Of a stretch of 64,000 nucleotides of DNA, positions 1-64,000 are shown piece after piece. Position 1 is the first letter of the stretch, and the number at the start of each line of letters is the position of its first letter. Location of the stretch: NCBI GenBank assembly GCA_009746045.1, contig RPFO01000078.1:1397107-1461106 (forward strand), given 5' to 3'. A program made the position numbers and the translations under genes. The notes beneath the pieces were generated by a model. It was given only the letters and a program-made list of their open reading frames with translations, was not told where the DNA came from and did no database searches. The stretch is from Mesostigma viride. Taxonomy: Eukaryota > Streptophyta > Mesostigmatophyceae > Mesostigmatales > Mesostigmataceae.

Positions 1-288
1 TCCATGCCTATAGCGGATGACGGAAAGTCCAGTGGTGACCTTGCATGCCGCGCTTGGCCTAGTGGGGCATGCCACGTGAGGACACACGTTCGCCCGTACG
101 TGCTGTGCGGGCTTGGTGCCAGCTAGTCTTTCTGATGTGTCTACGTACATACCTGAACTGTCATGCGGGCCAGGCCGGTGCCCGGCTAGGCCCAGGCACC
201 TGTGTCAAAGAGTGTGGGAATTTCTACTGGGAAACATATGGTAAATCAGCGTGCAAATCCTCATCGCGAATTGAAAAAGCAAATTAAA

Positions 289-1995
289 TTAACCCCTAAA
301 TGGTCTGGCTGCCGATTTTCCGCCTAAAACTGAGTTACAGCCGACACGTCGGCCCCTTCTCGGGGGACCAAATGCCGCGAAAACTATTGAGAATTAGGAA
401 AATTTTAGCTGAGAAGATCGAAAGTTTATAATTTTCCTCACAGCATGGTACTAGGGTTTGCATACTTCTGACAAAGTTATAGAGGTGTTCTGGCCGGTCA
501 AAGTACAAGGGGTCAGGGTACTTTTTCACGTACAACGTGCATTCCGGAAAACGACGACCTGGCCATGGCGGCTTGCGCCCACGCATGGCATTTACGTTTG
601 CGTTCGAATTTTCTGACCAAACTCAGGAAATTGATTTTATACGTCCTAAAGATGATACAGGCCAAGTTTTGGGTCGCGGGAATGCCATTTGATAGGTGTC
701 GGCAGCGTTCTTGCTGGAAAAAACTGCGATCAGGCCGGACGATAGAAACGTTGACAGCAATACCTTTCCGGCGTATTTTAAAGGATATATTGGTTTCTTT
801 GTACTTTTTATGATACATAGTAGTCGTAAACGTGCAAGGGTGGCCAGAATTCGCCGAATCCAGCGACCATGCTGCACAACTTTGGTGTGCCGAAATGCGC
901 CATTTTGCGGCCACCGCCTGGGCCAAGGTAACGCCATCTATGCCTGGTAAAGCTTAAGCATCGTTTTCATATCGATGTTTGACGTTTATATATACGTTTT
1001 AGCTTGTGTAGCACATTCTTTTTGCATGATTCATGCTCTTTCTTGACCCTGGCCTGGCCCCTTTCTAAAACACCCTTCTTAGATGCTTCCCTCAGTCAGT
1101 TGACCTGCCACAGGGTGATGGTGATAAGTTTTAGAGGCTGTATGGGTTTGAATACCTCCATATATGTTTGTTATACATTTCCCACACACATATTGCATGA
1201 GTGTGAGGCAGTTGGCTGGTCTCTGTGGCATCATCAAGCATGTAACCGGTGAGTAGAAGCTTCCCATTGTCAGCATGTGCCACCAGGTGTGCTGGCCATC
1301 ACCTGGCAAGCTATAGCAGCTTAGGCCTAGTTTATCCTTGCTAGGGCAAGCTGAAATAGGCTTAAAATCACTAGTTTGTTGGTGGCTGCCTCCTAGAATG
1401 CATGCCTTGCGTAGGGTATCCGTACCACGTTACCTACGTGCATGGACAAGGTGGCACCTGCACATAGGTGCCATGTAAGGGCAGTGTGATGATGCAGTTA
1501 TGTTTCCCCATCATTGTGGAAGGGAAATGTATTGTGTGGCATAGTTGGGGGCCATATTAGTAGGTATTAGTAGGTAGTATGCCCACTCCTACCCCCTTGG
1601 TTGCTTTTTACCAACGGTACCCCTATGGGCTGTACTGGGTGTAACTGCTGGTATACCCACCCAAATGATGACCCCAATGGCTCAAACTGTTCAGCAACTA
1701 ATTGTTTATCATCCCTGAAGTGGTAGGTGCCTAGCTCTTACAACATAATTCAAAATGCACATTCTACCAAAAATGAAAACGCTCGTCTTGACCCCCCTGA
1801 CTTTGACGGCAGTTATACATGGCCTACCCTGCATATATGTAAGGTTGTGATATACCAACCCGAAGGGCAACTCATGGACATGCTTGGCCCCCAAGGACAG
1901 CCATTGGATATGGGTGGGTTGGATGGCATCTGGTTTGCAAAATTGTGAAGTTACAGCCGATGCATCGGCAGTATTTCTGCCCATTTAGGGGTTAA
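289..1995. mobile_element. TTAA-flanked non-autonomous DNA element, type 1
   Basis: The ends are a perfect 15-bp inverted repeat: TTAACCCCTAAATGG at 289-303 and its reverse complement at 1981-1995. Both ends also carry a subterminal CTGCCGA. A TTAA duplication followed by a CCC-type inverted terminus is the hallmark of piggyBac-like elements. No transposase frame is visible in the 1.7 kb between, so this would be a non-autonomous copy. The right-hand TTAA is shared with the next element. The piggyBac assignment is inference from the ends only; a chance inverted repeat is the alternative. Confidence 0.5.
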
Positions 1996-3901
1996 GGGGA
2001 GGGTCCCATAGAAATATATCAAAACTTACCCCCCCTAATAACTACAGAAATGCAACTGACAACCACTGAATGATGTTTGGGGACCATAAACATGATGTTT
2101 GGGCATGCATACCACCACTTGTTGGGGGTACTACCCCCAGCCATACACCGGCTATGAGCTAAAAATAGAAAAAAACGCTGTCCGGGGCACATCTTGCCCA
2201 GAACAGTGGGAGAACCAGTTGCATGAAAAAAGTAATACCCATATAAAAATGTCATGGGACATGGTTTCTACCTGATTGGATCAACAAAATCAGCACATCC
2301 CTTTGAGTTATTAATTTTTGGGCCAAAAATACGCTTTTTTAGGCGGGGCGTCCCCATACACACTCATAACACATCCATTAGGCCTAAAAAGTAATAGTCA
2401 AATTCTGTCATGACCATAGAAGGCACTGTCAAAGTTTGGTGGCATTCTGAGCTCAGCTGTAGCAGTTATTAATTTTGGCAGTTGGCCACCTGTGCAGACG
2501 CATAGGAAGGAATTAGTGAGTATTAAGGCACACTAACACTTCCTATGCCATCCAAAAGGCTCCTGACCATGCCCAATTCGACCACAATGTACAAGGAGGT
2601 GGCTGGGCACGTCATGTGCCCTTGCCTTACCTCGACACGGGCAACCTGTTGCGTGTGTGCACAACAATGAGGCAGGTAGCTCTACATGCCTAGCCGACAC
2701 TTCTAAAGCATATTTCAGGTTTATGGTGTGGGCATCATCCCAAAACCAAGCTCAAACACACCCTAGAAAGCCATATCCACTAATTGCCCAACAAGGGTAA
2801 CAACAGACAGTCCACAGAGAAAGCAGAATTATCATACATGCTGCTTGCCAAGGCTTCTTACCATGGTTACCTTGCCTTGCTAGCATATGAATTAGGGCTC
2901 TCCCATTTTAGTGGGAGAAAGGCCAACAAGACAACGATAATGACCCCTACCTACGTGCAGTTCCACCCATGCAGTATGCCCCTCAGAAAAACCACTGCCA
3001 CCTTTCTTTCCAGCGCAATTGTTTGCCAAGAAACAAACTCAAGCTTGTGAGCCTCTAACCACAATGAAGCCTCTGCTAAGAAAGGCCGCGTCAATATTCA
3101 CACAAAACTGAGTGCTGTTAGCAATCTCCTTCCAAGAAACCACTCAGCAAATCCCTGACAACTTGACGATATGCCACGGTCACGCTTTGACACATCCCAG
3201 CCATGCAACGTACATAAAAACCACTGAAAGGTGCCAGGAATATTAATCTGGCGATGCGCAGCACGGAATGGCATTATACCTGGCGCTAACTGCACGGAAA
3301 AAAGCCGAAAACTTGCGTTGATAACCCATAAAGGAAGCGAAACATTCATAGGGTCACGTTGATCACACGATCGTACCATTACCGGAATTGTCCTTCGCCC
3401 AGCGGCGCAAGAAAGAACAACCTTCCATGGAATAATAAGACGCGCATCCCGCGAGCCTGGAGAGTGTCTTACCGATCATGACGGAAATCTTGCCGAAACC
3501 CAGCAAATTTTTTAAAGCTTTACCAATAACGATTTAAACGCATCCTTGACGCTAGGTAAAGCCCATAAAACCTGACAATCACCGCCGCCAGCGTGCATTC
3601 TAATTTATTCCTCTCGACGAAAACATCAGATTGGACCCCCGTGGCGATGGTCATCAATAAAATCATCGACACTGCAAAAAACGCGAACTCCGCTACGAAG
3701 TAGTATCATTTACTCATCGTCTTTAAGATTCGCTCAGTTTCTCTGCATTCCGCGAGCTATCTTTTTCTACTCTGCCTGAAAGCACGTCGCCATGGCCAGC
3801 TCCGGTAGGGGTGCGCGCCCCGTGCACCACTTTTTCACGGTACGGACGGGTACCGCGAATTTTTCGGCGCCAAAATATTCGCGCCGGGACCGTCCCCTTA
3901 A
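1992..3901 (+). mobile_element. TTAA-flanked element, type 2, copy A
   Basis: The ends are TTAAGGGGAGGGTCCC (1992-2007) and GGGACCGTCCCCTTAA (3886-3901), an inverted repeat with one mismatch. A diverged copy lies inverted at 50231-52162, with the same TTAAGGGGA start, nearly the same length (1.91 against 1.93 kb) and collinear internal matches. The clearest are around 2084-2170 against 52085-51985 (about 85% by eye) and 3808-3895 against 50325-50240. No protein-coding frame is convincing, so it is probably non-autonomous. TTAA target specificity suggests a piggyBac-related transposase supplied in trans. Confidence 0.72.
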
Positions 3902-4085
3902 ATTATAACATGACTCCGTTGGGAGATCACGTAGGGAGTACACATACATATACATCCGTCGGGAGAACACATATTAACTGGATGGGTGGAGGTGGGCGAA
4001 GCCGCGTAATCGAACTAAGCTTACCGTCTAAGCTGTTTAGTCTAGAAAATTCCTAACTACTCCTACACTACTCATCATCGCGAAT
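3902..4085 (-). mobile_element. LINE family B 3'-UTR fragment
   Basis: Read on the minus strand, this matches the 3' UTR of the LINE-B fragments at 33.14-33.39 kb and 62.15-62.58 kb. It ends with the shared block containing CTCCCAACGGAGTCATG, then TTATAATT. It carries no coding sequence. The type 2 TTAA element sits directly against its terminal TTATAATT. Confidence 0.6.
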
Positions 4086-4139
4086 GTGCAAGCCAAAGGA
4101 AATATTATGTGCTCTTCGCAGCACTTGGTGACGCCAACT

Positions 4140-4320
4140 TTGCAGAGCTGCTGGAATACATGGTGGTGCAGGTGCACCTCATACGTTGTGCACCCCGAGT
4201 AGGCCGGTGGCAGCACAGGTTTACATCCAGGTTTACACCATGCACCACCTGCAGGTTGTCGCCTAGAATGTATTAAAAACCTTATATGCCCCTTCTCAGG
4301 GATATGTCTTACAGCACTGG
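4140..4320 (+). repeat. Dispersed repeat, also at 41.03-41.17 kb
   Basis: It shares the string GGTGCAGGTGCACC, then CACCTGCAGGTTGTCGCC, then a TGTATTA...ATGCCCCTT...CTCAGGG series with 41036-41160 in the same orientation. The latter copy is followed by an AATTAATTGATTAAT tail, so both are probably 3' ends of another LINE family. The GGTGCAGGTGCACC block is partly palindromic. Confidence 0.5.
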
Positions 4321-4374
4321 GGCGGGGAGCAGCCTGGTCAGGTCCAACGGCGGCGTAGAAGCGGAGTTGCTTGG

Positions 4375-6246
4375 CGGCGGTGCTCAGCTCCAGCTCGGTG
4401 AATGGCGGTATAGCTCGTTGGGGTCGGCCAGGGGTTCCGTCAGGGCCGGGTACGTGTAGTCCTGCTCAGCGGCCGGCGGGCGGCGTGGGCGGCGCAGGGA
4501 CGCCCGCAGGCGCCGGCCAGGCGTGCGGCCGCCAGAGGCGGCCAAGCGGCGGAGGCGGCGGGGCGGGGGCGCCGAGCAGCTGGGACTGGGAGGAATACCA
4601 CTGGTCAAGCTGCTGCTGCGGTGGGCCAGAGAGCGTCCGTGGCCCGTCGGCTGCGCACCGCCGGTTGGCCGTTGGGCGTGATGCAGGCGGGTCCAGGCGT
4701 ACTTGCTGTGCTGGTCCTTGAGGTGGCCGCGAAGTAATCGCGGACACTTGTAGGTCCTCCTGCTCCGGTCGCCTGCCGGATGGCCGAGTGGTATTCGGCT
4801 TTGAGGCGGGCGTAGCGGGCGGGGTCGGCGCGGTTGTTGCGCAGGGCTTGCCGGGCCTGGATGAGGGCGGGGCCGCCGGTGCAGGCTGGTGAAGCGGGGA
4901 GGGCGGCGGGGGCCGGCAGCAGGGCCCCTGCCGCGGGCAGCTTGCCAGCGAGGTGCCGAAGGGCCGATGCCGGGCCGGCAGCGCCGCAGCGGGCAGCTGG
5001 GCGTGGCTGGCCGGGATGTCCAGTGCGTCGACGAACTCCTCTGCCGCGCGCTTGTGCGCCAGTTTTTCTGGGAAGTCCTCCAGAGCGTCGTCAGATTTCT
5101 CAAGCAACTGCAGTGCACGCAAATCAGGTGGTGCCACGTGCTCACAAAAGTGTGAGGGGAATCGCAGGCGGATGCGGGTGGTGACCGACGATGCGATGAT
5201 CTGAGCGCACCAGGGGGATCACGTGCGAGTGAGCAGCTAGTACAGATCCTTGACATCTGACGCTTGCGCATTACAACATAGTCGATGCAGCGTTCAGTGC
5301 CAGTTGGCGAGGTGTGTGTGACCAGAGCATCTGGACCATGTGGAAAGAGGATGTTGGCAGTTACCAAATCACATGTCGTAAGCAAATCATGCAGCAAAAA
5401 GTTCAGTGTTGGCAATGGAGACCGTACCGTCGGGGGCGTGCTGACATCCGCCAGTACCCTGTGGTAGCGTTGCGTTGGCGTCCAGTGGCAGAGCCAGGTA
5501 GTTGCGACCAGGGGTGCCGTTCGCCAGGTTCTCCAGCGCAGCAAAGAAGTCCTTGCAATCTTGTTCAGGGTGGCCGGAGTGTGGTGCGTAACCGAGGTAC
5601 GCCCACCGTCAGGGCGTAGGTCGAGTGGCCCTCCACCGAATGGAAGGTGGCCACGAGGAGGCGCCTGCGAGCGTTGACCAGCTCGGGTTCGCCCATGCGG
5701 CGTACGGCGAGCGGGGAGTAGAGGAGACCGATGCCCCCGTTCCCGGTGCCGTCGCCGCCTCCATAATAAAACCGCCAGCCGTCGATCGATGTCGTCAGCA
5801 GCAAGGGCGGTCGGTCCGCGAGCCGATGCAGTGCGCCGGTGTTCATGGATTCCCAGGATGGTGATATTATTGTCGATGCTGGAAGAAGATGATGGACAAG
5901 GCCAAGTGGGCCCAGGTCATAGAGGACAACGAGCCCCCCCCAGTGGGGAAGCGCCCGCGTGTGCAATCCCGTGGGAGGCACGCCAGATAGCTCCCCTAGG
6001 GCAGCGTGCGGCTGCCTAGATAGATGTTGTAGTTAGAATGCTGTTAGATAGATGTAGTGTAGCCAATGTAGATAGATTAGACCGGTAGGACTGGTTGCAC
6101 CCATCCATCCATCCATCGGGGTTAATGCTCCGTGACTCCCCAACGGGAGCACGAGTCTAATTAATTAATTAATTAATTGTCGATGCAGAAACCAATAAGA
6201 TTGGAGACTCGATGGCACTGACAGCCGTCGCTGCGCGGGCAATCCT
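4375..6246 (-). pseudogene. Degenerate LINE fragment (endonuclease and linker), interrupted by a younger LINE
   Basis: Minus-strand frames resemble the endonuclease of the LINE at 35.4-41.0 kb. From 6246 downwards one sees the region before the catalytic Glu, then EHRRT, the YGGGDG...GGIGLL block, the VATFHSVEGHS block and CIDYVV. These are followed by a Pro/Ala-rich linker reaching about 4375. The reverse transcriptase is absent, and the pieces lie in different frames. A 3'-end LINE copy (5880-6175) is inserted at 5869-5879 and splits the endonuclease. The fragment is dead. Confidence 0.7.
5880..6175 (+). mobile_element. 5'-truncated LINE copy with an 11-bp target duplication
   Basis: It is nearly identical to the last 300 bp of the LINE at 40675-40970: the C-terminal codons of ORF2 (MDKAKWAQVIEDNEPPP...), the stop, the 3' UTR and an AATT-repeat tail. 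It is flanked by ATTGTCGATGC at 5869-5879 and again at 6176-6186, the duplication expected from target-primed reverse transcription. The host sequence on both sides is the older minus-strand LINE endonuclease, which continues across the duplication. Confidence 0.85.
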
Positions 6247-6445
6247 ACCGGGATGGATGGGTGCACACAATCCTATACCGGTCTACTCTAACTAGTCTAC
6301 CCATTCTATCTAGAGTGAGCCAGACCCTAGGGGTCTGGCCTAGCATGTTTCCCGTGCTTGCAAACACGCGGCTTCCCCACTGGTGGGGGGTCATTGTCAT
6401 CTATAACCTGAGCCCACTTGGCTTTGTCCATGATCTTTTTCCGAA
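6247..6445 (-). mobile_element. Diverged LINE 3' end
   Basis: The minus strand encodes a diverged version of the LINE C-terminus (KKIMDKAKWAQVIDDND) followed by a 3' UTR with the ACCGGT...TGCACCCATCCATCC block. It is older than the copy at 5880-6175, judging by many substitutions. It abuts the upstream end of the minus-strand endonuclease fragment, so two LINE copies lie head to tail. Confidence 0.65.
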
Positions 6446-7088
6446 ATGTGGGTAATGGAGCGCTGTACGTATGACATGTAGATCTCGGCGCCCAGCCAGC
6501 ATCCGCTCTGGTTGTCTCATTGATATTGAGCCATGATCTTGTTCAAATCATATGTACACGCACTTGAGAATTTGCAACACAGGTGTTAGTTGTTGCTGCA
6601 TGTCATACAGGCATAGCTGACAGGCAGCCAGCCTTGTCTAATTCAGATTTATATAGTATACAGTTGCTAAATAGTGCCTTCCTAGGCATGAAGAACCATT
6701 AATAACACACATGCCCACCCACTCTTCACGTCTGGTCTTGACGCCATGCCTGGGTTGCTAGTACGTAGCTCAATAGCCCTCATTTGAGCATATGCACATC
6801 TAAACCTGAAACTTCACACCTGCACTGGTGCACTTCCGGTACTCCACAAACATCTTGTCAAACACCTTTTAAACAGTCGCACTCTATGTTCTGCCAGCAT
6901 GAGCATAAACATAGGCATCCAAAGTGGCACAAACCAGGGCCAACATAATCACAGTTCACCTCTCTGCTGAATTTTATGTGGAACCTTATGATTGTGGCAT
7001 TATGTCACGTTTCACCCTCTAGCATTGCCTTGAGGAATGCCAGCAGTCTCCACAGATGCGGCAGACATTTGGCGCGCCAACAATGCCC
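6446..7088. other. Gene-free stretch
   Basis: I see no coding frame, repeat array or recognisable element here. The sequence is AT-richer than the exons on either side. Confidence 0.5.
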
Positions 7089-7394
7089 AGATTACAGGTG
7101 TTTACTCATCCACTCCTTCAGTGCCGAGCGCGCCTGAACAACCTGGCAAAGTTGTGGGGAGAGGGCAGAAGCAACTGGAAACATCAGCTGGAAGCCAACC
7201 CACAAGTTGTTCTCCCCCAACTCCACCCCTGCAAGCAAGCTGAGCAAAGCACGCTTGGCAGGGTGAGGCACCAGCTGGCGTACTTTGTAAGGTTTGAGAA
7301 AGTCTCTCTGGGTCAAGACGTTATCCGGATGGGAGATATTCACCCAAGGAGAGACAACCAGTGTTTCTGCTAACGCACCGGTACCGGTAATTCT

Positions 7395-7645
7395 CCGGTA
7401 ATTACCGGTGCCCCCCCGGCCGACCGGTAAGCCCCCCCCGGCCGACCGGTATGCTATATGCCAAGCAGGAAACCCCCCCCGGGCGACCGGTATGCTATAT
7501 ATCAAGCAGGAACCCCCCCCGACCGACCGGTATGCTGTGTTCAGAGCAGGAAACCCCCCCGGCCGACCGGTAAGCCATGCCCGGGCTGACCTGGTCGACC
7601 GGGAAGCAAATAATGCCGGCCGGGGTTCCCCGGTTTCCCCGTCAG
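7395..7645 (+). repeat. About 40-bp minisatellite in the hAT-like element
   Basis: Five to six imperfect units begin CCGGTATGCTATAT or CCGGTAAGCC and contain AAGCAGGAA followed by a run of seven or eight C. It sits just inside the left terminal repeat. Confidence 0.7.
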
Positions 7646-9075
7646 ACAAACCCGGTACTTATATATACTGACTAATACAAAATATCAATTTCGATTAGTA
7701 TATGTTACTATTCCCGGCACTTACAAATAGTTTGCACATTGCTGCCATGCTAACACCTCCACCGAATGTAAATTCCGACACAGCAGAGCCCTACTGAATG
7801 CCCGACGAAAACCAGTGCGCCAGGGCATGGAATCTCGCGACGGTCCTATCGTAGCTACAGTACAAGATACCCTACTGATGAGGTTAAAATAGTAGTGCGT
7901 GACCCTCAGATGCAGTATTAAAAAAATAATCATGGGCAACGGCTCGTCAAGGCTAGGCGAATTCGCACAAACATTGCTCGCTCGCGACTTGAGTTGTCGT
8001 TGTTGTTGCCCACTTTTAATACCGGTGTGAGCTTGACCAGCACAAATCTCGTTGTTGTTGATGTTGAGTTGAGTTGAGTTGTTGGACGTGCTTACAACTA
8101 CTGTTGATCGAGGAGGGGCTAAAGTTTCAACTTCAATTTGTGAGCAAATAGATTATCCGTACCCAAGTAACAAAAGGCGTGGCGCGGTGCAGATCTGACC
8201 CTATAACGAATGGGTCAGCACTCAGCACTTGGCAGCCGGCAATTCCAGTCTGTCAAGTGCGTAGACTTGAGCGGGTAACAAATGCGCTGCGGAATGCCTG
8301 CAGCAGTAGGTACGCAACACGATGTAAAGGTGCTGAGCCGCTAGACGATGCATAAAGTTCACGGCAGTCGAGCCAGCTGACTTTGTTTTGCGTGTTTTCT
8401 AATCCTACATTTTTCGATAGTGCGCTAGAGGAGTGAATCATGACGAAGAAGAAAGAGCCCCCGATTCCCCTGGGCTACAAGTTCAAGGACCATCTCACAC
8501 GAGGTGGTGGCGTTTTGACCTTGGCTGGCAGTACGAGCGGTCGCCGGGCTTTGGGCACGGTCGTTACACACCAGGCGCAGGCAGGCAACGAGTTAGAAGG
8601 GGACGACACTGATAAGACGAATGGGGATGAGGGTGCCGTAGAGCAGGGCGATGCAGGTGGCTCAGCGCACCCACAGCGCGAAATTCATGGCGGTGATGTT
8701 CCGTAGCAGGCCATGTCGGAGCAGGTTGTTTCGACTCCGGCCTATGGGTGTATATGGTGCATGCAAACCCTAAGGCGGCATCGTGTGAGGTCACGCCAAT
8801 AATGTATGGGTGAGCTAATGTGAGCTACATAGCCTACAAGTGATGACAACTATGTTTTGTAACCTCCTATTGTGACTAGGCATGCTTGTATGCATGCTAA
8901 GTTATCATTTTCGCATGTTTTATTAGGGAGCCCTGCGTAAAAAAAAGGCTATGTGAATCAGGATTCAGGGCACGAGCAGCCCACTAAGGCAAGGCTTCAC
9001 AGTTTAGGATAAATTATATAACTGTATAAGAAATCCTATTGGGTTTTTATTTTTCTAAAAAAAATTCGCCAACAT

Positions 9076-9178
9076 CCGGGGGGGGCTCTGCCCCCCCCGG
9101 ATCCCCCCCCCGGCCTCGGCCGCTTCGCGGCCTCGGCCGGACCCCCCCCCTACCGGAGTTACCGGAACCCCCCCACCC
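9076..9178. repeat. GC-rich palindromic subterminal block
   Basis: Two nested inverted repeats, GGGGGGGGCTCTGCCCCCCCC and CGGCCTCGGCCG..CGGCCTCGGCCG around CTTCGCGG, are followed by CCGGAGTTACCGG near the right end of the hAT-like element. These may form strong hairpins. Confidence 0.6.
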
Positions 9179-9590
9179 CTTAGCAGAAACACTGGAGACA
9201 ACATTGGCTGGGGGGGCGGTCTGTGGGAGGTGCTGATACACGCGAAACTGTTGCTGATAATGATATATGTTAGGCTTTAAAGCAAAGAGGCAGCAGCGTT
9301 GAGACCACGTGGCTTCGTCGAGGCCACCATGCAAGAATAGAAATTGCAATACACTGAATTAGAACAGACGTTACAATCTGTATCATCAGACCAGCATCAC
9401 GCAATCACTGGCATCGGGGGGCAGTGAGGCGGAGGACGGACAGCCAGTAAGAAGTGCAGTCATTTATTACCTTGTGTATTACCATGTGCAAAAAAATCAA
9501 CATTGCGCGCACCATTGGTTGCCTTACTCAATACATCCACAGGCACATCTCTCTGTTGCGTGTGTGGCGGATGCCAGTGTAAATACTCAC

Positions 9591-12500
9591 CTCTTGTTCC
9601 GCGAATCCCAGCAGTTTGGCCGATGAAGATTGACCTTCAAAAGCAGCTGGGGAACCTGCGACTGTACCAGTTGCCAACCAGTAAGCACGTACGTTGGTGT
9701 GCATTGCTTGAGTGGGCATCATTTACAAGAGCACACATTTACAGGTAAAATCGAGCCAGGATCATGTTGGCAATCTAACCCTCCCTCGACCAAACGTGTC
9801 GGGTGACAAGCTCAGGTAGGCAAAGCAAAGCATTTCCATCCCGACTGTCCTGTCTTTTTCCAATATTTGGCGGCACGTAGTTGGGATGGCCGCCATTACA
9901 AAGTATAGTTGGGATGGAAAAATAGCTCATGCTTCACTGCTCCCTGCTGTGTGTCCGCAACTGGCAGTCTGTATGTGCGTGTGAGGAATGACGGTGGATG
10001 CGCGCGAGGGGTGCAAAGTGGGTGGTAGCGGCATAGGGGGGGCCAAAGGCACAGCATGGCCCGGTCTCTCTGCGTACGCCTGTGAATGCATGCCTATCCG
10101 AGAACTTGAGAGACGCGCGCTCATGAGACAAGGCGTTCACCATGGCGGCTGCCTGCAGGGACCATGGAAAAAAAGAGGCACTTGTAGATGGGAGGAGAAG
10201 GATTGCACAGTAACTAGTGACAGTGACAAGCAGGAACTCACCAGCAGGAGTCAAGCTGGTGACCGGAGAGAAGAGGAAGTAGGTGCGGCGGAGGCCCAGG
10301 TCGATGCCAGGGAAAACCCCGCTACCCCGTAGCCCAGCCACATCATCCGAAAATGCCCTATCCGGTGTGCCTGCTGAGGTGTCCCAGGGAGGGCTGATCC
10401 TGGCCAGCCAGCCGGCCGCCCGGGTCACTGCCCGGCCATTCCTGCCACTACTGCTACCGTCACCCCCACTGCCACTGCTTTTGCCGCTGGCGCTGGTATT
10501 AATTTTACTGATGCTGCTGTCGGTGCTGGTGCTGCTCGCGAGGGTCATGATTGGCACGCCTGCAGCATACGCCCTCACGAGGCACTGCGTGACCAGATCA
10601 TTCCACTCCTCCCGTGAATAGGCCCCCCGGTCGCTCTTGGGCCCCACGCCATGCTTCCCCCCCGTGGCCCTTGTGCTGGTGGACGCGTGCGCCGGGAAGG
10701 GGGGGCACAGGAAGACCACCTCCCCGTCCCGCAGCAGAGTGGCGCAGTTGGCGGGTGTCAGGGGCAGCCCTCCCATCCCGTGGAAAAAGCGCGCCTGGTC
10801 CCACGCGCTCTCCTCAGGGGACGTCGGCAGCAGCGCTAGGGGATCCGGCAAGGAGAGGCCTGCGGCGGTACGGCGTAAGGCGGAGCGCGCGCCGCCGAAG
10901 AGGACCGATCGGAATCGAAGGGGGCTGTTGTCCGGCACGGGGGCGGCCGCCGAGGAGGAGGAGAGGAGGGACGGATGCAAGAGGCAGCGGGGCAGCAGGC
11001 CGCGCTCTTGGAAGAGGCGTTTCACGACCAGCGCGATGTCTTGAGGGGGCATGGATGCATCGGGCAGGACAAGGAGGGGGCCCCAACGGGGAACCCCGGC
11101 AAGGCCTTGGATGACCCGCGGGCGACGTCGCTTGCTGCTGCTGCTGCTGCTGCTGGTAGTGGTGGCGGTGGTGGTAGTGGTGATGGTGGTGGTGGTGGTG
11201 GTGGTGGCGGTGGCGGTGTTTGTACTTGTGTTTGTGGTCGTGCTGGTACTCTTGGAGTCGGCATAGCCAGCAGAGCTTGTCAGCGTATCGACGTGGCCGC
11301 CTGCGACACCCCTTGATCCGACAACGCCAGATGCAATGCTGGCCACGCCACCATTACTGCCGTTGCCAGCACTTAACCCGTCAGTGCTCTTGGCACCGCT
11401 GGGTTTGCCTAGGCTTGCTCGGTCGCTGTCGATGCCAGTACTGCTATTACTGCTCCTACTGGATCCTGTCACCCCCTTCACCTTCATGGACAGGAACACA
11501 GGGCTGGTGGCCCACTCCTGCCACCGCAAGAACCCGCTGAGCTCCGCCACCTTCTTGGCCGAGGGGCGGGGGAATGCTGATGGTATGGGCGCGACGCCCG
11601 CCCACTTGAGCCGTTCGGGGACGACGTCAGTGGTCCTGGCGCTGCGGGCTCTGCCAGAATTCGCAGCGGTGCCGCTCGGTGGGCCTTGTTTCGCGCCGCT
11701 GGCGCCTGGTGACTTGTGATGGCCATCGCTACCCCCGTGGTCGGGGGCATGTGTGGTGGCTGAGTGACTGGTGCTAGTTTGCGCGGTATTGGTAGCGCTA
11801 ACGGGGGTATTGCTGCTTGCATTGGCACCGTGGCTGCTGGTGGGTAGCCCAGATCCTCCCGGGGGGGTCCGCGCCAGCGTCTCTTCCAATTTCTTCCACG
11901 TCGGCACACCGGCCTCTTGCTGTGTCCCGTTGAGGCTGCCCTCACCGACGTGGGCTGTGGGCCTGGGTTGGTTGGCCCTGGTCGCTGCCATGGGGGCGGC
12001 ATGGGTGGTCAGTGTGGCCTCCAGGAACCCGCTCTGCTCCATGATGCGCAGCACGTCCACGCCGTCCTCCTGGGATGCGCCCAGGCGACAGGAACGGGAG
12101 AAGAGAAACAACAAAGGAGCGATGACAGGGTCGCGATGAGAGGGGGGCGATGGGAGGGGGGCGATGAGAGGGGGGCGATGAGAGGGGGGCGATGAGAGGG
12201 GGTCGATGAGAGGGGGTCGATGAGAGGGGGTCGATGAGAGGGGGGCGATGCGAGGGGAGAGAGGGATGGCAAGGGGTGAGAGGCGGGGGAGAAATACTAG
12301 AAGCGATGAGGAGGAGAGACAAGTGACAAAGATGACGAGAGGAAGAGGACGGAGAAGTGGGGGTGAGGAAAGGAGCAAGCGAGAAGCGTGTTGACAAAAG
12401 GGTAACGTCAAACGTGCACACCCCGTGACCAACGAAGGAAAGCATGCAGGCGTTCCAGTGTCCAGTACGTCGCTAACAAACCTGACTATATTCACTATGT

Positions 12501-15500
12501 TTGGTTCGTTCGATGGTTTGGGTGGCTGAGATGCTGCAGGATGGGGTTGCTAATCGGCGTAACGAGCAGTGGCACACAGACAAGTGAAATTACAGACTAC
12601 AGACCAACGCACGGCTATCCTGCCATATTCTAGCATGGATGACCAAGGGGTTCATGTCCCTGCCAACAACTTGACAGGTGCAAGAAGAAACATGCAGCAT
12701 CTCGGTAACATATCCAGCGCATTTGGCACGGGAGACCGGCTGTCGCATGCAGAGCAAAGAGCTCCTCATACCCTGCAAGGCATTGAGGAGACATGAGGGA
12801 CGTGGCCTACTATACACCGGTCTTGCCCAGAAGAGATCCTACTGAGATCCTGTACCATGTAGGTGACTGTACCAGCCACTTTGCCTCCTCACCATGAGCG
12901 CGGCATGACCGCTGGACGGGAGCTTGACCACCTGGCAGTTGGGCATGACCTGGCGCAGGCGTTCGCCCTCCTCCACGGATGGCAGCAAGAGGTCTTGCGT
13001 GCTGTCAAAATGCAGCAGGTGGGAGCATTATGGATCGCCAGGGCAGCTAGCCCGACCCACCAGATCAACCAGAGCAACAAGTCCGGGGGTAGGGCGAGCC
13101 TGTGAAGTTCACAGGCTCGCCCTACTAGTGTGAAGACAGAGCCCGGGAGGCAGACACGGGTACTACCACAAGAAGATGTTTCGAGGGGGCAACTAACCCG
13201 TTTGCCCTTTTTCTGGCAACTGACCATCCATCCAGCCAAGGGGAATCAAGGGATATGTCACGGCGATTATCAAGCAGGCCTACACGGGGCGAAGTAATGG
13301 GAGGCTTTTCCTTCCTCCCCTCGTGCGGCACATATACAGTTCCGCAGTACCTACTTGCCCATCAGCATATGCGGGGTCCTGCTGTGGCCTGCCCATTGTA
13401 GTACAAGAGAAGCAAGGGCACCCTCCCTCCCTCCTCGTGTCCAGGGGCTTATTGGCACCTTTATTGGCACCCATGCGACGCAGTCACGTGCTTTTGATGA
13501 ACTTATCAGCAAAAAAAACTTATTGACTGGGGCTAGTCAATCACACGCATCTGCCTGCCACACCGCCATCACCACACACATAGCACCGACCTGGCCAGCA
13601 CCAGCGTCTTCACGCGCACGGTGGGCAGCAGCGGGTTCACTCTCCGCACCGCATCCGTCAGCAACAGCATGCGCCAGTCCCAGGTCTCGGGCGGAAGCAG
13701 GTCGGGCAGTGCCTGGAGCCGTGTGGCGTGACAGTCGCAAGTATTCAAATGGAACCGCAGGGATCCCACGCACAGGAGCACGGCGTTGCAAGTGCCCAGG
13801 ACAAGATCAGAGCAAGGCACAACAATTACGATAGGTACCTTACTAGAAACACCTGAGAGAAGCTAGTAAACATCAAAATAGTCATAACAACAAGCTTGTA
13901 GACTCTATAAGGTTAAGAAATTATAATTTTATTCTTATAGATTGTCCTGCGGGTGTTGATGTAGGTTTTGTAAACGCTGTAAAATAACAACAGGACTTGA
14001 AGAAAGAATTCACATTCACGCGCTTAAGTGGGGCTGTTTTCAGGATCCATTTGGGATAGTAAGAAGCGTCGAGATCTTATGAAGCGGAAAATAGCCCACC
14101 CAAATACCACCCAGTGACATATCAATGAGACAACCCTAATCATATGGTCACTACGCGCTCAAGCTGATGAAATGCAACCACAGATACTTGATGATAATCA
14201 AGAGGCTATGATTAGAGAGCTGGAGGGCGACAAGATGTCAGAGGCCGCTGGTGTCAAGCATGTGACAGTGTCCAGCACCGCTCCCCTCTGCCCTCTCCCC
14301 TCTCCGCTCCCCCCTCTCTCCTCTCCCCTCTCCCCTCTCCCCTCTCCCCTCTCCCCTCTCCCTCTCCCCTCTCCCCTCTCCCTCTCCCCTCTCCTCTCCC
14401 TCTCCCTCTCCCCTCTCCCCTCTCCCCTCTCCCCTCTCCCCTCTCCCCTCTCCCCTCTCCCCTCTCCCCTCTCCCCTCTCCTCTCTCCTCTCTCCCCTCT
14501 CCCCTTTCCCCTCTCTCCACTCGCCTCTCCCCTCGCATTCTGCATCCAGACAATGGCAGCCCCCCTGACCTGGACCAGGCCACCATATTCGAGCAGTTGA
14601 AGAGGGGGAAATTTAAACAACCTTCAATAGGCTAGGAGCTGGAAGGTGACCAAGATGGTCAAGGGTGACAAGCAACAGTAGACCACGGTTTCAAGCACGT
14701 GACAATGACCAGCCAATAGGCCTCCCACCGCTCACCTCTCATCCCTCACCTATGCGATGCCAGCGCCCCTCACCTGCACCAGGCCACCGAACTTAAGCAG
14801 CTCGTTGATCACCCCCGACGCAAAGTCCCGCAGCGAGTCGCGCGCGGTGTCCTCCACCTGGCCCGCCGCCACGTCGAGCGCCCGCCCTGCGGATGCAAGG
14901 TTTGTGAATAACGGATGGGCACAAGTGGGCCGCCGATGAGGAAACTTGGCATTAGGCAGCAATAAAATGAAATGATAAGGATGAGCAAGGTGATGGCTAT
15001 TCAGCGGCTGATAGAAACTTGGCATTAGGGAGCAATAAAATGAAATGATAAGGATGAGCAAGGTGATGGCTATTCAGCGGCTGCCCGGCGTGCCATTGCA
15101 TCAGCAGCTACTGAGATGGATTATATGCCAGCGCTCCGCAATGCAAGCACATTAACAACACCATCAAGCATGTACGCCTACCCAATAAGTCGATGACACA
15201 CAGATGAAATACGGTGGCCTGGCTGATCCACAGGACGCGTGTTGGACTGCTGGATAGCGAACGCAGTTTAGGTGAACACGGACCCCACACGATCCGAATG
15301 AAACAAGCCCGAACGTGCGCAAACATGCCACGCATGCATACTGGGAAGAGGCACGAACACAACCCCTACCGACATGGGGAGTAGCACCAGCTAGGTCGCC
15401 TACCAACAAAGGGCAGCCAAGATCAAACCAAACCACCTACGCACAAAGGGCAGCCAAGATCAAACCAAATCACCTACCCACAAAGGGCAGCCAAGATCAA

Positions 15501-18500
15501 ACCAAATCACCTACCCACAGAGGGCAGCCAAGATCAAACCAAATCACCTACCCACAAAGGGCAGCCAAGATCAAACCAAATCACCTACCCACAGAGGGCA
15601 GCCAAGACCAAACCAAATCACCTACCCACAGAGGGCAGCCAAGATCAAACCAAATCACCTACACCCAGAGGGCAGCCAAGATCAAACCAAATCACCTACA
15701 CACCAAGGGGAGCCAAGATCAAACCAAATCACCTACCCACAAAGGGCAGCCAAGATCAAACCAAATCACCTACCCACAGAGGGCAGCCAAGATCAAACCA
15801 AATCACCTACACACAGAGGGCAGCCAAGACCAAACCAAATCACCTACCCACACAGGGCAGCCAAGATCAAACCAAATCACCTACACACCAAGGGGAGCCA
15901 AGACCAAACCAAATCACCTACCCACAAAGGGCAGCCAAGATCAAACCAAATCACCTACCCACAGAGGGCAGCCAAGACCAAACCAAATCACCTACCCACA
16001 GAGGGCAGCCAAGATCAAACCAAATCACCTACACCCAGAGGGCAGCCAAGACCAAACCAAATCACCTACCCACAGAGGGCAGCCAAGATCAAACCAAATC
16101 ACCTACCCACAGAGGGCAGCCAAGATCAAACCAAATCACCTACACACCAAGGGGAGCCAAGATCAAACCAAATCACCTACCCACAGAGGGCAGCCAAGAT
16201 CAAACCAATTCACCTACCCACAGAGGGCAGCCAAGACCAAACCAAATCACATACCCACAGAGGGCAGCCAAGATCAAACCAAATCACCTACACACCAAGG
16301 GGAGCCAAGATCAAACCAAATCACCTACCCACAAAGGGCAGCCAAGATCAAACCAAATCACCTACCCACAGAGGGCAGCCAAGACCAAACCAAATCACCT
16401 ACCCACAGAGGGCAGCCAAGATCAAACCAAATCACCTACACCCAGAGGGCAGCCAAGACCAAACCAAATCACCTACCCACAGAGGGCAGCCAAGATCAAA
16501 CCAAATCACCTACCCACAGAGGGCAGCCAAGATCAAACCAAATCACCTACACACCAAGGGGAGCCAAGATCAAACCAAATCACCTACCCACAGAGGGCAG
16601 CCAAGATCAAACCAATTCACCTACCCACAGAGGGCAGCCAAGACCAAACCAAATCACATACCCACAGAGGGCAGCCAAGATCAAACCAAATCACCTACAC
16701 CCAGAGGGCAGCCAAGACCAAACCAAATCACCTACCCACAGAGGGCAGCCAAGATCAAACCAAATCACCTACCCACAGAGGGCAGCCAAGATCAAACCAA
16801 ATCACCTACACACCAAGGGGAGCCAAGATCAAACCAAATCACCTACCCACAGAGGGCAGCCAAGATCAAACCAATTCACCTACCCACAGAGGGCAGCCAA
16901 GACCAAACCAAATCACATACCCACAGAGGGCAGCCAAGATCAAACCAAATCACCTACACACCAAGGGGAGCCAAGATCAAACCAAACCACCTACCCACAC
17001 AGGGCAGCCAAGACCAAACCAAATCACCTACCCACAGAGGGCAGCCAAGATCAAACCAAATCACCTACACCCAGAGGGCAGCCAAGACCAAACCAAATCA
17101 CCTACCCACAGAGGGCAGCCAAGATCAAACCAAATCACCTACCCACAGAGGGCAGCCAAGATCAAACCAAATCACCTACACACCAAGGGGAGCCAAGATC
17201 AAACCAAATCACCTACCCACAGAGGGCAGCCAAGATCAAACCAATTCACCTACCCACAGAGGGCAGCCAAGACCAAACCAAATCACATACCCACAGAGGG
17301 CAGCCAAGATCAAACCAAATCACCTACACACCAAGGGGAGCCAAGATCAAACCAAATCACCTACCCACAAAGGGCAGCCAAGATCAAACCAAATCACCTA
17401 CCCACAGAGGGCAGCCAAGATCAAACCAAATCACCTACACACAGAGGGCAGCCAAGACCAAACCAAATCACCTACCCACACAGGGCAGCCAAGATCAAAC
17501 CAAATCACCTACACACCAAGGGGAGCCAAGACCAAACCAAATCACCTACCCACAAAGGGCAGCCAAGATCAAACCAAATCACCTACCCACAGAGGGCAGC
17601 CAAGATCAAACCAAATCACCTACCCACAGAGGGCAGCCAAGATCAAACCAAACCACCTACCCACAGAGGGCAGCCAAGATCAAACCAAATCACCTACCCA
17701 CAGAGGGCAGCCAAGATCAAACCAAATCACCTACCCACAGAGGGCAGCCAAGACCAAACCAAATCACCTACCCACACAGGGCAGCCAAGATCAAACCAAA
17801 CCACCTACCCACAGAGGGCAGCCAAGATCAAACCAAATCACCTACCCACAGAGGGCAGCCAAGATCAAACCAAACCACCTACCCACAAAGGGCAGCCAAG
17901 ACCAAGCCAAATCACCTACCCACAGAGGGCAGCCAAGACCAAACCAAATCACCTACCCACAAAGGGCAGCCAAGACCAAACCAAATCACCTACCCACAAA
18001 GGGCAGCCAAGACCAAACCAAATCACCTACCCACAAAGGGCAGCAGCACGGTGGGTGCGGCCGCGTACACAGGCTTGCGCACTGCGTCGTCGAGGTTCAT
18101 CAGCAGAGGGAGCACGGTGGGCAGAGGCGTGCGGTCCACCGACGTGGCTGTGGGATGGAGGGGAGGACAAGGGCAACGGGGGGCAGGTGAGGGCATTAGG
18201 GGGGAGGTGAGGGCAGTAGATGGCAGGTGAGGGCAGTAGGGGGCAGGTGAGGGCAGTAGGGGGAAGGTGAGGGCAGTAGGGGGAAGGTGAGGGCAGTACG
18301 GGGCAGGTGAGGGCAGTAGGGGGGCCAGGCAGTGGAGCCTGATAAGGGCAGTATGGGGCCGGCAGAGAGGATCAGGGGCAGGTAGGTGGGCTGTACAATG
18401 CGTGGGCACAAGTGGAGTGGCCAGGCAGCTGAGTGGCCAAGCGCTCGGGTGGTAGAATGGGTGGGCGGGCATGCTGTGGCGCAATGGTGGAATGCCGTAT

Positions 18501-21500
18501 AGGGTTAGGTTGCAGTGAGGGGCGTGAGAGGGGGGGAGGAGAGAGAGGGCTAATGGGCAGGGAGAGGGATTTTACAGGGTTTCGTGAGACTTCCCTGAAG
18601 CTGAAGGCTTCCTTCAAAGATTGCTGCACTTACATAGAACCTTGGACTGACACGTCTAGAAGCAGCAAAGGCAACAGGTGCAAAGACTCTCGCATGCTAC
18701 CCGGTGCGATTTGTCTCCTGCGAAACCTCCCTCCCCCAGCAGGCGTTCCCGATGTTTACTTGATCCCCTCATTCGTCACATTCCCAACATTCCCTTGCAA
18801 TCCGCTCCCAGGGCTGACGAGCCCCCGCACCACACCCACCAGGGTTGACGAGCACAAGGCCAGCCAACAGGCCCTGCACGGCGGGCTCCAGGGCTACCGC
18901 CAGAGTGAGCACGGCGCCAAAGGATTCGCAGATGATGAGGATGGGGCGTGACGGATGCCTCTCTTTCTCGCGCACCAGCTCCGACACTACCACGTCCATC
19001 AGGCCTGTGCGGATGTGGTGGCGCGAGGAGTGGGCGATAGATCAATAAAATTGGATCATATGGAGCTCCGGCACTGCCTCGGCCATCAGGATGAGGGCAT
19101 AGAGCAGGCAACATAATCCATATAAACAAATTAATCACTTTGACTTAATCAACTAACGAATCAATTAAGGGGGAGACTCCCCGTGGAGTCATCAGTTCCA
19201 CAGTCTCTAAAGGGGACCGGCTTCCCTAAAAAAGATTTCCGGATGATAGTGCGCCAAAATCAGGAAATTATATGTCGGAACTCGGATGGCTTTGTCCCCT
19301 GCGGTGGTACTAAGGAGCGTGTGTGCTTGACGTGCCACACACGTACTAATGGATGTAGGAAGTGGCCAAACGCAGGAGTGAAGGGCCGGCCACAGGATGT
19401 GATGCCCGGCCCCGTTCTCGTTTGACTCCCAAAACTTTTTGTCTCATATCCAACTGGCAGCATATCCACTGGCAGCATATCCAACTGGCAGCCACAGTTT
19501 CGTTTGTCAGTTGCGTGCGTGTACCAAAGCCACGAGTTTATTCGTCAGTTACGGATATGCGTGGTTCCCAAGTTGATGAGCATGCATGCATCGACTATCA
19601 CTGCCTGCCTCCGGCTCATTCCCAGTGCCTATAGGTGGGAGAAGAACGGAGACGCTTCCAAGGGAAGCTGGAGAGCCGGAGAGACTGCGTTCCTGTTGCG
19701 TCTACAGGGAAGAGAGTCAGAGCATGGGTGTGCTGCGAGAGAAGGAGAGCTGGGTGTGGCAAACAGCAAGGGCATAATAGACCACGAGAAGACTGGCTCA
19801 CCTTGGAACGTTGTTCGGTTGGCCAGCGGTACGGTGAGGGGCATAATAGACCACGCGAGGACTGGCTCACCTTGGAACGTTGTTCGGTTGGCCAGCGGTA
19901 CGGTGAGGGGCATAATAGACCACGAGAGGACTGGCTCACCTTGGAACGTTGTTCGGTTGGCCAGCGGTACGGTGAGGGGCATAATAGACCACGAGAGGAC
20001 TGGCTCACCTTGGAACGTTGTTCGGTTGGCCAGCGGTACGGTGAGGGGCATAATAGACCACGCGAGGACTGGCTCACCTTGGAACGTTGTTCGGTTGGCC
20101 AGCGGTACGGTGAGGGGCATAATAGACCACGCGAGGACTGGCTCACCTTGGAACGTTGTTCGGTTGGCCAGCGGTACGGTGAGGGGCATAATAGACCACG
20201 AGAGGACTGGCTCACCTTGGAACGTTGTTCGGTTGGCCAGCGGTACGGTGAGGGGCATAATAGACCACGCGAGGACTGGCTCACCTTGGAACGTTGTTCG
20301 GTTGGCCAGCGGTACGGTGAGGGGCATAATAGACCACGCGAGGACTGGCTCACCTTGGAACGTTGTTCGGTTGGCCAGCGGTACGGTGAGGGGCATAATA
20401 GACCACGCGAGGACTGGCTCACCTTGGAACGTTGTTCGGTTGGCCAGCGGTACGGTGAGGGGCATAATAGACCACGAGAGGACTGGCTCACCTTGGAACG
20501 TTGTTCGGTTGGCCAGCGGTACGGTGAGGGGCATAATAGACCACGCGAGGACTGGCTCACCTTGGAACGTTGTTCGGTTGGCCAGCGGTACGGTGAGGGG
20601 CATAATAGACCACGCGAGGACTGGCTCACCTTGGAACGTTGTTCGGTTGGCCAGCGGTACGGTGAGGGGCATAATAGACCACGCGAGGACTGGCTCACCT
20701 TGGAACGTTGTTCGGTTGGCCAGCGGTACGGTGAGGGGCATAATAGACCACGCGAGGACTGGCTCACCTTGGAACGTTGTTCGGTTGGCCAGCGGTACGG
20801 TGAGGGGCATAATAGACCACGAGAGGACTGGCTCACCTTGGAACGTTGTTCGGTTGGCCAGTGGTACGGTGAGGGGCATAATAGACCACGAGAGGACTGG
20901 CTCACCTTGGAACGTTGTTCGGTTGGCCAGCGGTACGGTGAGGGGCATAATAGACCACGCGAGGACTGGCTCACCTTGGAACGTTGTTCGGTTGGCCAGC
21001 GGTACGGTGAGGGGCATAATAGACCACGAGAGGACTGGCTCATCTTGGAACGTTGTTCGGTTGGCCAGCGGTACGGTGAGGGGCATAATAGACCACGAGA
21101 GGACTGGCTCACCTTGGAACGTTGTTCGGTTGGCCAGCGGTACGGTGAGGGGCATAATAGACCACGCGAGGACTGGCTCACCTTGGAACGTTGTTCGGTT
21201 GGCCAGCGGTACGGTGAGGGGCATAATAGACCACGAGAGGACTGGCTCACCTTGGAACGTTGTTCGGTTGGCCAGCGGTACGGTGAGGGGCATAATAGAC
21301 CACGCGAGGACTGGCTCACCTTGGAACGTTGTTCGGTTGGCCAGCGGTACGGTGAGGGGCATAATAGACCACGAGAGGACTGGCTCACCTTGGAACGTTG
21401 TTCGGTTGGCCAGCGGTACGGTGAGGGGCATAATAGACCACGAGAGGACTGGCTCACCTTGGAACGTTGTTCGGTTGGCCAGCGGTACGGTGAGGGGCAT

Positions 21501-23735
21501 AATAGACCACGCGAGGACTGGCTCACCTTGGAACGTTGTTCGGTTGGCCAGCGGTACGGTGAGGGGCATAATAGACCACGAGAGGACTGGCTCACCTTGG
21601 AACGTTGTTCGGTTGGCCAGCGGTACGGTGAGGGGCATAATAGACCACGAGAGGACTGGCTCACCTTGGAACGTTGTTCGGTTGGCCAGCGGTACGGTGA
21701 GGGGCATAATAGACCACGAGAGGACTGGCTCACCTTGGAACGTTGTTCGGTTGGCCAGCGGTACGGTGAGGGGCATAATAGACCACGAGAGGACTGGCTC
21801 ACCTTGGAACGTTGTTCGGTTGGCCAGCGGTACGGTGAGGGGCATAATAGACCACGCGAGGACTGGCTCACCTTGGAACGTTGTTCGGTTGGCCAGCGGT
21901 ACGGTGAGGGGCATAATAGACCACGCGAGGACTGGCTCACCTTGGAACGTTGTTCGGTTGGCCAGCGGTACGGTGAGGGGCATAATAGACCACGAGAGGA
22001 CTGGCTCACCTTGGAACGTTGTTCGGTTGGCCAGCGGTACGGTGAGGGGCATAATAGACCACGAGAGGACTGGCTCACCTTGGAACGTTGTTCGGTTGGC
22101 CAGCGGTACGGTGAGGGGCATAATAGACCACGAGAGGACTGGCTCACCTTGGAACGTTGTTCGGTTGGCCAGCGGTACGGTGAGGGGCATAATAGACCAC
22201 GAGAGGACTGGCTCACCTTGGAACGTTGTTCGGTTGGCCAGCGGTACGGTGAGGGGCATAATAGACCACGCGAGGACTGGCTCACCTTGGAACGTTGTTC
22301 GGTTGGCCAGCGGTACGGTGAGGGGCATAATAGACCACGAGAGGACTGGCTCACCTTGGAACGTTGTTCGGTTGGCCAGCGGTACGGTGAGGGGCATAAT
22401 AGACCACGCGAGGACTGGCTCACCTTGGAACGTTGTTCGGTTGGCCAGCGGTACGGTGAGGGGCATAATAGACCACGAGAGGACTGGCTCACCTTGGAAC
22501 GTTGTTCGGTTGGCCAGCGGTACGGTGAGGGGCATAATAGACCACGAGAGGACTGGCTCACCTTGGAACGTTGTTCGGTTGGCCAGCGGTACGGTGAGGG
22601 GCATAATAGACCACGAGAGGACTGGCTCACCTTGGAACGTTGTTCGGTTGGCCAGCGGTACGGTGAGGGGCATAATAGACCACGAGAGGACTGGCTCACC
22701 TTGGAACGTTGTTCGGTTGGCCAGCGGTACGGTGAGGGGCATAATAGACCACGAGAGGACTGGCTCACCTTGGAACGTTGTTCGGTTGGCCAGCGGTACG
22801 GTGAGGCACCGCAACTCAAACACGCTGAGCGCAGGCACAGCGCACAAAGCAACGGGCGACAGAAGACCACGGTAAAGTGAATAAAGCTCAGCCACACTCA
22901 CGAAGGCATTTAAGCGCACCCAGGATACTGCAGCTATAAGCTTCAGCTGGGGATGCCGTACGCCCTCAACCAGTTGCATGACACTATCTAGGCGAAATCT
23001 TCCCCTTTGTGCTATTTCGGGTATCTGCTGGGTGTGCCTGGCACCTGTGTCGTGATAGAAGACACAACCAGCCATTCATGGCCGATCAATCCGTGGAAGG
23101 CCAACACGTGGAAGGCCAAGGGACATCATAAAGTGCTCTAAGTTTCTACCAGGTGCACAGCGTGGGATGGTGACTGGCAGGCAACCTTCTCTTCTTGCCG
23201 GAGCGGTCCCATGGCAGATGAGATGTGGTTGGAACGCCCGAGGCACAAGCAAAGTATCACTCACTTATCGTGTGAACGTCGAAAGGTAGGGCTCAACCAC
23301 AGGTGCTTACGTCTTTAGCGGCGCAAACTGGGGAATGGCCCCGAGTCCCGTCAAGTCGATGCCCGGGAGATAGATGAGGAGGGGCGGGTCAGGGGGAGGT
23401 GGGCCCACCGCGGGGCACCAGAAGCGTGGGGCTACAGAACCACCGGTGTCATGCTGCCATCGCAGGTAATCTTCCATGCAGACTTCGCCCGCGTATCCTT
23501 TCGGCGCAATCTTTGACACAGGGGGGAGTCCCGAAAGGCCCGCAACCGTCACACCCCGCAGCTGGCGGGGGCTCCTAAGTACCCTACCATGGCGCTGCTT
23601 CGAAATTCTTGCACAAACCTTTCGGCTCCCTCCGGATATACTGAATAGCTGAGAATTACCGCGGAGAGAAAGGGGCGAAGCGAGCATGTCGACACTTTGG
23701 CATGCCATCGTAACGGACCTACCCTCTGGATTCAA
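9591..23735 (-). CDS. Phytyl-ester-synthase/diacylglycerol-acyltransferase-like protein (alpha/beta-hydrolase plus acyltransferase)
   Basis: Minus-strand exons, all phase-consistent with GT-AG introns: 23735-23311, 22824-22769, 19004-18840, 18147-18031, 14886-14774, 13712-13591, 13001-12893, 12069-10242, 9655-9591. A tenth exon is uncertain. Exon 1 starts with a Ser/Arg-rich stretch plausible as a plastid transit peptide, then LLIYLPGIDLTGLG, the hydrolase oxyanion-loop motif of this family. Exon 2 gives FELRCLTVP, and exon 3 ICESFGAVLTLAVAL with the nucleophile Ser. Exon 6 gives KTLVLA. Exon 7 has DLLLPSVEEGERL and a GHAAL catalytic His. Exon 8 opens with EDGVDVL and then carries the acyltransferase-like part (VIQGLAGVPRWGP, LLHPSLL, FFHGMGGLPLT). 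In plants the family makes phytyl esters and triacylglycerol in plastoglobules. Odd points are long Thr/Ser low-complexity inserts in exon 8, loss of the usual PGG motif, and a 3' end near a hAT insertion. The gene is divergent from the TMTC-like gene. Confidence 0.8.
11130..11230 (-). repeat. Trinucleotide tract inside exon 8
   Basis: GCT/GGT-type triplet repeats encode runs of Thr and Ser on the coding minus strand. They lie between the hydrolase-side sequence and the KRRRPRVIQGLAGVP acyltransferase start, so they lengthen an inter-domain linker and keep the frame. Confidence 0.7.
12130..12258. repeat. About 15-17-bp intronic minisatellite
   Basis: About eight units of GATGAGAGGGGG(G)C/T lie in the intron before exon 8, roughly 60 bp from its acceptor. 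Confidence 0.75.
13089..13125. repeat. Perfect 18-bp-arm palindrome in intron 6
   Basis: The arm GTAGGGCGAGCCTGTGAA is followed by a single G and the exact reverse complement. It lies in the intron between exons 6 and 7. A foldback of this strength can be a MITE relic or an RNA hairpin; no flanking duplication was found. Confidence 0.8.
14200..14800 (-). repeat. Segmental duplication of the end of exon 5
   Basis: The true exon 5 end (GGTGGCCTGGTGCAG then GTGAGG on the minus strand, about 14774) has a degraded second copy at 14564-14600 (GGTGGCCTGGTCCAG then GTCAGG). Downstream intron sequence is copied as well: 14218-14290 resembles 14640-14735. The duplication thus spans an exon end and its splice donor. 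Confidence 0.65.
14277..14531. repeat. (CTCTCCC)n-type microsatellite
   Basis: A pyrimidine-only tract of about 250 bp on the plus strand, dominated by CCTCTCC units, in intron 5 of the minus-strand gene. The open frames it produces on both strands are a by-product. Confidence 0.9.
14939..15083. repeat. Two-copy 70-bp tandem duplication
   Basis: GAAACTTGGCATTAG...TTCAGCGGCTG occurs twice, starting near 14940 and 15010, and differs by very few bases. It lies just upstream of exon 5 in intron 4. Confidence 0.85.
15395..18044 (-). repeat. 37-bp tandem array derived from the exon 4 splice donor (about 71 copies)
   Basis: On the minus strand each unit contains GCTGCCCTTTGTGG, identical or nearly so to the last 14 bases of exon 4, followed by GTAGGTGATTTGG, the start of intron 4. 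Unit length is 37 bp. Variants are mainly A/G and C/T changes and an alternative GGGGAGCC form, with higher-order blocks repeated several units apart. The array fills about 2.65 kb of intron 4. Because 37 is not a multiple of three and sense units contain stops, read-through would not be coding. Confidence 0.9.
18160..18330. repeat. 20-bp intronic minisatellite
   Basis: Seven to eight units of GAGGGCAGTAGGGGGCAGGT, with GGGAAGGT variants, lie in intron 3 immediately before the exon 4 acceptor. Confidence 0.8.
19770..22805 (-). repeat. 69-bp tandem array derived from the exon 2 splice donor (44 copies)
   Basis: Each minus-strand unit holds 37 bases identical to the end of exon 2 (CTCACCGTACCGCTGG ... 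TTCCAAG) followed by 32 bases that begin intron 2 (GTGAGCCAGTCC...). The array is 3,036 bp, which is 44 units. Units are almost identical; the main variation is one GAG/GCG position. The unit is 23 codons and contains no stop in the sense frame, so the frame of exon 2 stays open through the whole array to a stop at 19629. The upstream-most unit is the functional exon 2 end itself. Confidence 0.93.
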
Positions 23736-24637
23736 ATGAGAATAACCGTTGTCTGAACGGCTTACGATGTTAAGTTGATGATCCGGACGACCACGCTGCA
23801 GTGCAAAACAATCCGGGCGGAGGAAACGGTGCTCCGAGGCAACCTAGCTGAAAGGGTTCCTAATGAGCAAAAACCTGTGGACATTGTGACACGCAATCCT
23901 CGATTTTACGGTAGCGCCTGGATAGGAACGCTGAATCTACTCTGCCAAGCGCGAAGGTAAAGATCAAACCATTTCTTTCTCCGCTCCCCATGGGTACTTC
24001 CGGGGCTGCTATTAGGAATTTGACGCGCCGGAGACGCTGGCGGCACCAGGCCAGCTATTTAATAACCAAGATCAGAAATCTTCTACGACTTCTAGCCTCC
24101 ACTTTGCCACTGACTACGTAAGCGCTCCAATTGCTGTGCTGATAAGATAGACTTCGGGAACTTAAATTACGCGGGTACAGTCAATTCACTCCCCAAATTT
24201 ATAATCGACACCGCAAGCTTGTCCGTTGTTCACGGTGGTCAAACCGAGTAAACGAAAGGAAGGGCGTGGTGTTGTGTTGTAAAGCCTATGACACTACTGC
24301 CATGCTGTTATCCGGGGTAATTTACGAGCATGGTGCACACTGCACAGTCAGCCAGCCGAGATCCCAGTCATCCCACCAAAAATTCCTGATCCACAAGTTG
24401 GCACGTCTTTTCCCGCCACGTTCGCACACAGGACTGCTGGATACTTCATGTAAATTTCTGGAAGTAGCTCTGTACCGTATTACCCACCAGGGAAACTGTA
24501 AACAACTGTTGTTGTAAGTTGTTGGGTCCCACGCCGCAGTTAGCAGCAGACAGTAAACAGCAGTCAGGCGTGGGAATCAACGTATCAATTCGCTGATACG
24601 TATTTCCCCTCTCACCTCTTTGGTCCATAATTGGCTA

Positions 24638-25097
24638 CCGTAGTGGTCAAAATCACTTTGCGACAAACCTACTTTGCGACCCCAAAACAGGGTGAAATTT
24701 ATAGTTTGCGACCCAAAATGAAGGCAAAGTTTTAGGTTTGCGAGCCCATCGACTTGTTTATGGTCAGTGGCAACTGGCAGGCACTCGATGTTGTAAATTT
24801 ATAGGCCAGCAGGCTGTCAAGCAGGCTTGACAGCCTGCTGGCCTGCCGGCCTCCCCGCTCTTCTGCCATCGTGCCAAGACAAGTGCACAAGCCTAAAACT
24901 TAGGCTTTCGCATGACAAGTGACAAAAGGCGCGAAAGTTTTGGCGCCACGCGTTCGTTCTACCTGTCGGCGTGCGGCACGGCGCAGGCGCGACGCGGTAA
25001 GTTTTGAACTTTGCGACCCAAAATGAAGCCCATGAAAAGTAGTTTGCGAGGTCGATTCGCAAAGAGGTTTGTCGCAAAGTGATTTTGACCACTACGG
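24638..25097. mobile_element. 460-bp MITE with TA target duplication
   Basis: It has perfect 33-bp inverted termini, starting CCGTAGTGGTCAAAATCAC at both ends and flanked by TA (24636-24637 and 25098-25099). That pattern fits Tc1/mariner-derived MITEs. Inside, GCGACCCAAAATGAAG occurs twice, and a 19-bp-arm hairpin sits at 24804-24843. There is no coding sequence. Confidence 0.88.
24804..24843. repeat. 19-bp-arm hairpin inside the MITE
   Basis: GGCCAGCAGGCTGTCAAGC, a two-base spacer AG, and the exact reverse complement. It lies in the left half of the MITE. Confidence 0.85.
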
Positions 25098-26192
25098 TAA
25101 TAAAAATATACCCATTTCCCCGAAAAAAAAATCAACGAATCAACAACAACAGCACCTGTAAGTGATGTAACATGCCTGTAAACTCCTGTAAACGTATACG
25201 TATGTTGTGTATGGCAAAGGTCCCAGCAGTCATGAAAGGCGCTCACTCATTGCGCCACGCAGCCCACGCTGCGCCTGTTGTGACTTGTGAGTGTTGTTTG
25301 CTGGCTGCTGTTCACCATCAGTTCACCGCTTTTTACAGTACGGCGTGCTAACTGCCTGCCGTACAACTCCCTCCAGGAAATGACTAGCCAACTCCTGATC
25401 GGGGTAGCCAAGCGCCCAAGCGAAAGCCTGTGAGCCGTTCGTTCCCGTCGTTGATTTGCAGCTCAGGTGGTGGTCGCTGACGTACGGAGTCAGATACACG
25501 TGTTATCGCAGGTTATCGCCACGGCGACCTTCCACGTCTGTCGTGCCATGCCACTTGCCAGTTGCCGACTGGCAAGGCCAGAAATCTCCGTAAAAAAGCC
25601 CCAATTCCGTCATTCCAGTCAGAGGTCAGTCCCGCCAGTCAGTCCGAATCCCCGGGGTATCCAGGTATTCGCTGGCGCCGACTCCCTTCTTCGGGAGTTC
25701 GGGAAGGCGAGGCAATTTCAACCTGGAATTGCCTGACAACGCCATCTTTGAACTTGTAAGCCATAAAATTCTACGCAGTACACCCTTACACCCTTCATAT
25801 TTTTACAACTTCAGGCAGCATTGATAAAAGCTACGTGAGATAGATTAACACTCTGGTGATTGTCGGACATTGTAAAGGCCGTTACCGGCTGGGCTATTTC
25901 ATCATATGTGGGAACGCGCAGGCCTTTGTGGAAGGGACCGCCAGACCCGGGCGGGTTGGCCATGGCTGACAATGCAACGCACGTGATCAGTCAGCCGTTT
26001 GTTTCAAGCAGGGCATTGAGTCCGCCGTGGAAGACTGCAGCATGGTTAACTCGAGCTAGCGGATAGATGGTCTCGCAAACGGCATTCCTTGCTTTTGCAA
26101 GAAGTACAAAATGCTGGGCCGGAGTGCATAGATCAGCCTTCCATAATCCGTGCCACATCTGAGATTCCCGGTGCTCTGTGTGCGTCTTCAGA

Positions 26193-29100
26193 ATGGGTCG
26201 GCGGAAGCCAGCAGTCCGGCACAAGGACTCGGCGTCAGAAACCCGGCATGCCCATGACGACAACGACGACGCGTTCACAGGGAGCCCGCGTTGTTTGCCA
26301 CCGCATGCCAACGAAGGCGTCAGCATCCTCCTGTCCGTCTTCCTCTCCTCCCTGCTTGCATTGCTCATCTTCCTCCCGTCCATCGGCAACAGCGTGATCT
26401 ACGACGACATGTACGTGGTCAACAACCCGGACATCCAGCCGTCCCGCATGAGCTGGCGCTCGCTAATGACGCACGACTGGTGGGGCACCGTCCTCGACGA
26501 CCGGCAGAGCAACCAGCAGTGGCGGCCGCTGTCCGTCATCTCCCTCGGGCTCGACTTCTGGTTCTGGGGCTGCACAGAGCCCATCCCTGGCCGTACCGCG
26601 TTCGCCGGGGATGCGCGGGGCCCGGTAGAGAACCACGAGTGCCTGCGTGGTTTCCACGCGACAAATATAGCGCTGCACGCTGCGTGCACCGCGCTCGTGT
26701 TCCTGTGCGCGCGGCTCGTGCTGCGGCTCCCGCTTATCCCCTCCTTTCTGGCCGCGTGCCTGTTTGCCGTCCACCCGGTGCACAACGAGAGCGTCTCCAC
26801 CGCCTACGGCCGAGCCGACATGCTGTCGTTGTTCTTCCAAGGGTTTGCTATGCTCTACCACGCGGCACGGTTCGGACACACCAAGGTCAAGCCCTCGCAC
26901 TCGCCCACCTCGACGTCGCTGCTCACGACACTGCTCAGCCCGCCACATGGCAGCGGCCGGCCGGGCCACACACACCCCGTGCTGCGGCGCAGCGTGAGCA
27001 TGCTGCGGCGGCATTCACTGCTGGCGCACGTCAAGTCGTTCGTGTACGAGCTGGTCCACCCAGAGGTGCTGCTCTGCCTCGCCTCCTTCCTCACCAAGGA
27101 GTCTGGTGCGTGTCTGCTTTTGGTGGCTTTCGTGGTGTCTGAAATGGTGTCTGAAATAGCGGTGCCATTGGCAGTTTCAAATGGTGGTTGGAATGGTGGT
27201 TGGAATGGTGGTTGGCATGGTGGTTGGAATGGTGGTTGGAATGGTGGTTGGAATGGTGGTTGGAATGGTGGTTGGAATGGTGGTTGGAATGGTGGTTGGA
27301 ATGGTGGTTGGAATGGTGGTTGGAATGGTGGTTGGAACGGTAGTTGTAATGGTGGTTGCAATGGTGGTTGCAAAGGTGGTTGGAATCGTGGTTGGAATGG
27401 TGATCAGCAAAGTGGCCTAACTGGTGGTGGTAACAGTGGACCGCTCATGCTGGCAGACGGGCGGGCAAGTTTGAGTGGAATCAAGTAGGGCTACGAAAGG
27501 ATACTGTTGTCGCATTATTCAGGCCAGAGCCTGAAGCCTCGGCGCCCCCGCCTGCCAGGGCATCCCTGTCTCTGCGACGCAGCAAAGGGAAGCTCTCGTA
27601 TGTGCACAGGCTCTTCAAGTATGCACCATGGGAGGCCTGTCACAAACATCTTGTTGCCTCTAATTTCCCTTCTGTCACAAACATCTTGTTGCCTCTAATT
27701 TCCCTTCTTGACCTCGACTTCCAACCTTGGCCCCCCCGCCCCTTCCCCTCCCCCACCCCTTCCGCCACACCACCCCTGTCCCTGCGCAGGCATGATGACA
27801 TTTTTCACCATATTCGCCTGGGACCTCCTAATCCTGGACCCCGCCGTGGTGCTGGGCGCCGCGCCCGCCTCGGCCGACAAGTCCCACCCCCGCGCCATCG
27901 TGCCGGCCGGCAGCAACAGCAACCTTGGGCAAGTGGCGGGATCCGGTCCCCCCGTGCAGGGGAACTCCCCGGGGGCGCCCACCAGCTCCAGCAGCAAGTT
28001 GACTCGCGTGCTCGCGGGCGTATCCAGTGGCCCCGCGTACACATGGGTGGGCATGTTGGCCAAGCCCGCCGTCGGCGTGGGCATCGTCGTCGCCCGTAAG
28101 ATCCTGTTGAAGAAGTGGCTCCCCCCCACGGGCTTCATGGACAACAACATCAGCTTCTACCCGCCCTGGCCGCGCACGCTGTCCAACCTACACATCCACT
28201 ATCGCTACCTGGGCCTCCTCATCCTGCCCCTCTACCAGGCCATCAACTACTGCTACGACTCCATCCCCATCGTCACCTCCATCTGGGACCCCCGCAACCT
28301 GCTGTGGGTGTCTGCGTACACGGCGGTCCTCTCCCTCCTCTGGGTGTTCTGGCGCGCGCGCAACCACGTGGGCACATTCCTCATCCTGTGGGGCGCGCTC
28401 GTCTTCCTCCCCGCGTCCAACATACTGTTCCCGGTGGGGACCGTCATCGGCGAGCGGCTCCTGTACCTCCCGTCCGCGCCCTTCTGCATCCTCGTCGCTG
28501 TGTGCATCTACTGCGGCATCAACGCGGCGCCCTGGAGGGGTCCCTGCCCTGGTGCCGGCGGGGGCGAAGGCGACCCCGCTGACGCCCACCCCCCACGGTC
28601 CCCCCGCTCCGCCGACGCACGCACGTACCGCGTCAATGGGGCGGGTGCCGGCTGTGATGTCACGAATGCAGAGGGTTCCAGCGGTTCAGGGTATTCCGGG
28701 CACGCTAGAACGGGAGGGCCGGGCGTGGCCCTGGTGGCGCACGAAGGGGTCGGGGCCATGTGCGGGGATCCCTCCCTTTCGGTCGGCGGGTCGCCCTCCG
28801 CTTCGTCCTCGTCCGCACTGGTAGCCGTGTTGGTTGCCATCATGTCCCTCCCTGCGGCCATCTGGACGATCGTGCTGACGTGTGACGACCGCAGGTGCGG
28901 GCGGCGCCATCCGGCCGCCGACGGGCGCGGCTGGCGCGTGGCGCTTCTCCTGGTCATCATCGGTATTGCGGGCGCCACGCTGAACGCGCGCGTGCCGGAC
29001 TACCAGGACAACTATCACGTGTACACCGCCACGCGCAACAACTACCCGCGCAACGCGTTCGCCCACTACAACCTCGCGGTCGAGATGGACAAGCGGCGCG

Positions 29101-32016
29101 AGTACGTGGAGTCGCTGGTCCCGTACAACCACGCGGTCTCCCTGTTGAACGAGGTGAGGCGCGCGGTTTATGGTGGGGTTGTCTGGTTGAGGGTTGCCTC
29201 GTCGGGTTTTCGGGTCGGGTTGTCTGGTATGTGTGTGCCATGTGGCATCAGTAGTGTGTGTCGTAGCGAGTCAATGCCATGGTAAATTCTCATCAAAATC
29301 TTCTTTTGAAATTGTTGAGGTGGCAATTGTTGATATCGCTCCACTTGGAGCCACCCATCCCCTACACCCACACGGTGTCGCTGGTCACTGCTGTGAGGTG
29401 AGCCACGCGGCTTCACCCATCACGTTGTGTGTGTGCCTCGACTCCCCCCTTGTCCATCTGCTCCCCTGCATGCCCTGTGTTGCCCGCATCTATTGCGTCT
29501 TTGCCCGCCGCAAGCAACGAAAACATGAGCACTGCGGTCAAGTGAAAGCAACCATACAGTGAGCATCGCTGTCAAGTGAAAGCAACCATACAGTGAGCAT
29601 TTCGGTCAAGTGAAAGCAACCATAGAGTGAGCATTGCTGTCAAGTGAAAGCAACCATACAGTGAGCATTGCGGTCAAGTGAAAGCAACCATAGAGTGAGC
29701 ATTGCTGTCAAGTGAAAGCAACCATACAGTGAGCATTGCGGTCAAGTGAAAGCAACCATACAGTGAGCACTGCGGTTAAGTGAAAGCAACCAAAACGTGA
29801 GCACTGCGGTCAAGTGAAAGCAACCATACAGTGAGCATTGCTGTCAAGTGAAAGCAACTACACAGTGAGCATTGCTGTCAAGTGAAAGCAACTACACAGT
29901 GAGCGTTGCTGTCAAGTGAAAGCAACCATACAGTGAGCATTGCGGTTAAGTGAAAGCAACCATACAGTGAGCATTGCGGTAAAGTGAAAGCAACCATACA
30001 GTGAGCATTGCGGTCAAGTGAAAGCAACCATACAGTGAGCATTGCGGTCAAGTGAAACTCCCTGCCTTTCACGCGTCTCGTCACGCGTCTTCCTCACTTT
30101 GCTAATACTCTGCTTGGTTTATTCCTTTGCTCTGGTTTATTTCGTTACTCCAGGAGGGTGGAAACAGGAGGCTTCCACCCTCCTGTTTCATGCCCCTCGT
30201 TTCCACTCATGTCGCTACTCCCTTATCGTTCCCTTTTCCCGTTGTTCGAGTGCCGTGTGCCAGATCCTGGAGAAAGATCATATTTTTTACTCATCACTTT
30301 GTGTGCACCTCTGTCCCCCCTCTTTGTGATTCCCCCTCTGCGCTTTTCCCCCTCGTTGCTACTCCCATTGTGCGTGCTTCTTCACTCATGTTGCAACTCC
30401 CTCGCCAATCCCCCTTCTCCTCCCCGTCGCGGTCGCCAGATCCTTGTAGGTTCGCTCATCACGTCGCATTTTACTCCTCGTCCTCCCTTCCTCACCCTCG
30501 CTCTCCCATCCTTATGCACGAGCGCGTTGCCACTCATCATCACGTCGCACTTTACTCCCCTTTCCCCTCGTCCCCCACCCCCTTGTTGGGGCCGCCAGAT
30601 CCTGGAGCGCGAGCACGGGCTGGGCCTGGACACGTCCCACACACGGGAGCAGCTCTTATCCAAGGTGATCGACCGGCGCGACTTCCTGCAGCAGAACAGC
30701 CAGACGCTCTACGAGGTTAACGGTGAGTGGGTTTAACAGTATCTGCTGCTAGTAGCGCTTTGGACTGCTTGCACGCCGTGGCATGCCGCTGCGTATGACA
30801 TGCAAGTACTTGCTTGCACGCCGACAGCCAGGCGCTCCCTGAGGTCAACGGTGTGTGGATGCGATGTCTTTTAGGGGTACGGGCCTGGTACGGGGGTTAT
30901 GAGAGAATTTGATATGAGGTCAATGATATCAGGTCAGTGAGGTCAACGGTTATTGGATGGATGTTGGTGGCCGTTGGCTGTGTGTTGGTGGACTTGTTCT
31001 GCATGCCAACCGTGACAGGTGTGGTGCGGGGTCAAACGTGCGTGTGTGTTGACTGTATGTGTTCTTTTCCTTACTCGGCCATACCCTCACAGAGCAATCT
31101 CACAGGCTCTTCTCCCATCGCCGTTGGGGGTCGGTGTGCCCACCGACACAGTACCGTACCCATCACTTCCTCAAACTAATGGCCTCATGCATTCATGCCT
31201 TTACTAATGGATGGCTTCATCCTCACCAATGGGTGGCCTCCCCAACCACTCTTGGGCAGCGCATTGCACGTGTGAATACATTCACACACGCCATGAGCCT
31301 CACCATCCCTGATGGATACCCTCCCCCTCTCCCTTGGCTTTTTCCTCACCCCCCCCAGTGGATGCTCCTCTAGGGTATCCTCGCCGATTAACGCCCTCCC
31401 CATTCTCCTGTTCTCACTCTGCCAATCGGATGGAGACATGCGCAACCCCTTGGATGGTTCCTCACATTTGCCTGCCCTCACCAGTTCGCGTGGAAACGCA
31501 TTTACCCTCAAACGGATGCAAAGGGGTGCGTTCACCCTCACCCATTCACCTAGCCCCACGCTCACAATCGCATGGCTTAACCCTTCCCAATGGGTGGTCT
31601 CGCGCCTTCGCTCGCCCTCACCAGCCATCCACGACCAGATTCTGGAGCTCAACGAGGCAGGCGTGCTGCAGGAGCGCGAGGGCAAGAGCGAGGCCTCCCT
31701 GGCCGCCTTCAACCGCGCCCTGCAAGTCTCGCAGCCGCTCTGGCAGGAGATGCCGCGCCTGTCCGGCCACGTGCAGGAGAGCGTGCGCGTCGTCTTCCAG
31801 AATACCTGCTATGTGCTCGCCAAGATGGGCATGTACTCGGAGGCCCACATGGTCGTGGACCTGGCCCTCAACATCTTCCCGGCCAACTCCAACGACCACG
31901 CCACGTTCGCCATCAACAAGCGCACGCTCGCCCAGCTGGAGGCGCAGGGGAAGGAGGTGGGGGCGGGCGATGCTAGCAAGGCGCACACGGCAACGTTCGG
32001 GCTCAAGACCTCGTGA
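26193..32016 (+). CDS. TMTC-like transmembrane and TPR protein
   Basis: Four exons join in phase: 26193-27105, 27790-29153, 30599-30722, 31625-32016. The start is the first ATG in frame (MGRRKPAV). Exon 1 gives a membrane segment (LLSVFLSSLLALLIFLP), then YDDMYVVNNPDI and HDWWG, typical of the luminal loop with the acidic pair, and LFAVHPVHNESV..GRADML. Exon 2 continues with FFTIFAWDLL, FYPPWPRTLSNL (DUF1736-like) and LVFLPASNILFPVGTVIGERLLYLPS, then the first TPR (NAFAHYNLAVEMDKRREY). Exons 3 and 4 hold further TPR-like helices (SEASLAAFNRALQ, AHMVVDLALNIFP). Animal TMTC proteins are ER O-mannosyltransferases acting on cadherins. The same ER topology is likely here, but the substrate is unknown. 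TPR number is low compared with animal members. Confidence 0.82.
27179..27400 (+). repeat. 12-bp minisatellite at the start of intron 1
   Basis: About 18 units of GGTTGGAATGGT begin some 75 bp after the exon 1 donor. The frame of exon 1 stays open through the array, reading Asn-Gly-Gly-Trp repeats to a stop at 27488. Retention of the intron would therefore add an NGGW-repeat tail. Confidence 0.9.
27639..27708 (+). repeat. Exact 35-bp tandem duplication
   Basis: The 35-bp block GTCACAAACATC...TTTCCCTTCT occurs at 27639-27673 and again at 27674-27708 with no difference, in intron 1 of the TMTC-like gene. Confidence 0.9.
29525..30058 (+). repeat. 34-bp tandem array in intron 2 (about 15.7 copies)
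   Basis: Units read GTCAAGTGAAAGCAACCATA then CAGTGAGCATTGCG, with small variants (GCT/GCG, CTACACAG). It has no unique spacers, so it is a minisatellite and not a CRISPR. It fills the middle of intron 2 of the TMTC-like gene. Confidence 0.93.
30255..30610 (+). repeat. Repeated exon 3 acceptor in intron 2
   Basis: The acceptor and exon start GCCAG/ATCCTGGAG at 30594-30607 has earlier look-alikes: GCCAGATCCTGGAG at 30259-30272 and GCCAGATCCTTG at 30435-30446. Each is preceded by related pyrimidine-rich sequence with CTCATCAC..CGCA..TTTACTCC. The spacing is 176 and 159 bp. Confidence 0.6.
30697..30960 (+). repeat. Repeated exon 3 donor in intron 3
   Basis: The exon 3 end ACAGCCAGACGCTCTACGAG then GTTAACGGTGAGT is echoed at 30824-30853 (ACAGCCAGGCGCTCCCTGAG then GTCAACGGTGTGT), and its last bases are echoed again at 30937-30950 (GTGAGGTCAACGGT). 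Exon end and donor are copied together. Confidence 0.65.
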
Positions 32017-32203
32017 TGAGGCGCTCGGGCTCTCAAGGCATCGGTTGCCTGCTTAGTGTACGAAGCCAGCGGCCTGCTCATCATGATACGCCAGCGGCCT
32101 GTTTTTGAAATATGCCAGCAGCCTGCTTGGTATTTCCGGTGATGCTTATTATGGGGTGGGTTTCAGGGGGGTCAGGCTGGCCGAGTGTCGGGTGGCAGAG
32201 CTA

Positions 32204-32555
32204 AGGCCTGGTCCACATGGGCAAAATTCAGGAACAAACCCGGTCGGGGAAAACCTCTCGGCACGGGGCGGCGCATGATTACCGGCAGGATCAGGGGGCA
32301 AAGCGCCGGAAGTCACCTTGGCTGGTTTCTGAGCCTATTCCTAGCGCACTCCTGTGGGAAAAATTTCGGCCGGTAGAGCCTCTGCAGGCCACAAATTTTC
32401 CAGCAGGAATGCGAAAATCCCGGGTGGGAAAAGAACTGGGAGGGTTACAGGAGGGAATCAGGTGCTGGATTCTATTTGTAACCTCCGTCAGCGCGAGCCA
32501 CCCCGCAAAATCTTCCCAACCAGACCTGAATTTCGCCCACGTGTGGACCAGGCCT
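32204..32555. mobile_element. 352-bp MITE
   Basis: It has inverted termini of about 30 bp, AGGCCTGGTCCACATGGGC at left and the complement of AGGCCTGGTCCACACGTGGG at right, both continuing to AAATTCAGG. They are flanked by AGCTA at 32199-32203 and 32556-32560. The duplication could also be read as shorter, so the superfamily is open. It has no coding sequence and lies 190 bp after the TMTC-like stop codon. Confidence 0.75.
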
Positions 32556-32560
32556 AGCTA

Positions 32561-33135
32561 GTGTAAAAGTCATCCTGGGGAGGCGACACCGGATTCCTTC
32601 CTCATTGGCTTTTCATGCCTCCAGTGGGAGAGGTACTGTGGTTAGATGCCACTGCAACAAGAACAGGCTTTTTTTGGGGGGGGGGGAGGGGGGGCAGCCA
32701 GCAGGTGGTTGGCAGTTAAATAAGTACTGCATCTGTAGTACATCTGACTCTATTTTTTAGATATTGTCTCATTGATGCTCATGGCTCCGGGGGGGTACCT
32801 CTGGAGGGGACGGAAGGCAGGTCAGCAGCTCGTGTCTATGCGCACACCTGGGATGTGTCGTGGTGGAAGGGAGATACATACACGCCGCATCAAGGGCGCT
32901 TGGCCCCCCTGCTCTTGGCGGGATTGTCAGGACAGTGTCTTATTTTTCGCAGCGTAGTCATGATCAATGCTGCGGCAGGAAGTTGTAGGGCCAGCGAGCA
33001 AAAGTATTTAGTCCATAAATACTCAACTAACTCATTTCTGACTGGATTGGCTCGAGTCTAAATTCGAAGCTTCGATTTCAATTCAGAGGGCGGGGCCCAA
33101 GATTAAATAAGAGGTACCTTCAAATTAAATTTGCT
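32561..33135. other. Gene-free stretch
   Basis: Nothing coding is seen. There is a short T/G homopolymer run (TTTTTTT then GGGGGGGGGG) near 32671-32690. Confidence 0.5.
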
Positions 33136-33137
33136 TG

Positions 33138-33392
33138 GACTGCTATGCAGGACAAGAAGAGGTGGAAGACCATTGTCCAGGCTCATACGCCCGCCCCTGT
33201 GGGCAAGCCCCCTCCTCCCAAGCGGAAGGGGCGCTTTGCTGAGTAGAATAGGTAGGGTTTTCTAGATTAGATTAGCTTAGAGTTAGATTAGTTCGGTTTC
33301 GCGGCTTTGCCCCCCCCTCTGGACATCCATCCACGGAAATATGCGCTACATGATCTCCCAACGGAGTCATGTTATAATTTTTTTTTTTTTTT
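33138..33392 (+). mobile_element. LINE family B 3' fragment
   Basis: The last codons of an ORF2 (KKRWKTIVQAHTPAPVGKP...KGRFAE, stop at 33243-33245) are followed by the LINE-B 3' UTR, which ends CTCCCAACGGAGTCATG, TTATAATT and a T run. The same 3' UTR occurs at 3902-4085 (minus) and 62.15-62.58 kb (plus). The copy is strongly 5'-truncated. Confidence 0.75.
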
Positions 33393-33849
33393 TTGAAATT
33401 ACATAAGAGCCATGCCTCTATCAAGATATATTTTTTGAGGCTTGTTTCGATTGGCGTTGACTTGTAGTGTACTTGTAGTTAGGACGACACCATGTCAAGC
33501 CGTTTAATTCATTTCGACTTTCACATTTTCACGGATTTGTCAAAAAAGGATCAATTATATACCCGACTTCTCCGTTAAATCTCATCAACCGGGTTTCGAA
33601 ACAACCCACGAACGCCGTAGATGCAGATCCAACGGAGTTAACAACGTCACGACCGACGCGGCGCCAAATAGTCGCCTAGGTTCCTTTTCTGCGAGCCATT
33701 TTTCAACGTCGCGCCGCTTCGTGTACCCGAGCCCTTTTCTGAACTCTTATTTAGTCTCAGCCCCCGGAGTGCCCCCGCCCTGCGCGAAGTTTTGAAGCTT
33801 GAAGCTAAAAGGCAGTTTTACACCGAGCCACGAGCCACGAGGTAGCCAT

Positions 33850-35373
33850 GGCTGACGGCGGAGCTCATAACTTTCACGTTTGAGCACCGAATTCAGCCGT
33901 GAATATCACTATCGCTTCGTCTTTCTAAGATGCACATGCTGATATAATTTTCCGAATCTATTACGCAATATATGACGAGCAAACGCCCCTCGACGCAAGC
34001 GCAGTTTGGCGGATGCGCTCGGCCATGAAAATCCGTCTGCAGCTCAGGCTGCAGCTTCACCCTCAGGTCCGGCAGGCAGCGGTGACACTAGTCGTGCACT
34101 GGTGGTCGCCCAGCAACTTCCCGGGCTCAATGCCTCGCCATCGGCATCGCCTGACCCTAAACGCGCCCGCTCAGCCGACAAAACAGGAGGGTCTTCACGC
34201 CCCTCAGAACCGCGCTTTCGTCCCCGGCCTTTCCAGGTCGATGATTACGACTGGACCAACATGCCTCCGACCGATGCTATGACATGCATCTTCTTCGGGG
34301 ACTACGCTTCGCTTTACGACCTGTGCCTCCATCTCCACGACAACAATCGCCTCCTCACCCCGAACGGCGGCCGCTGGGTCAACATCCACCTGCTTTTCGG
34401 GTGCACCCGCCGGCCCCGAACTCCAGCATCACCATTCTCAACTCCGGCTTCTCATGCGCTCCGATGGCGAGATCTGGGCTCCATCCATCTCTGCCCCCAC
34501 ACTCCGTTCCATCCTTACGGAAGCCTTCCAGCAGCACGTGACCCCCCTTGCTGCCGACGTCTCAGCACTGGGCGGCACGATAGCTGCTGAGCTTCCTCAC
34601 CTTTCCACCACCGTCGCCTCCACGTACTCCACTGCCGTTTCCGCCTCCACTGCGGACATCAAAGCCCAGCTCCTCGACCGGCTCGACCAACGCCTTCAAG
34701 CCACCGCCACCGCCCTTAATTGAGTGCTTGCATGACACCGCCGGCCTCACCGCCCAGGCGGTGCAGGACATTGCTGCCCAGCCGGCACCTGCTGGCCCGG
34801 CCAGTGATGTTCCCTCCACCTGGGCGGACTTGCTTAAGCATCATACCACCTCCACCACCTCCACCATCGCGGCACAACTCAAGCAACAAGCCCTCGACCT
34901 TCGCGAGGAGGCCGAGCTCGACAAGCGCAGCCACAATGTCATCGCCAAGCACCTCGACCAGCCGGCAGGTGAGACCCCGACGAGCCTTCTCACGGCGCGA
35001 CATTCTTGCCCCCATGCAACTCACTGCCGGTGAGCTGCAGGTGTCGGCTGTCCGCCTCCCCCGCGCGCGGGGTAAGGCTGGCCGGCCCGGCACCTGTGCT
35101 TCTTACCTTGGGTTAAGTACATGGGGGACAAGCTGGCGTACGTTCCTTAAATGCCGCAAGAAGCTCTCGGAGACTCGCTTCACGCTGGACGACGACTTGA
35201 CCCTGGCCCAGCAACAGCGGCGACGCGAGCTATGGCCGACCTACCTTCAGCTCCGGCAGCGCGCAGGGGGGAAGCCGGTGTACTGGAGCTGGGGGGCGGT
35301 CATCCACGTTTACCACAAGCCCTGGAAGGCCCTCCTGCCACCTCAGACTAGGGAACATATACCAGTAGTGTAG
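33850..35373 (+). pseudogene. LINE 5' region with degenerate ORF1
   Basis: A 5' leader containing GCTCATAACTTT...GATATAATTTTC resembles the leader of the next LINE copy (35700-35830). It is followed by ORF1 pieces in shifting frames: a likely start near 33972, then ADALGHENPSAAQ, FQVDDYDWTNMPP, LLDRLDQRLQATATAL and a C-terminal part (SETRFTLDDDLTLAQQQRR, GGKPVYWSWGAVI). The last piece resembles the C-terminal domain of L1-type ORF1 proteins. No endonuclease or reverse transcriptase follows before the next copy begins, so this copy is incomplete. Confidence 0.6.
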
Positions 35374-35875
35374 ATTAGTCAGGCTTAGCCTAGCATGTGG
35401 CCCACGCGCATGTGCGCCCATAAATATATGGCCCCGGCCATGGATGATGCCTTCGGTATAAATAGCTACGCCATGCCTACAATGGGACCTCCCATGGATG
35501 TTGCAGTCAGCATTTAGCCATGCTATGCCTAAGCCGGGAGCTACTCTCTGCTGAGATGCCATGTGTACACCAGATATAGCCTAGCCACATACCTTCCACC
35601 CCATAATATGTCATGCAGGCCATCGTCTGCATCGCAACCATATATAATCCTGATTGGTGCAGCCATATGGCGATGTTTACGGTGTGGCGAGCTATGGATG
35701 CCGAGAATGCTCATAACTTTTACATCCGGGCATGAAATTTGGTCGGGTAAATTGCAGTAGAAGCGTCTTTTGATGACGAACACGATGATATAATTTTCAG
35801 CCGCCATCGCCCAAGATTTAGCGCAATATCAACAAAACGCAGCACAGGCAGGGTTCGTATTTTCCGGAACCAGCT

Positions 35876-37210
35876 ATGGCAGAAACTCCGTCAACCGCCT
35901 CCCATACTCTCTCCGAGGGGGAGGCTTCAGCGCCCAACACGATTACGCAACTAATTGCAGATGCGGAAACCATAGCAACGCAGCCCCGGGCCACCGAGGC
36001 AGCCATTACCGCCTCCTCCAAGCGGCTTTGCGTCACCCCAGCCGACGAGATGGACCGCCAGGTCCCTTTGCCATCGTCTTCTCAACCCAGCGAGGCCACC
36101 CCCATTGACGAGGACGACGACGACGCCGACGACGACGACGCTGAGTTCGACCCAGCATCCTTCATGCCTGGCAAGGTTGTCGCCGAGCCCCGGTTCTTTT
36201 CGCTTACCGCCGAGGAGGCGCAGGCTATCCTGCACCACCTGAAAGCCAACGACATTCCACTCTATTTTCCCACGTCTGGCGATACCATTTCTACGGACCA
36301 GCTTGCCGAAATGGACGAGCCAGAGCTTCGACTTTCTGTTTTCCTGAGCCACGCGCAGGCCCCCTGCCTCCGGGCACTCTTTGCCGCTTTCAAGGAAGCC
36401 GAGCACGGCACCGCCAACACCCCTGATGCTGCTTCCCCGGAAGCAGACCTGCACAAGCTCAATAAGGAAGTCGCAGACATGGCTGCCCAACTCGGCGCCT
36501 TGTCCACTGCTATCCGTCAAGACACTGCTGCGCTCAATCCAGCATTGCCGAGGTCAAAGCCGCCCTGGCCACACCTCCCCAGCCAGCAGCCCCTGCACCC
36601 ACCAGCTATGCTAACGTGGTAAAACAGACGGACATTGCCAACCTGATGGAAGATGCAGCACGCAGGGGGGCTGCAGCCCACAAGACTGCGGTCGAGGAGG
36701 ACCTGCGCTCACGCAGTATAGTGGTCCGGTATTTCCAGGTCGCACAGCAGCCTGAAACGGACCTGATGCTAGCGCAACGCCTGTACCACAGCCTCATCGT
36801 GGGCAGGCTGCAACTGGGCAACGAACGCATCCGCATTGAGTCGGCAGCCTGGATGGCGGGCCAGCCTGGCCCCATCCGGGTGACCTTTGCGAATGTGGCC
36901 AGCAAGGTGAAGGTACTCCAGGCCCGCAAGCTCCTAGGCGGGAAGAACGCGCCGAGCCTCGACGACCTCCTCTCACCGGCCCAGCTAGTCATCAAGAATG
37001 GTCTGCTGGGCAGCGACGTGGCGACCAAGGCCAAGCAGGAGCCAGAAGGTCTACGTCCGCCTCGTCCACGACACCCCCGTGCTATTCATCAACGGCCAGC
37101 GCACGGAGGCGCAGGCGCCGAACAAGCGGCACAAGTCGGGCCGTCCCAGGCCCGCCCCAGCTGCGTCATCATCGTCTACGCACGTCCCGGGTATGGATGG
37201 CGCCCGGTAA
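35876..37210 (+). CDS. LINE ORF1 (nucleic-acid-binding protein), frame-broken
   Basis: The start MAETPSTASHTL is followed by a Ser/Pro/Ala-rich part, an acidic Asp run, FSLTAEEAQAILHHLK, a probable coiled coil (DLHKLNKEVADMAAQLGAL), and a C-terminal part (RSRSIVVRYFQVAQQPE, VRLVHDTPVLFINGQ). This order matches ORF1 proteins of L1-like elements, which bind the element RNA. There are two single-base frame breaks, near 36535 and 37045, with good coding sequence on both sides. It lies about 360 bp before ORF2 in the same element. Confidence 0.7.
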
Positions 37211-37573
37211 GGGCACACCCTCGCGGCCTCGCGGTACAATAGGCTTTGGGCACAGCCTTTATAAACAAGCCCCTTTCCATCCTCATGTCGCACCGTGCGA
37301 GCATGATCAGGATGCAAGGTCGCCAGGCACGCCACGGTCAACCTTCCCGCCAATTTACCAGCCTTACACGCCTCCTAGCCCGCCTTGAGCGGGATGAGGC
37401 CCAGTCGACACGCCGGCGACCCCAGCCAGGACGGAGACGACGCATATCCGTCCTGAAAGAAAGCCTCCATGCGTTGACAAGCATTAACCCCAATCGCCAC
37501 CCTCCCCCTCCCCCCCCCACCCCCACCCCCACCTCCAGCACTACCCTTCTCCACCCCCACCCCCACCCCCACC

Positions 37574-40500
37574 CCCCCGCTAATAGGGCAACGGCCCATT
37601 CTTGGTATTGCTAGTTTTAACGTGCGCACCCTCCCTGCAGATCCTTCTACGAGCGGCGGCACCCCAGCACGCCAACGCGTCGACGAGCTGATCGCCCTGT
37701 GCGCCGACAACAAGATCGCTGTTCTTGGAGTCCAGGAGCACCGACGCACCGTTGACCCTCAGCACGCGGTCAACGGTCTGCTGGTCGACGACCTGCGTGC
37801 AGGCTGGCGGTTCCACTATGGTGGCGGCGACGCGCCGGGCCAAGGTGGTGTGGGCCTCTTGTGCTCGCCGGCAGCATCAGAGCAGCTCCAGTCCATCGTG
37901 CTGCGGTCCCCGCGTGTGCTAGTGGCCACTTTTTCGGCCACTGAGGGCCATTCACACCACACGCTAACCGTTATCGTGGGATATGCACCACATGCGGGTC
38001 GAGCTCAGGCGGAACGTGAGGCCTTCTTCGACGCCCTCAAGGAGGAGGAGGCCAACATCCCAGCTCGGCACTTCCTGGTTATGCTGCTCGACGCCAACGC
38101 CACGCTGCCAGTTGGCACTGGGGGCGCTCAGTATTCCCCAACCAACACGACAGCCAACGGTAACACGCCTTTATTTGCGAATCTGCTGGCAGAATCTGCG
38201 CTGGTTGCATGCAATGCTTCTTTCGCACGCCCCGCTGAGCAGCTGGCCACCTTTTTTGGGCCGTCGGATCGGGTGGTGTGCCTTGATTATGTCTGCGTAC
38301 GTCGGGCTCAGCGCCCCTCAGTTGTCGATGCTCGCGTCCTGCAAGATTCTGTCAGCACGGTGGAATCTGATCATCGTCTCGTGCTCGCTCGCATCAGATT
38401 GCGGTTTCCTGGGGTGAAACCGTCGCGACAGCTGGCACCTCAGCCAGATCTGAAAGTGCTCCGGATTGTGCTGAAGGATGCCGACAAGATGTCAGCAGAA
38501 GAGCAGGCCGCTATGTCGCACAGGGATGATTTCCTGGCCGTATTCGACGCCGGGGGCAGCCGACAGCAGTTACACGCCATTCCGCCGCCGGGGGATATTT
38601 CAGTGATCCTCCGTGGTGTCGCCGCCAAGTATCGCCTGGCTGCCCGCACCCTCCCCACCTTGCCTCCGCGTCGGCAGCTTGCTGTCCACCGTCACGCACC
38701 GACAGTGGTCGCCGCCAGGCAGATGCTCCGCCGCAACAGAGATCCGCTCGCCAAACCTGGGCTGCAAGCAGCTCTGAGGGCCGCCTACGAGCAGGCTGAG
38801 AAGGCAGATGCTCAGCAGATGGTCAAGGACCTGCGCAGCTGCCAGCAGAAGCACGACGGCAAGGGGGCCTGGTTCTGGTACAAGCGCCTCGGGCACCCGG
38901 ACGGCCTCGGCCGGCCCCACCGCCACGACGTCCCCGGCGCCCCAGCCAAGCGGCTTCGTACCTGGGCCACGGCCACGGCCGAGGTCGTGGGGACAGCTGC
39001 GCCGCCCCCACCCCTGCTCCCAGCCGCCGCCGCCCGCCGGCCGCCCTGGCCGGCCCCGCAGGGCCCCCGGCCCCGCCTAGGTCAGCGGCGGACTACCTAG
39101 TCCCCCCGCTGGTCGGCCCACTTGGCGACCCGTCTGACATGCCTCCTTTCACCTCTCGCGAGGTCACGGAGGCGGTCCAGCGCCTGCGTTATGACGCAGC
39201 CACCGGCTCTGACGAGATTCCGGCCGCAGTTGTAAAACTTGCAGCCGAATTCGAGGACACAGGTGTTATGCTGCTCTTCCGGGACATCTGCAACCGCCTT
39301 CTGCTGTCGTCGCAACCACCTCCAGCGGCCTGGCAACACAGTTTTCGCACGATGCTGTACAAGAACAAGGGGTCGCCTGCCGACCCCGGCAACTACAGAG
39401 GGGTGTGCATTCAAAGTGCCCCCCTCAAGCTTCTTATGCGGCTCATCCTGAACCGCCTGCGCACGGCCCTGGACGGTCACCTCAGCGAGACTCAGCACGG
39501 CTTCCGTTCAGGTCGCAACACAGTACAGGCGCTCTTCGCTACTCGCCGACTGGTGGAGGAACTGCAACGCCTTCAGCCTGGTGAGTCCCCTTTGCACCTT
39601 GTGCTGGTGGACTTCATCAAAGCCTTCGATTCGGTTTTCTGGCCTGCGCTTTGGGACATCCTCGAGTTGTTCCGGATCCCCCGCCCCCTGATTGCTGTCA
39701 TCCGCAACCTGTATGAAGGGTCCACCACTTCGGTGCGCACTTCTTACGGGACCACGCCCCCATGCCCTTTACAGAAGGGTGTGTGGCAGGGCTGCGTGCT
39801 GTCGCCCTACCTGTTCATTATTGTTGTCGAATACGTAATGATTCAGGCGCGCAAGCGATTTGCCCGCATCGTGGGCAGGGAACCAGGAGTGCAGGTTGCT
39901 AACAAATTCTGGCATGGCGGTGCGGACACGGAGATTCGGCTAGCAGACATCATTTACGCAGACGACACCACCCTCTTTGAGGACACTGAGCACGTGCAGA
40001 CATGGCTTGACTGCCTGGCTCTCGAGGCCCGTGCAGTGGGGCTTGAGGTCAGCAAGAAGACAGAGGCCCTGGCGGTTGGGCTCACCACCTCAGCGCCGCC
40101 CCTCTATCTCCTAGACGGCTCTCGAGTCCTGTATCGGGACCGCGTTAAGCTGCTGGGCAGCCTGCTCCCTAGCTGCGAGGTGGATGTGGACCACCGCATC
40201 TCCCTCGCCTGGCACGCTTTACGCCAGTACCGGGCCCTATGGCGCAAGCCCCTGGGCAAGATCGAGAAACAGGACCTGTTCAAGGTCCTCGTCCTTCCTG
40301 TTCTCACGTATGGCGCCGAGACGTGGACCCTCACCGCCGACCTGGCCCGCAAGCTGGACGGCGCGGTCACCAGCATGCTGCGTTCCATTTTCAGAGTAGG
40401 ATATGCTGCTCATGTCCGCAATGAGGACCTGTACCAGGGCATGCCCTATATCACCAGCACAATTAAGCAACGCCGCCTGCAGCTAGTAGGGCACCTAGCT

Positions 40501-40782
40501 CGCACCAACCAGGTAGACACCTCACGTGGCCCCCCCGCAGGACTGCGACCAGCCCAGCCTGGCCGGCACCTCCTGACGTGGGCTGGGCCCAGTGATGTTA
40601 GACGCCGCAAGGCCCGCACCTTCAAAGAACAGCTAGTAGAGGACATGGGGGGCCTCGGCCTCTCCGTGATTTGGAAGAAGATGATGGACAAGGCCAAGTG
40701 GGCCCAGGTCATAGAGGACAACGAGCCCCCCCCAGTGGGGAAGCGCCCGCGTGTGCAATCCCACGGGAGGCACGCTAGATAG
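37574..40782 (+). CDS. LINE ORF2 (AP endonuclease and reverse transcriptase)
   Basis: The endonuclease has all the main motifs: FNVRTL, VQEHRRT (catalytic Glu), GQGGVGLL, LDANATLP, LDYVCVRR and ESDHRLVLARI (SDH). The reverse transcriptase has PADPGNYRGVC, QHGFRSGRNT, VDFIKAFDS (motif A), QGCVLSPYLF (motif B), IIYADDTTLFED (motif C, YADD) and the LPVLTYGAETW thumb motif. ORF2 ends GKRPRVQSHGRHAR, stop 40780-40782. One frame break lies in GC-rich sequence between about 38990 and 39075, between endonuclease and reverse transcriptase. The start is uncertain, because the frame is open upstream through a Pro/Thr run. All catalytic residues are present, so the element looks recently active apart from the frame breaks. 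Confidence 0.88.
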
Positions 40783-40975
40783 CTCCCCCTAGGGCAGCGT
40801 GCGGCTGCCTAGATAGATGATGTAGTTAGAATGTTGCTAGATAGATGTAGTATGTAGCCAATGTAGATAGATTAGACCGGTAGGAATGTTTGCACCCATC
40901 CATCCATTCATCGGGGTTAATGCTCCGTGACTCCCCAACGGGAGCACGAGTCTAATTAATTAATTAATTCTAGGC

Positions 40976-41200
40976 CCTCTCCTCAAGCCGCCTTGTGTGC
41001 TTGTGCTTGTTTAGGAGGCATGATGAACTATCATGGCGGTGCAGGTGCACCTTGTGCACCCAGAGCAGGTGATAGTTGTACCTCCTACACCTGCAGGTTG
41101 TCGCCCTGATTGTATTACAAACCCATAGATGCCCCTTAATTCTCAGGGCTATGTGCTCCCCACGGAGCTATGATTATAATTAATTGATTAATGATTTACT
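40976..41200 (+). mobile_element. LINE-like 3' end fragment / dispersed repeat
   Basis: It shares a block with 4140-4320 and ends CCACGGAGCTATGATTATAATT plus an AATTGATTAAT tail, which resembles the LINE-B terminus. It has no coding sequence. Confidence 0.5.
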
Positions 41201-41333
41201 ACACCGATTACAGCTCCCTGTGCGCCGCGTCGCGAACCCGCGCACAGTTTCTGCGAACCCTTTTGAGCGGGAGGCTCAGGCCTTTCCGCGAGTTTCTGAA
41301 TTTTTGAGTCCAGAACCATTTTTTCACCGGCTA

Positions 41334-41931
41334 ATTCATTCATTCATTCATTCATTCATTCATTCATTCATTCATTCATTCATTCATTCATTCATTCATT
41401 CATTCATTCATTCATTCATTCATTCATTCATTCATTCATTCATTCATTCATTCATTCATTCATTCATTCATTCATTCATTCATTCATTCATTCATTCATT
41501 CATTCATTCATTCATTCATTCATTCATTCATTCATTCATTCATTCATTCATTCATTCATTCATTCATTCATTCATTCATTCATTCATTCATTCATTCATT
41601 CATTCATTCATTCATTCATTCATTCATTCATTCATTCATTCATTCATTCATTCATTCATTCATTCATTCATTCATTCATTCATTCATTCATTCATTCATT
41701 CATTCATTCATTCATTCATTCATTCATTCATTCATTCATTCATTCATTCATTCATTCATTCATTCATTCATTCATTCATTCATTCATTCATTCATTCATT
41801 CATTCATTCATTCATTCATTCATTCATTCATTCATTCATTCATTCATTCATTCATTCATTCATTCATTCATTCATTCATTCATTCATTCATTCATTCATT
41901 CATTCATTCATTCATTCATTCATTCATTCAC
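41334..41931 (+). repeat. Perfect (ATTC)n microsatellite of about 598 bp
   Basis: About 149 units with no interruption visible. It ends in CACTCACTC variants. The open frames it creates (Ser-Phe-Ile-His repeats) are not genes. Confidence 0.97.
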
Positions 41932-42071
41932 TCACTCGCCTCCGTTGGGAGAGTCATGCACAGGGTACCAACTTTTGAGGTACCTTTCATCGGTGTCATG
42001 CCGATGCATGCGCCCCAGGCATGCGCGCTTTGCTGCGCTTAAGGGGTTCGAGCTAGCCTGGCTAATTGGAC

Positions 42072-42655
42072 TGTTACGTCCCTGCCCTTTTGGTCGGACG
42101 TAACAATGGAATAAATTACTAAGGCTGTTTGGTCTATTGGACTTGGGTTTTATGGACCTTGGCTATTGTGTGAATTGGACTAGTTATTTTGGTCCTAGGT
42201 TGTCCTTTTAGGGGCCGGCGCTGTGGCGCCGCGTCAGTTCTGAGTCCGTCAGTAGTTCTAGGCGTGGATCCTATAGTTGAGGGTCGATGTCGGCCCGGAT
42301 CCTACGTGGAATGAGTGGCTCGGATTGTTCTAGGGAAATTGGCGTGTATCTGCGCCGCAACCAACCTAGGGTAAATTGGTCCGAGGACGAGAGTCTCGTC
42401 CTCTTGGTTTGATGAATGATAAGTGCGAATACGCCTACACATTGAGCCCGGGGCATTATCCATTTGTAATTGGTATTGCTAGCCAATATAAGTGTGAACT
42501 AATTAGCTTGGCATTAAGCCGTGATGCCAGATATCTCACGACTCACGTCGTGAAGCGCAACCTACTTTAGGCTATCTTGAATTATTCCTAATTCCGGCAA
42601 GGAGGGTCTTTCGCTACGTAGCTCAGGCTAGGTGTGTCTGGGCAGGGACGTAACA
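42072..42655 (+). repeat. 5' LTR
   Basis: It starts TGTTACGTCCCTGCC and ends with the exact reverse complement, a 15-bp terminal inverted repeat. CCAATATAAGTG near 42483 is a candidate core promoter. GAGGACGAG/CTCGTCCTC forms a 9-bp hairpin at 42383-42403. A 64-codon frame inside is present in both LTRs and is probably incidental. Confidence 0.95.
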
Positions 42656-42656
42656 C

Positions 42657-42667
42657 TGGTATCGGAG
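42657..42667 (+). promoter_or_regulatory. Primer-binding site, initiator tRNA-Met type
   Basis: TGGTATCGGAG starts two bases after the 5' LTR. It closely resembles the TGGTATCAGAG sites used by plant retrotransposons primed by initiator tRNA-Met. Confidence 0.75.
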
Positions 42668-42763
42668 GAAATGTGCTGGAAAGGTTAGCTAACTCTCGCG
42701 GAGAGGGTTAGTGAGCCAATTAGGATACCAAGACGAAGCTTGGCGTAGGTAGAGGTTCCGGAA

Positions 42764-42968
42764 TTCAACGATTGCTGTCAGGCCGGCGGCCAGCCCGTAA
42801 AGGGATTCAACGACGACCTAGACAGCAAGCGGCCAGTCTGGGATACTCGGCGGGGCTAGCAATAGTCCTGTGGTGAGGTGCTGTCAACGATAGCGTTCAG
42901 CTCTCCTGTTTTCAACGACACCTAGTGGCGGCCAGGGCTTGCCTTCAACGACACCGGGTGGCGGCCAG
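42764..42968 (+). repeat. Repeated TTCAACGA..GGCCAG motif in the leader
   Basis: Copies start near 42764, 42805, 42911 and 42944, each with TTCAACGA followed 15-25 bases later by GCGGCCAG or CGGCCAG. A partial copy lies at 42884. Because it lies in the untranslated leader between the primer site and the first frame, a packaging or dimerisation role is possible. Confidence 0.65.
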
Positions 42969-43399
42969 CTCAGGAGGGTTTAACGTCATCGAAGATGGTA
43001 CGTCCCCTAGTTAGAATTCTTTCTTTACAAAGCTATGCCTGCTGAAGGCTAGCTGGCGAGCTTGCTCTCTATCCGGGAACGCGCGCGCAGGGGGTTTATG
43101 TTATATGTTGTGCCTCTATAGGTTGTAAATGTTGTTGGTGCCCATGGACGTCGCGGAGACGGACATTCGTTGTTTGACCTGCAAGAGGTCGTGGGGGTGG
43201 ATACCGTCTGGCTGTTGCCGACTGTGTTGACGGTGTTTACCTCCGTGTGTGCGTATAGCCCGTTCCTGCGGAAGGCTCGGGCGTGTGCTGTGATACACTC
43301 CGTGCTCTCTCCTCGTTTGTTTAAGGTCACTGCATTAGAGGTAGCCCGGGTTTCCCCTTTCTCTCTTGCTTGCAAGCCGCTGCCAGACTATGATGTAAC

Positions 43400-43738
43400 A
43401 TGCCACGACGTAAAATAAACAAGGGTGGACAGTCTGGATTTCCTTACTACGCAGTAGCTCACGACGGGGATAAGGGTAGGCCTGCTATATTCTACAGCTG
43501 GAAGACTTGTGAGGAGCATATTAAAGATAAGACATTGTCCCAAGGCTCTAGTGCTAAGTGGAAAGGGTTTGATAACATTACAGATGCAGATAGGTTTGTT
43601 AGGGAACACATGCCATTGCCTGAGGGGATGCACGTCACACGTGAATGCTCCAAGCCACCCACACTCAGCAGTCAGGGGGAGGGGACAGCAGTTACAGTGA
43701 CTTTCTCTCAGCTGACCATTGGCCCTAGCAAGCAGTAG
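43400..43738 (+). CDS. RNase-H1 N-terminal (caulimovirus VI-type) hybrid-binding domain protein
   Basis: This 112-residue frame starts at MPRRKINKGG. Residues about 14-70 carry the fold's signature: YYAVAHDGDKGRPAIFYSW, TCEEHI, AKWKGFDNITDADRFVREH. In RNase H1 this small domain binds RNA-DNA hybrids; it also occurs in plant pararetroviral viroplasmin-like proteins. The frame has no other domain and ends with a Ser/Thr-rich tail. It lies between leader and gag on the same strand, 134 bp before the gag start, which is not a usual chromovirus arrangement. It may help handle the RNA-DNA hybrid during reverse transcription; that role is inferred from the domain alone. Confidence 0.72.
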   Translation: MPRRKINKGGQSGFPYYAVAHDGDKGRPAIFYSWKTCEEHIKDKTLSQGSSAKWKGFDNITDADRFVREHMPLPEGMHVTRECSKPPTLSSQGEGTAVTVTFSQLTIGPSKQ

Positions 43739-43872
43739 AGGAGACCATTATTAGGGAGTAGTATTAGGTTCTATAGTTATAGCTCTATAGCACGTGGTTG
43801 CTCTCTCTCTCTTGCTCTCTCTTCCTTCCTGGGGAGGTGTTGCCTGCAGTGTAAGGTACCGGTACGAGCACC

Positions 43873-44223
43873 ATGCCCACACGGTCCCAAACAAGGAACG
43901 CCAGAGATACAGAGGAAGAGACTAGAGAACGAGATCTAGAGAATACAGAGATAGAACCGGTAGACCACCACGAGCACGGTACAGAGGGTATAGAGGTACC
44001 ACTGCACGTCCAAGCAGGGACATATACAGGTGAGGTCATGGAGAGACCTGCGGAAGGCTCCCCACGATCCAGAGATCAGAACCCTAGGTTCCCAGCGGAT
44101 GGGGACAATATAGACGCCTTACCCAGGCAGGGAGATGACAGGAACGACCGAGAGAGGCTCCAAGAGTACGCGCAGCAGCAGCAACAGCAGCAGCAACAGC
44201 AGCAACAACAGCAGCAGCAGCAA

Positions 44224-44294
<71 letters not shown>

Positions 44295-46018
44295 GCAGCA
44301 ACCGCAGCAGCAGCAACGGCAGCAACAGCATCAGCAGCAGCAACGGTCACCACAGCAGCAATGGCAACAGCAGCAACCCCGGATGCAGCAGCAACAACCC
44401 CAGACGAGACCACAATGGCTACCACCGGATCCAGAGCAGCGGGAGACGATAATGGAGATACCCTGCACTACCGCCAGCAGCAGCCAGTCACCGGGCGGCC
44501 AACGCATCCTTGGGCAGGTCGGGGGCGGCCCCAGAGACCTCCACCGGGTCCCCCACACCGGGGCAGACGCAGAGTGTCCTTCGGCAGCACGTCCCTGTTA
44601 CCCACAGCGCTATGGTATTCGGACGAGGAAGGGGAGGCCCCAGGGGCAGATGGCGAGTTCGATGACCTGGAAGGGACTAACGAGGCGGACGAGGGATCTG
44701 TCACGCAGGGCCCGCCCGTTGGTTCTTATAGACCACGGACCAGCCCAGGGGAGACCCGGAGCAGTGTCACCACCCGCGACGAGGAGACTCACCCGCCAGC
44801 CCAGCGCCCGGCACCTCAACCGCAGCGTCTACGGGCGCTTGACAGTAGCGTGGTCCCTTCGCCCGCGGCCGTCGGTAACCTGAATTTCAGCAGGGTGGCA
44901 CTGGATGACCCGGGGTACGAACACCCCTCGTCGGTACAGGTGCGCCGGACACACGGCACACCGGACAGATCCGGATCTCTCCCGCGGTCGCAGCCTTCAG
45001 CATTCGGCTCCATCTCCTACAGAGAGGTCGGGGGGCCTAAGCTTAACACGATAAAGGCCCCACCGATGCCTACCTTCAAGAATGTTCCCAAGCTGCACGC
45101 GGATATGAAACCGCGAGAGGTCGACGAATGGGGACGCATGTGGCAACAGCAGTATACAGTTTGGTGCAATCACAACAGCTGGGAACTGGCCACCTGTGAT
45201 TTGATCCCCCACGTGGTCAACACCTGCATGGACCCCTCGGTGGTGAGCATCCTGAACTGTGAGAGCATCGCATCCCAGTCATACCCGCAAACAGTGGAGG
45301 AGCTGATGGACCGGGTGCGCCGCAAGCTGATACCCCCAGACGCGGAGCTCCACGAGCGGATCGCTTTCGGCAAGCTGCGCCAGGGGACCACCCCATATCG
45401 CGAGTTTCTGTCCAAGTTTGAGTCCAGCGCCGCTTATCTAACCGACATGACCTGGTACGAGTACAAGATCAGATTCATCGAGGCGCTCAGCCCCGAGCTG
45501 CAGGACGAGGTATTCAAACACTACGCTGAGGTCCCCTGGAAGGAGTGGGACATCCTGAATATCCAGAGATACCTTCTGCAGGTGGCCGACGTGGTGTCTC
45601 GCGGCCGCGCACCCTCGGTGCGCCGTTTCTTCAGACCTGCTCCCCCGCGACGGGTGAACCAGATGTACTCCACTGATTTCGCCGGCGAGGAGGAGGACGA
45701 GTACCTCGACGACCCTGACGAGGGCTACACTGACCCTGGCGTCAACGCGATCGACGCTAGCAAGGCGCGCTGCTTCATGTGCAGCGAGGTGGGGCACCTC
45801 AAGCGCGACTGCCCCAAGCTCCGGGGCAAGAACGCCAGTCGTGGGACAGGAGAGGGGACACCCAGTGTTCGTTTCTCCGGCCCGGCCTTCGGCAGTCGCC
45901 CCGACTCCTCCGGTCCTCGGGATCGACCCCGCAACGCGGGTGAGCGTGCGGCTCGCCTGCAGCACGCCAGACAGGCCCCGACGCAGTACCAGCAGCCACG
46001 ACCACCCGCGACCAGCTC
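43873..46018 (+). CDS. gag: gag polyprotein, interrupted by a CACTA element
   Basis: It begins MPTRSQTRNAR, followed by a charged region and a long Gln tract (44174-44360). After a change of frame in or near that tract, the main part runs from about 44361: LNTIKAPPMPTFKN, REVDEWGRMWQQQYTVW, a capsid-like helical region (FGKLRQGTTPYREFLSKFES) and a zinc knuckle CFMCSEVGHLKRDC (CX2CX4HX4C) at about 45772-45813. The CACTA insertion at 46019 replaces the C-terminus with a few residues and a stop at 46044-46046. The original C-terminal part, with an acidic Asp/Glu/Gly segment, resumes in frame at 54315 and ends at 54504. Confidence 0.88.
44174..44360 (+). repeat. CAG/CAA repeat encoding poly-Gln
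   Basis: Mixed CAG and CAA triplets encode about 45 Gln, then Gln-rich sequence. The preceding start and the following gag core lie in different frames, so either a length error in this tract or a real frameshift separates them. Confidence 0.9.
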
Positions 46019-47164
46019 CACTAAGCGATTTTCCTACGCGTCGTAAAAGTATACTTAACTAGACACGCAAAGTATACTAATACGAAAGTATACTTTTACT
46101 ATCTGTATGCGTCAGCGTAGGCTTACGTTTTGGATACTTTAACGTAGCTTTGGCGTACAAATTTACTTTACGTAGGTTTGGTCGTAGCAATGTCGTATCT
46201 TGCGTAAGATCTTTTGGTAATGTTGTACGTACCGTTATTAAATACGACACGGATACGGCAACGGATCTGCCAACGATCCGTCAAGTACAAGTTGAAGATC
46301 TTTTGTATTGTGATACGTTAAAATTTAAGTTACGACACAGATACGGGAACGGATTTGTCATGGATTTGTTCAGTCCACGTTGAGGATCCCGATATAAAGT
46401 GATACGATACGTTTTTAATTACGGCGCGGATACGGCAACGGATTTGTCAAAGATCCATCAAGTGCACAGTTAACGGATCACAGCCGGACGCAGGTTGACT
46501 ACGCTTCTCGCGTTCACTACCGGTCCTACAATCATGTCGCTATGTCGTTCTAAATTGCAGCACTGATTAGACTTTCACTTATCATTTCGGTCAACCTAAC
46601 CCCTAACACACATTTACCCGGGGAAAAAAAAAAATGAATGGCGTTTGCAGCAAGGCTCATGCAAGACAAGTTTCTATTTGATAAAACATTTCATTATTAC
46701 ATGCAGGATTACATGTCATACACAAAAATCCAACGCCTTCACAGAAAAGAGCATATAAAGTCTTCTGACGACAATATCAAGTCAATATCAAACTCGTGGC
46801 TTCTCTTCGTGGCTTGAAATACTGTTTCCATGCGGTGCTTAGGACAGCTCCGGGGATGTCGGCACCGCACAGAAGCTCCATCCGGGAGCAAGTGCGCCGG
46901 GGGAAGAAGATGTTGTACATCCAGAGCTCGATATGTGCGGGAAGCCGTCGTGTTGGAAACCGAGGTGTCTGCACAGAATTCCGCGCGCAGGCAGCTTGTG
47001 CCTTTACGGGGGAAGACCTGCGACACAAAAACCGTGTCCGGACAAAGCAATACGGAGAAATGGCAACGGCAGATGGAGTCGGCAAAGGCCGCTTGTAAGG
47101 AAAGTGATTTTTAATGCACGAATAAATGTATAATGCATGCTACATCGCCATCTCTTGGGCGGTG

Positions 47165-47410
47165 AAAAGACAAGGACCAACCACATGCCCCCACCTACCC
47201 TTCGTGCATCCCGCCCTTGACGAGGCACAACCATGTGCCCCCACCTACCCTTTGTGCGTCCCTCCCTTGACAAGAAACAAGCACGTGCACCTATCTAAAC
47301 CTTTGTGCATCCCTCCCTTGGCAAGGAACAAGCACACCCACCCACCTACTCCACATGCATCCCTTCCTTGACAAGGAACAAGCACGATCACCCTGCTACC
47401 CACTAGCACG
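47165..47410. repeat. About 52-bp degenerate tandem repeat
   Basis: Four to five units of ACAAG(C/G)AC..ACC..TGTGCATCCCTCCCTTGACA. It lies inside the CACTA element. Confidence 0.75.
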
Positions 47411-47639
47411 GCAGCAAGGCAGACCTTACAATGGCAAGTGATGTTTATCAGTAGAAACTGTTAGACAACTAGCAAACGAGCCAGCCGGTGAAGAGCAAGG
47501 CACGCATGCAAGGAATTTGTCGTTGCCTATGTCTACGCTTGTGTTTGTCACTGCAGTTGAAATCTGCATTTGCAACAGCAGGCCCGATCGAAGCCCATGT
47601 CGCCACCCGCATTTCCACTTATACTGCACGGCCCCTTAT

Positions 47640-48025
47640 TTTTCTCTTGTGCCTGCCTTTGCCCTAACTGTTACCCTAGCATCTGCCCTTGCCCCTATTG
47701 ATCCCCAGTGTTTGCCGTTGCCCTCATCCTTTCCCTAGTGCCTGCCCTTGTCTTCATCTTTTCCCTTGTGCCTGCCCTTGCCCTTGTCCGTTCCCTCGTG
47801 CTAAACTTGTCCTTATCTCTTTCCCTTGCGCCTGCCCTTGCCCTTATCCGCTTCCCTTGTGCCTGCCCCTGCCCTTGTCCTTTCCCTTGAGCCTGCCCTT
47901 TTGGCAAGCACAAGTGCCTTTGTCCTTTCCTTGGCCTTGTGCTTGCTCTTCCAGTTTCCCTTTCCTTTGCTCGTGCGGTTGCCTTTGCTCTTACCCGGGT
48001 GCTTGCCCTTGCCGTTTGCAAGCTG
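47640..48025. repeat. Degenerate CCTGCCCTTG minisatellite
   Basis: Irregular units of TGCCCTTGTCCTTTCCCTTG extend over about 385 bp inside the CACTA element. Confidence 0.75.
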
Positions 48026-48759
48026 CATTATTGTCTTAGCAAGCTAGCAAGTGCAAACTGGCACTGAGCCAGAAATGCAAGCAAAGCAGCCAGTGTAAAT
48101 AAGGATGGACGGGAACAGTAGAAAGCTAGAGGTGGCAACGGTGCTAGAGCTCATGGCAACAAGGTGGTCCCATTCTTGCTGCATTGGGTGCGTTGCATGG
48201 GTGGGATATTGCGATAGGGGGACATTCTTGCCTTGGTTGTGTTTTCACATGCACCCGGTGCTTGAATTTATGCGTGCAAGGGTGGATGGTATCCCAACCA
48301 ACCGCCTAAGAGGAAAAAGAGTGCTTAGAAAAAAGCAAGAATGACTTAATGTTGGTAATAGCAGTGGTGGCGGCAGCAAAAACTGTTGTTGTAGATGCAA
48401 GCTACAACACTGCGGATGGTTTCTCGCACTAATGTGGATAATGATAATGCATGCCACTTAACGGGACCATATAAACCACAACAAGAATAAATCGTGAGAG
48501 CAAAAGAAAGGGGAGTACAAAATGGCCGGCTTACCTAGCTACAACAAAAAAATTGCATGAAAAACGAGATAACTCACCTTTGTCGCAGCAGTGACCATAT
48601 CAGACAGCTCACAAAAACTTGTTGATCCTTGAAACTTCCTGCTTGAAGGCAGCCACCAACGGTCTGGAGTTTTCACCCCAGTCCTTCTCAACAGCCAAGG
48701 GAAAGGGAAAGAGAGACGAGGGGTGCGGGAGGGACAAGAGAGCGGGGGTGGGAAGGGGG

Positions 48760-48888
<129 letters not shown>

Positions 48889-50092
48889 GAGAAGTGCGGG
48901 TGGGGGTGGGATGGAAGATTCACTACGTTAGCAGGCGACTAAACTGCTACAATCACACAAAACCACGGAGCTAGGCCCTTAACTCCATCAGAGCAGAATG
49001 AAAACCAATGTTGAAACTGGGACAAATGCCATTAAAATGTTACTATGACCGTGGCTAGTAAACGTGAATTGACACCCAGGTTGTGACTTCAACGATTGGA
49101 GGCAACCTTGCCAAGTCTCCCAAATGTAGTTGGCTAGACAAGCTTCACAAAAAACGCAGCAAACATGTTAACGTTGCTAATATTCCAACGACGCGCATCC
49201 GCAGCCCGGCTGCCAATGAAGTCTTCTTGGTCGCCAGCTGTGCACAGAGGAGTAACCGCTAGAGACGCCAATTTGCGAACAATTCATTACAATTACAAAG
49301 CGCAGGAAGCAGATGGCTATGCATCAACAATTACTTCCGCTCGCCCTCGTGTTTAGCCAGGTCTATCTGCCCAAACTGGGTAAATGTTTTGCGATCGGTG
49401 AAATTGGCACTCTAGTGACCTACTTTCCCAGAAAGTGTCCATCCACACAGCAACCGACTCACGCTCACACGTCGTGAGGAGTTGCCGATAGGATAAAGAA
49501 GCCGAACGATGAATTGCTGTACATAAATGCCACGCTAACGGCGTCGTGAACTGACTTCTTGCAATCACGATTAAAGTGCCCGGCCCAACAACAAATTGGC
49601 GACACACGACCCCGCAACTGGAAAAGAATTCTGGCCACGTTGATATACATCGGTTTGATAAAGAAAAACCTCGCATTCTTTTCTGGCTAGCCTCAAACGC
49701 ATGCGCCCTGAAACCTTTATCCACCTGGCGGCCACAGTTTCTCGGTTCTCTTGTTCCGTTGGTCGTGCCGCTAGCGTGCCAGCCGCTCCAGTCCCTAAAA
49801 TTCAAATTCTAGTTGTTCGAGAAAACGTTGTCGGCACGGCGACGGCACGATGCCGGGCCGGGCTGCATGCACGTACACACCAATACCGCAGGTGATACAC
49901 AACTATACCGTACGTGCGTTGCACTGTGCCCAGAATCCAGATAGCGACTTTCAGCTGTGGGACTAGATAGCGACTTTTTTTCCAGATAAATAGGTGTACG
50001 TTTATTCCAAATATATAGCTAGATAGCGACTTTAAACTGACTGACTGATATGCCCGCGGTCAGGAGCTTGTTGTACTACCAGTGTACATAGC

Positions 50093-50255
50093 TGTACTAG
50101 CTATGGCAAGAATTAGGCAAAAGTATGCCTAAAGTTTTCAAGAGTTTGAAAAGGACTTGGAGCGGTCCGGCGCTTATTGTACTTGCCATGGCAAGAATTT
50201 GGTGAAAGTATCCATAACGTTTTCAAGAGTTTAAGGGGACTCGGCGCGGCGAATA
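50093..50255 (+). repeat. 85-bp duplication across the TTAA element border
   Basis: 50093-50170 and 50178-50255 are similar, both with ATGGCAAGAATT..GTTTTCAAGAGTTT, and span the end of the TTAA element at 50231. The outer copy reads TTTGAAAAGGACTTGG where the inner copy has TTTAAGGGGACTCGG. Confidence 0.6.
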
Positions 50256-52162
50256 TTTTCCGCGCCAAAAAAATTCCGCGGTACCCTCCGTACCGTGAAA
50301 AGTGGGTGCACGGTGCGCGCACCCCTTGCGGAAGTGGCCATGGCGACTGCTTTTAGGCGAAACGTGACAAATCTGGCCCGCGGAAAGCAGAAACAATGCT
50401 CGATTGTTGGAGAAAATTAGTTACTGGTTCTAATGTATGGTGGGATGGTTGCGAACTATAATGTCGCGGGCTTTTTTTCTTTGCCATCGGCAGGGGGGGT
50501 CCGGCCTGAATTTCTGTCGGGATGAATAAAGTATAATGGATGCCTGCCGGGTTGATTGTCGATTGTTGCCAGTTTTGATGGTCGTAAGGAAAGATAGTTT
50601 AATGACGTTTCTAAAGCCGTAAAAATTCCCGCTGTTATCTTTACCTTTCCCGTCATTTTGCGGTAAGATAACATTAGGCCTGCGCGATGCGCGCCCAACC
50701 TCTCCATGAAAGGGTGGCCTTTCTTGTCCGCCTGGGCACGAATAGATGCCCGTTATGGTACGTTCTTGTATTAAACGTATTAATCTAGCGTTTTCCTGCT
50801 TTCTTAGCTCGTTGAGCGTAAGCTTTTTGCCTTCTTTCCGGCCAGATGCTGCCAGGAAGTTGCGGGTCCTGGCGCTGCATCGCTGGATTCCTGGATGTCT
50901 TTTAGCAAGTTCGTCTGTGACGTGGCTGGCTTTCTGCAGCGCGTGGCCCGCAACCTGTCGGGAAGGTGTAATGCTTTTATTTCCATGCTTCTCTGAAATT
51001 TCTTTTGCTTAATAGACAGTTGTGTTCGAGGAAATTCACGCGGTCTTCCTAAGCAGCGGCATCATTCCCCCAGCTGCAGACACTGACGAGCTGGCACCTG
51101 TCTCCTAAAGAAAGTGGCTCGTGCTTGTTAGAAAGGAGGCAGTGTGCATTTTGCGGGACACAATGCTTTGGTGGCACATGCGTCAGATAGGTTGTTCCAA
51201 TGGTCTCTTCACCTTTCCCACTGAGTAAATGATAGCCTTTGTCATGCTAACCAGAGCAGCTAGCCACAGGTTGGCTGGATAAAAAGTCAGCTTATTTTCT
51301 CTTTATATACTGCGTGTGTGGTCCTCCACGTGTCCGGCTTGTTGGGCATTTTGGAAGAGGATTTTGTTGAAGATGTGTTGAAGATGTGTTGTTGGGTGGA
51401 ACAACTTGGTTGTTGGCACAAAATCACACATTATTAGCCTGAGATAGGCATTACATATGCTGCTGAAGCGTGTCGTCCTACCAGCCTTGTTGTTAAGGGT
51501 AGACTCACAAGGCTGGCTGTGCCGATGGAGGGGTGGGGCGTATGACGCTCCGGACATCCTCCTCACACTCCGTGATCAAAGTGGGCATGTTTTTGGGTGT
51601 CTAGGGTAGCAAAACAGATGTCATTTTGGCTCAGCACTAGCTCAATTGTCTTTTAGCGTCTACCCAGGTGGCATCACAGGAAAATCAATAACTTGAGCTA
51701 CGCTTGTCAGAATGAGCTCAAACTTTGGGGTTGTGTTTCCCCCCACTCAGTGGAATTTCGCATGTATGGATGACCCCATTCGATGTGTTGATGATTTTAT
51801 TTTATTTTTTTTGCTCAAAAAAGTACCGATTTTGCGGGGAAATTAATAACTCAAACAAATGTGATTATTTTGACCATGTGAATAGCCCAGATTTTTTAGA
51901 AGTGGGGGAACTTTGCAGGAATGTATGGGCAGGTCATTTGGATATGTGGTTTGTCTTGGGCAAAATATCTCATAAATAGCGTCTTTTTCTATTTTTAGCT
52001 CGCCACCGGTGCGTGGTTGGGGGTAGTACCCCCAACAAGTGGTGGCATGAATGCCCAAACATCATATTTATGGTACTCAATCATCACTAGATGGTTCCCA
52101 AGTGCATTGGAACTGATATTCATTAAAGTTTTTCAGGCTATTGGGCGTGCGAGTCCCCTTAA
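50231..52162 (-). mobile_element. TTAA-flanked element, type 2, copy B
   Basis: The ends TTAAGGGGACTCG (50231-50243) and CGAGTCCCCTTAA (52150-52162) form a perfect 13-bp inverted repeat. It is collinear, in inverse orientation, with copy A at 1992-3901 and nested within the CACTA element. No coding sequence was recognised. Confidence 0.75.
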
Positions 52163-53377
52163 GAAGTATGTGAAGTGTCAGTTTTGTGCCCTGTGGTAAT
52201 GAGCTGCACGACCTGACAGCTGGCAGTTCACACCAAGTACGTGGTAGCTGTGTACACAAGGTCACAACTGTACGCGAAAGGCTTGGTGGCAAACTGGCAA
52301 TAATCACCATGATAATCACTGAAAAAAAAAGTGATGCTTCCATGACGTAGCAACTGAACGTGCTTAAGCAAGTGAAAACGACGCAGGATTTTCGCCAAAC
52401 TCCAATACCCCCAACCAAGATGCTAGGAGTATCTACACTTCAAGGGCTTTCAGATTATATGCAATAATACCTTGGCTTTATCAAAGCATTTGGATGATAG
52501 CTCTACTCAAAGTTGGCCATGCAAAAGACGATCTTTTTTCCCCAAGGAAAAGTCTACCCCCCCTAACTTCCCAGGTAGGGTAGGGAATCTCAATATCAAC
52601 ATTGGACAACTTAGTTGGATAGTCCAATGGTGGTTTCCTTGGGTCAGACCACCCGGATAACCCATTAGACCTATATAAGGTGCTCATATACGTGTGTGGG
52701 TTACGCGCGCGTAAACAGCCAACTATGACATGCAATACAAGAATGCATTATAACAAGCTAAAAAAGTTTGCCAAAGGTGCTGGAATACAAACATGTTGCC
52801 TACCTGCACTAACGAAATGATATGCTCCAAAGAAATGCCATAAACTGGTCACTTTCAGGGCTAATACCGCTTTTTACAGCAGGCATGGAAGCTTGCTGAA
52901 AGGTGCACAAAAAATCTCGTCAAATATAATGCATGGGAGACGTAATCCGCTGCAAAGGACACGCAAACACGTCGCCGTACCTGGCTCGTTCACGTCCTGA
53001 CCGGATTCCAATGGCCGGGACCCTCATATCTCACACATACCATTGCTTTACAGGCATAGTCGCCATAGCCGCATCATGCACGCATCGTTTATGATTACCA
53101 GTAGATGCTGCGTTCAAAGATTACCTATAAACGCGTCCGCATTCCCAGCAAACGCATCAGCGGACATCCCGTACCAAATCTGGATGCTTGGGCTGGCGCA
53201 GACTGCCCGGCCATGAGTATAAAATGGAAATATGATAAGCGATTACTCATCTGGCACTGACGACCAAGAAGGCAGTATTTTTCCACCTGAATTTTCCCAA
53301 TCCTTTAAGTGTAGCTCTGCGGTTGTTCCATCGGAAGATTCAGCGCGAACTGTCCACCTGACGCGAGGTGGGGATTT

Positions 53378-53535
53378 CATTTCCACGCAGGCTTTCACCA
53401 TTCGAATGGCGAAAGCCTGCGTGGAAATGATATTCTATTCACGAGATTGTGAAATAACCCTAATAGGATCGAATGGCTAAAGCCTGCGTGGACATAAAAT
53501 TCTATTCACGAGGATGTGTAAACCCTGATAGCATC
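53378..53535. repeat. 25-bp-arm palindrome followed by a 68-bp direct repeat
   Basis: CATTTCCACGCAGGCTTTCA... at 53378-53402 is matched by its reverse complement at 53405-53429 with one mismatch. The right arm and the next 40 bp recur at about 53471-53535 (GAATGG..AAAGCCTGCGTGGA). It lies about 0.8 kb from the right end of the CACTA element. Confidence 0.75.
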
Positions 53536-54458
53536 GACATTGATCGATAAGCAGAATGCCCCCCTCGCCCAGACTCAAATGTCCCCACTTGCGCTGATAA
53601 CCCGTTCTCGCGCAAGGTGCGGATTTCATCATGGCGTGTACCCTTCCGTGGCGTGACTCACGCACGTTGTAAATTACTCGTCCCCCTAAAAACGCGTCCC
53701 CCTAAAGTCCCCCTAAAGTCCCAATGCATCGAATATTTCTAGAAAACGCTGCATGTTGCACCCTCGTTGTTGTTGTTGTGGGCGATCAGTATACGTTAAA
53801 CGGATGCGTTGATTATCCTGAACCTTAAAAACTACAAATTGCAGCCAGTACTGGTACACCTGCAAGATGCGATGACAGTACACCTGCCTCTAAGTCATAC
53901 GGACAAGAACATATTATATATCTGACAAGTATCTTGGACGAAAAAAATACGAACCACATACAAGACATGACTCCAAGCGCCGTATCTGGGACCTAGTTGG
54001 CTACGAACTAAACACTTTTGTTTCGTAAACGAGTCGTAACGACAAAAGCGTTACACACTTTGAACGTCTCCGTGAAGTTCAGAAAATTGTTCAGGACACG
54101 AACAGCTAGTGTCAGGCACGAAAAAATTATCGCTAGGGATACGGCTGTGCCGTATCTTTTCAGTACAAACAAACGTTACAACCACAAAAACAGATCCAGC
54201 CCGCGTACGTTAAAGTGCACCTGTCGAAACGGTATACTTTTAATGTACTTTTTCGTTTCCGCAACGTTAACAACTCGTATACCTTTACGACGCGTAGAAA
54301 AATCGCTTAGTGTCTACCAAGGGTGTGTTGCGTGCGGTCAACGAGATGGAGGCGCGGCGACAGTCCTCCTCTTCCGGCCAAACGCAGGCAGTGGCTGGCT
54401 ACGAGTATGACGACGAGGAGGGGGCTGACGACGAGGAGGAGGGGGGGGAAGAGGGCGG

Positions 54459-57400
54459 GTGGTCGGGCGAGGCGGCCTCCCGTCCCACCGCTCCTCGGGA
54501 GTAGTAGCCCTGCCCATGGGCTTGGGTCCCGGGGTAGGGGATAGGATAGAAAAATCAGATGGTAGCCCAGACGCGGAGTCAACTAGAGTAGAGGTAGACG
54601 TCAATAACGTGGCCGCGGCAGACGCGTCCTCCCAACCGGCGGCGCGTGCATCTCAAGGAGATTCGCGGCATCTGTTTCTTTTCAGTGGAGGGTTATTGGT
54701 TCCCCCCACCGTCCTTGATCCGTATTTGAAGGAGAAAACGATCATGGACGTGAAGTTCCTGGTCGACACCGGCGCCTCCACGTCCTTCATCAACGAGGCC
54801 CTGGTGCGTCGGCTGGGCCTGGTACCCCGGCCTCACACCACGGCAGTCTATGTCACCTACTCAGACGGTCGGCGACACCAATCGCCGGGCCTAGCAGACA
54901 TCAAGGGTGTGCTGCAGGGCACGCCGGTGGACCTGGTGGCGACTATTGCGCCGCTGGGCGCTGCCGACATCATCATTGGAGTGGACTGGCTGGACAAGCA
55001 GGATGTGGACATCAGTGTGCGCCGGCGGGTAGTTTGGTTTCCTGATGGTTCATTCTGGTGCCCTGACAGCGAGTATAGGGCACAGGCCGCGGAGGTCCAT
55101 AACATTACACACGAGCGCTCGGCGGACGGGCCTCGACCAGCGTCCCAGATCCTGATGAGTAGCAAGACGCTGGCGCGCCAGCTCCGGAAGGGCAAGGAGT
55201 ACGCGATGTATCGCATAGACCTGGATAGCACTCAGGCTCTGCTTAACGAGATTGGTGCCGGATTCACACCGGATGAGCTGGCGCGGTTCAATGCCGTCCT
55301 GGAGAAGCGCACTACCCTTTTTGCGGACCGCACCCCCCAGTTCCCTCCCAATCGATCGGTGTTGCACCGTGTCCAGCTCCAGGAGGGTTCCGGTCCTACC
55401 GTGTCTCCCATGTACCGCATGGGCCCAGTCGAGCTGGTGGAGCTCAAGAAGATCCTCATTTCACTGCTCGACGCGGGGCTCATTGAACCCAGCAACAGCC
55501 CCTTCTCAGCGGGCGTGCTGCTCGTTCCCAAGCCAGGAGGCAAGTGGCGTCTGGTGACGGATTACCGGAAGCTGAACGCCATCACCGTCAAGTCCCGGTA
55601 TCCCTACCGCGGATCGACGACATCTTCAACCGTGTCCAGGGGGCCACGTGTTTCACCGTCATCGACTGTGCGGACGGGTTTTGGCAGCTGCGCATCGCGC
55701 CAGAAGACTGCCACAAGACCGCGTTCGCTACGCCCTTCGGTCACTATCAGTTTCGGGTGGCGGCAATGGGGCTGTGCAATTCGCCGGCGTCCTTCCAGAT
55801 GCTGATGAATGATATCCTCCGTCCGGTGATGGGCACAGCCCACTTGCCGCAGGTCTCCCAGGACCTGGCGGACCCGCAGAAGGGGGCGCGCCCGCCCTGG
55901 ACCTACAAGCGCACGTGCGCGCTGGCGTATCTGGACGACATCCTGGTGTACTCCAAGACGTTCGAGGAGCACCTAGAGGATGTGGACGCCGTGCTGCAGA
56001 TCATGGAGGATGAGCACCTTTCGGCGCGGAAAGCCAAGGTGCGCGCCGGCCGCTGCGTGCCGTTTCTGGGCCATACCTTGTCCGCAGACGGCATCGCGAC
56101 CGACCCGAGAAGATCGAGTCCGTCCAGCAATGGCCTGTCCCTACGGACGTGAAGGGGGTGCGCAGCTTCCTGGGATTGGCATCTTACTACCGACGGTTCA
56201 TCCCGCGGTTTGCCACCATCGCCGCTCCGATCAACGCTCTTCTCAAGAAGGGTACCCCGTTCCTCTGGGCTGAGCAGTGCCAACAGGCTTTTGAGGCGCT
56301 TAAGCGCCACCTCACCACAGCACCAGTCCTTATCCTGCCGGACCCGGCCCTTCCTTTCGTCGTGGCTACGGACGCCAGCAAGGTGGCCATCGGGGGTGTC
56401 CTCTGCAGGACCAAGGCAAGGGTCTTCAGCCCATCGAGTATATCTCACGCACAATGATTCCGGCGGAGCGGAATTACCCAGTGCATCAGCAGGAGCTTCT
56501 GGCAGTAGTCTACAGCTGCCACACGTGGCGTCATCATCTTCTGGGGGCCCAGTTTTCGGTGGCCATTAGTGAGCAGGGGGATCTCGACCCCCACCGCCTG
56601 GTGATCCACACCGACCACCGGCCGCTCACCCACCTCCTGGTGCAGCCCAACCTGACGCCCCGCCAAGCGCGGTGGATGGAGTACTTGTCACAGTTTGCGC
56701 CATTCAAGATCCAATACGTCAAGGGCGCGGACAACGTGGTGCCAGACGCCCTTTCGCGACGGGCGGACTATTGGTTCTACGAGGACATGGATGTGCTTCA
56801 TACCACTTGCGTACCAGTGGCCGCCCCGGGGACCGCCTACGGCGCGGAGCCACGGTCTCCCCGGGCCCGCCACCTGTTTCATCTGGGACACACCACCAGC
56901 GATGACTTGTCACCTCTCTTGGAGGAGACGAGTGCCCACGAGGACGTGGACGCCCCCGGGGAGGGGGAGGGATCGCATATGCGCATGCCCCTTAGCCATG
57001 TGGTGCCGCCCCAGGGAATTTTTCAGCTTCAGCCGATCGGCCCGCCCACAGTCTTCTCCGAATTCGTCAACCAGGCGAGTGCGGAGACAGACCGGCCGCG
57101 GACGCGTTCACAGTCACGTCGGACCTGGAGACGATGATCAGTCGTTTCACGGTCACGGAGGAAGCGGCGCTTGAAGCCATCCGGGCGCATCCCCAGCAGA
57201 TGGGTGCCTACCCTTGCAAGTTCCAGGATGGACGCCTGTTCGTGAGTCCAGCCGGAGGAATGGCGGCTGTATGTCCCGGAGCTTTGTAGGGCCGCCTTGC
57301 TTCACGAGCTCCACGATTCGCTTCTAGGCGGACATCAAGGAAGCCACCGTCTTTATCCTCGGGCCCGCAAACATTTCTACTGGCCAGGGATGAAGGAGTA

Positions 57401-58634
57401 TATTGAGACATATGTGCGCCAGTGCCCCTCGTGCCAGATCATGAAGTCCAGGAACACGGGCTCGCAAGCCGTCCCCAAGACGTTACCTGATCCGATGGGT
57501 CCTTGGGATTCTATCATGATGGACTTCATCGGCCCGTTCAAGAAGGCGAAGAGCGGCAACAGCATGGTCTGGTGTTCGTGGACCGCCTGACGCGCATGTG
57601 TCACTTGGCCCCGTGTCCGGCCGACCTCACTGCGGAGGAGTGCGCCAAGATATACCTGACGCACGTGTTCCGGTTCCACGGGCTCAGCCGACAGTTCATC
57701 TCCGACCGCGACAAGCTCTTCACGGCCAAATTCTGGCAGGAGTTTTTCGAACGGCTGGGCACCAAGGTGTCGCTGGGCACGGCCTACCACAGTTCGTCGT
57801 CACATCTGGTGGAGCGGTTGAACCGCACAGTGCAAGAGACCATGCGACACTACACCGACGCGGTGGGCAGCAATTGGGAGGAACTTCTGGGCTTGGTGGA
57901 GTTCTCCCTGAACAATGCTCCCCAGGCCGCCCACGGATTTACCCCCTTTTTCCTCAACTCTGGCAGGCACCCTCTCACGCCTCCCGACCTGCTTATGAGC
58001 CCCGGACTGGGAGAGGATCAGGTCAAGCTGGACACACGCCAGGGGGTTGATCGCTTGCTGCAGCGGATGCACCAGGCTCATAACAGTGCAGTCCAGGGCT
58101 ACCGCGCCGCGACCGAGCGGTATCTGGAGAGGACAGCCGGCAAGCGGGATAACCGGGCGCCGTCCATTGAGGTGGGCGATTGGGTCCTGGTGGAGGGCCC
58201 ACAGATCGGACGATTCTCACACAAGGTGGAGAAGGAGCTGAAGACTAAGCTTCGTCCCATGTTCCTGGGCCCCTACAAGGTTCTCACCAAGTTTGACGAC
58301 GTCATGTTCCAGGTGGACGTCCCAGTGTCATGGAACCTCACGTCCAACCGTTTCCATCGTGACCAGCTCAAGTTGTACCACCAGAACACCATTCAGGGTC
58401 GGGTCAATCCCCCGGCCCCGTTGGAGTTCAATCCGGACACGGGGAACAGGAGGATGAGGTGGCAGCGATCGTGGGACACCGGATGTCAAACGAGGTCGGG
58501 GGACCCAGCGACAGTACCGTGTGCGATGGCGATTCGCGCAGCATGAGTCTGAGGACTCCTGGCGCACTTCTACTGAGTTAGCGGGTTGCGCCCGCTTATT
58601 GGAAGCGTACAAGAAGACACACCAATTGCATTAA
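54459..58634 (+). CDS. pol: pol polyprotein (protease, reverse transcriptase, RNase H, integrase, chromodomain), frame-broken
   Basis: Domains in order: aspartic protease (FLVDTGASTSF, about 54755); reverse transcriptase (GKWRLVTDYRKLN, TVIDCADGFWQL, FGHYQFRVAAMGL, catalytic AYLDDILVYS near 55921); RNase H (FVVATDASKVAIGGVL, ELLAVVYSCHTW, VIHTDHRPLTHLL); the integrase zinc region (HQGSHRLYPRARKHFYWPGM, CPSCQ) and DDE core (MMDFIGPF, ISDRDKLFTAKFW, SSHLVERLNRT); a C-terminal chromodomain (EVAAIVGHRM, QYRVRWRF, EDSW, ARLLEAYKK), stop 58632-58634. The reading frame changes near 55600, 56105, 56405, 57095, 57250, 57570 and 58490, yet no domain contains a stop in its own frame. Gag and pol overlap by 46 bp in a -1 relation, which could be genuine. 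Confidence 0.92.
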
Positions 58635-58640
58635 TAGGCC

Positions 58641-61202
58641 ACATGCGGTATAACGGTGTACGGTGTAGGGTGAGAGTGAGGTGTGAGCCGGGTACAGGTA
58701 CACGCCGACTAACGCCTTGGCTTGTGGTGTGTGGGCCGTGCAGGGGGACGCCGCGGAGGCGCTTCCCAGGGCCAGACTTCCGCCAGCGCCGCGGAGGCCG
58801 TAGAGGCAGGAATCCGGGTAGTAGACGGGGAGTCGAGTGAGGAAGATCTGGTGGACATGGACACGACAGATTACCCGGAGGCCCCTCTACCAGAACAGGT
58901 GACAGGATGCAGACAGCTCGCGGAGAGCCTGCAGTCCGAAGGGGTGCTTAAGGGCCGGGGGCTCGGGAGGTGGTGGCCGGCACGAGACGTCGTCCAGACC
59001 CGAAGCTCCGGACGCGCGCGCGCTGCAGCTAGTGAAGGAGCTGAATGAGGAGACATTCAACCCCCGGTGTTCGTGCGCGACTATGGTCGGGCGGGTGACT
59101 TGGTGGAGCGGCGTCGTCGGCGCCGTAACCAGATGCCGTCAGATCTCCGCGCCGATTCCATTCTGGCGCGGGTCGGCCCCGCTAAGCTGGAGGATTTTCG
59201 ATGGTTCGTGCGGAGAAATGTGGGGTTCAAGATCGAGACCCGCACCGCCGAGCGCGACGGCGTGGTGGTCGGTATCGACTGGGAAACCCATGAGCGGGAG
59301 TGCCTGTGTCATGCGTGCGTGAACACGCTGGATGCAGGTCTGGTTTTCCACGGCTGTTGCTCCTCCTAATTCCACCCGAGGTGCGGAAGCATCTGGAGAA
59401 CTACTTTCCTCGATACCTCCCGTTTGAAGGGGCGTTGCGGGGCGAGAAGTGTATGCGCGCGGGTCAGTACTCGTTACGGCAGGCCCTGGATCGCATTGTG
59501 GCGATGGACGACGAGGACCAGGATGATGGGAGCGAGGGTGACGACTCCGATTCTGATGACTACCCTCCCCGCCCTCTTCCTCGTCCTCCTCCAAGGGATC
59601 CACCTTCTGGGGGCTCCTTGGAGGGCGGCGCAGGACATCGTCCTGTGACGCGTTTCGAGGCGCCACCGCCGGCGATGGGCTGGGGGCGCCCCTCTGGGCG
59701 AGGGTCTCGCCCGCGGTCCACGGGTTGGGGCGGGGCAGCCAACCAGCTTCTCGGCGTGCTCCAGACCGGCCTGCACGTCGGCGCTCGCCCTCACCGTCAT
59801 CGCGCTCGCGTTCCCGTTCGGACTCGGGAACGGAGGTACGCCCTGCTCGCCGAGCGTCACCACCACCTCGTCGCCCGGCTGATCGGCACTGGGAGCGCAC
59901 GTGGGGGTCGGCGGTGGAATTGGAGCGAGAGTCTCGGCGACCGCGGTCGGATACGACGGGAGCTGCTCCGGCTAGGACAGAACAGCCGGCCGGGGGCGAG
60001 CCCCCGGTTGTGGCCCCCTAGGTCCTCCGACGGATGCGGGCCAAGAGGAGCCTACCTTCCTTGTCTCCTTGGAACCACCGGAGCCTACCTTCCTAGTCTC
60101 CCTGGAACCACGTCCCCGGCCTGCACCAGCCGGCTCATCAATGCCACGTCCTGCGGAGGGACACCCGGCCCACTTCGTCGGGTCGACCTCGCACCCTTCC
60201 GCGGAGGAACCGTGCCTACACACCATGGCAGAGACGCGACCTCGGGTCGCGGAGGGCCCAGCGGACGGGCATTCTGGTACCAGCGGAGCCCGTGATGCGC
60301 TTGGAAGCGCTCGTAGCTGCGGTACAATCAGGACAGGACCTGATACAGCGCCTGATGGTCCAGCACGGTCGTCAAGGCGATCATTCTGCGGCCACCTCAG
60401 TGGGCTATGATGCGGCTTCCAGAGCTCCTGGGTCACGAGGAGTGGTCATTGGGGGACTTCATACGGCCGGTACCGGGCAGAGCGGTGCGACATGGTGGGC
60501 CAGGACCTCGCACGGAGAAGCTGTGTGTGACATTCGAGGGACCTCCGGCTTTTCAGGTTCCCCCGGGTACGCACCTACCTGCTCCTCTGGTGTTTCAAGC
60601 GGGTCCTTGGTTCGCTGTGGATCGCGGGGCTTACTGGGAACAGGTAGAGATCACCTTTCTGCCCCAGGTTCCCCTGCCCCTGCCGCAACCCGACGACCCT
60701 CGTTTCCCCTTGCGGTGGGGCATACTGTGCGGTTCGGGTCCGAAGACTGGTGGGATTGGCGATATCAGGTCGACGGGGTGGGGCACGTGGTGACGCCTCC
60801 CAAGGTGGCTCCAGCGGAGGGGAGTGTCTTTCTTAATCTGGTGGCGCCCGATATTGTAGGGCCCGGACGGTGTCGATCAACGATGATCACGTGCGTATGG
60901 AGGTTTTCATGATGGGGGTGCACTTTGTTCGCGAGCACCGTTGTGGGGTGGTGGATCGGTCGGCGCTGACACTCCTATTCACCCATCCCCAGTACCTCGC
61001 TGGGTTCCTGTCTCTGTGGCCCAGAGGGTCGTGGGTGGAGCTGTCCCGGCTGGGTCGGCAGAAGGTGTCCCCCTACCAAGTGGCTTTTGAGGTTGACCTG
61101 TGTTCGCACCCTGGGGTGATGACTTCACAGATGACCCACGCGGGGCGTAGGGCCTTCACTGAAGTCCTGTCGCAGCGACGTGCCACTAGCGGCGGACGCT
61201 AG
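58641..61202 (+). CDS. Unknown 3' open reading frame of the chromovirus, frame-broken
   Basis: The sequence between the chromodomain stop and the polypurine tract is coding-like on the plus strand, in several frames. An early acidic part (GESSEEDLVDMDTTDYPEAP) is followed by QMPSDLRADSILARVGPAKL, FVRRNVGFKIETRTAERDG, VGIDWETHERECLCHACVN, LLIPPEVRKHLENYFPRYLP, an Arg/Ser-rich stretch (SPSPSSRSRSRSDSG), MRLEALVAAVQSGQDLIQRL and a C-terminal part (VHFVREHRCGVVDRSALTLL, SPYQVAFEVDLCSHPG), stop 61200-61202. I recognise no family and see no membrane segment, so an envelope protein is unlikely. About 2.5 kb of preserved coding character after pol is unusual for a chromovirus. Confidence 0.55.
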
Positions 61203-61404
61203 AGTGGTTAGAATAGTTTTCGTGACGGATAGCGGATTGATCCAGTCACCATCAGTCTTACTACTACGTCAGAGTTGGTCCTGTGTATCAACTTCTAGAG
61301 GAACTGGCATTACTAACCTGCGGGTGAACCGAGGTTGGGACATAGTACTCTTATAGTAGTGTTGTTTTCCAATCTCACTTGTACGGTAGGGACTACCGAC
61401 CCCC

Positions 61405-61418
61405 ATGGGGGGGAGGAG
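61405..61418 (+). promoter_or_regulatory. Polypurine tract
   Basis: ATGGGGGGGAGGAG ends directly at the 3' LTR, where second-strand synthesis would be primed. Confidence 0.85.
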
Positions 61419-62002
61419 TGTTACGTCCCTGCCCTTTTGGTCGGACGTAACAATGGAATAAATTACTAAGGCTGTTTGGTCTATTGGACTTGGGTTTTAT
61501 GGACCTTGGCTATTGTGTGAATTGGACTAGTTATTTTGGTCCTAGGTTGTCCTTTTAGGGGCCGGCGCTGTGGCGCCGCGCCAGTTCTGAGTCCGTCAGT
61601 AGTTCTAGGCGTGGATCCTATAGTTGAGGGTCGATGTCGGCCCGGATCCTACGTGGAATGAGTGACTCGGATTGTTCTAGGGAAATTGGCGTGTATCTGC
61701 GCCGCAACCAACCTAGGTTAAATTGGTCCGAGGACGAGAGTCTCGTCCTCTTGGTTTAATGAATGATAAGTGCGAATACGCCTACACATTGAGCCCGGGG
61801 CATTATCCATTTGTAATTGGTATTGCTAGCCAATATAAGTGTGAACTAATTAGCTTGGCATTAAGCCGTGATGCCAGATATCTCACGACTCACGTCGTGA
61901 AGCGCAACCTACTTTAGGCTATCTTGAATTATTCCTAATTCCGGCAAGGAGGGTCTTTCGCTACGTAGCTCAGGCTAGGTGTGTCTGGGCAGGGACGTAA
62001 CA
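61419..62002 (+). repeat. 3' LTR
   Basis: 584 bp, the same length as the 5' LTR. By eye it differs at about four positions (near 61580, 61664, 61718 and 61759). Confidence 0.95.
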
Positions 62003-62149
62003 CAGGGCACCCGCACCCTCATGGTCTATCACGCTATGCCCGGGTAAGGGGGGAGCATGCCTGTGAGGGGGAAGATCATCATGGCTATACAAGAGCTATG
62101 GCATGGCTTCTCAGCAGAGAGTGACTCCCTGCATGGGCACAACATTACT

Positions 62150-62580
62150 AAATAACAATGGCAGACCATTGTCCATACATTAATATGCAGGCCCAATTAA
62201 TAAACCAATTAATAAACCAATTAATAAATGCAGGCCCACGCACCAGCCCCTGTGGGCAAGCCCGCCCCCCCCCCCCCAGGAGGAAGGGGCGCTTTGCTGA
62301 GTAGAGTAGCCGCTAGGATTTTGGTAGATTAATTAATTAACTAATTAATAGACACGTGACTGCGTCACGTGAGCATAAGTCCTCAGTGGGAGGGGAACAT
62401 GGGATGGAATGGATGGTATAAGCTATCTAGGTCCTAGTTACAGGGGTGGTTTGGTAGATTATATTAGATTATCTATGATTGTTCGCTTAGTAGTTTTTCG
62501 CGGCTCCGCACACCCCCACCCACCCGCGATGGAATACGTGCTCCCATGATCTCCCAACGGAGTCATACATTATAATTTAA
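62150..62580 (+). mobile_element. LINE family B 3' fragment, interrupted
   Basis: It carries the LINE-B ORF2 end (CCTGTGGGCAAGCCCG..AAGGGGCGCTTTGCTGAGTAG) and the 3' UTR ending CTCCCAACGGAGTCATACA. Two interruptions are visible: an (AATTAATAAACC)n expansion near 62194-62229, and a 118-bp insertion at 62332-62449 flanked by a 12-bp duplication. Confidence 0.7.
62332..62449 (-). mobile_element. 118-bp 5'-truncated LINE 3' end (family C) with 12-bp duplication
   Basis: It is flanked by TTTGGTAGATTA at 62320-62331 and 62450-62461. Read on the minus strand it ends with an ATTAATTAGTTAATTAAT tail after CTCACGTGACGCAGTCACGTG. A related copy in the same orientation lies at about 62790-62885. Confidence 0.75.
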
Positions 62581-62639
62581 TTTAATTTTTTTAATCCCTG
62601 TTTGATTCACATGCAACAAGAACGAGGGGGCATTAATTA

Positions 62640-63065
62640 AACGCGTGAGCAGCACTCCCGTTAAGGATTCACTAGCTCCAGAGTGCTTTTAATCCCTGTA
62701 TGCGCACAGCAGGAAGGGGGCAGAGACCCCGGCCCCCTTCCCTCATGCCGCTGGCATGCCACAGGTGCAATTGATGGTCAAGTTATAATTAATTATGTTA
62801 AATTGGACTGCGTCACGTGAGCATAAGTCCTCAGGGGGATGGAATCGATGATGCTAGCTATCTAGGTTCTAGTTACAGGGTTGCGGGTGCCGCGGCCCAA
62901 ATTACTATGAATGCCATCAATTAATTGAACAAGTGCTCCCACTGGGGAGTCACGGAGCACCAGAGTGCTTCTAGTCCCTGAGTGTGCACAGCGGGTAGGG
63001 GGCAGAGACCCCTCCCTTCCCTCATGCCACAGGGCACAGGCATGCCACAGGGTGCACAATCAGAC
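62640..63065. repeat. Repeated LINE-like fragments
   Basis: 62670-62770 and 62958-63060 share CCAGAGTGCTT..AGTCCCTG..GCACAGC and GGGGGCAGAGACCCC..CTTCCCTCATGCC..GGCATGCCACAGG in the same orientation. A family C 3' end lies between them at 62790-62885. No intact frame is present. Confidence 0.6.
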
Positions 63066-63557
63066 CCGTCGAAACGATCTGGAACCCCCTGTGGGTGCAA
63101 TAAATATAGTAAAAAATTACAATATGGGAACCCTGGCTTCGCCTGCGCAGCCCCAAAAGTGACCATGCACCGTTTTGTGAGGGCTTGCGTGGCTTGCCGT
63201 TTCCTGCGAGATCCGGGGGTTGTCATAGCTGCAGCTGCATCTGTCACCTCTTTAGTCGCTGCGGCTTCTCAAAGCGTTAGATCCAGGAATTCTGCCAGTT
63301 TGCTCCAGGAAAAATTCCAGCGAGCTGTGTCTGCTCGCAGGATCTTTCTACCCTTCACGAGGGTGGCCCTTTGCGGCCAGCTTCCTGAGGCGTATGCTCG
63401 GCCAGGGCTGGACTATAACCATGTCATAGTACATCCTTTCATATTCTGTGCAGGTGACCCTATATATCATTGGCTTTGGGGTCAGCTTCCTCTGGCCTTG
63501 TTGTTCCGCCTTTCGATGAAGCACGGAACATTCACAAGAAACCGCCACTGGTGTTCA

Positions 63558-64000
63558 GTAGCTGAAACCTTGCGGCCGGTTCCGGAGCCTCACGTACAGA
63601 AGCTCCAGAATGGTGTTCATGGCGTCGCTGTCCAAGTAATCATGCTGCCCACGTGTCACTTGCATCACCTGCTGCTCCATGGGAGTCACATCGTAGCGCA
63701 GCTTCCGCAGCCTGTCCTTGAGGTCCGTTCGGTACCGGCGGAAGACGAAGCGGGGCCACACGCGGCGGATGTTGATCTGCATCATTTGAACCTCTTCTTG
63801 GGGGATCGCGGCCAGGATCTTGTGCAGGTTTGGGATGTCCTTTTCTAGCACCCGCACAGAGAACTTGGAGTAATCGAGGATGTTGGAAAACACCATGTCC
63901 ACATCATCACTAACGATAACGGGGATGCAACCGTGCAGAAGTCCATGAATGTATCCCTGGCTCCAGCCGTCGCCGGGGAACGCGCCGCAGAAGACCGAAT
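63558..64000 (-). CDS. Exostosin-like glycosyltransferase (GT47), 3' part
   Basis: It is read on the minus strand from the window edge to a stop at about 63555-63557, so the 5' part is missing. It contains FCGAFPGDGWSQGYIHGLLH then GCIPVIVSDDV, the conserved donor-binding region of the exostosin family (usually GDxxS..R..D....GCIPV). This is followed by LDYSKFSVRVLEKDIPNL, a matching C-terminal helix region, and a basic tail. Family members are Golgi type II membrane enzymes that build wall or matrix polysaccharides. The last coding part (RLRNRPQGFSY) could continue differently if an intron donor was missed. Confidence 0.82.

Follow-up and report, generated by a model that had tools for sequence, protein, structure and literature searches.

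A 44-copy minisatellite spanning an exon–intron junction in Mesostigma viride and copies of exon edges in adjoining introns

A predicted alpha/beta hydrolase gene of Mesostigma viride carries a tandem array of 44 units, each made of the end of an exon, its splice donor and the beginning of the following intron. We consider it probable that this array (array 1) is an exon-edge minisatellite, the extreme of a common border-spanning duplication that lengthens introns. The array lies in a window of 64,000 nucleotides, by which we mean the whole stretch of DNA analysed (contig C1724, bases 1397107-1461106, in a genome of 440 Mb and 2243 contigs). Copies of exon edges recur at other exons of the same gene and of other genes.

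Array 1 begins within exon 2 and runs on into intron 2. TRF places it at 19770-22806, with a 69-bp period and 44.0 copies (score 5927, 99% matches), and cutting it unit by unit gives a spacing of exactly 69 bp in 43 cases out of 43, head to tail. In the sense of the minus strand, each unit consists of 37 nt of the exon 2 end, followed across the junction AAG/GTGAG (the slash marks the splice site) by intron 2 sequence, 32 nt in total; it equals 23 codons and is stop-free in the sense frame. Twenty-three of the 44 units are identical, 18 share a one-base variant (T to G at unit position 52) and the remaining three have one other change apiece. Along the array the T and G variants are not clustered (23 runs, p = 0.65). 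A repeat so long and so uniform is no chance match. Read in frame from exon 1, array 1 is without a stop throughout, the first stop coming after 1197 residues, 46 residues beyond the array end.

These results bear out the initial annotation of this DNA as to 44 tandem 69-bp units across the exon 2/intron 2 junction and as to their make-up of 37 exonic and 32 intronic bases, 23 codons long with no sense-frame stop. Of the 44 equivalent donors that it listed, 43 have an intact GT; in copy 26 the GT has become AT. Its span of 19770 to 22824 is right at the start, 22824 being the start of exon 2, and the array ends at 22805. Recent expansion or homogenisation, which it had also suggested, agrees with the 23 identical units and the 18 that are one base off. 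The unit is not widespread away from exon 2: in a DNA search covering the 440-Mb genome, in which repeat match counts are lower bounds, a 211-base piece of array 1 gave 18 matches, each of them at array 1 itself, and no dispersed copy. An assembly artefact that inflated the array or its copy number is extremely improbable, given that the unit variants are interspersed, that array 1 sits on a 2.26 Mb contig and that independent junction copies occur across many genes and contigs.

When the exon 1-3 region was used as the query in a protein search, a single protein matched, P0001 (jgi/Mesvir1/26501/Mv16161-RA.4), which maps exon by exon onto the window. Its first residues are the MDVVV of exon 3, so that exons 1 and 2 are missing from the deposited model. 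Ten exons joined at GT/AG sites, using donor 1 of the array, give 1009 amino acids with one terminal stop; this model extends P0001 exactly in frame and its C-terminal end is exactly that of P0001 (Table 1). Residues 1-377 match the alpha/beta hydrolase profiles PF12697 (1.1e-9) and PF00561 (1.4e-7), and the nucleophile-elbow motif CESFGA lies in exon 3; by this fold-family match and motif, the predicted product belongs to the alpha/beta hydrolase family. We take it to resemble phytyl-ester-synthase. Pfam scans of the minus-strand flanks gave weak hydrolase matches only, Rfam nothing at gathering scores, a sequence search of the PDB weak matches confined to the C-terminal part, and NCBIfam matches only far under cut-off. 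That array 1 coincides with a deposited model short of the first two exons is a warning to annotators.

Table 1 Exons of the hydrolase gene and exon-edge copies. Positions are those of the window unless a contig or block is named.
Feature	Location	Strand	Basis
Exon 1, start codon at 23708, holds LPGIDLTG	23311..23708	-	joined ten-exon CDS
Exon 2, last 37 nt = exonic part of array copy 1; donor CCAAG/GTGAG	22769..22824	-	
Intron 2 if first donor used, 3764 nt	19005..22768	-	gene model
Array 1, 44 x 69 bp junction-spanning units	19770..22805	-	unit-by-unit cutting and TRF
Array 1 copy 26, donor GT to AT	21012..21080	-	unit cutting
Decayed copy of exon 3 start, inside intron 2	19064..19090	-	23/27 bases match; score 19, p=0.003
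Exon 3, holds CESFGA; deposited model starts at its MDVVV	18840..19004	-	
Exon 4, last 14 nt within array 2 copy 1	18031..18147	-	
Array 2, 37 bp x 71.5, second donor-spanning array of the gene	15399..18044	-	
Exon 5	14774..14886	-	P0001 mapping and joined CDS
Decayed copy of exon 5 end and donor, intron 5	14553..14596	-	60-nt test score 26, p=0.003
Exons 6-10 (overall 7092..13712)	13591-13712, 12893-13001, 10242-12069, 9591-9661, 7092-7142	-	
tRNA-synt_2d exon (phenylalanyl-type), L014-L033	block 57540-58120; C1724 ~1254650-1255230	-	PF01409
Chaperonin exon (PF00118), L086-L087; donor-bearing 48-bp unit x10 including the exon's own copy	C1702:1285565-1287358		

Two paralogues, L011 and L012, align across the exon 1/2 and exon 2/3 junctions in one continuous frame; at the equivalent of the exon 2/3 junction L011 has no insert and L012 a 3-residue gap. 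The structure of the predicted gene is established by homology, and homology and frame together indicate that the first (5'-most) donor is probably the one used in splicing. The uninterrupted paralogues, with the gap in L012, also fit a birth of intron 2 as a new intron made of exon copies, by tandem duplication of an AGGT segment (the Rogers model); so do the AAG/GT present in 43 of the 44 units and, in the accessible part of PMC4974935, the fission-yeast relatives in which an intron lies across multiple 24-bp tandem copies. We regard this origin as very unlikely here. The array 1 unit takes in 32 nt of intron and the model acceptor (19005) lies outside any unit, the introns of conserved genes also carry edge copies, and intron loss in the paralogues, which may have occurred, would do as well.

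Elsewhere in the window, TRF finds 150 copies of the tetranucleotide ATTC at 41334-41934. Open frames match a retroelement aspartyl protease, integrase core and Tf2-1 SH3 at 54429-58546 (the element looks Ty3-type), TMTC_DUF1736 (protein O-mannosyl-transferase) on the plus strand at 27699-29285, with several minisatellites nearby, and Exo_endo_phos (PF03372) at 37478-39100.

In the hydrolase gene itself, array 2 starts 14 nt before the end of exon 4, and the donor region of that exon recurs, with variants, in its units. The unit types of array 2 (15399-18044) repeat block-wise. The copy of the exon 5 end sits about 180 nt into intron 5. Counting all junctions of the gene, three of its nine donors and one of its nine acceptors are positive; six donors and eight acceptors are negative at p = 0.01, the exon 3 end having p = 0.023. 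Array 2 is one further junction-spanning array of the kind for which the initial annotation suggested a search, and that of the chaperonin exon of Table 1, in another gene, is a second; the chaperonin array is in frame and open and forms a close parallel to array 1. A tRNA-synt_2d exon in the neighbouring 200 kb ends VFHQ/GTGAGG and is then followed by six intronic copies of its end, at 58, 116, 174, 388, 428 and 465 nt. Their identity falls with distance, being in the same order 29, 29, 27, 27, 23 and 21 of 30 bases.

The generality of these copies was assessed in 50 exons from two families at 28 loci or genes of this one genome (20 of 135 matches to PF00069, 30 of 58 to PF00118). The exons are partial domain matches that end inside the domain, chosen by hand before their sequences were seen and with repeats disregarded, and 320-340 nt were fetched on either side of each. 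An edge test compared 45 nt of coding sequence with 300 nt of intron against 300 dinucleotide shuffles, a hit being p < 0.01 with a score of at least 14; it keeps all 50 exons, requires no donor call and supersedes an earlier, looser count (7/19 donors and 4/19 acceptors, L053 of the 20 being without callable sites). The 3' end of the exon is copied in the following intron in 16 of 50 cases (kinase 6/20, chaperonin 10/30), and the 5' start in the preceding intron in 8 of 50. Exon middles are copied in 0/50 following and 0/50 preceding introns (16/50 against 0/50, Fisher's exact test, p = 7e-6). Exon ends were found in 0/50 preceding introns and exon starts in 0/50 following introns, one having p < 0.01 with a score under the cut. 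Based on score alone, inverted copies number 0/50 for ends and 0/50 for starts, and mismatched introns, those of other exons, give 7/2450 for ends and 2/2450 for starts. The excess of 16 donor over 8 acceptor hits is not significant (Fisher 0.10; McNemar 15 versus 7, p = 0.13) and is gone at a score of 18 (7 versus 7), so that a preference for donors was rejected. A replicate on ab initio exons gave two 3' ends, two 5' starts and one middle, and its 10 exons are too few.

We also made an annotation-free search of a 264-kb block, in which triple-spaced AGGTGAG occurred in 5 bins, where 36 scrambles gave 0.11 on average and 2 at most. Little weight is given to this result because triple-spaced AGGTAAG and AGGTGGGT gave none in the same block and one of the arrays is antisense to the hydrolase gene (block 218179). 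At block 18225-19230, a strong donor-like site occurs in a 54-bp array that has no recognisable coding sequence by eye and is left uncounted.

The position of the copies was profiled with 30-nt windows (score at least 15) in 49 exons, leaving out L053, which has no callable sites. On the donor side, windows centred 80-150 nt inside the exon have no match (36-49 exons), and beyond 40 nt matches number 0-1 of 49 (1/49 at 50-70 nt). They rise through 2, 5, 7, 12 and 13 of 49 at 40, 30, 20, 10 and 0 nt from the donor, continue at 5-11/49 in the following intron out to 120 nt (7/48 at the far end) and drop to 2-3 beyond. On the acceptor side there are 4-6/49 matches at 0-30 nt inside the exon, 0/49 at 40-80 nt, 2/48 at 90 nt and 0 deeper, with 3-7 in windows of the preceding intron. 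Exon interiors are nearly free of copies, the exon-start windows being not perfectly clean (2/48 at 90 nt).

Since 12-13 of 49 windows match at the donor and 5-11 of 49 in the intron interior, the donor is copied at most about twice as often as nearby intron. Duplication is widespread in this DNA: local direct repeats occur near 80 of 752 random positions, and arrays of period at least 10 cover 8.5% of the 264-kb block. The 16 of 50 exon ends exceed the random-position background (p = 8e-5), a comparison between tests that differ in template and threshold; for that reason we do not claim a mutational bias specific to junctions, which may be hit like any other sequence. The contigs C1641 and C887 (loci L075 and L076), probably haplotypes, share 97-99% identity over one chaperonin intron; a 43-bp minisatellite there has 2.5 copies by TRF in one contig and one unit fewer in the other, and judging from this pair the copy number of such units is changeable. 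The pair also differs in this intron by an insertion of about 3.1 kb, which is LTR-like as judged only by identical TRF rows near both its ends.

The reading frame bears on another proposal of the initial annotation, a hypervariable splice or protein-length switch, in which the use of inner donors would add a 23-residue module 1 to 43 times over where exons 2 and 3 meet. Array 1 is open and in frame throughout, as is the chaperonin array of 48-bp units, and in human IFI6 three mRNAs derive from repeat donors, according to the available part of PMC4526556. Array 2 of the same gene does not keep the frame: its 37-bp unit is not a multiple of three, and a stop lies within two codons past the first donor. 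The tRNA-synthetase copies at 58, 116 and 174 nt likewise speak against a switch, as does the paralogue L011 with no insert at the equivalent point. Across genes, we measured the lags of donor copies with a donor-centred 60-nt test, in which 19 of 49 exons score at least 16 and the donor position aligned in 17 (not in L035 and L048). This set takes in L067, L080 and L083, which are outside the 16 positives of the edge test; for L086 the donor in the test is array copy 2, its true first lag of 48 being also divisible by three. The lags fall 6/6/5 into the three remainders modulo 3, and 3 of the 17 are both divisible by three and open. In 33 of 49 introns the first 32 nt are open in the exon frame, which multiplied by one third gives a chance of about 0.22 (one in four to five) that a unit is open and in frame; selection is thus not required to explain why the 69-bp unit fits the frame so neatly. 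As a general rule, a frame-selected module is rejected on account of the remainders, the stop in array 2 and this chance level. For array 1 itself we consider the switch unlikely, and the proposal is left without support, although inner donors may be used at a low level by analogy with what is published for human IFI6.

A donor array could also work in RNA processing, as U1 sites against premature polyadenylation or as AG/GT ratchet points for recursive splicing, and 43 intact AAG/GTGAG sites in one 3.8-kb intron would suit such a role. A strong pyrimidine tract before the AG is absent by eye. At other exons the donor copies decay, with the GT kept in 12 of 17 aligned copies at about 80% identity, as expected without selection. 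We judge such a function highly improbable.

For exon-edge duplication, we infer both the mechanism and the neutrality of the copies. A tandem duplication across the exon 2/intron 2 border would create a second exon end and donor. Splicing from the first donor would still yield the normal mRNA, so that the extra copy would be intronic and shielded from selection, and slippage or unequal exchange could then multiply the unit to 44 copies. A similar process would be common in the genome at both exon ends, in most cases with just one or a few decaying copies as the outcome, and border copies would expand or decay, enlarging introns. A direct duplication across an acceptor would leave the product of the last acceptor unchanged; one inside an exon would change the protein. 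Under such a filter on the outermost site, edges would be copied and middles would not, copies would be direct only and reach a limited way into the exon, and they would show no frame preference and would decay, and this agrees with the copies observed.

An intron-growth mechanism was among the options of the initial annotation, and the copied ends and starts, set against the uncopied middles, support it more widely than had been claimed. We suggest more tentatively that intron growth in Mesostigma viride proceeds from the intron ends, with a sizeable share of intron DNA being exon-edge debris and arrays being bursts, a reading that we find plausible if not quite favoured. Intron lengthening is usually told in terms of transposons and neutral insertions. 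That about a third of the sampled internal exons have their end copied downstream would offer a direct, datable mechanism of intron growth. The Mesostigma genome paper gives 38.7% repeats, and the word intron has 0 occurrences in the portion of its main text that was available (PMC7027972); within a limited set of partly accessible literature we met no account of Mesostigma introns that hold copies of exon edges, and we make no claim that they are unpublished. Arrays such as array 1 are natural competitions of near-identical donors, which may help to show how the spliceosome picks the outermost.

As in human IFI6, array 1 is a minisatellite that bears splice donors and extends from exon into intron. 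The IFI6 (6-16) minisatellite reportedly supplies multiple splice donors, as the title of the 1995 work of Turri et al. has it. Its unit is 12 bp, compared with 69 bp in array 1. Use of inner donors is documented for IFI6, where two downstream repeat units serve as donors and yield three mRNA species (PMC4526556, in its available part, citing Turri 1995); those of array 1 are predicted donors. IFI6 is, on that partial account, a single-gene precedent, whereas the hydrolase gene bears two arrays, and edge copies are met in further genes and at acceptors too. In the accessible part of PMC4974935, intron gain by tandem duplication covers, besides the 24-bp copies in fission-yeast relatives, a potato RdRp case in which the duplication crosses an intron–exon boundary, with ATP2A1 listed alongside; as in these cases, splice-site sequence is duplicated in array 1. 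On that same account, intron gain turns exonic or boundary sequence into a new intron, whereas array 1 lengthens an intron, and the Rogers-type segment supplying both GT and AG is not what array 1 provides, its acceptor at 19005 lying outside. Like ordinary intronic minisatellites, array 1 has near-identical head-to-tail units, presumably made by slippage or unequal exchange; unlike them, its units start in coding sequence, carry a functional donor and include exon edges.
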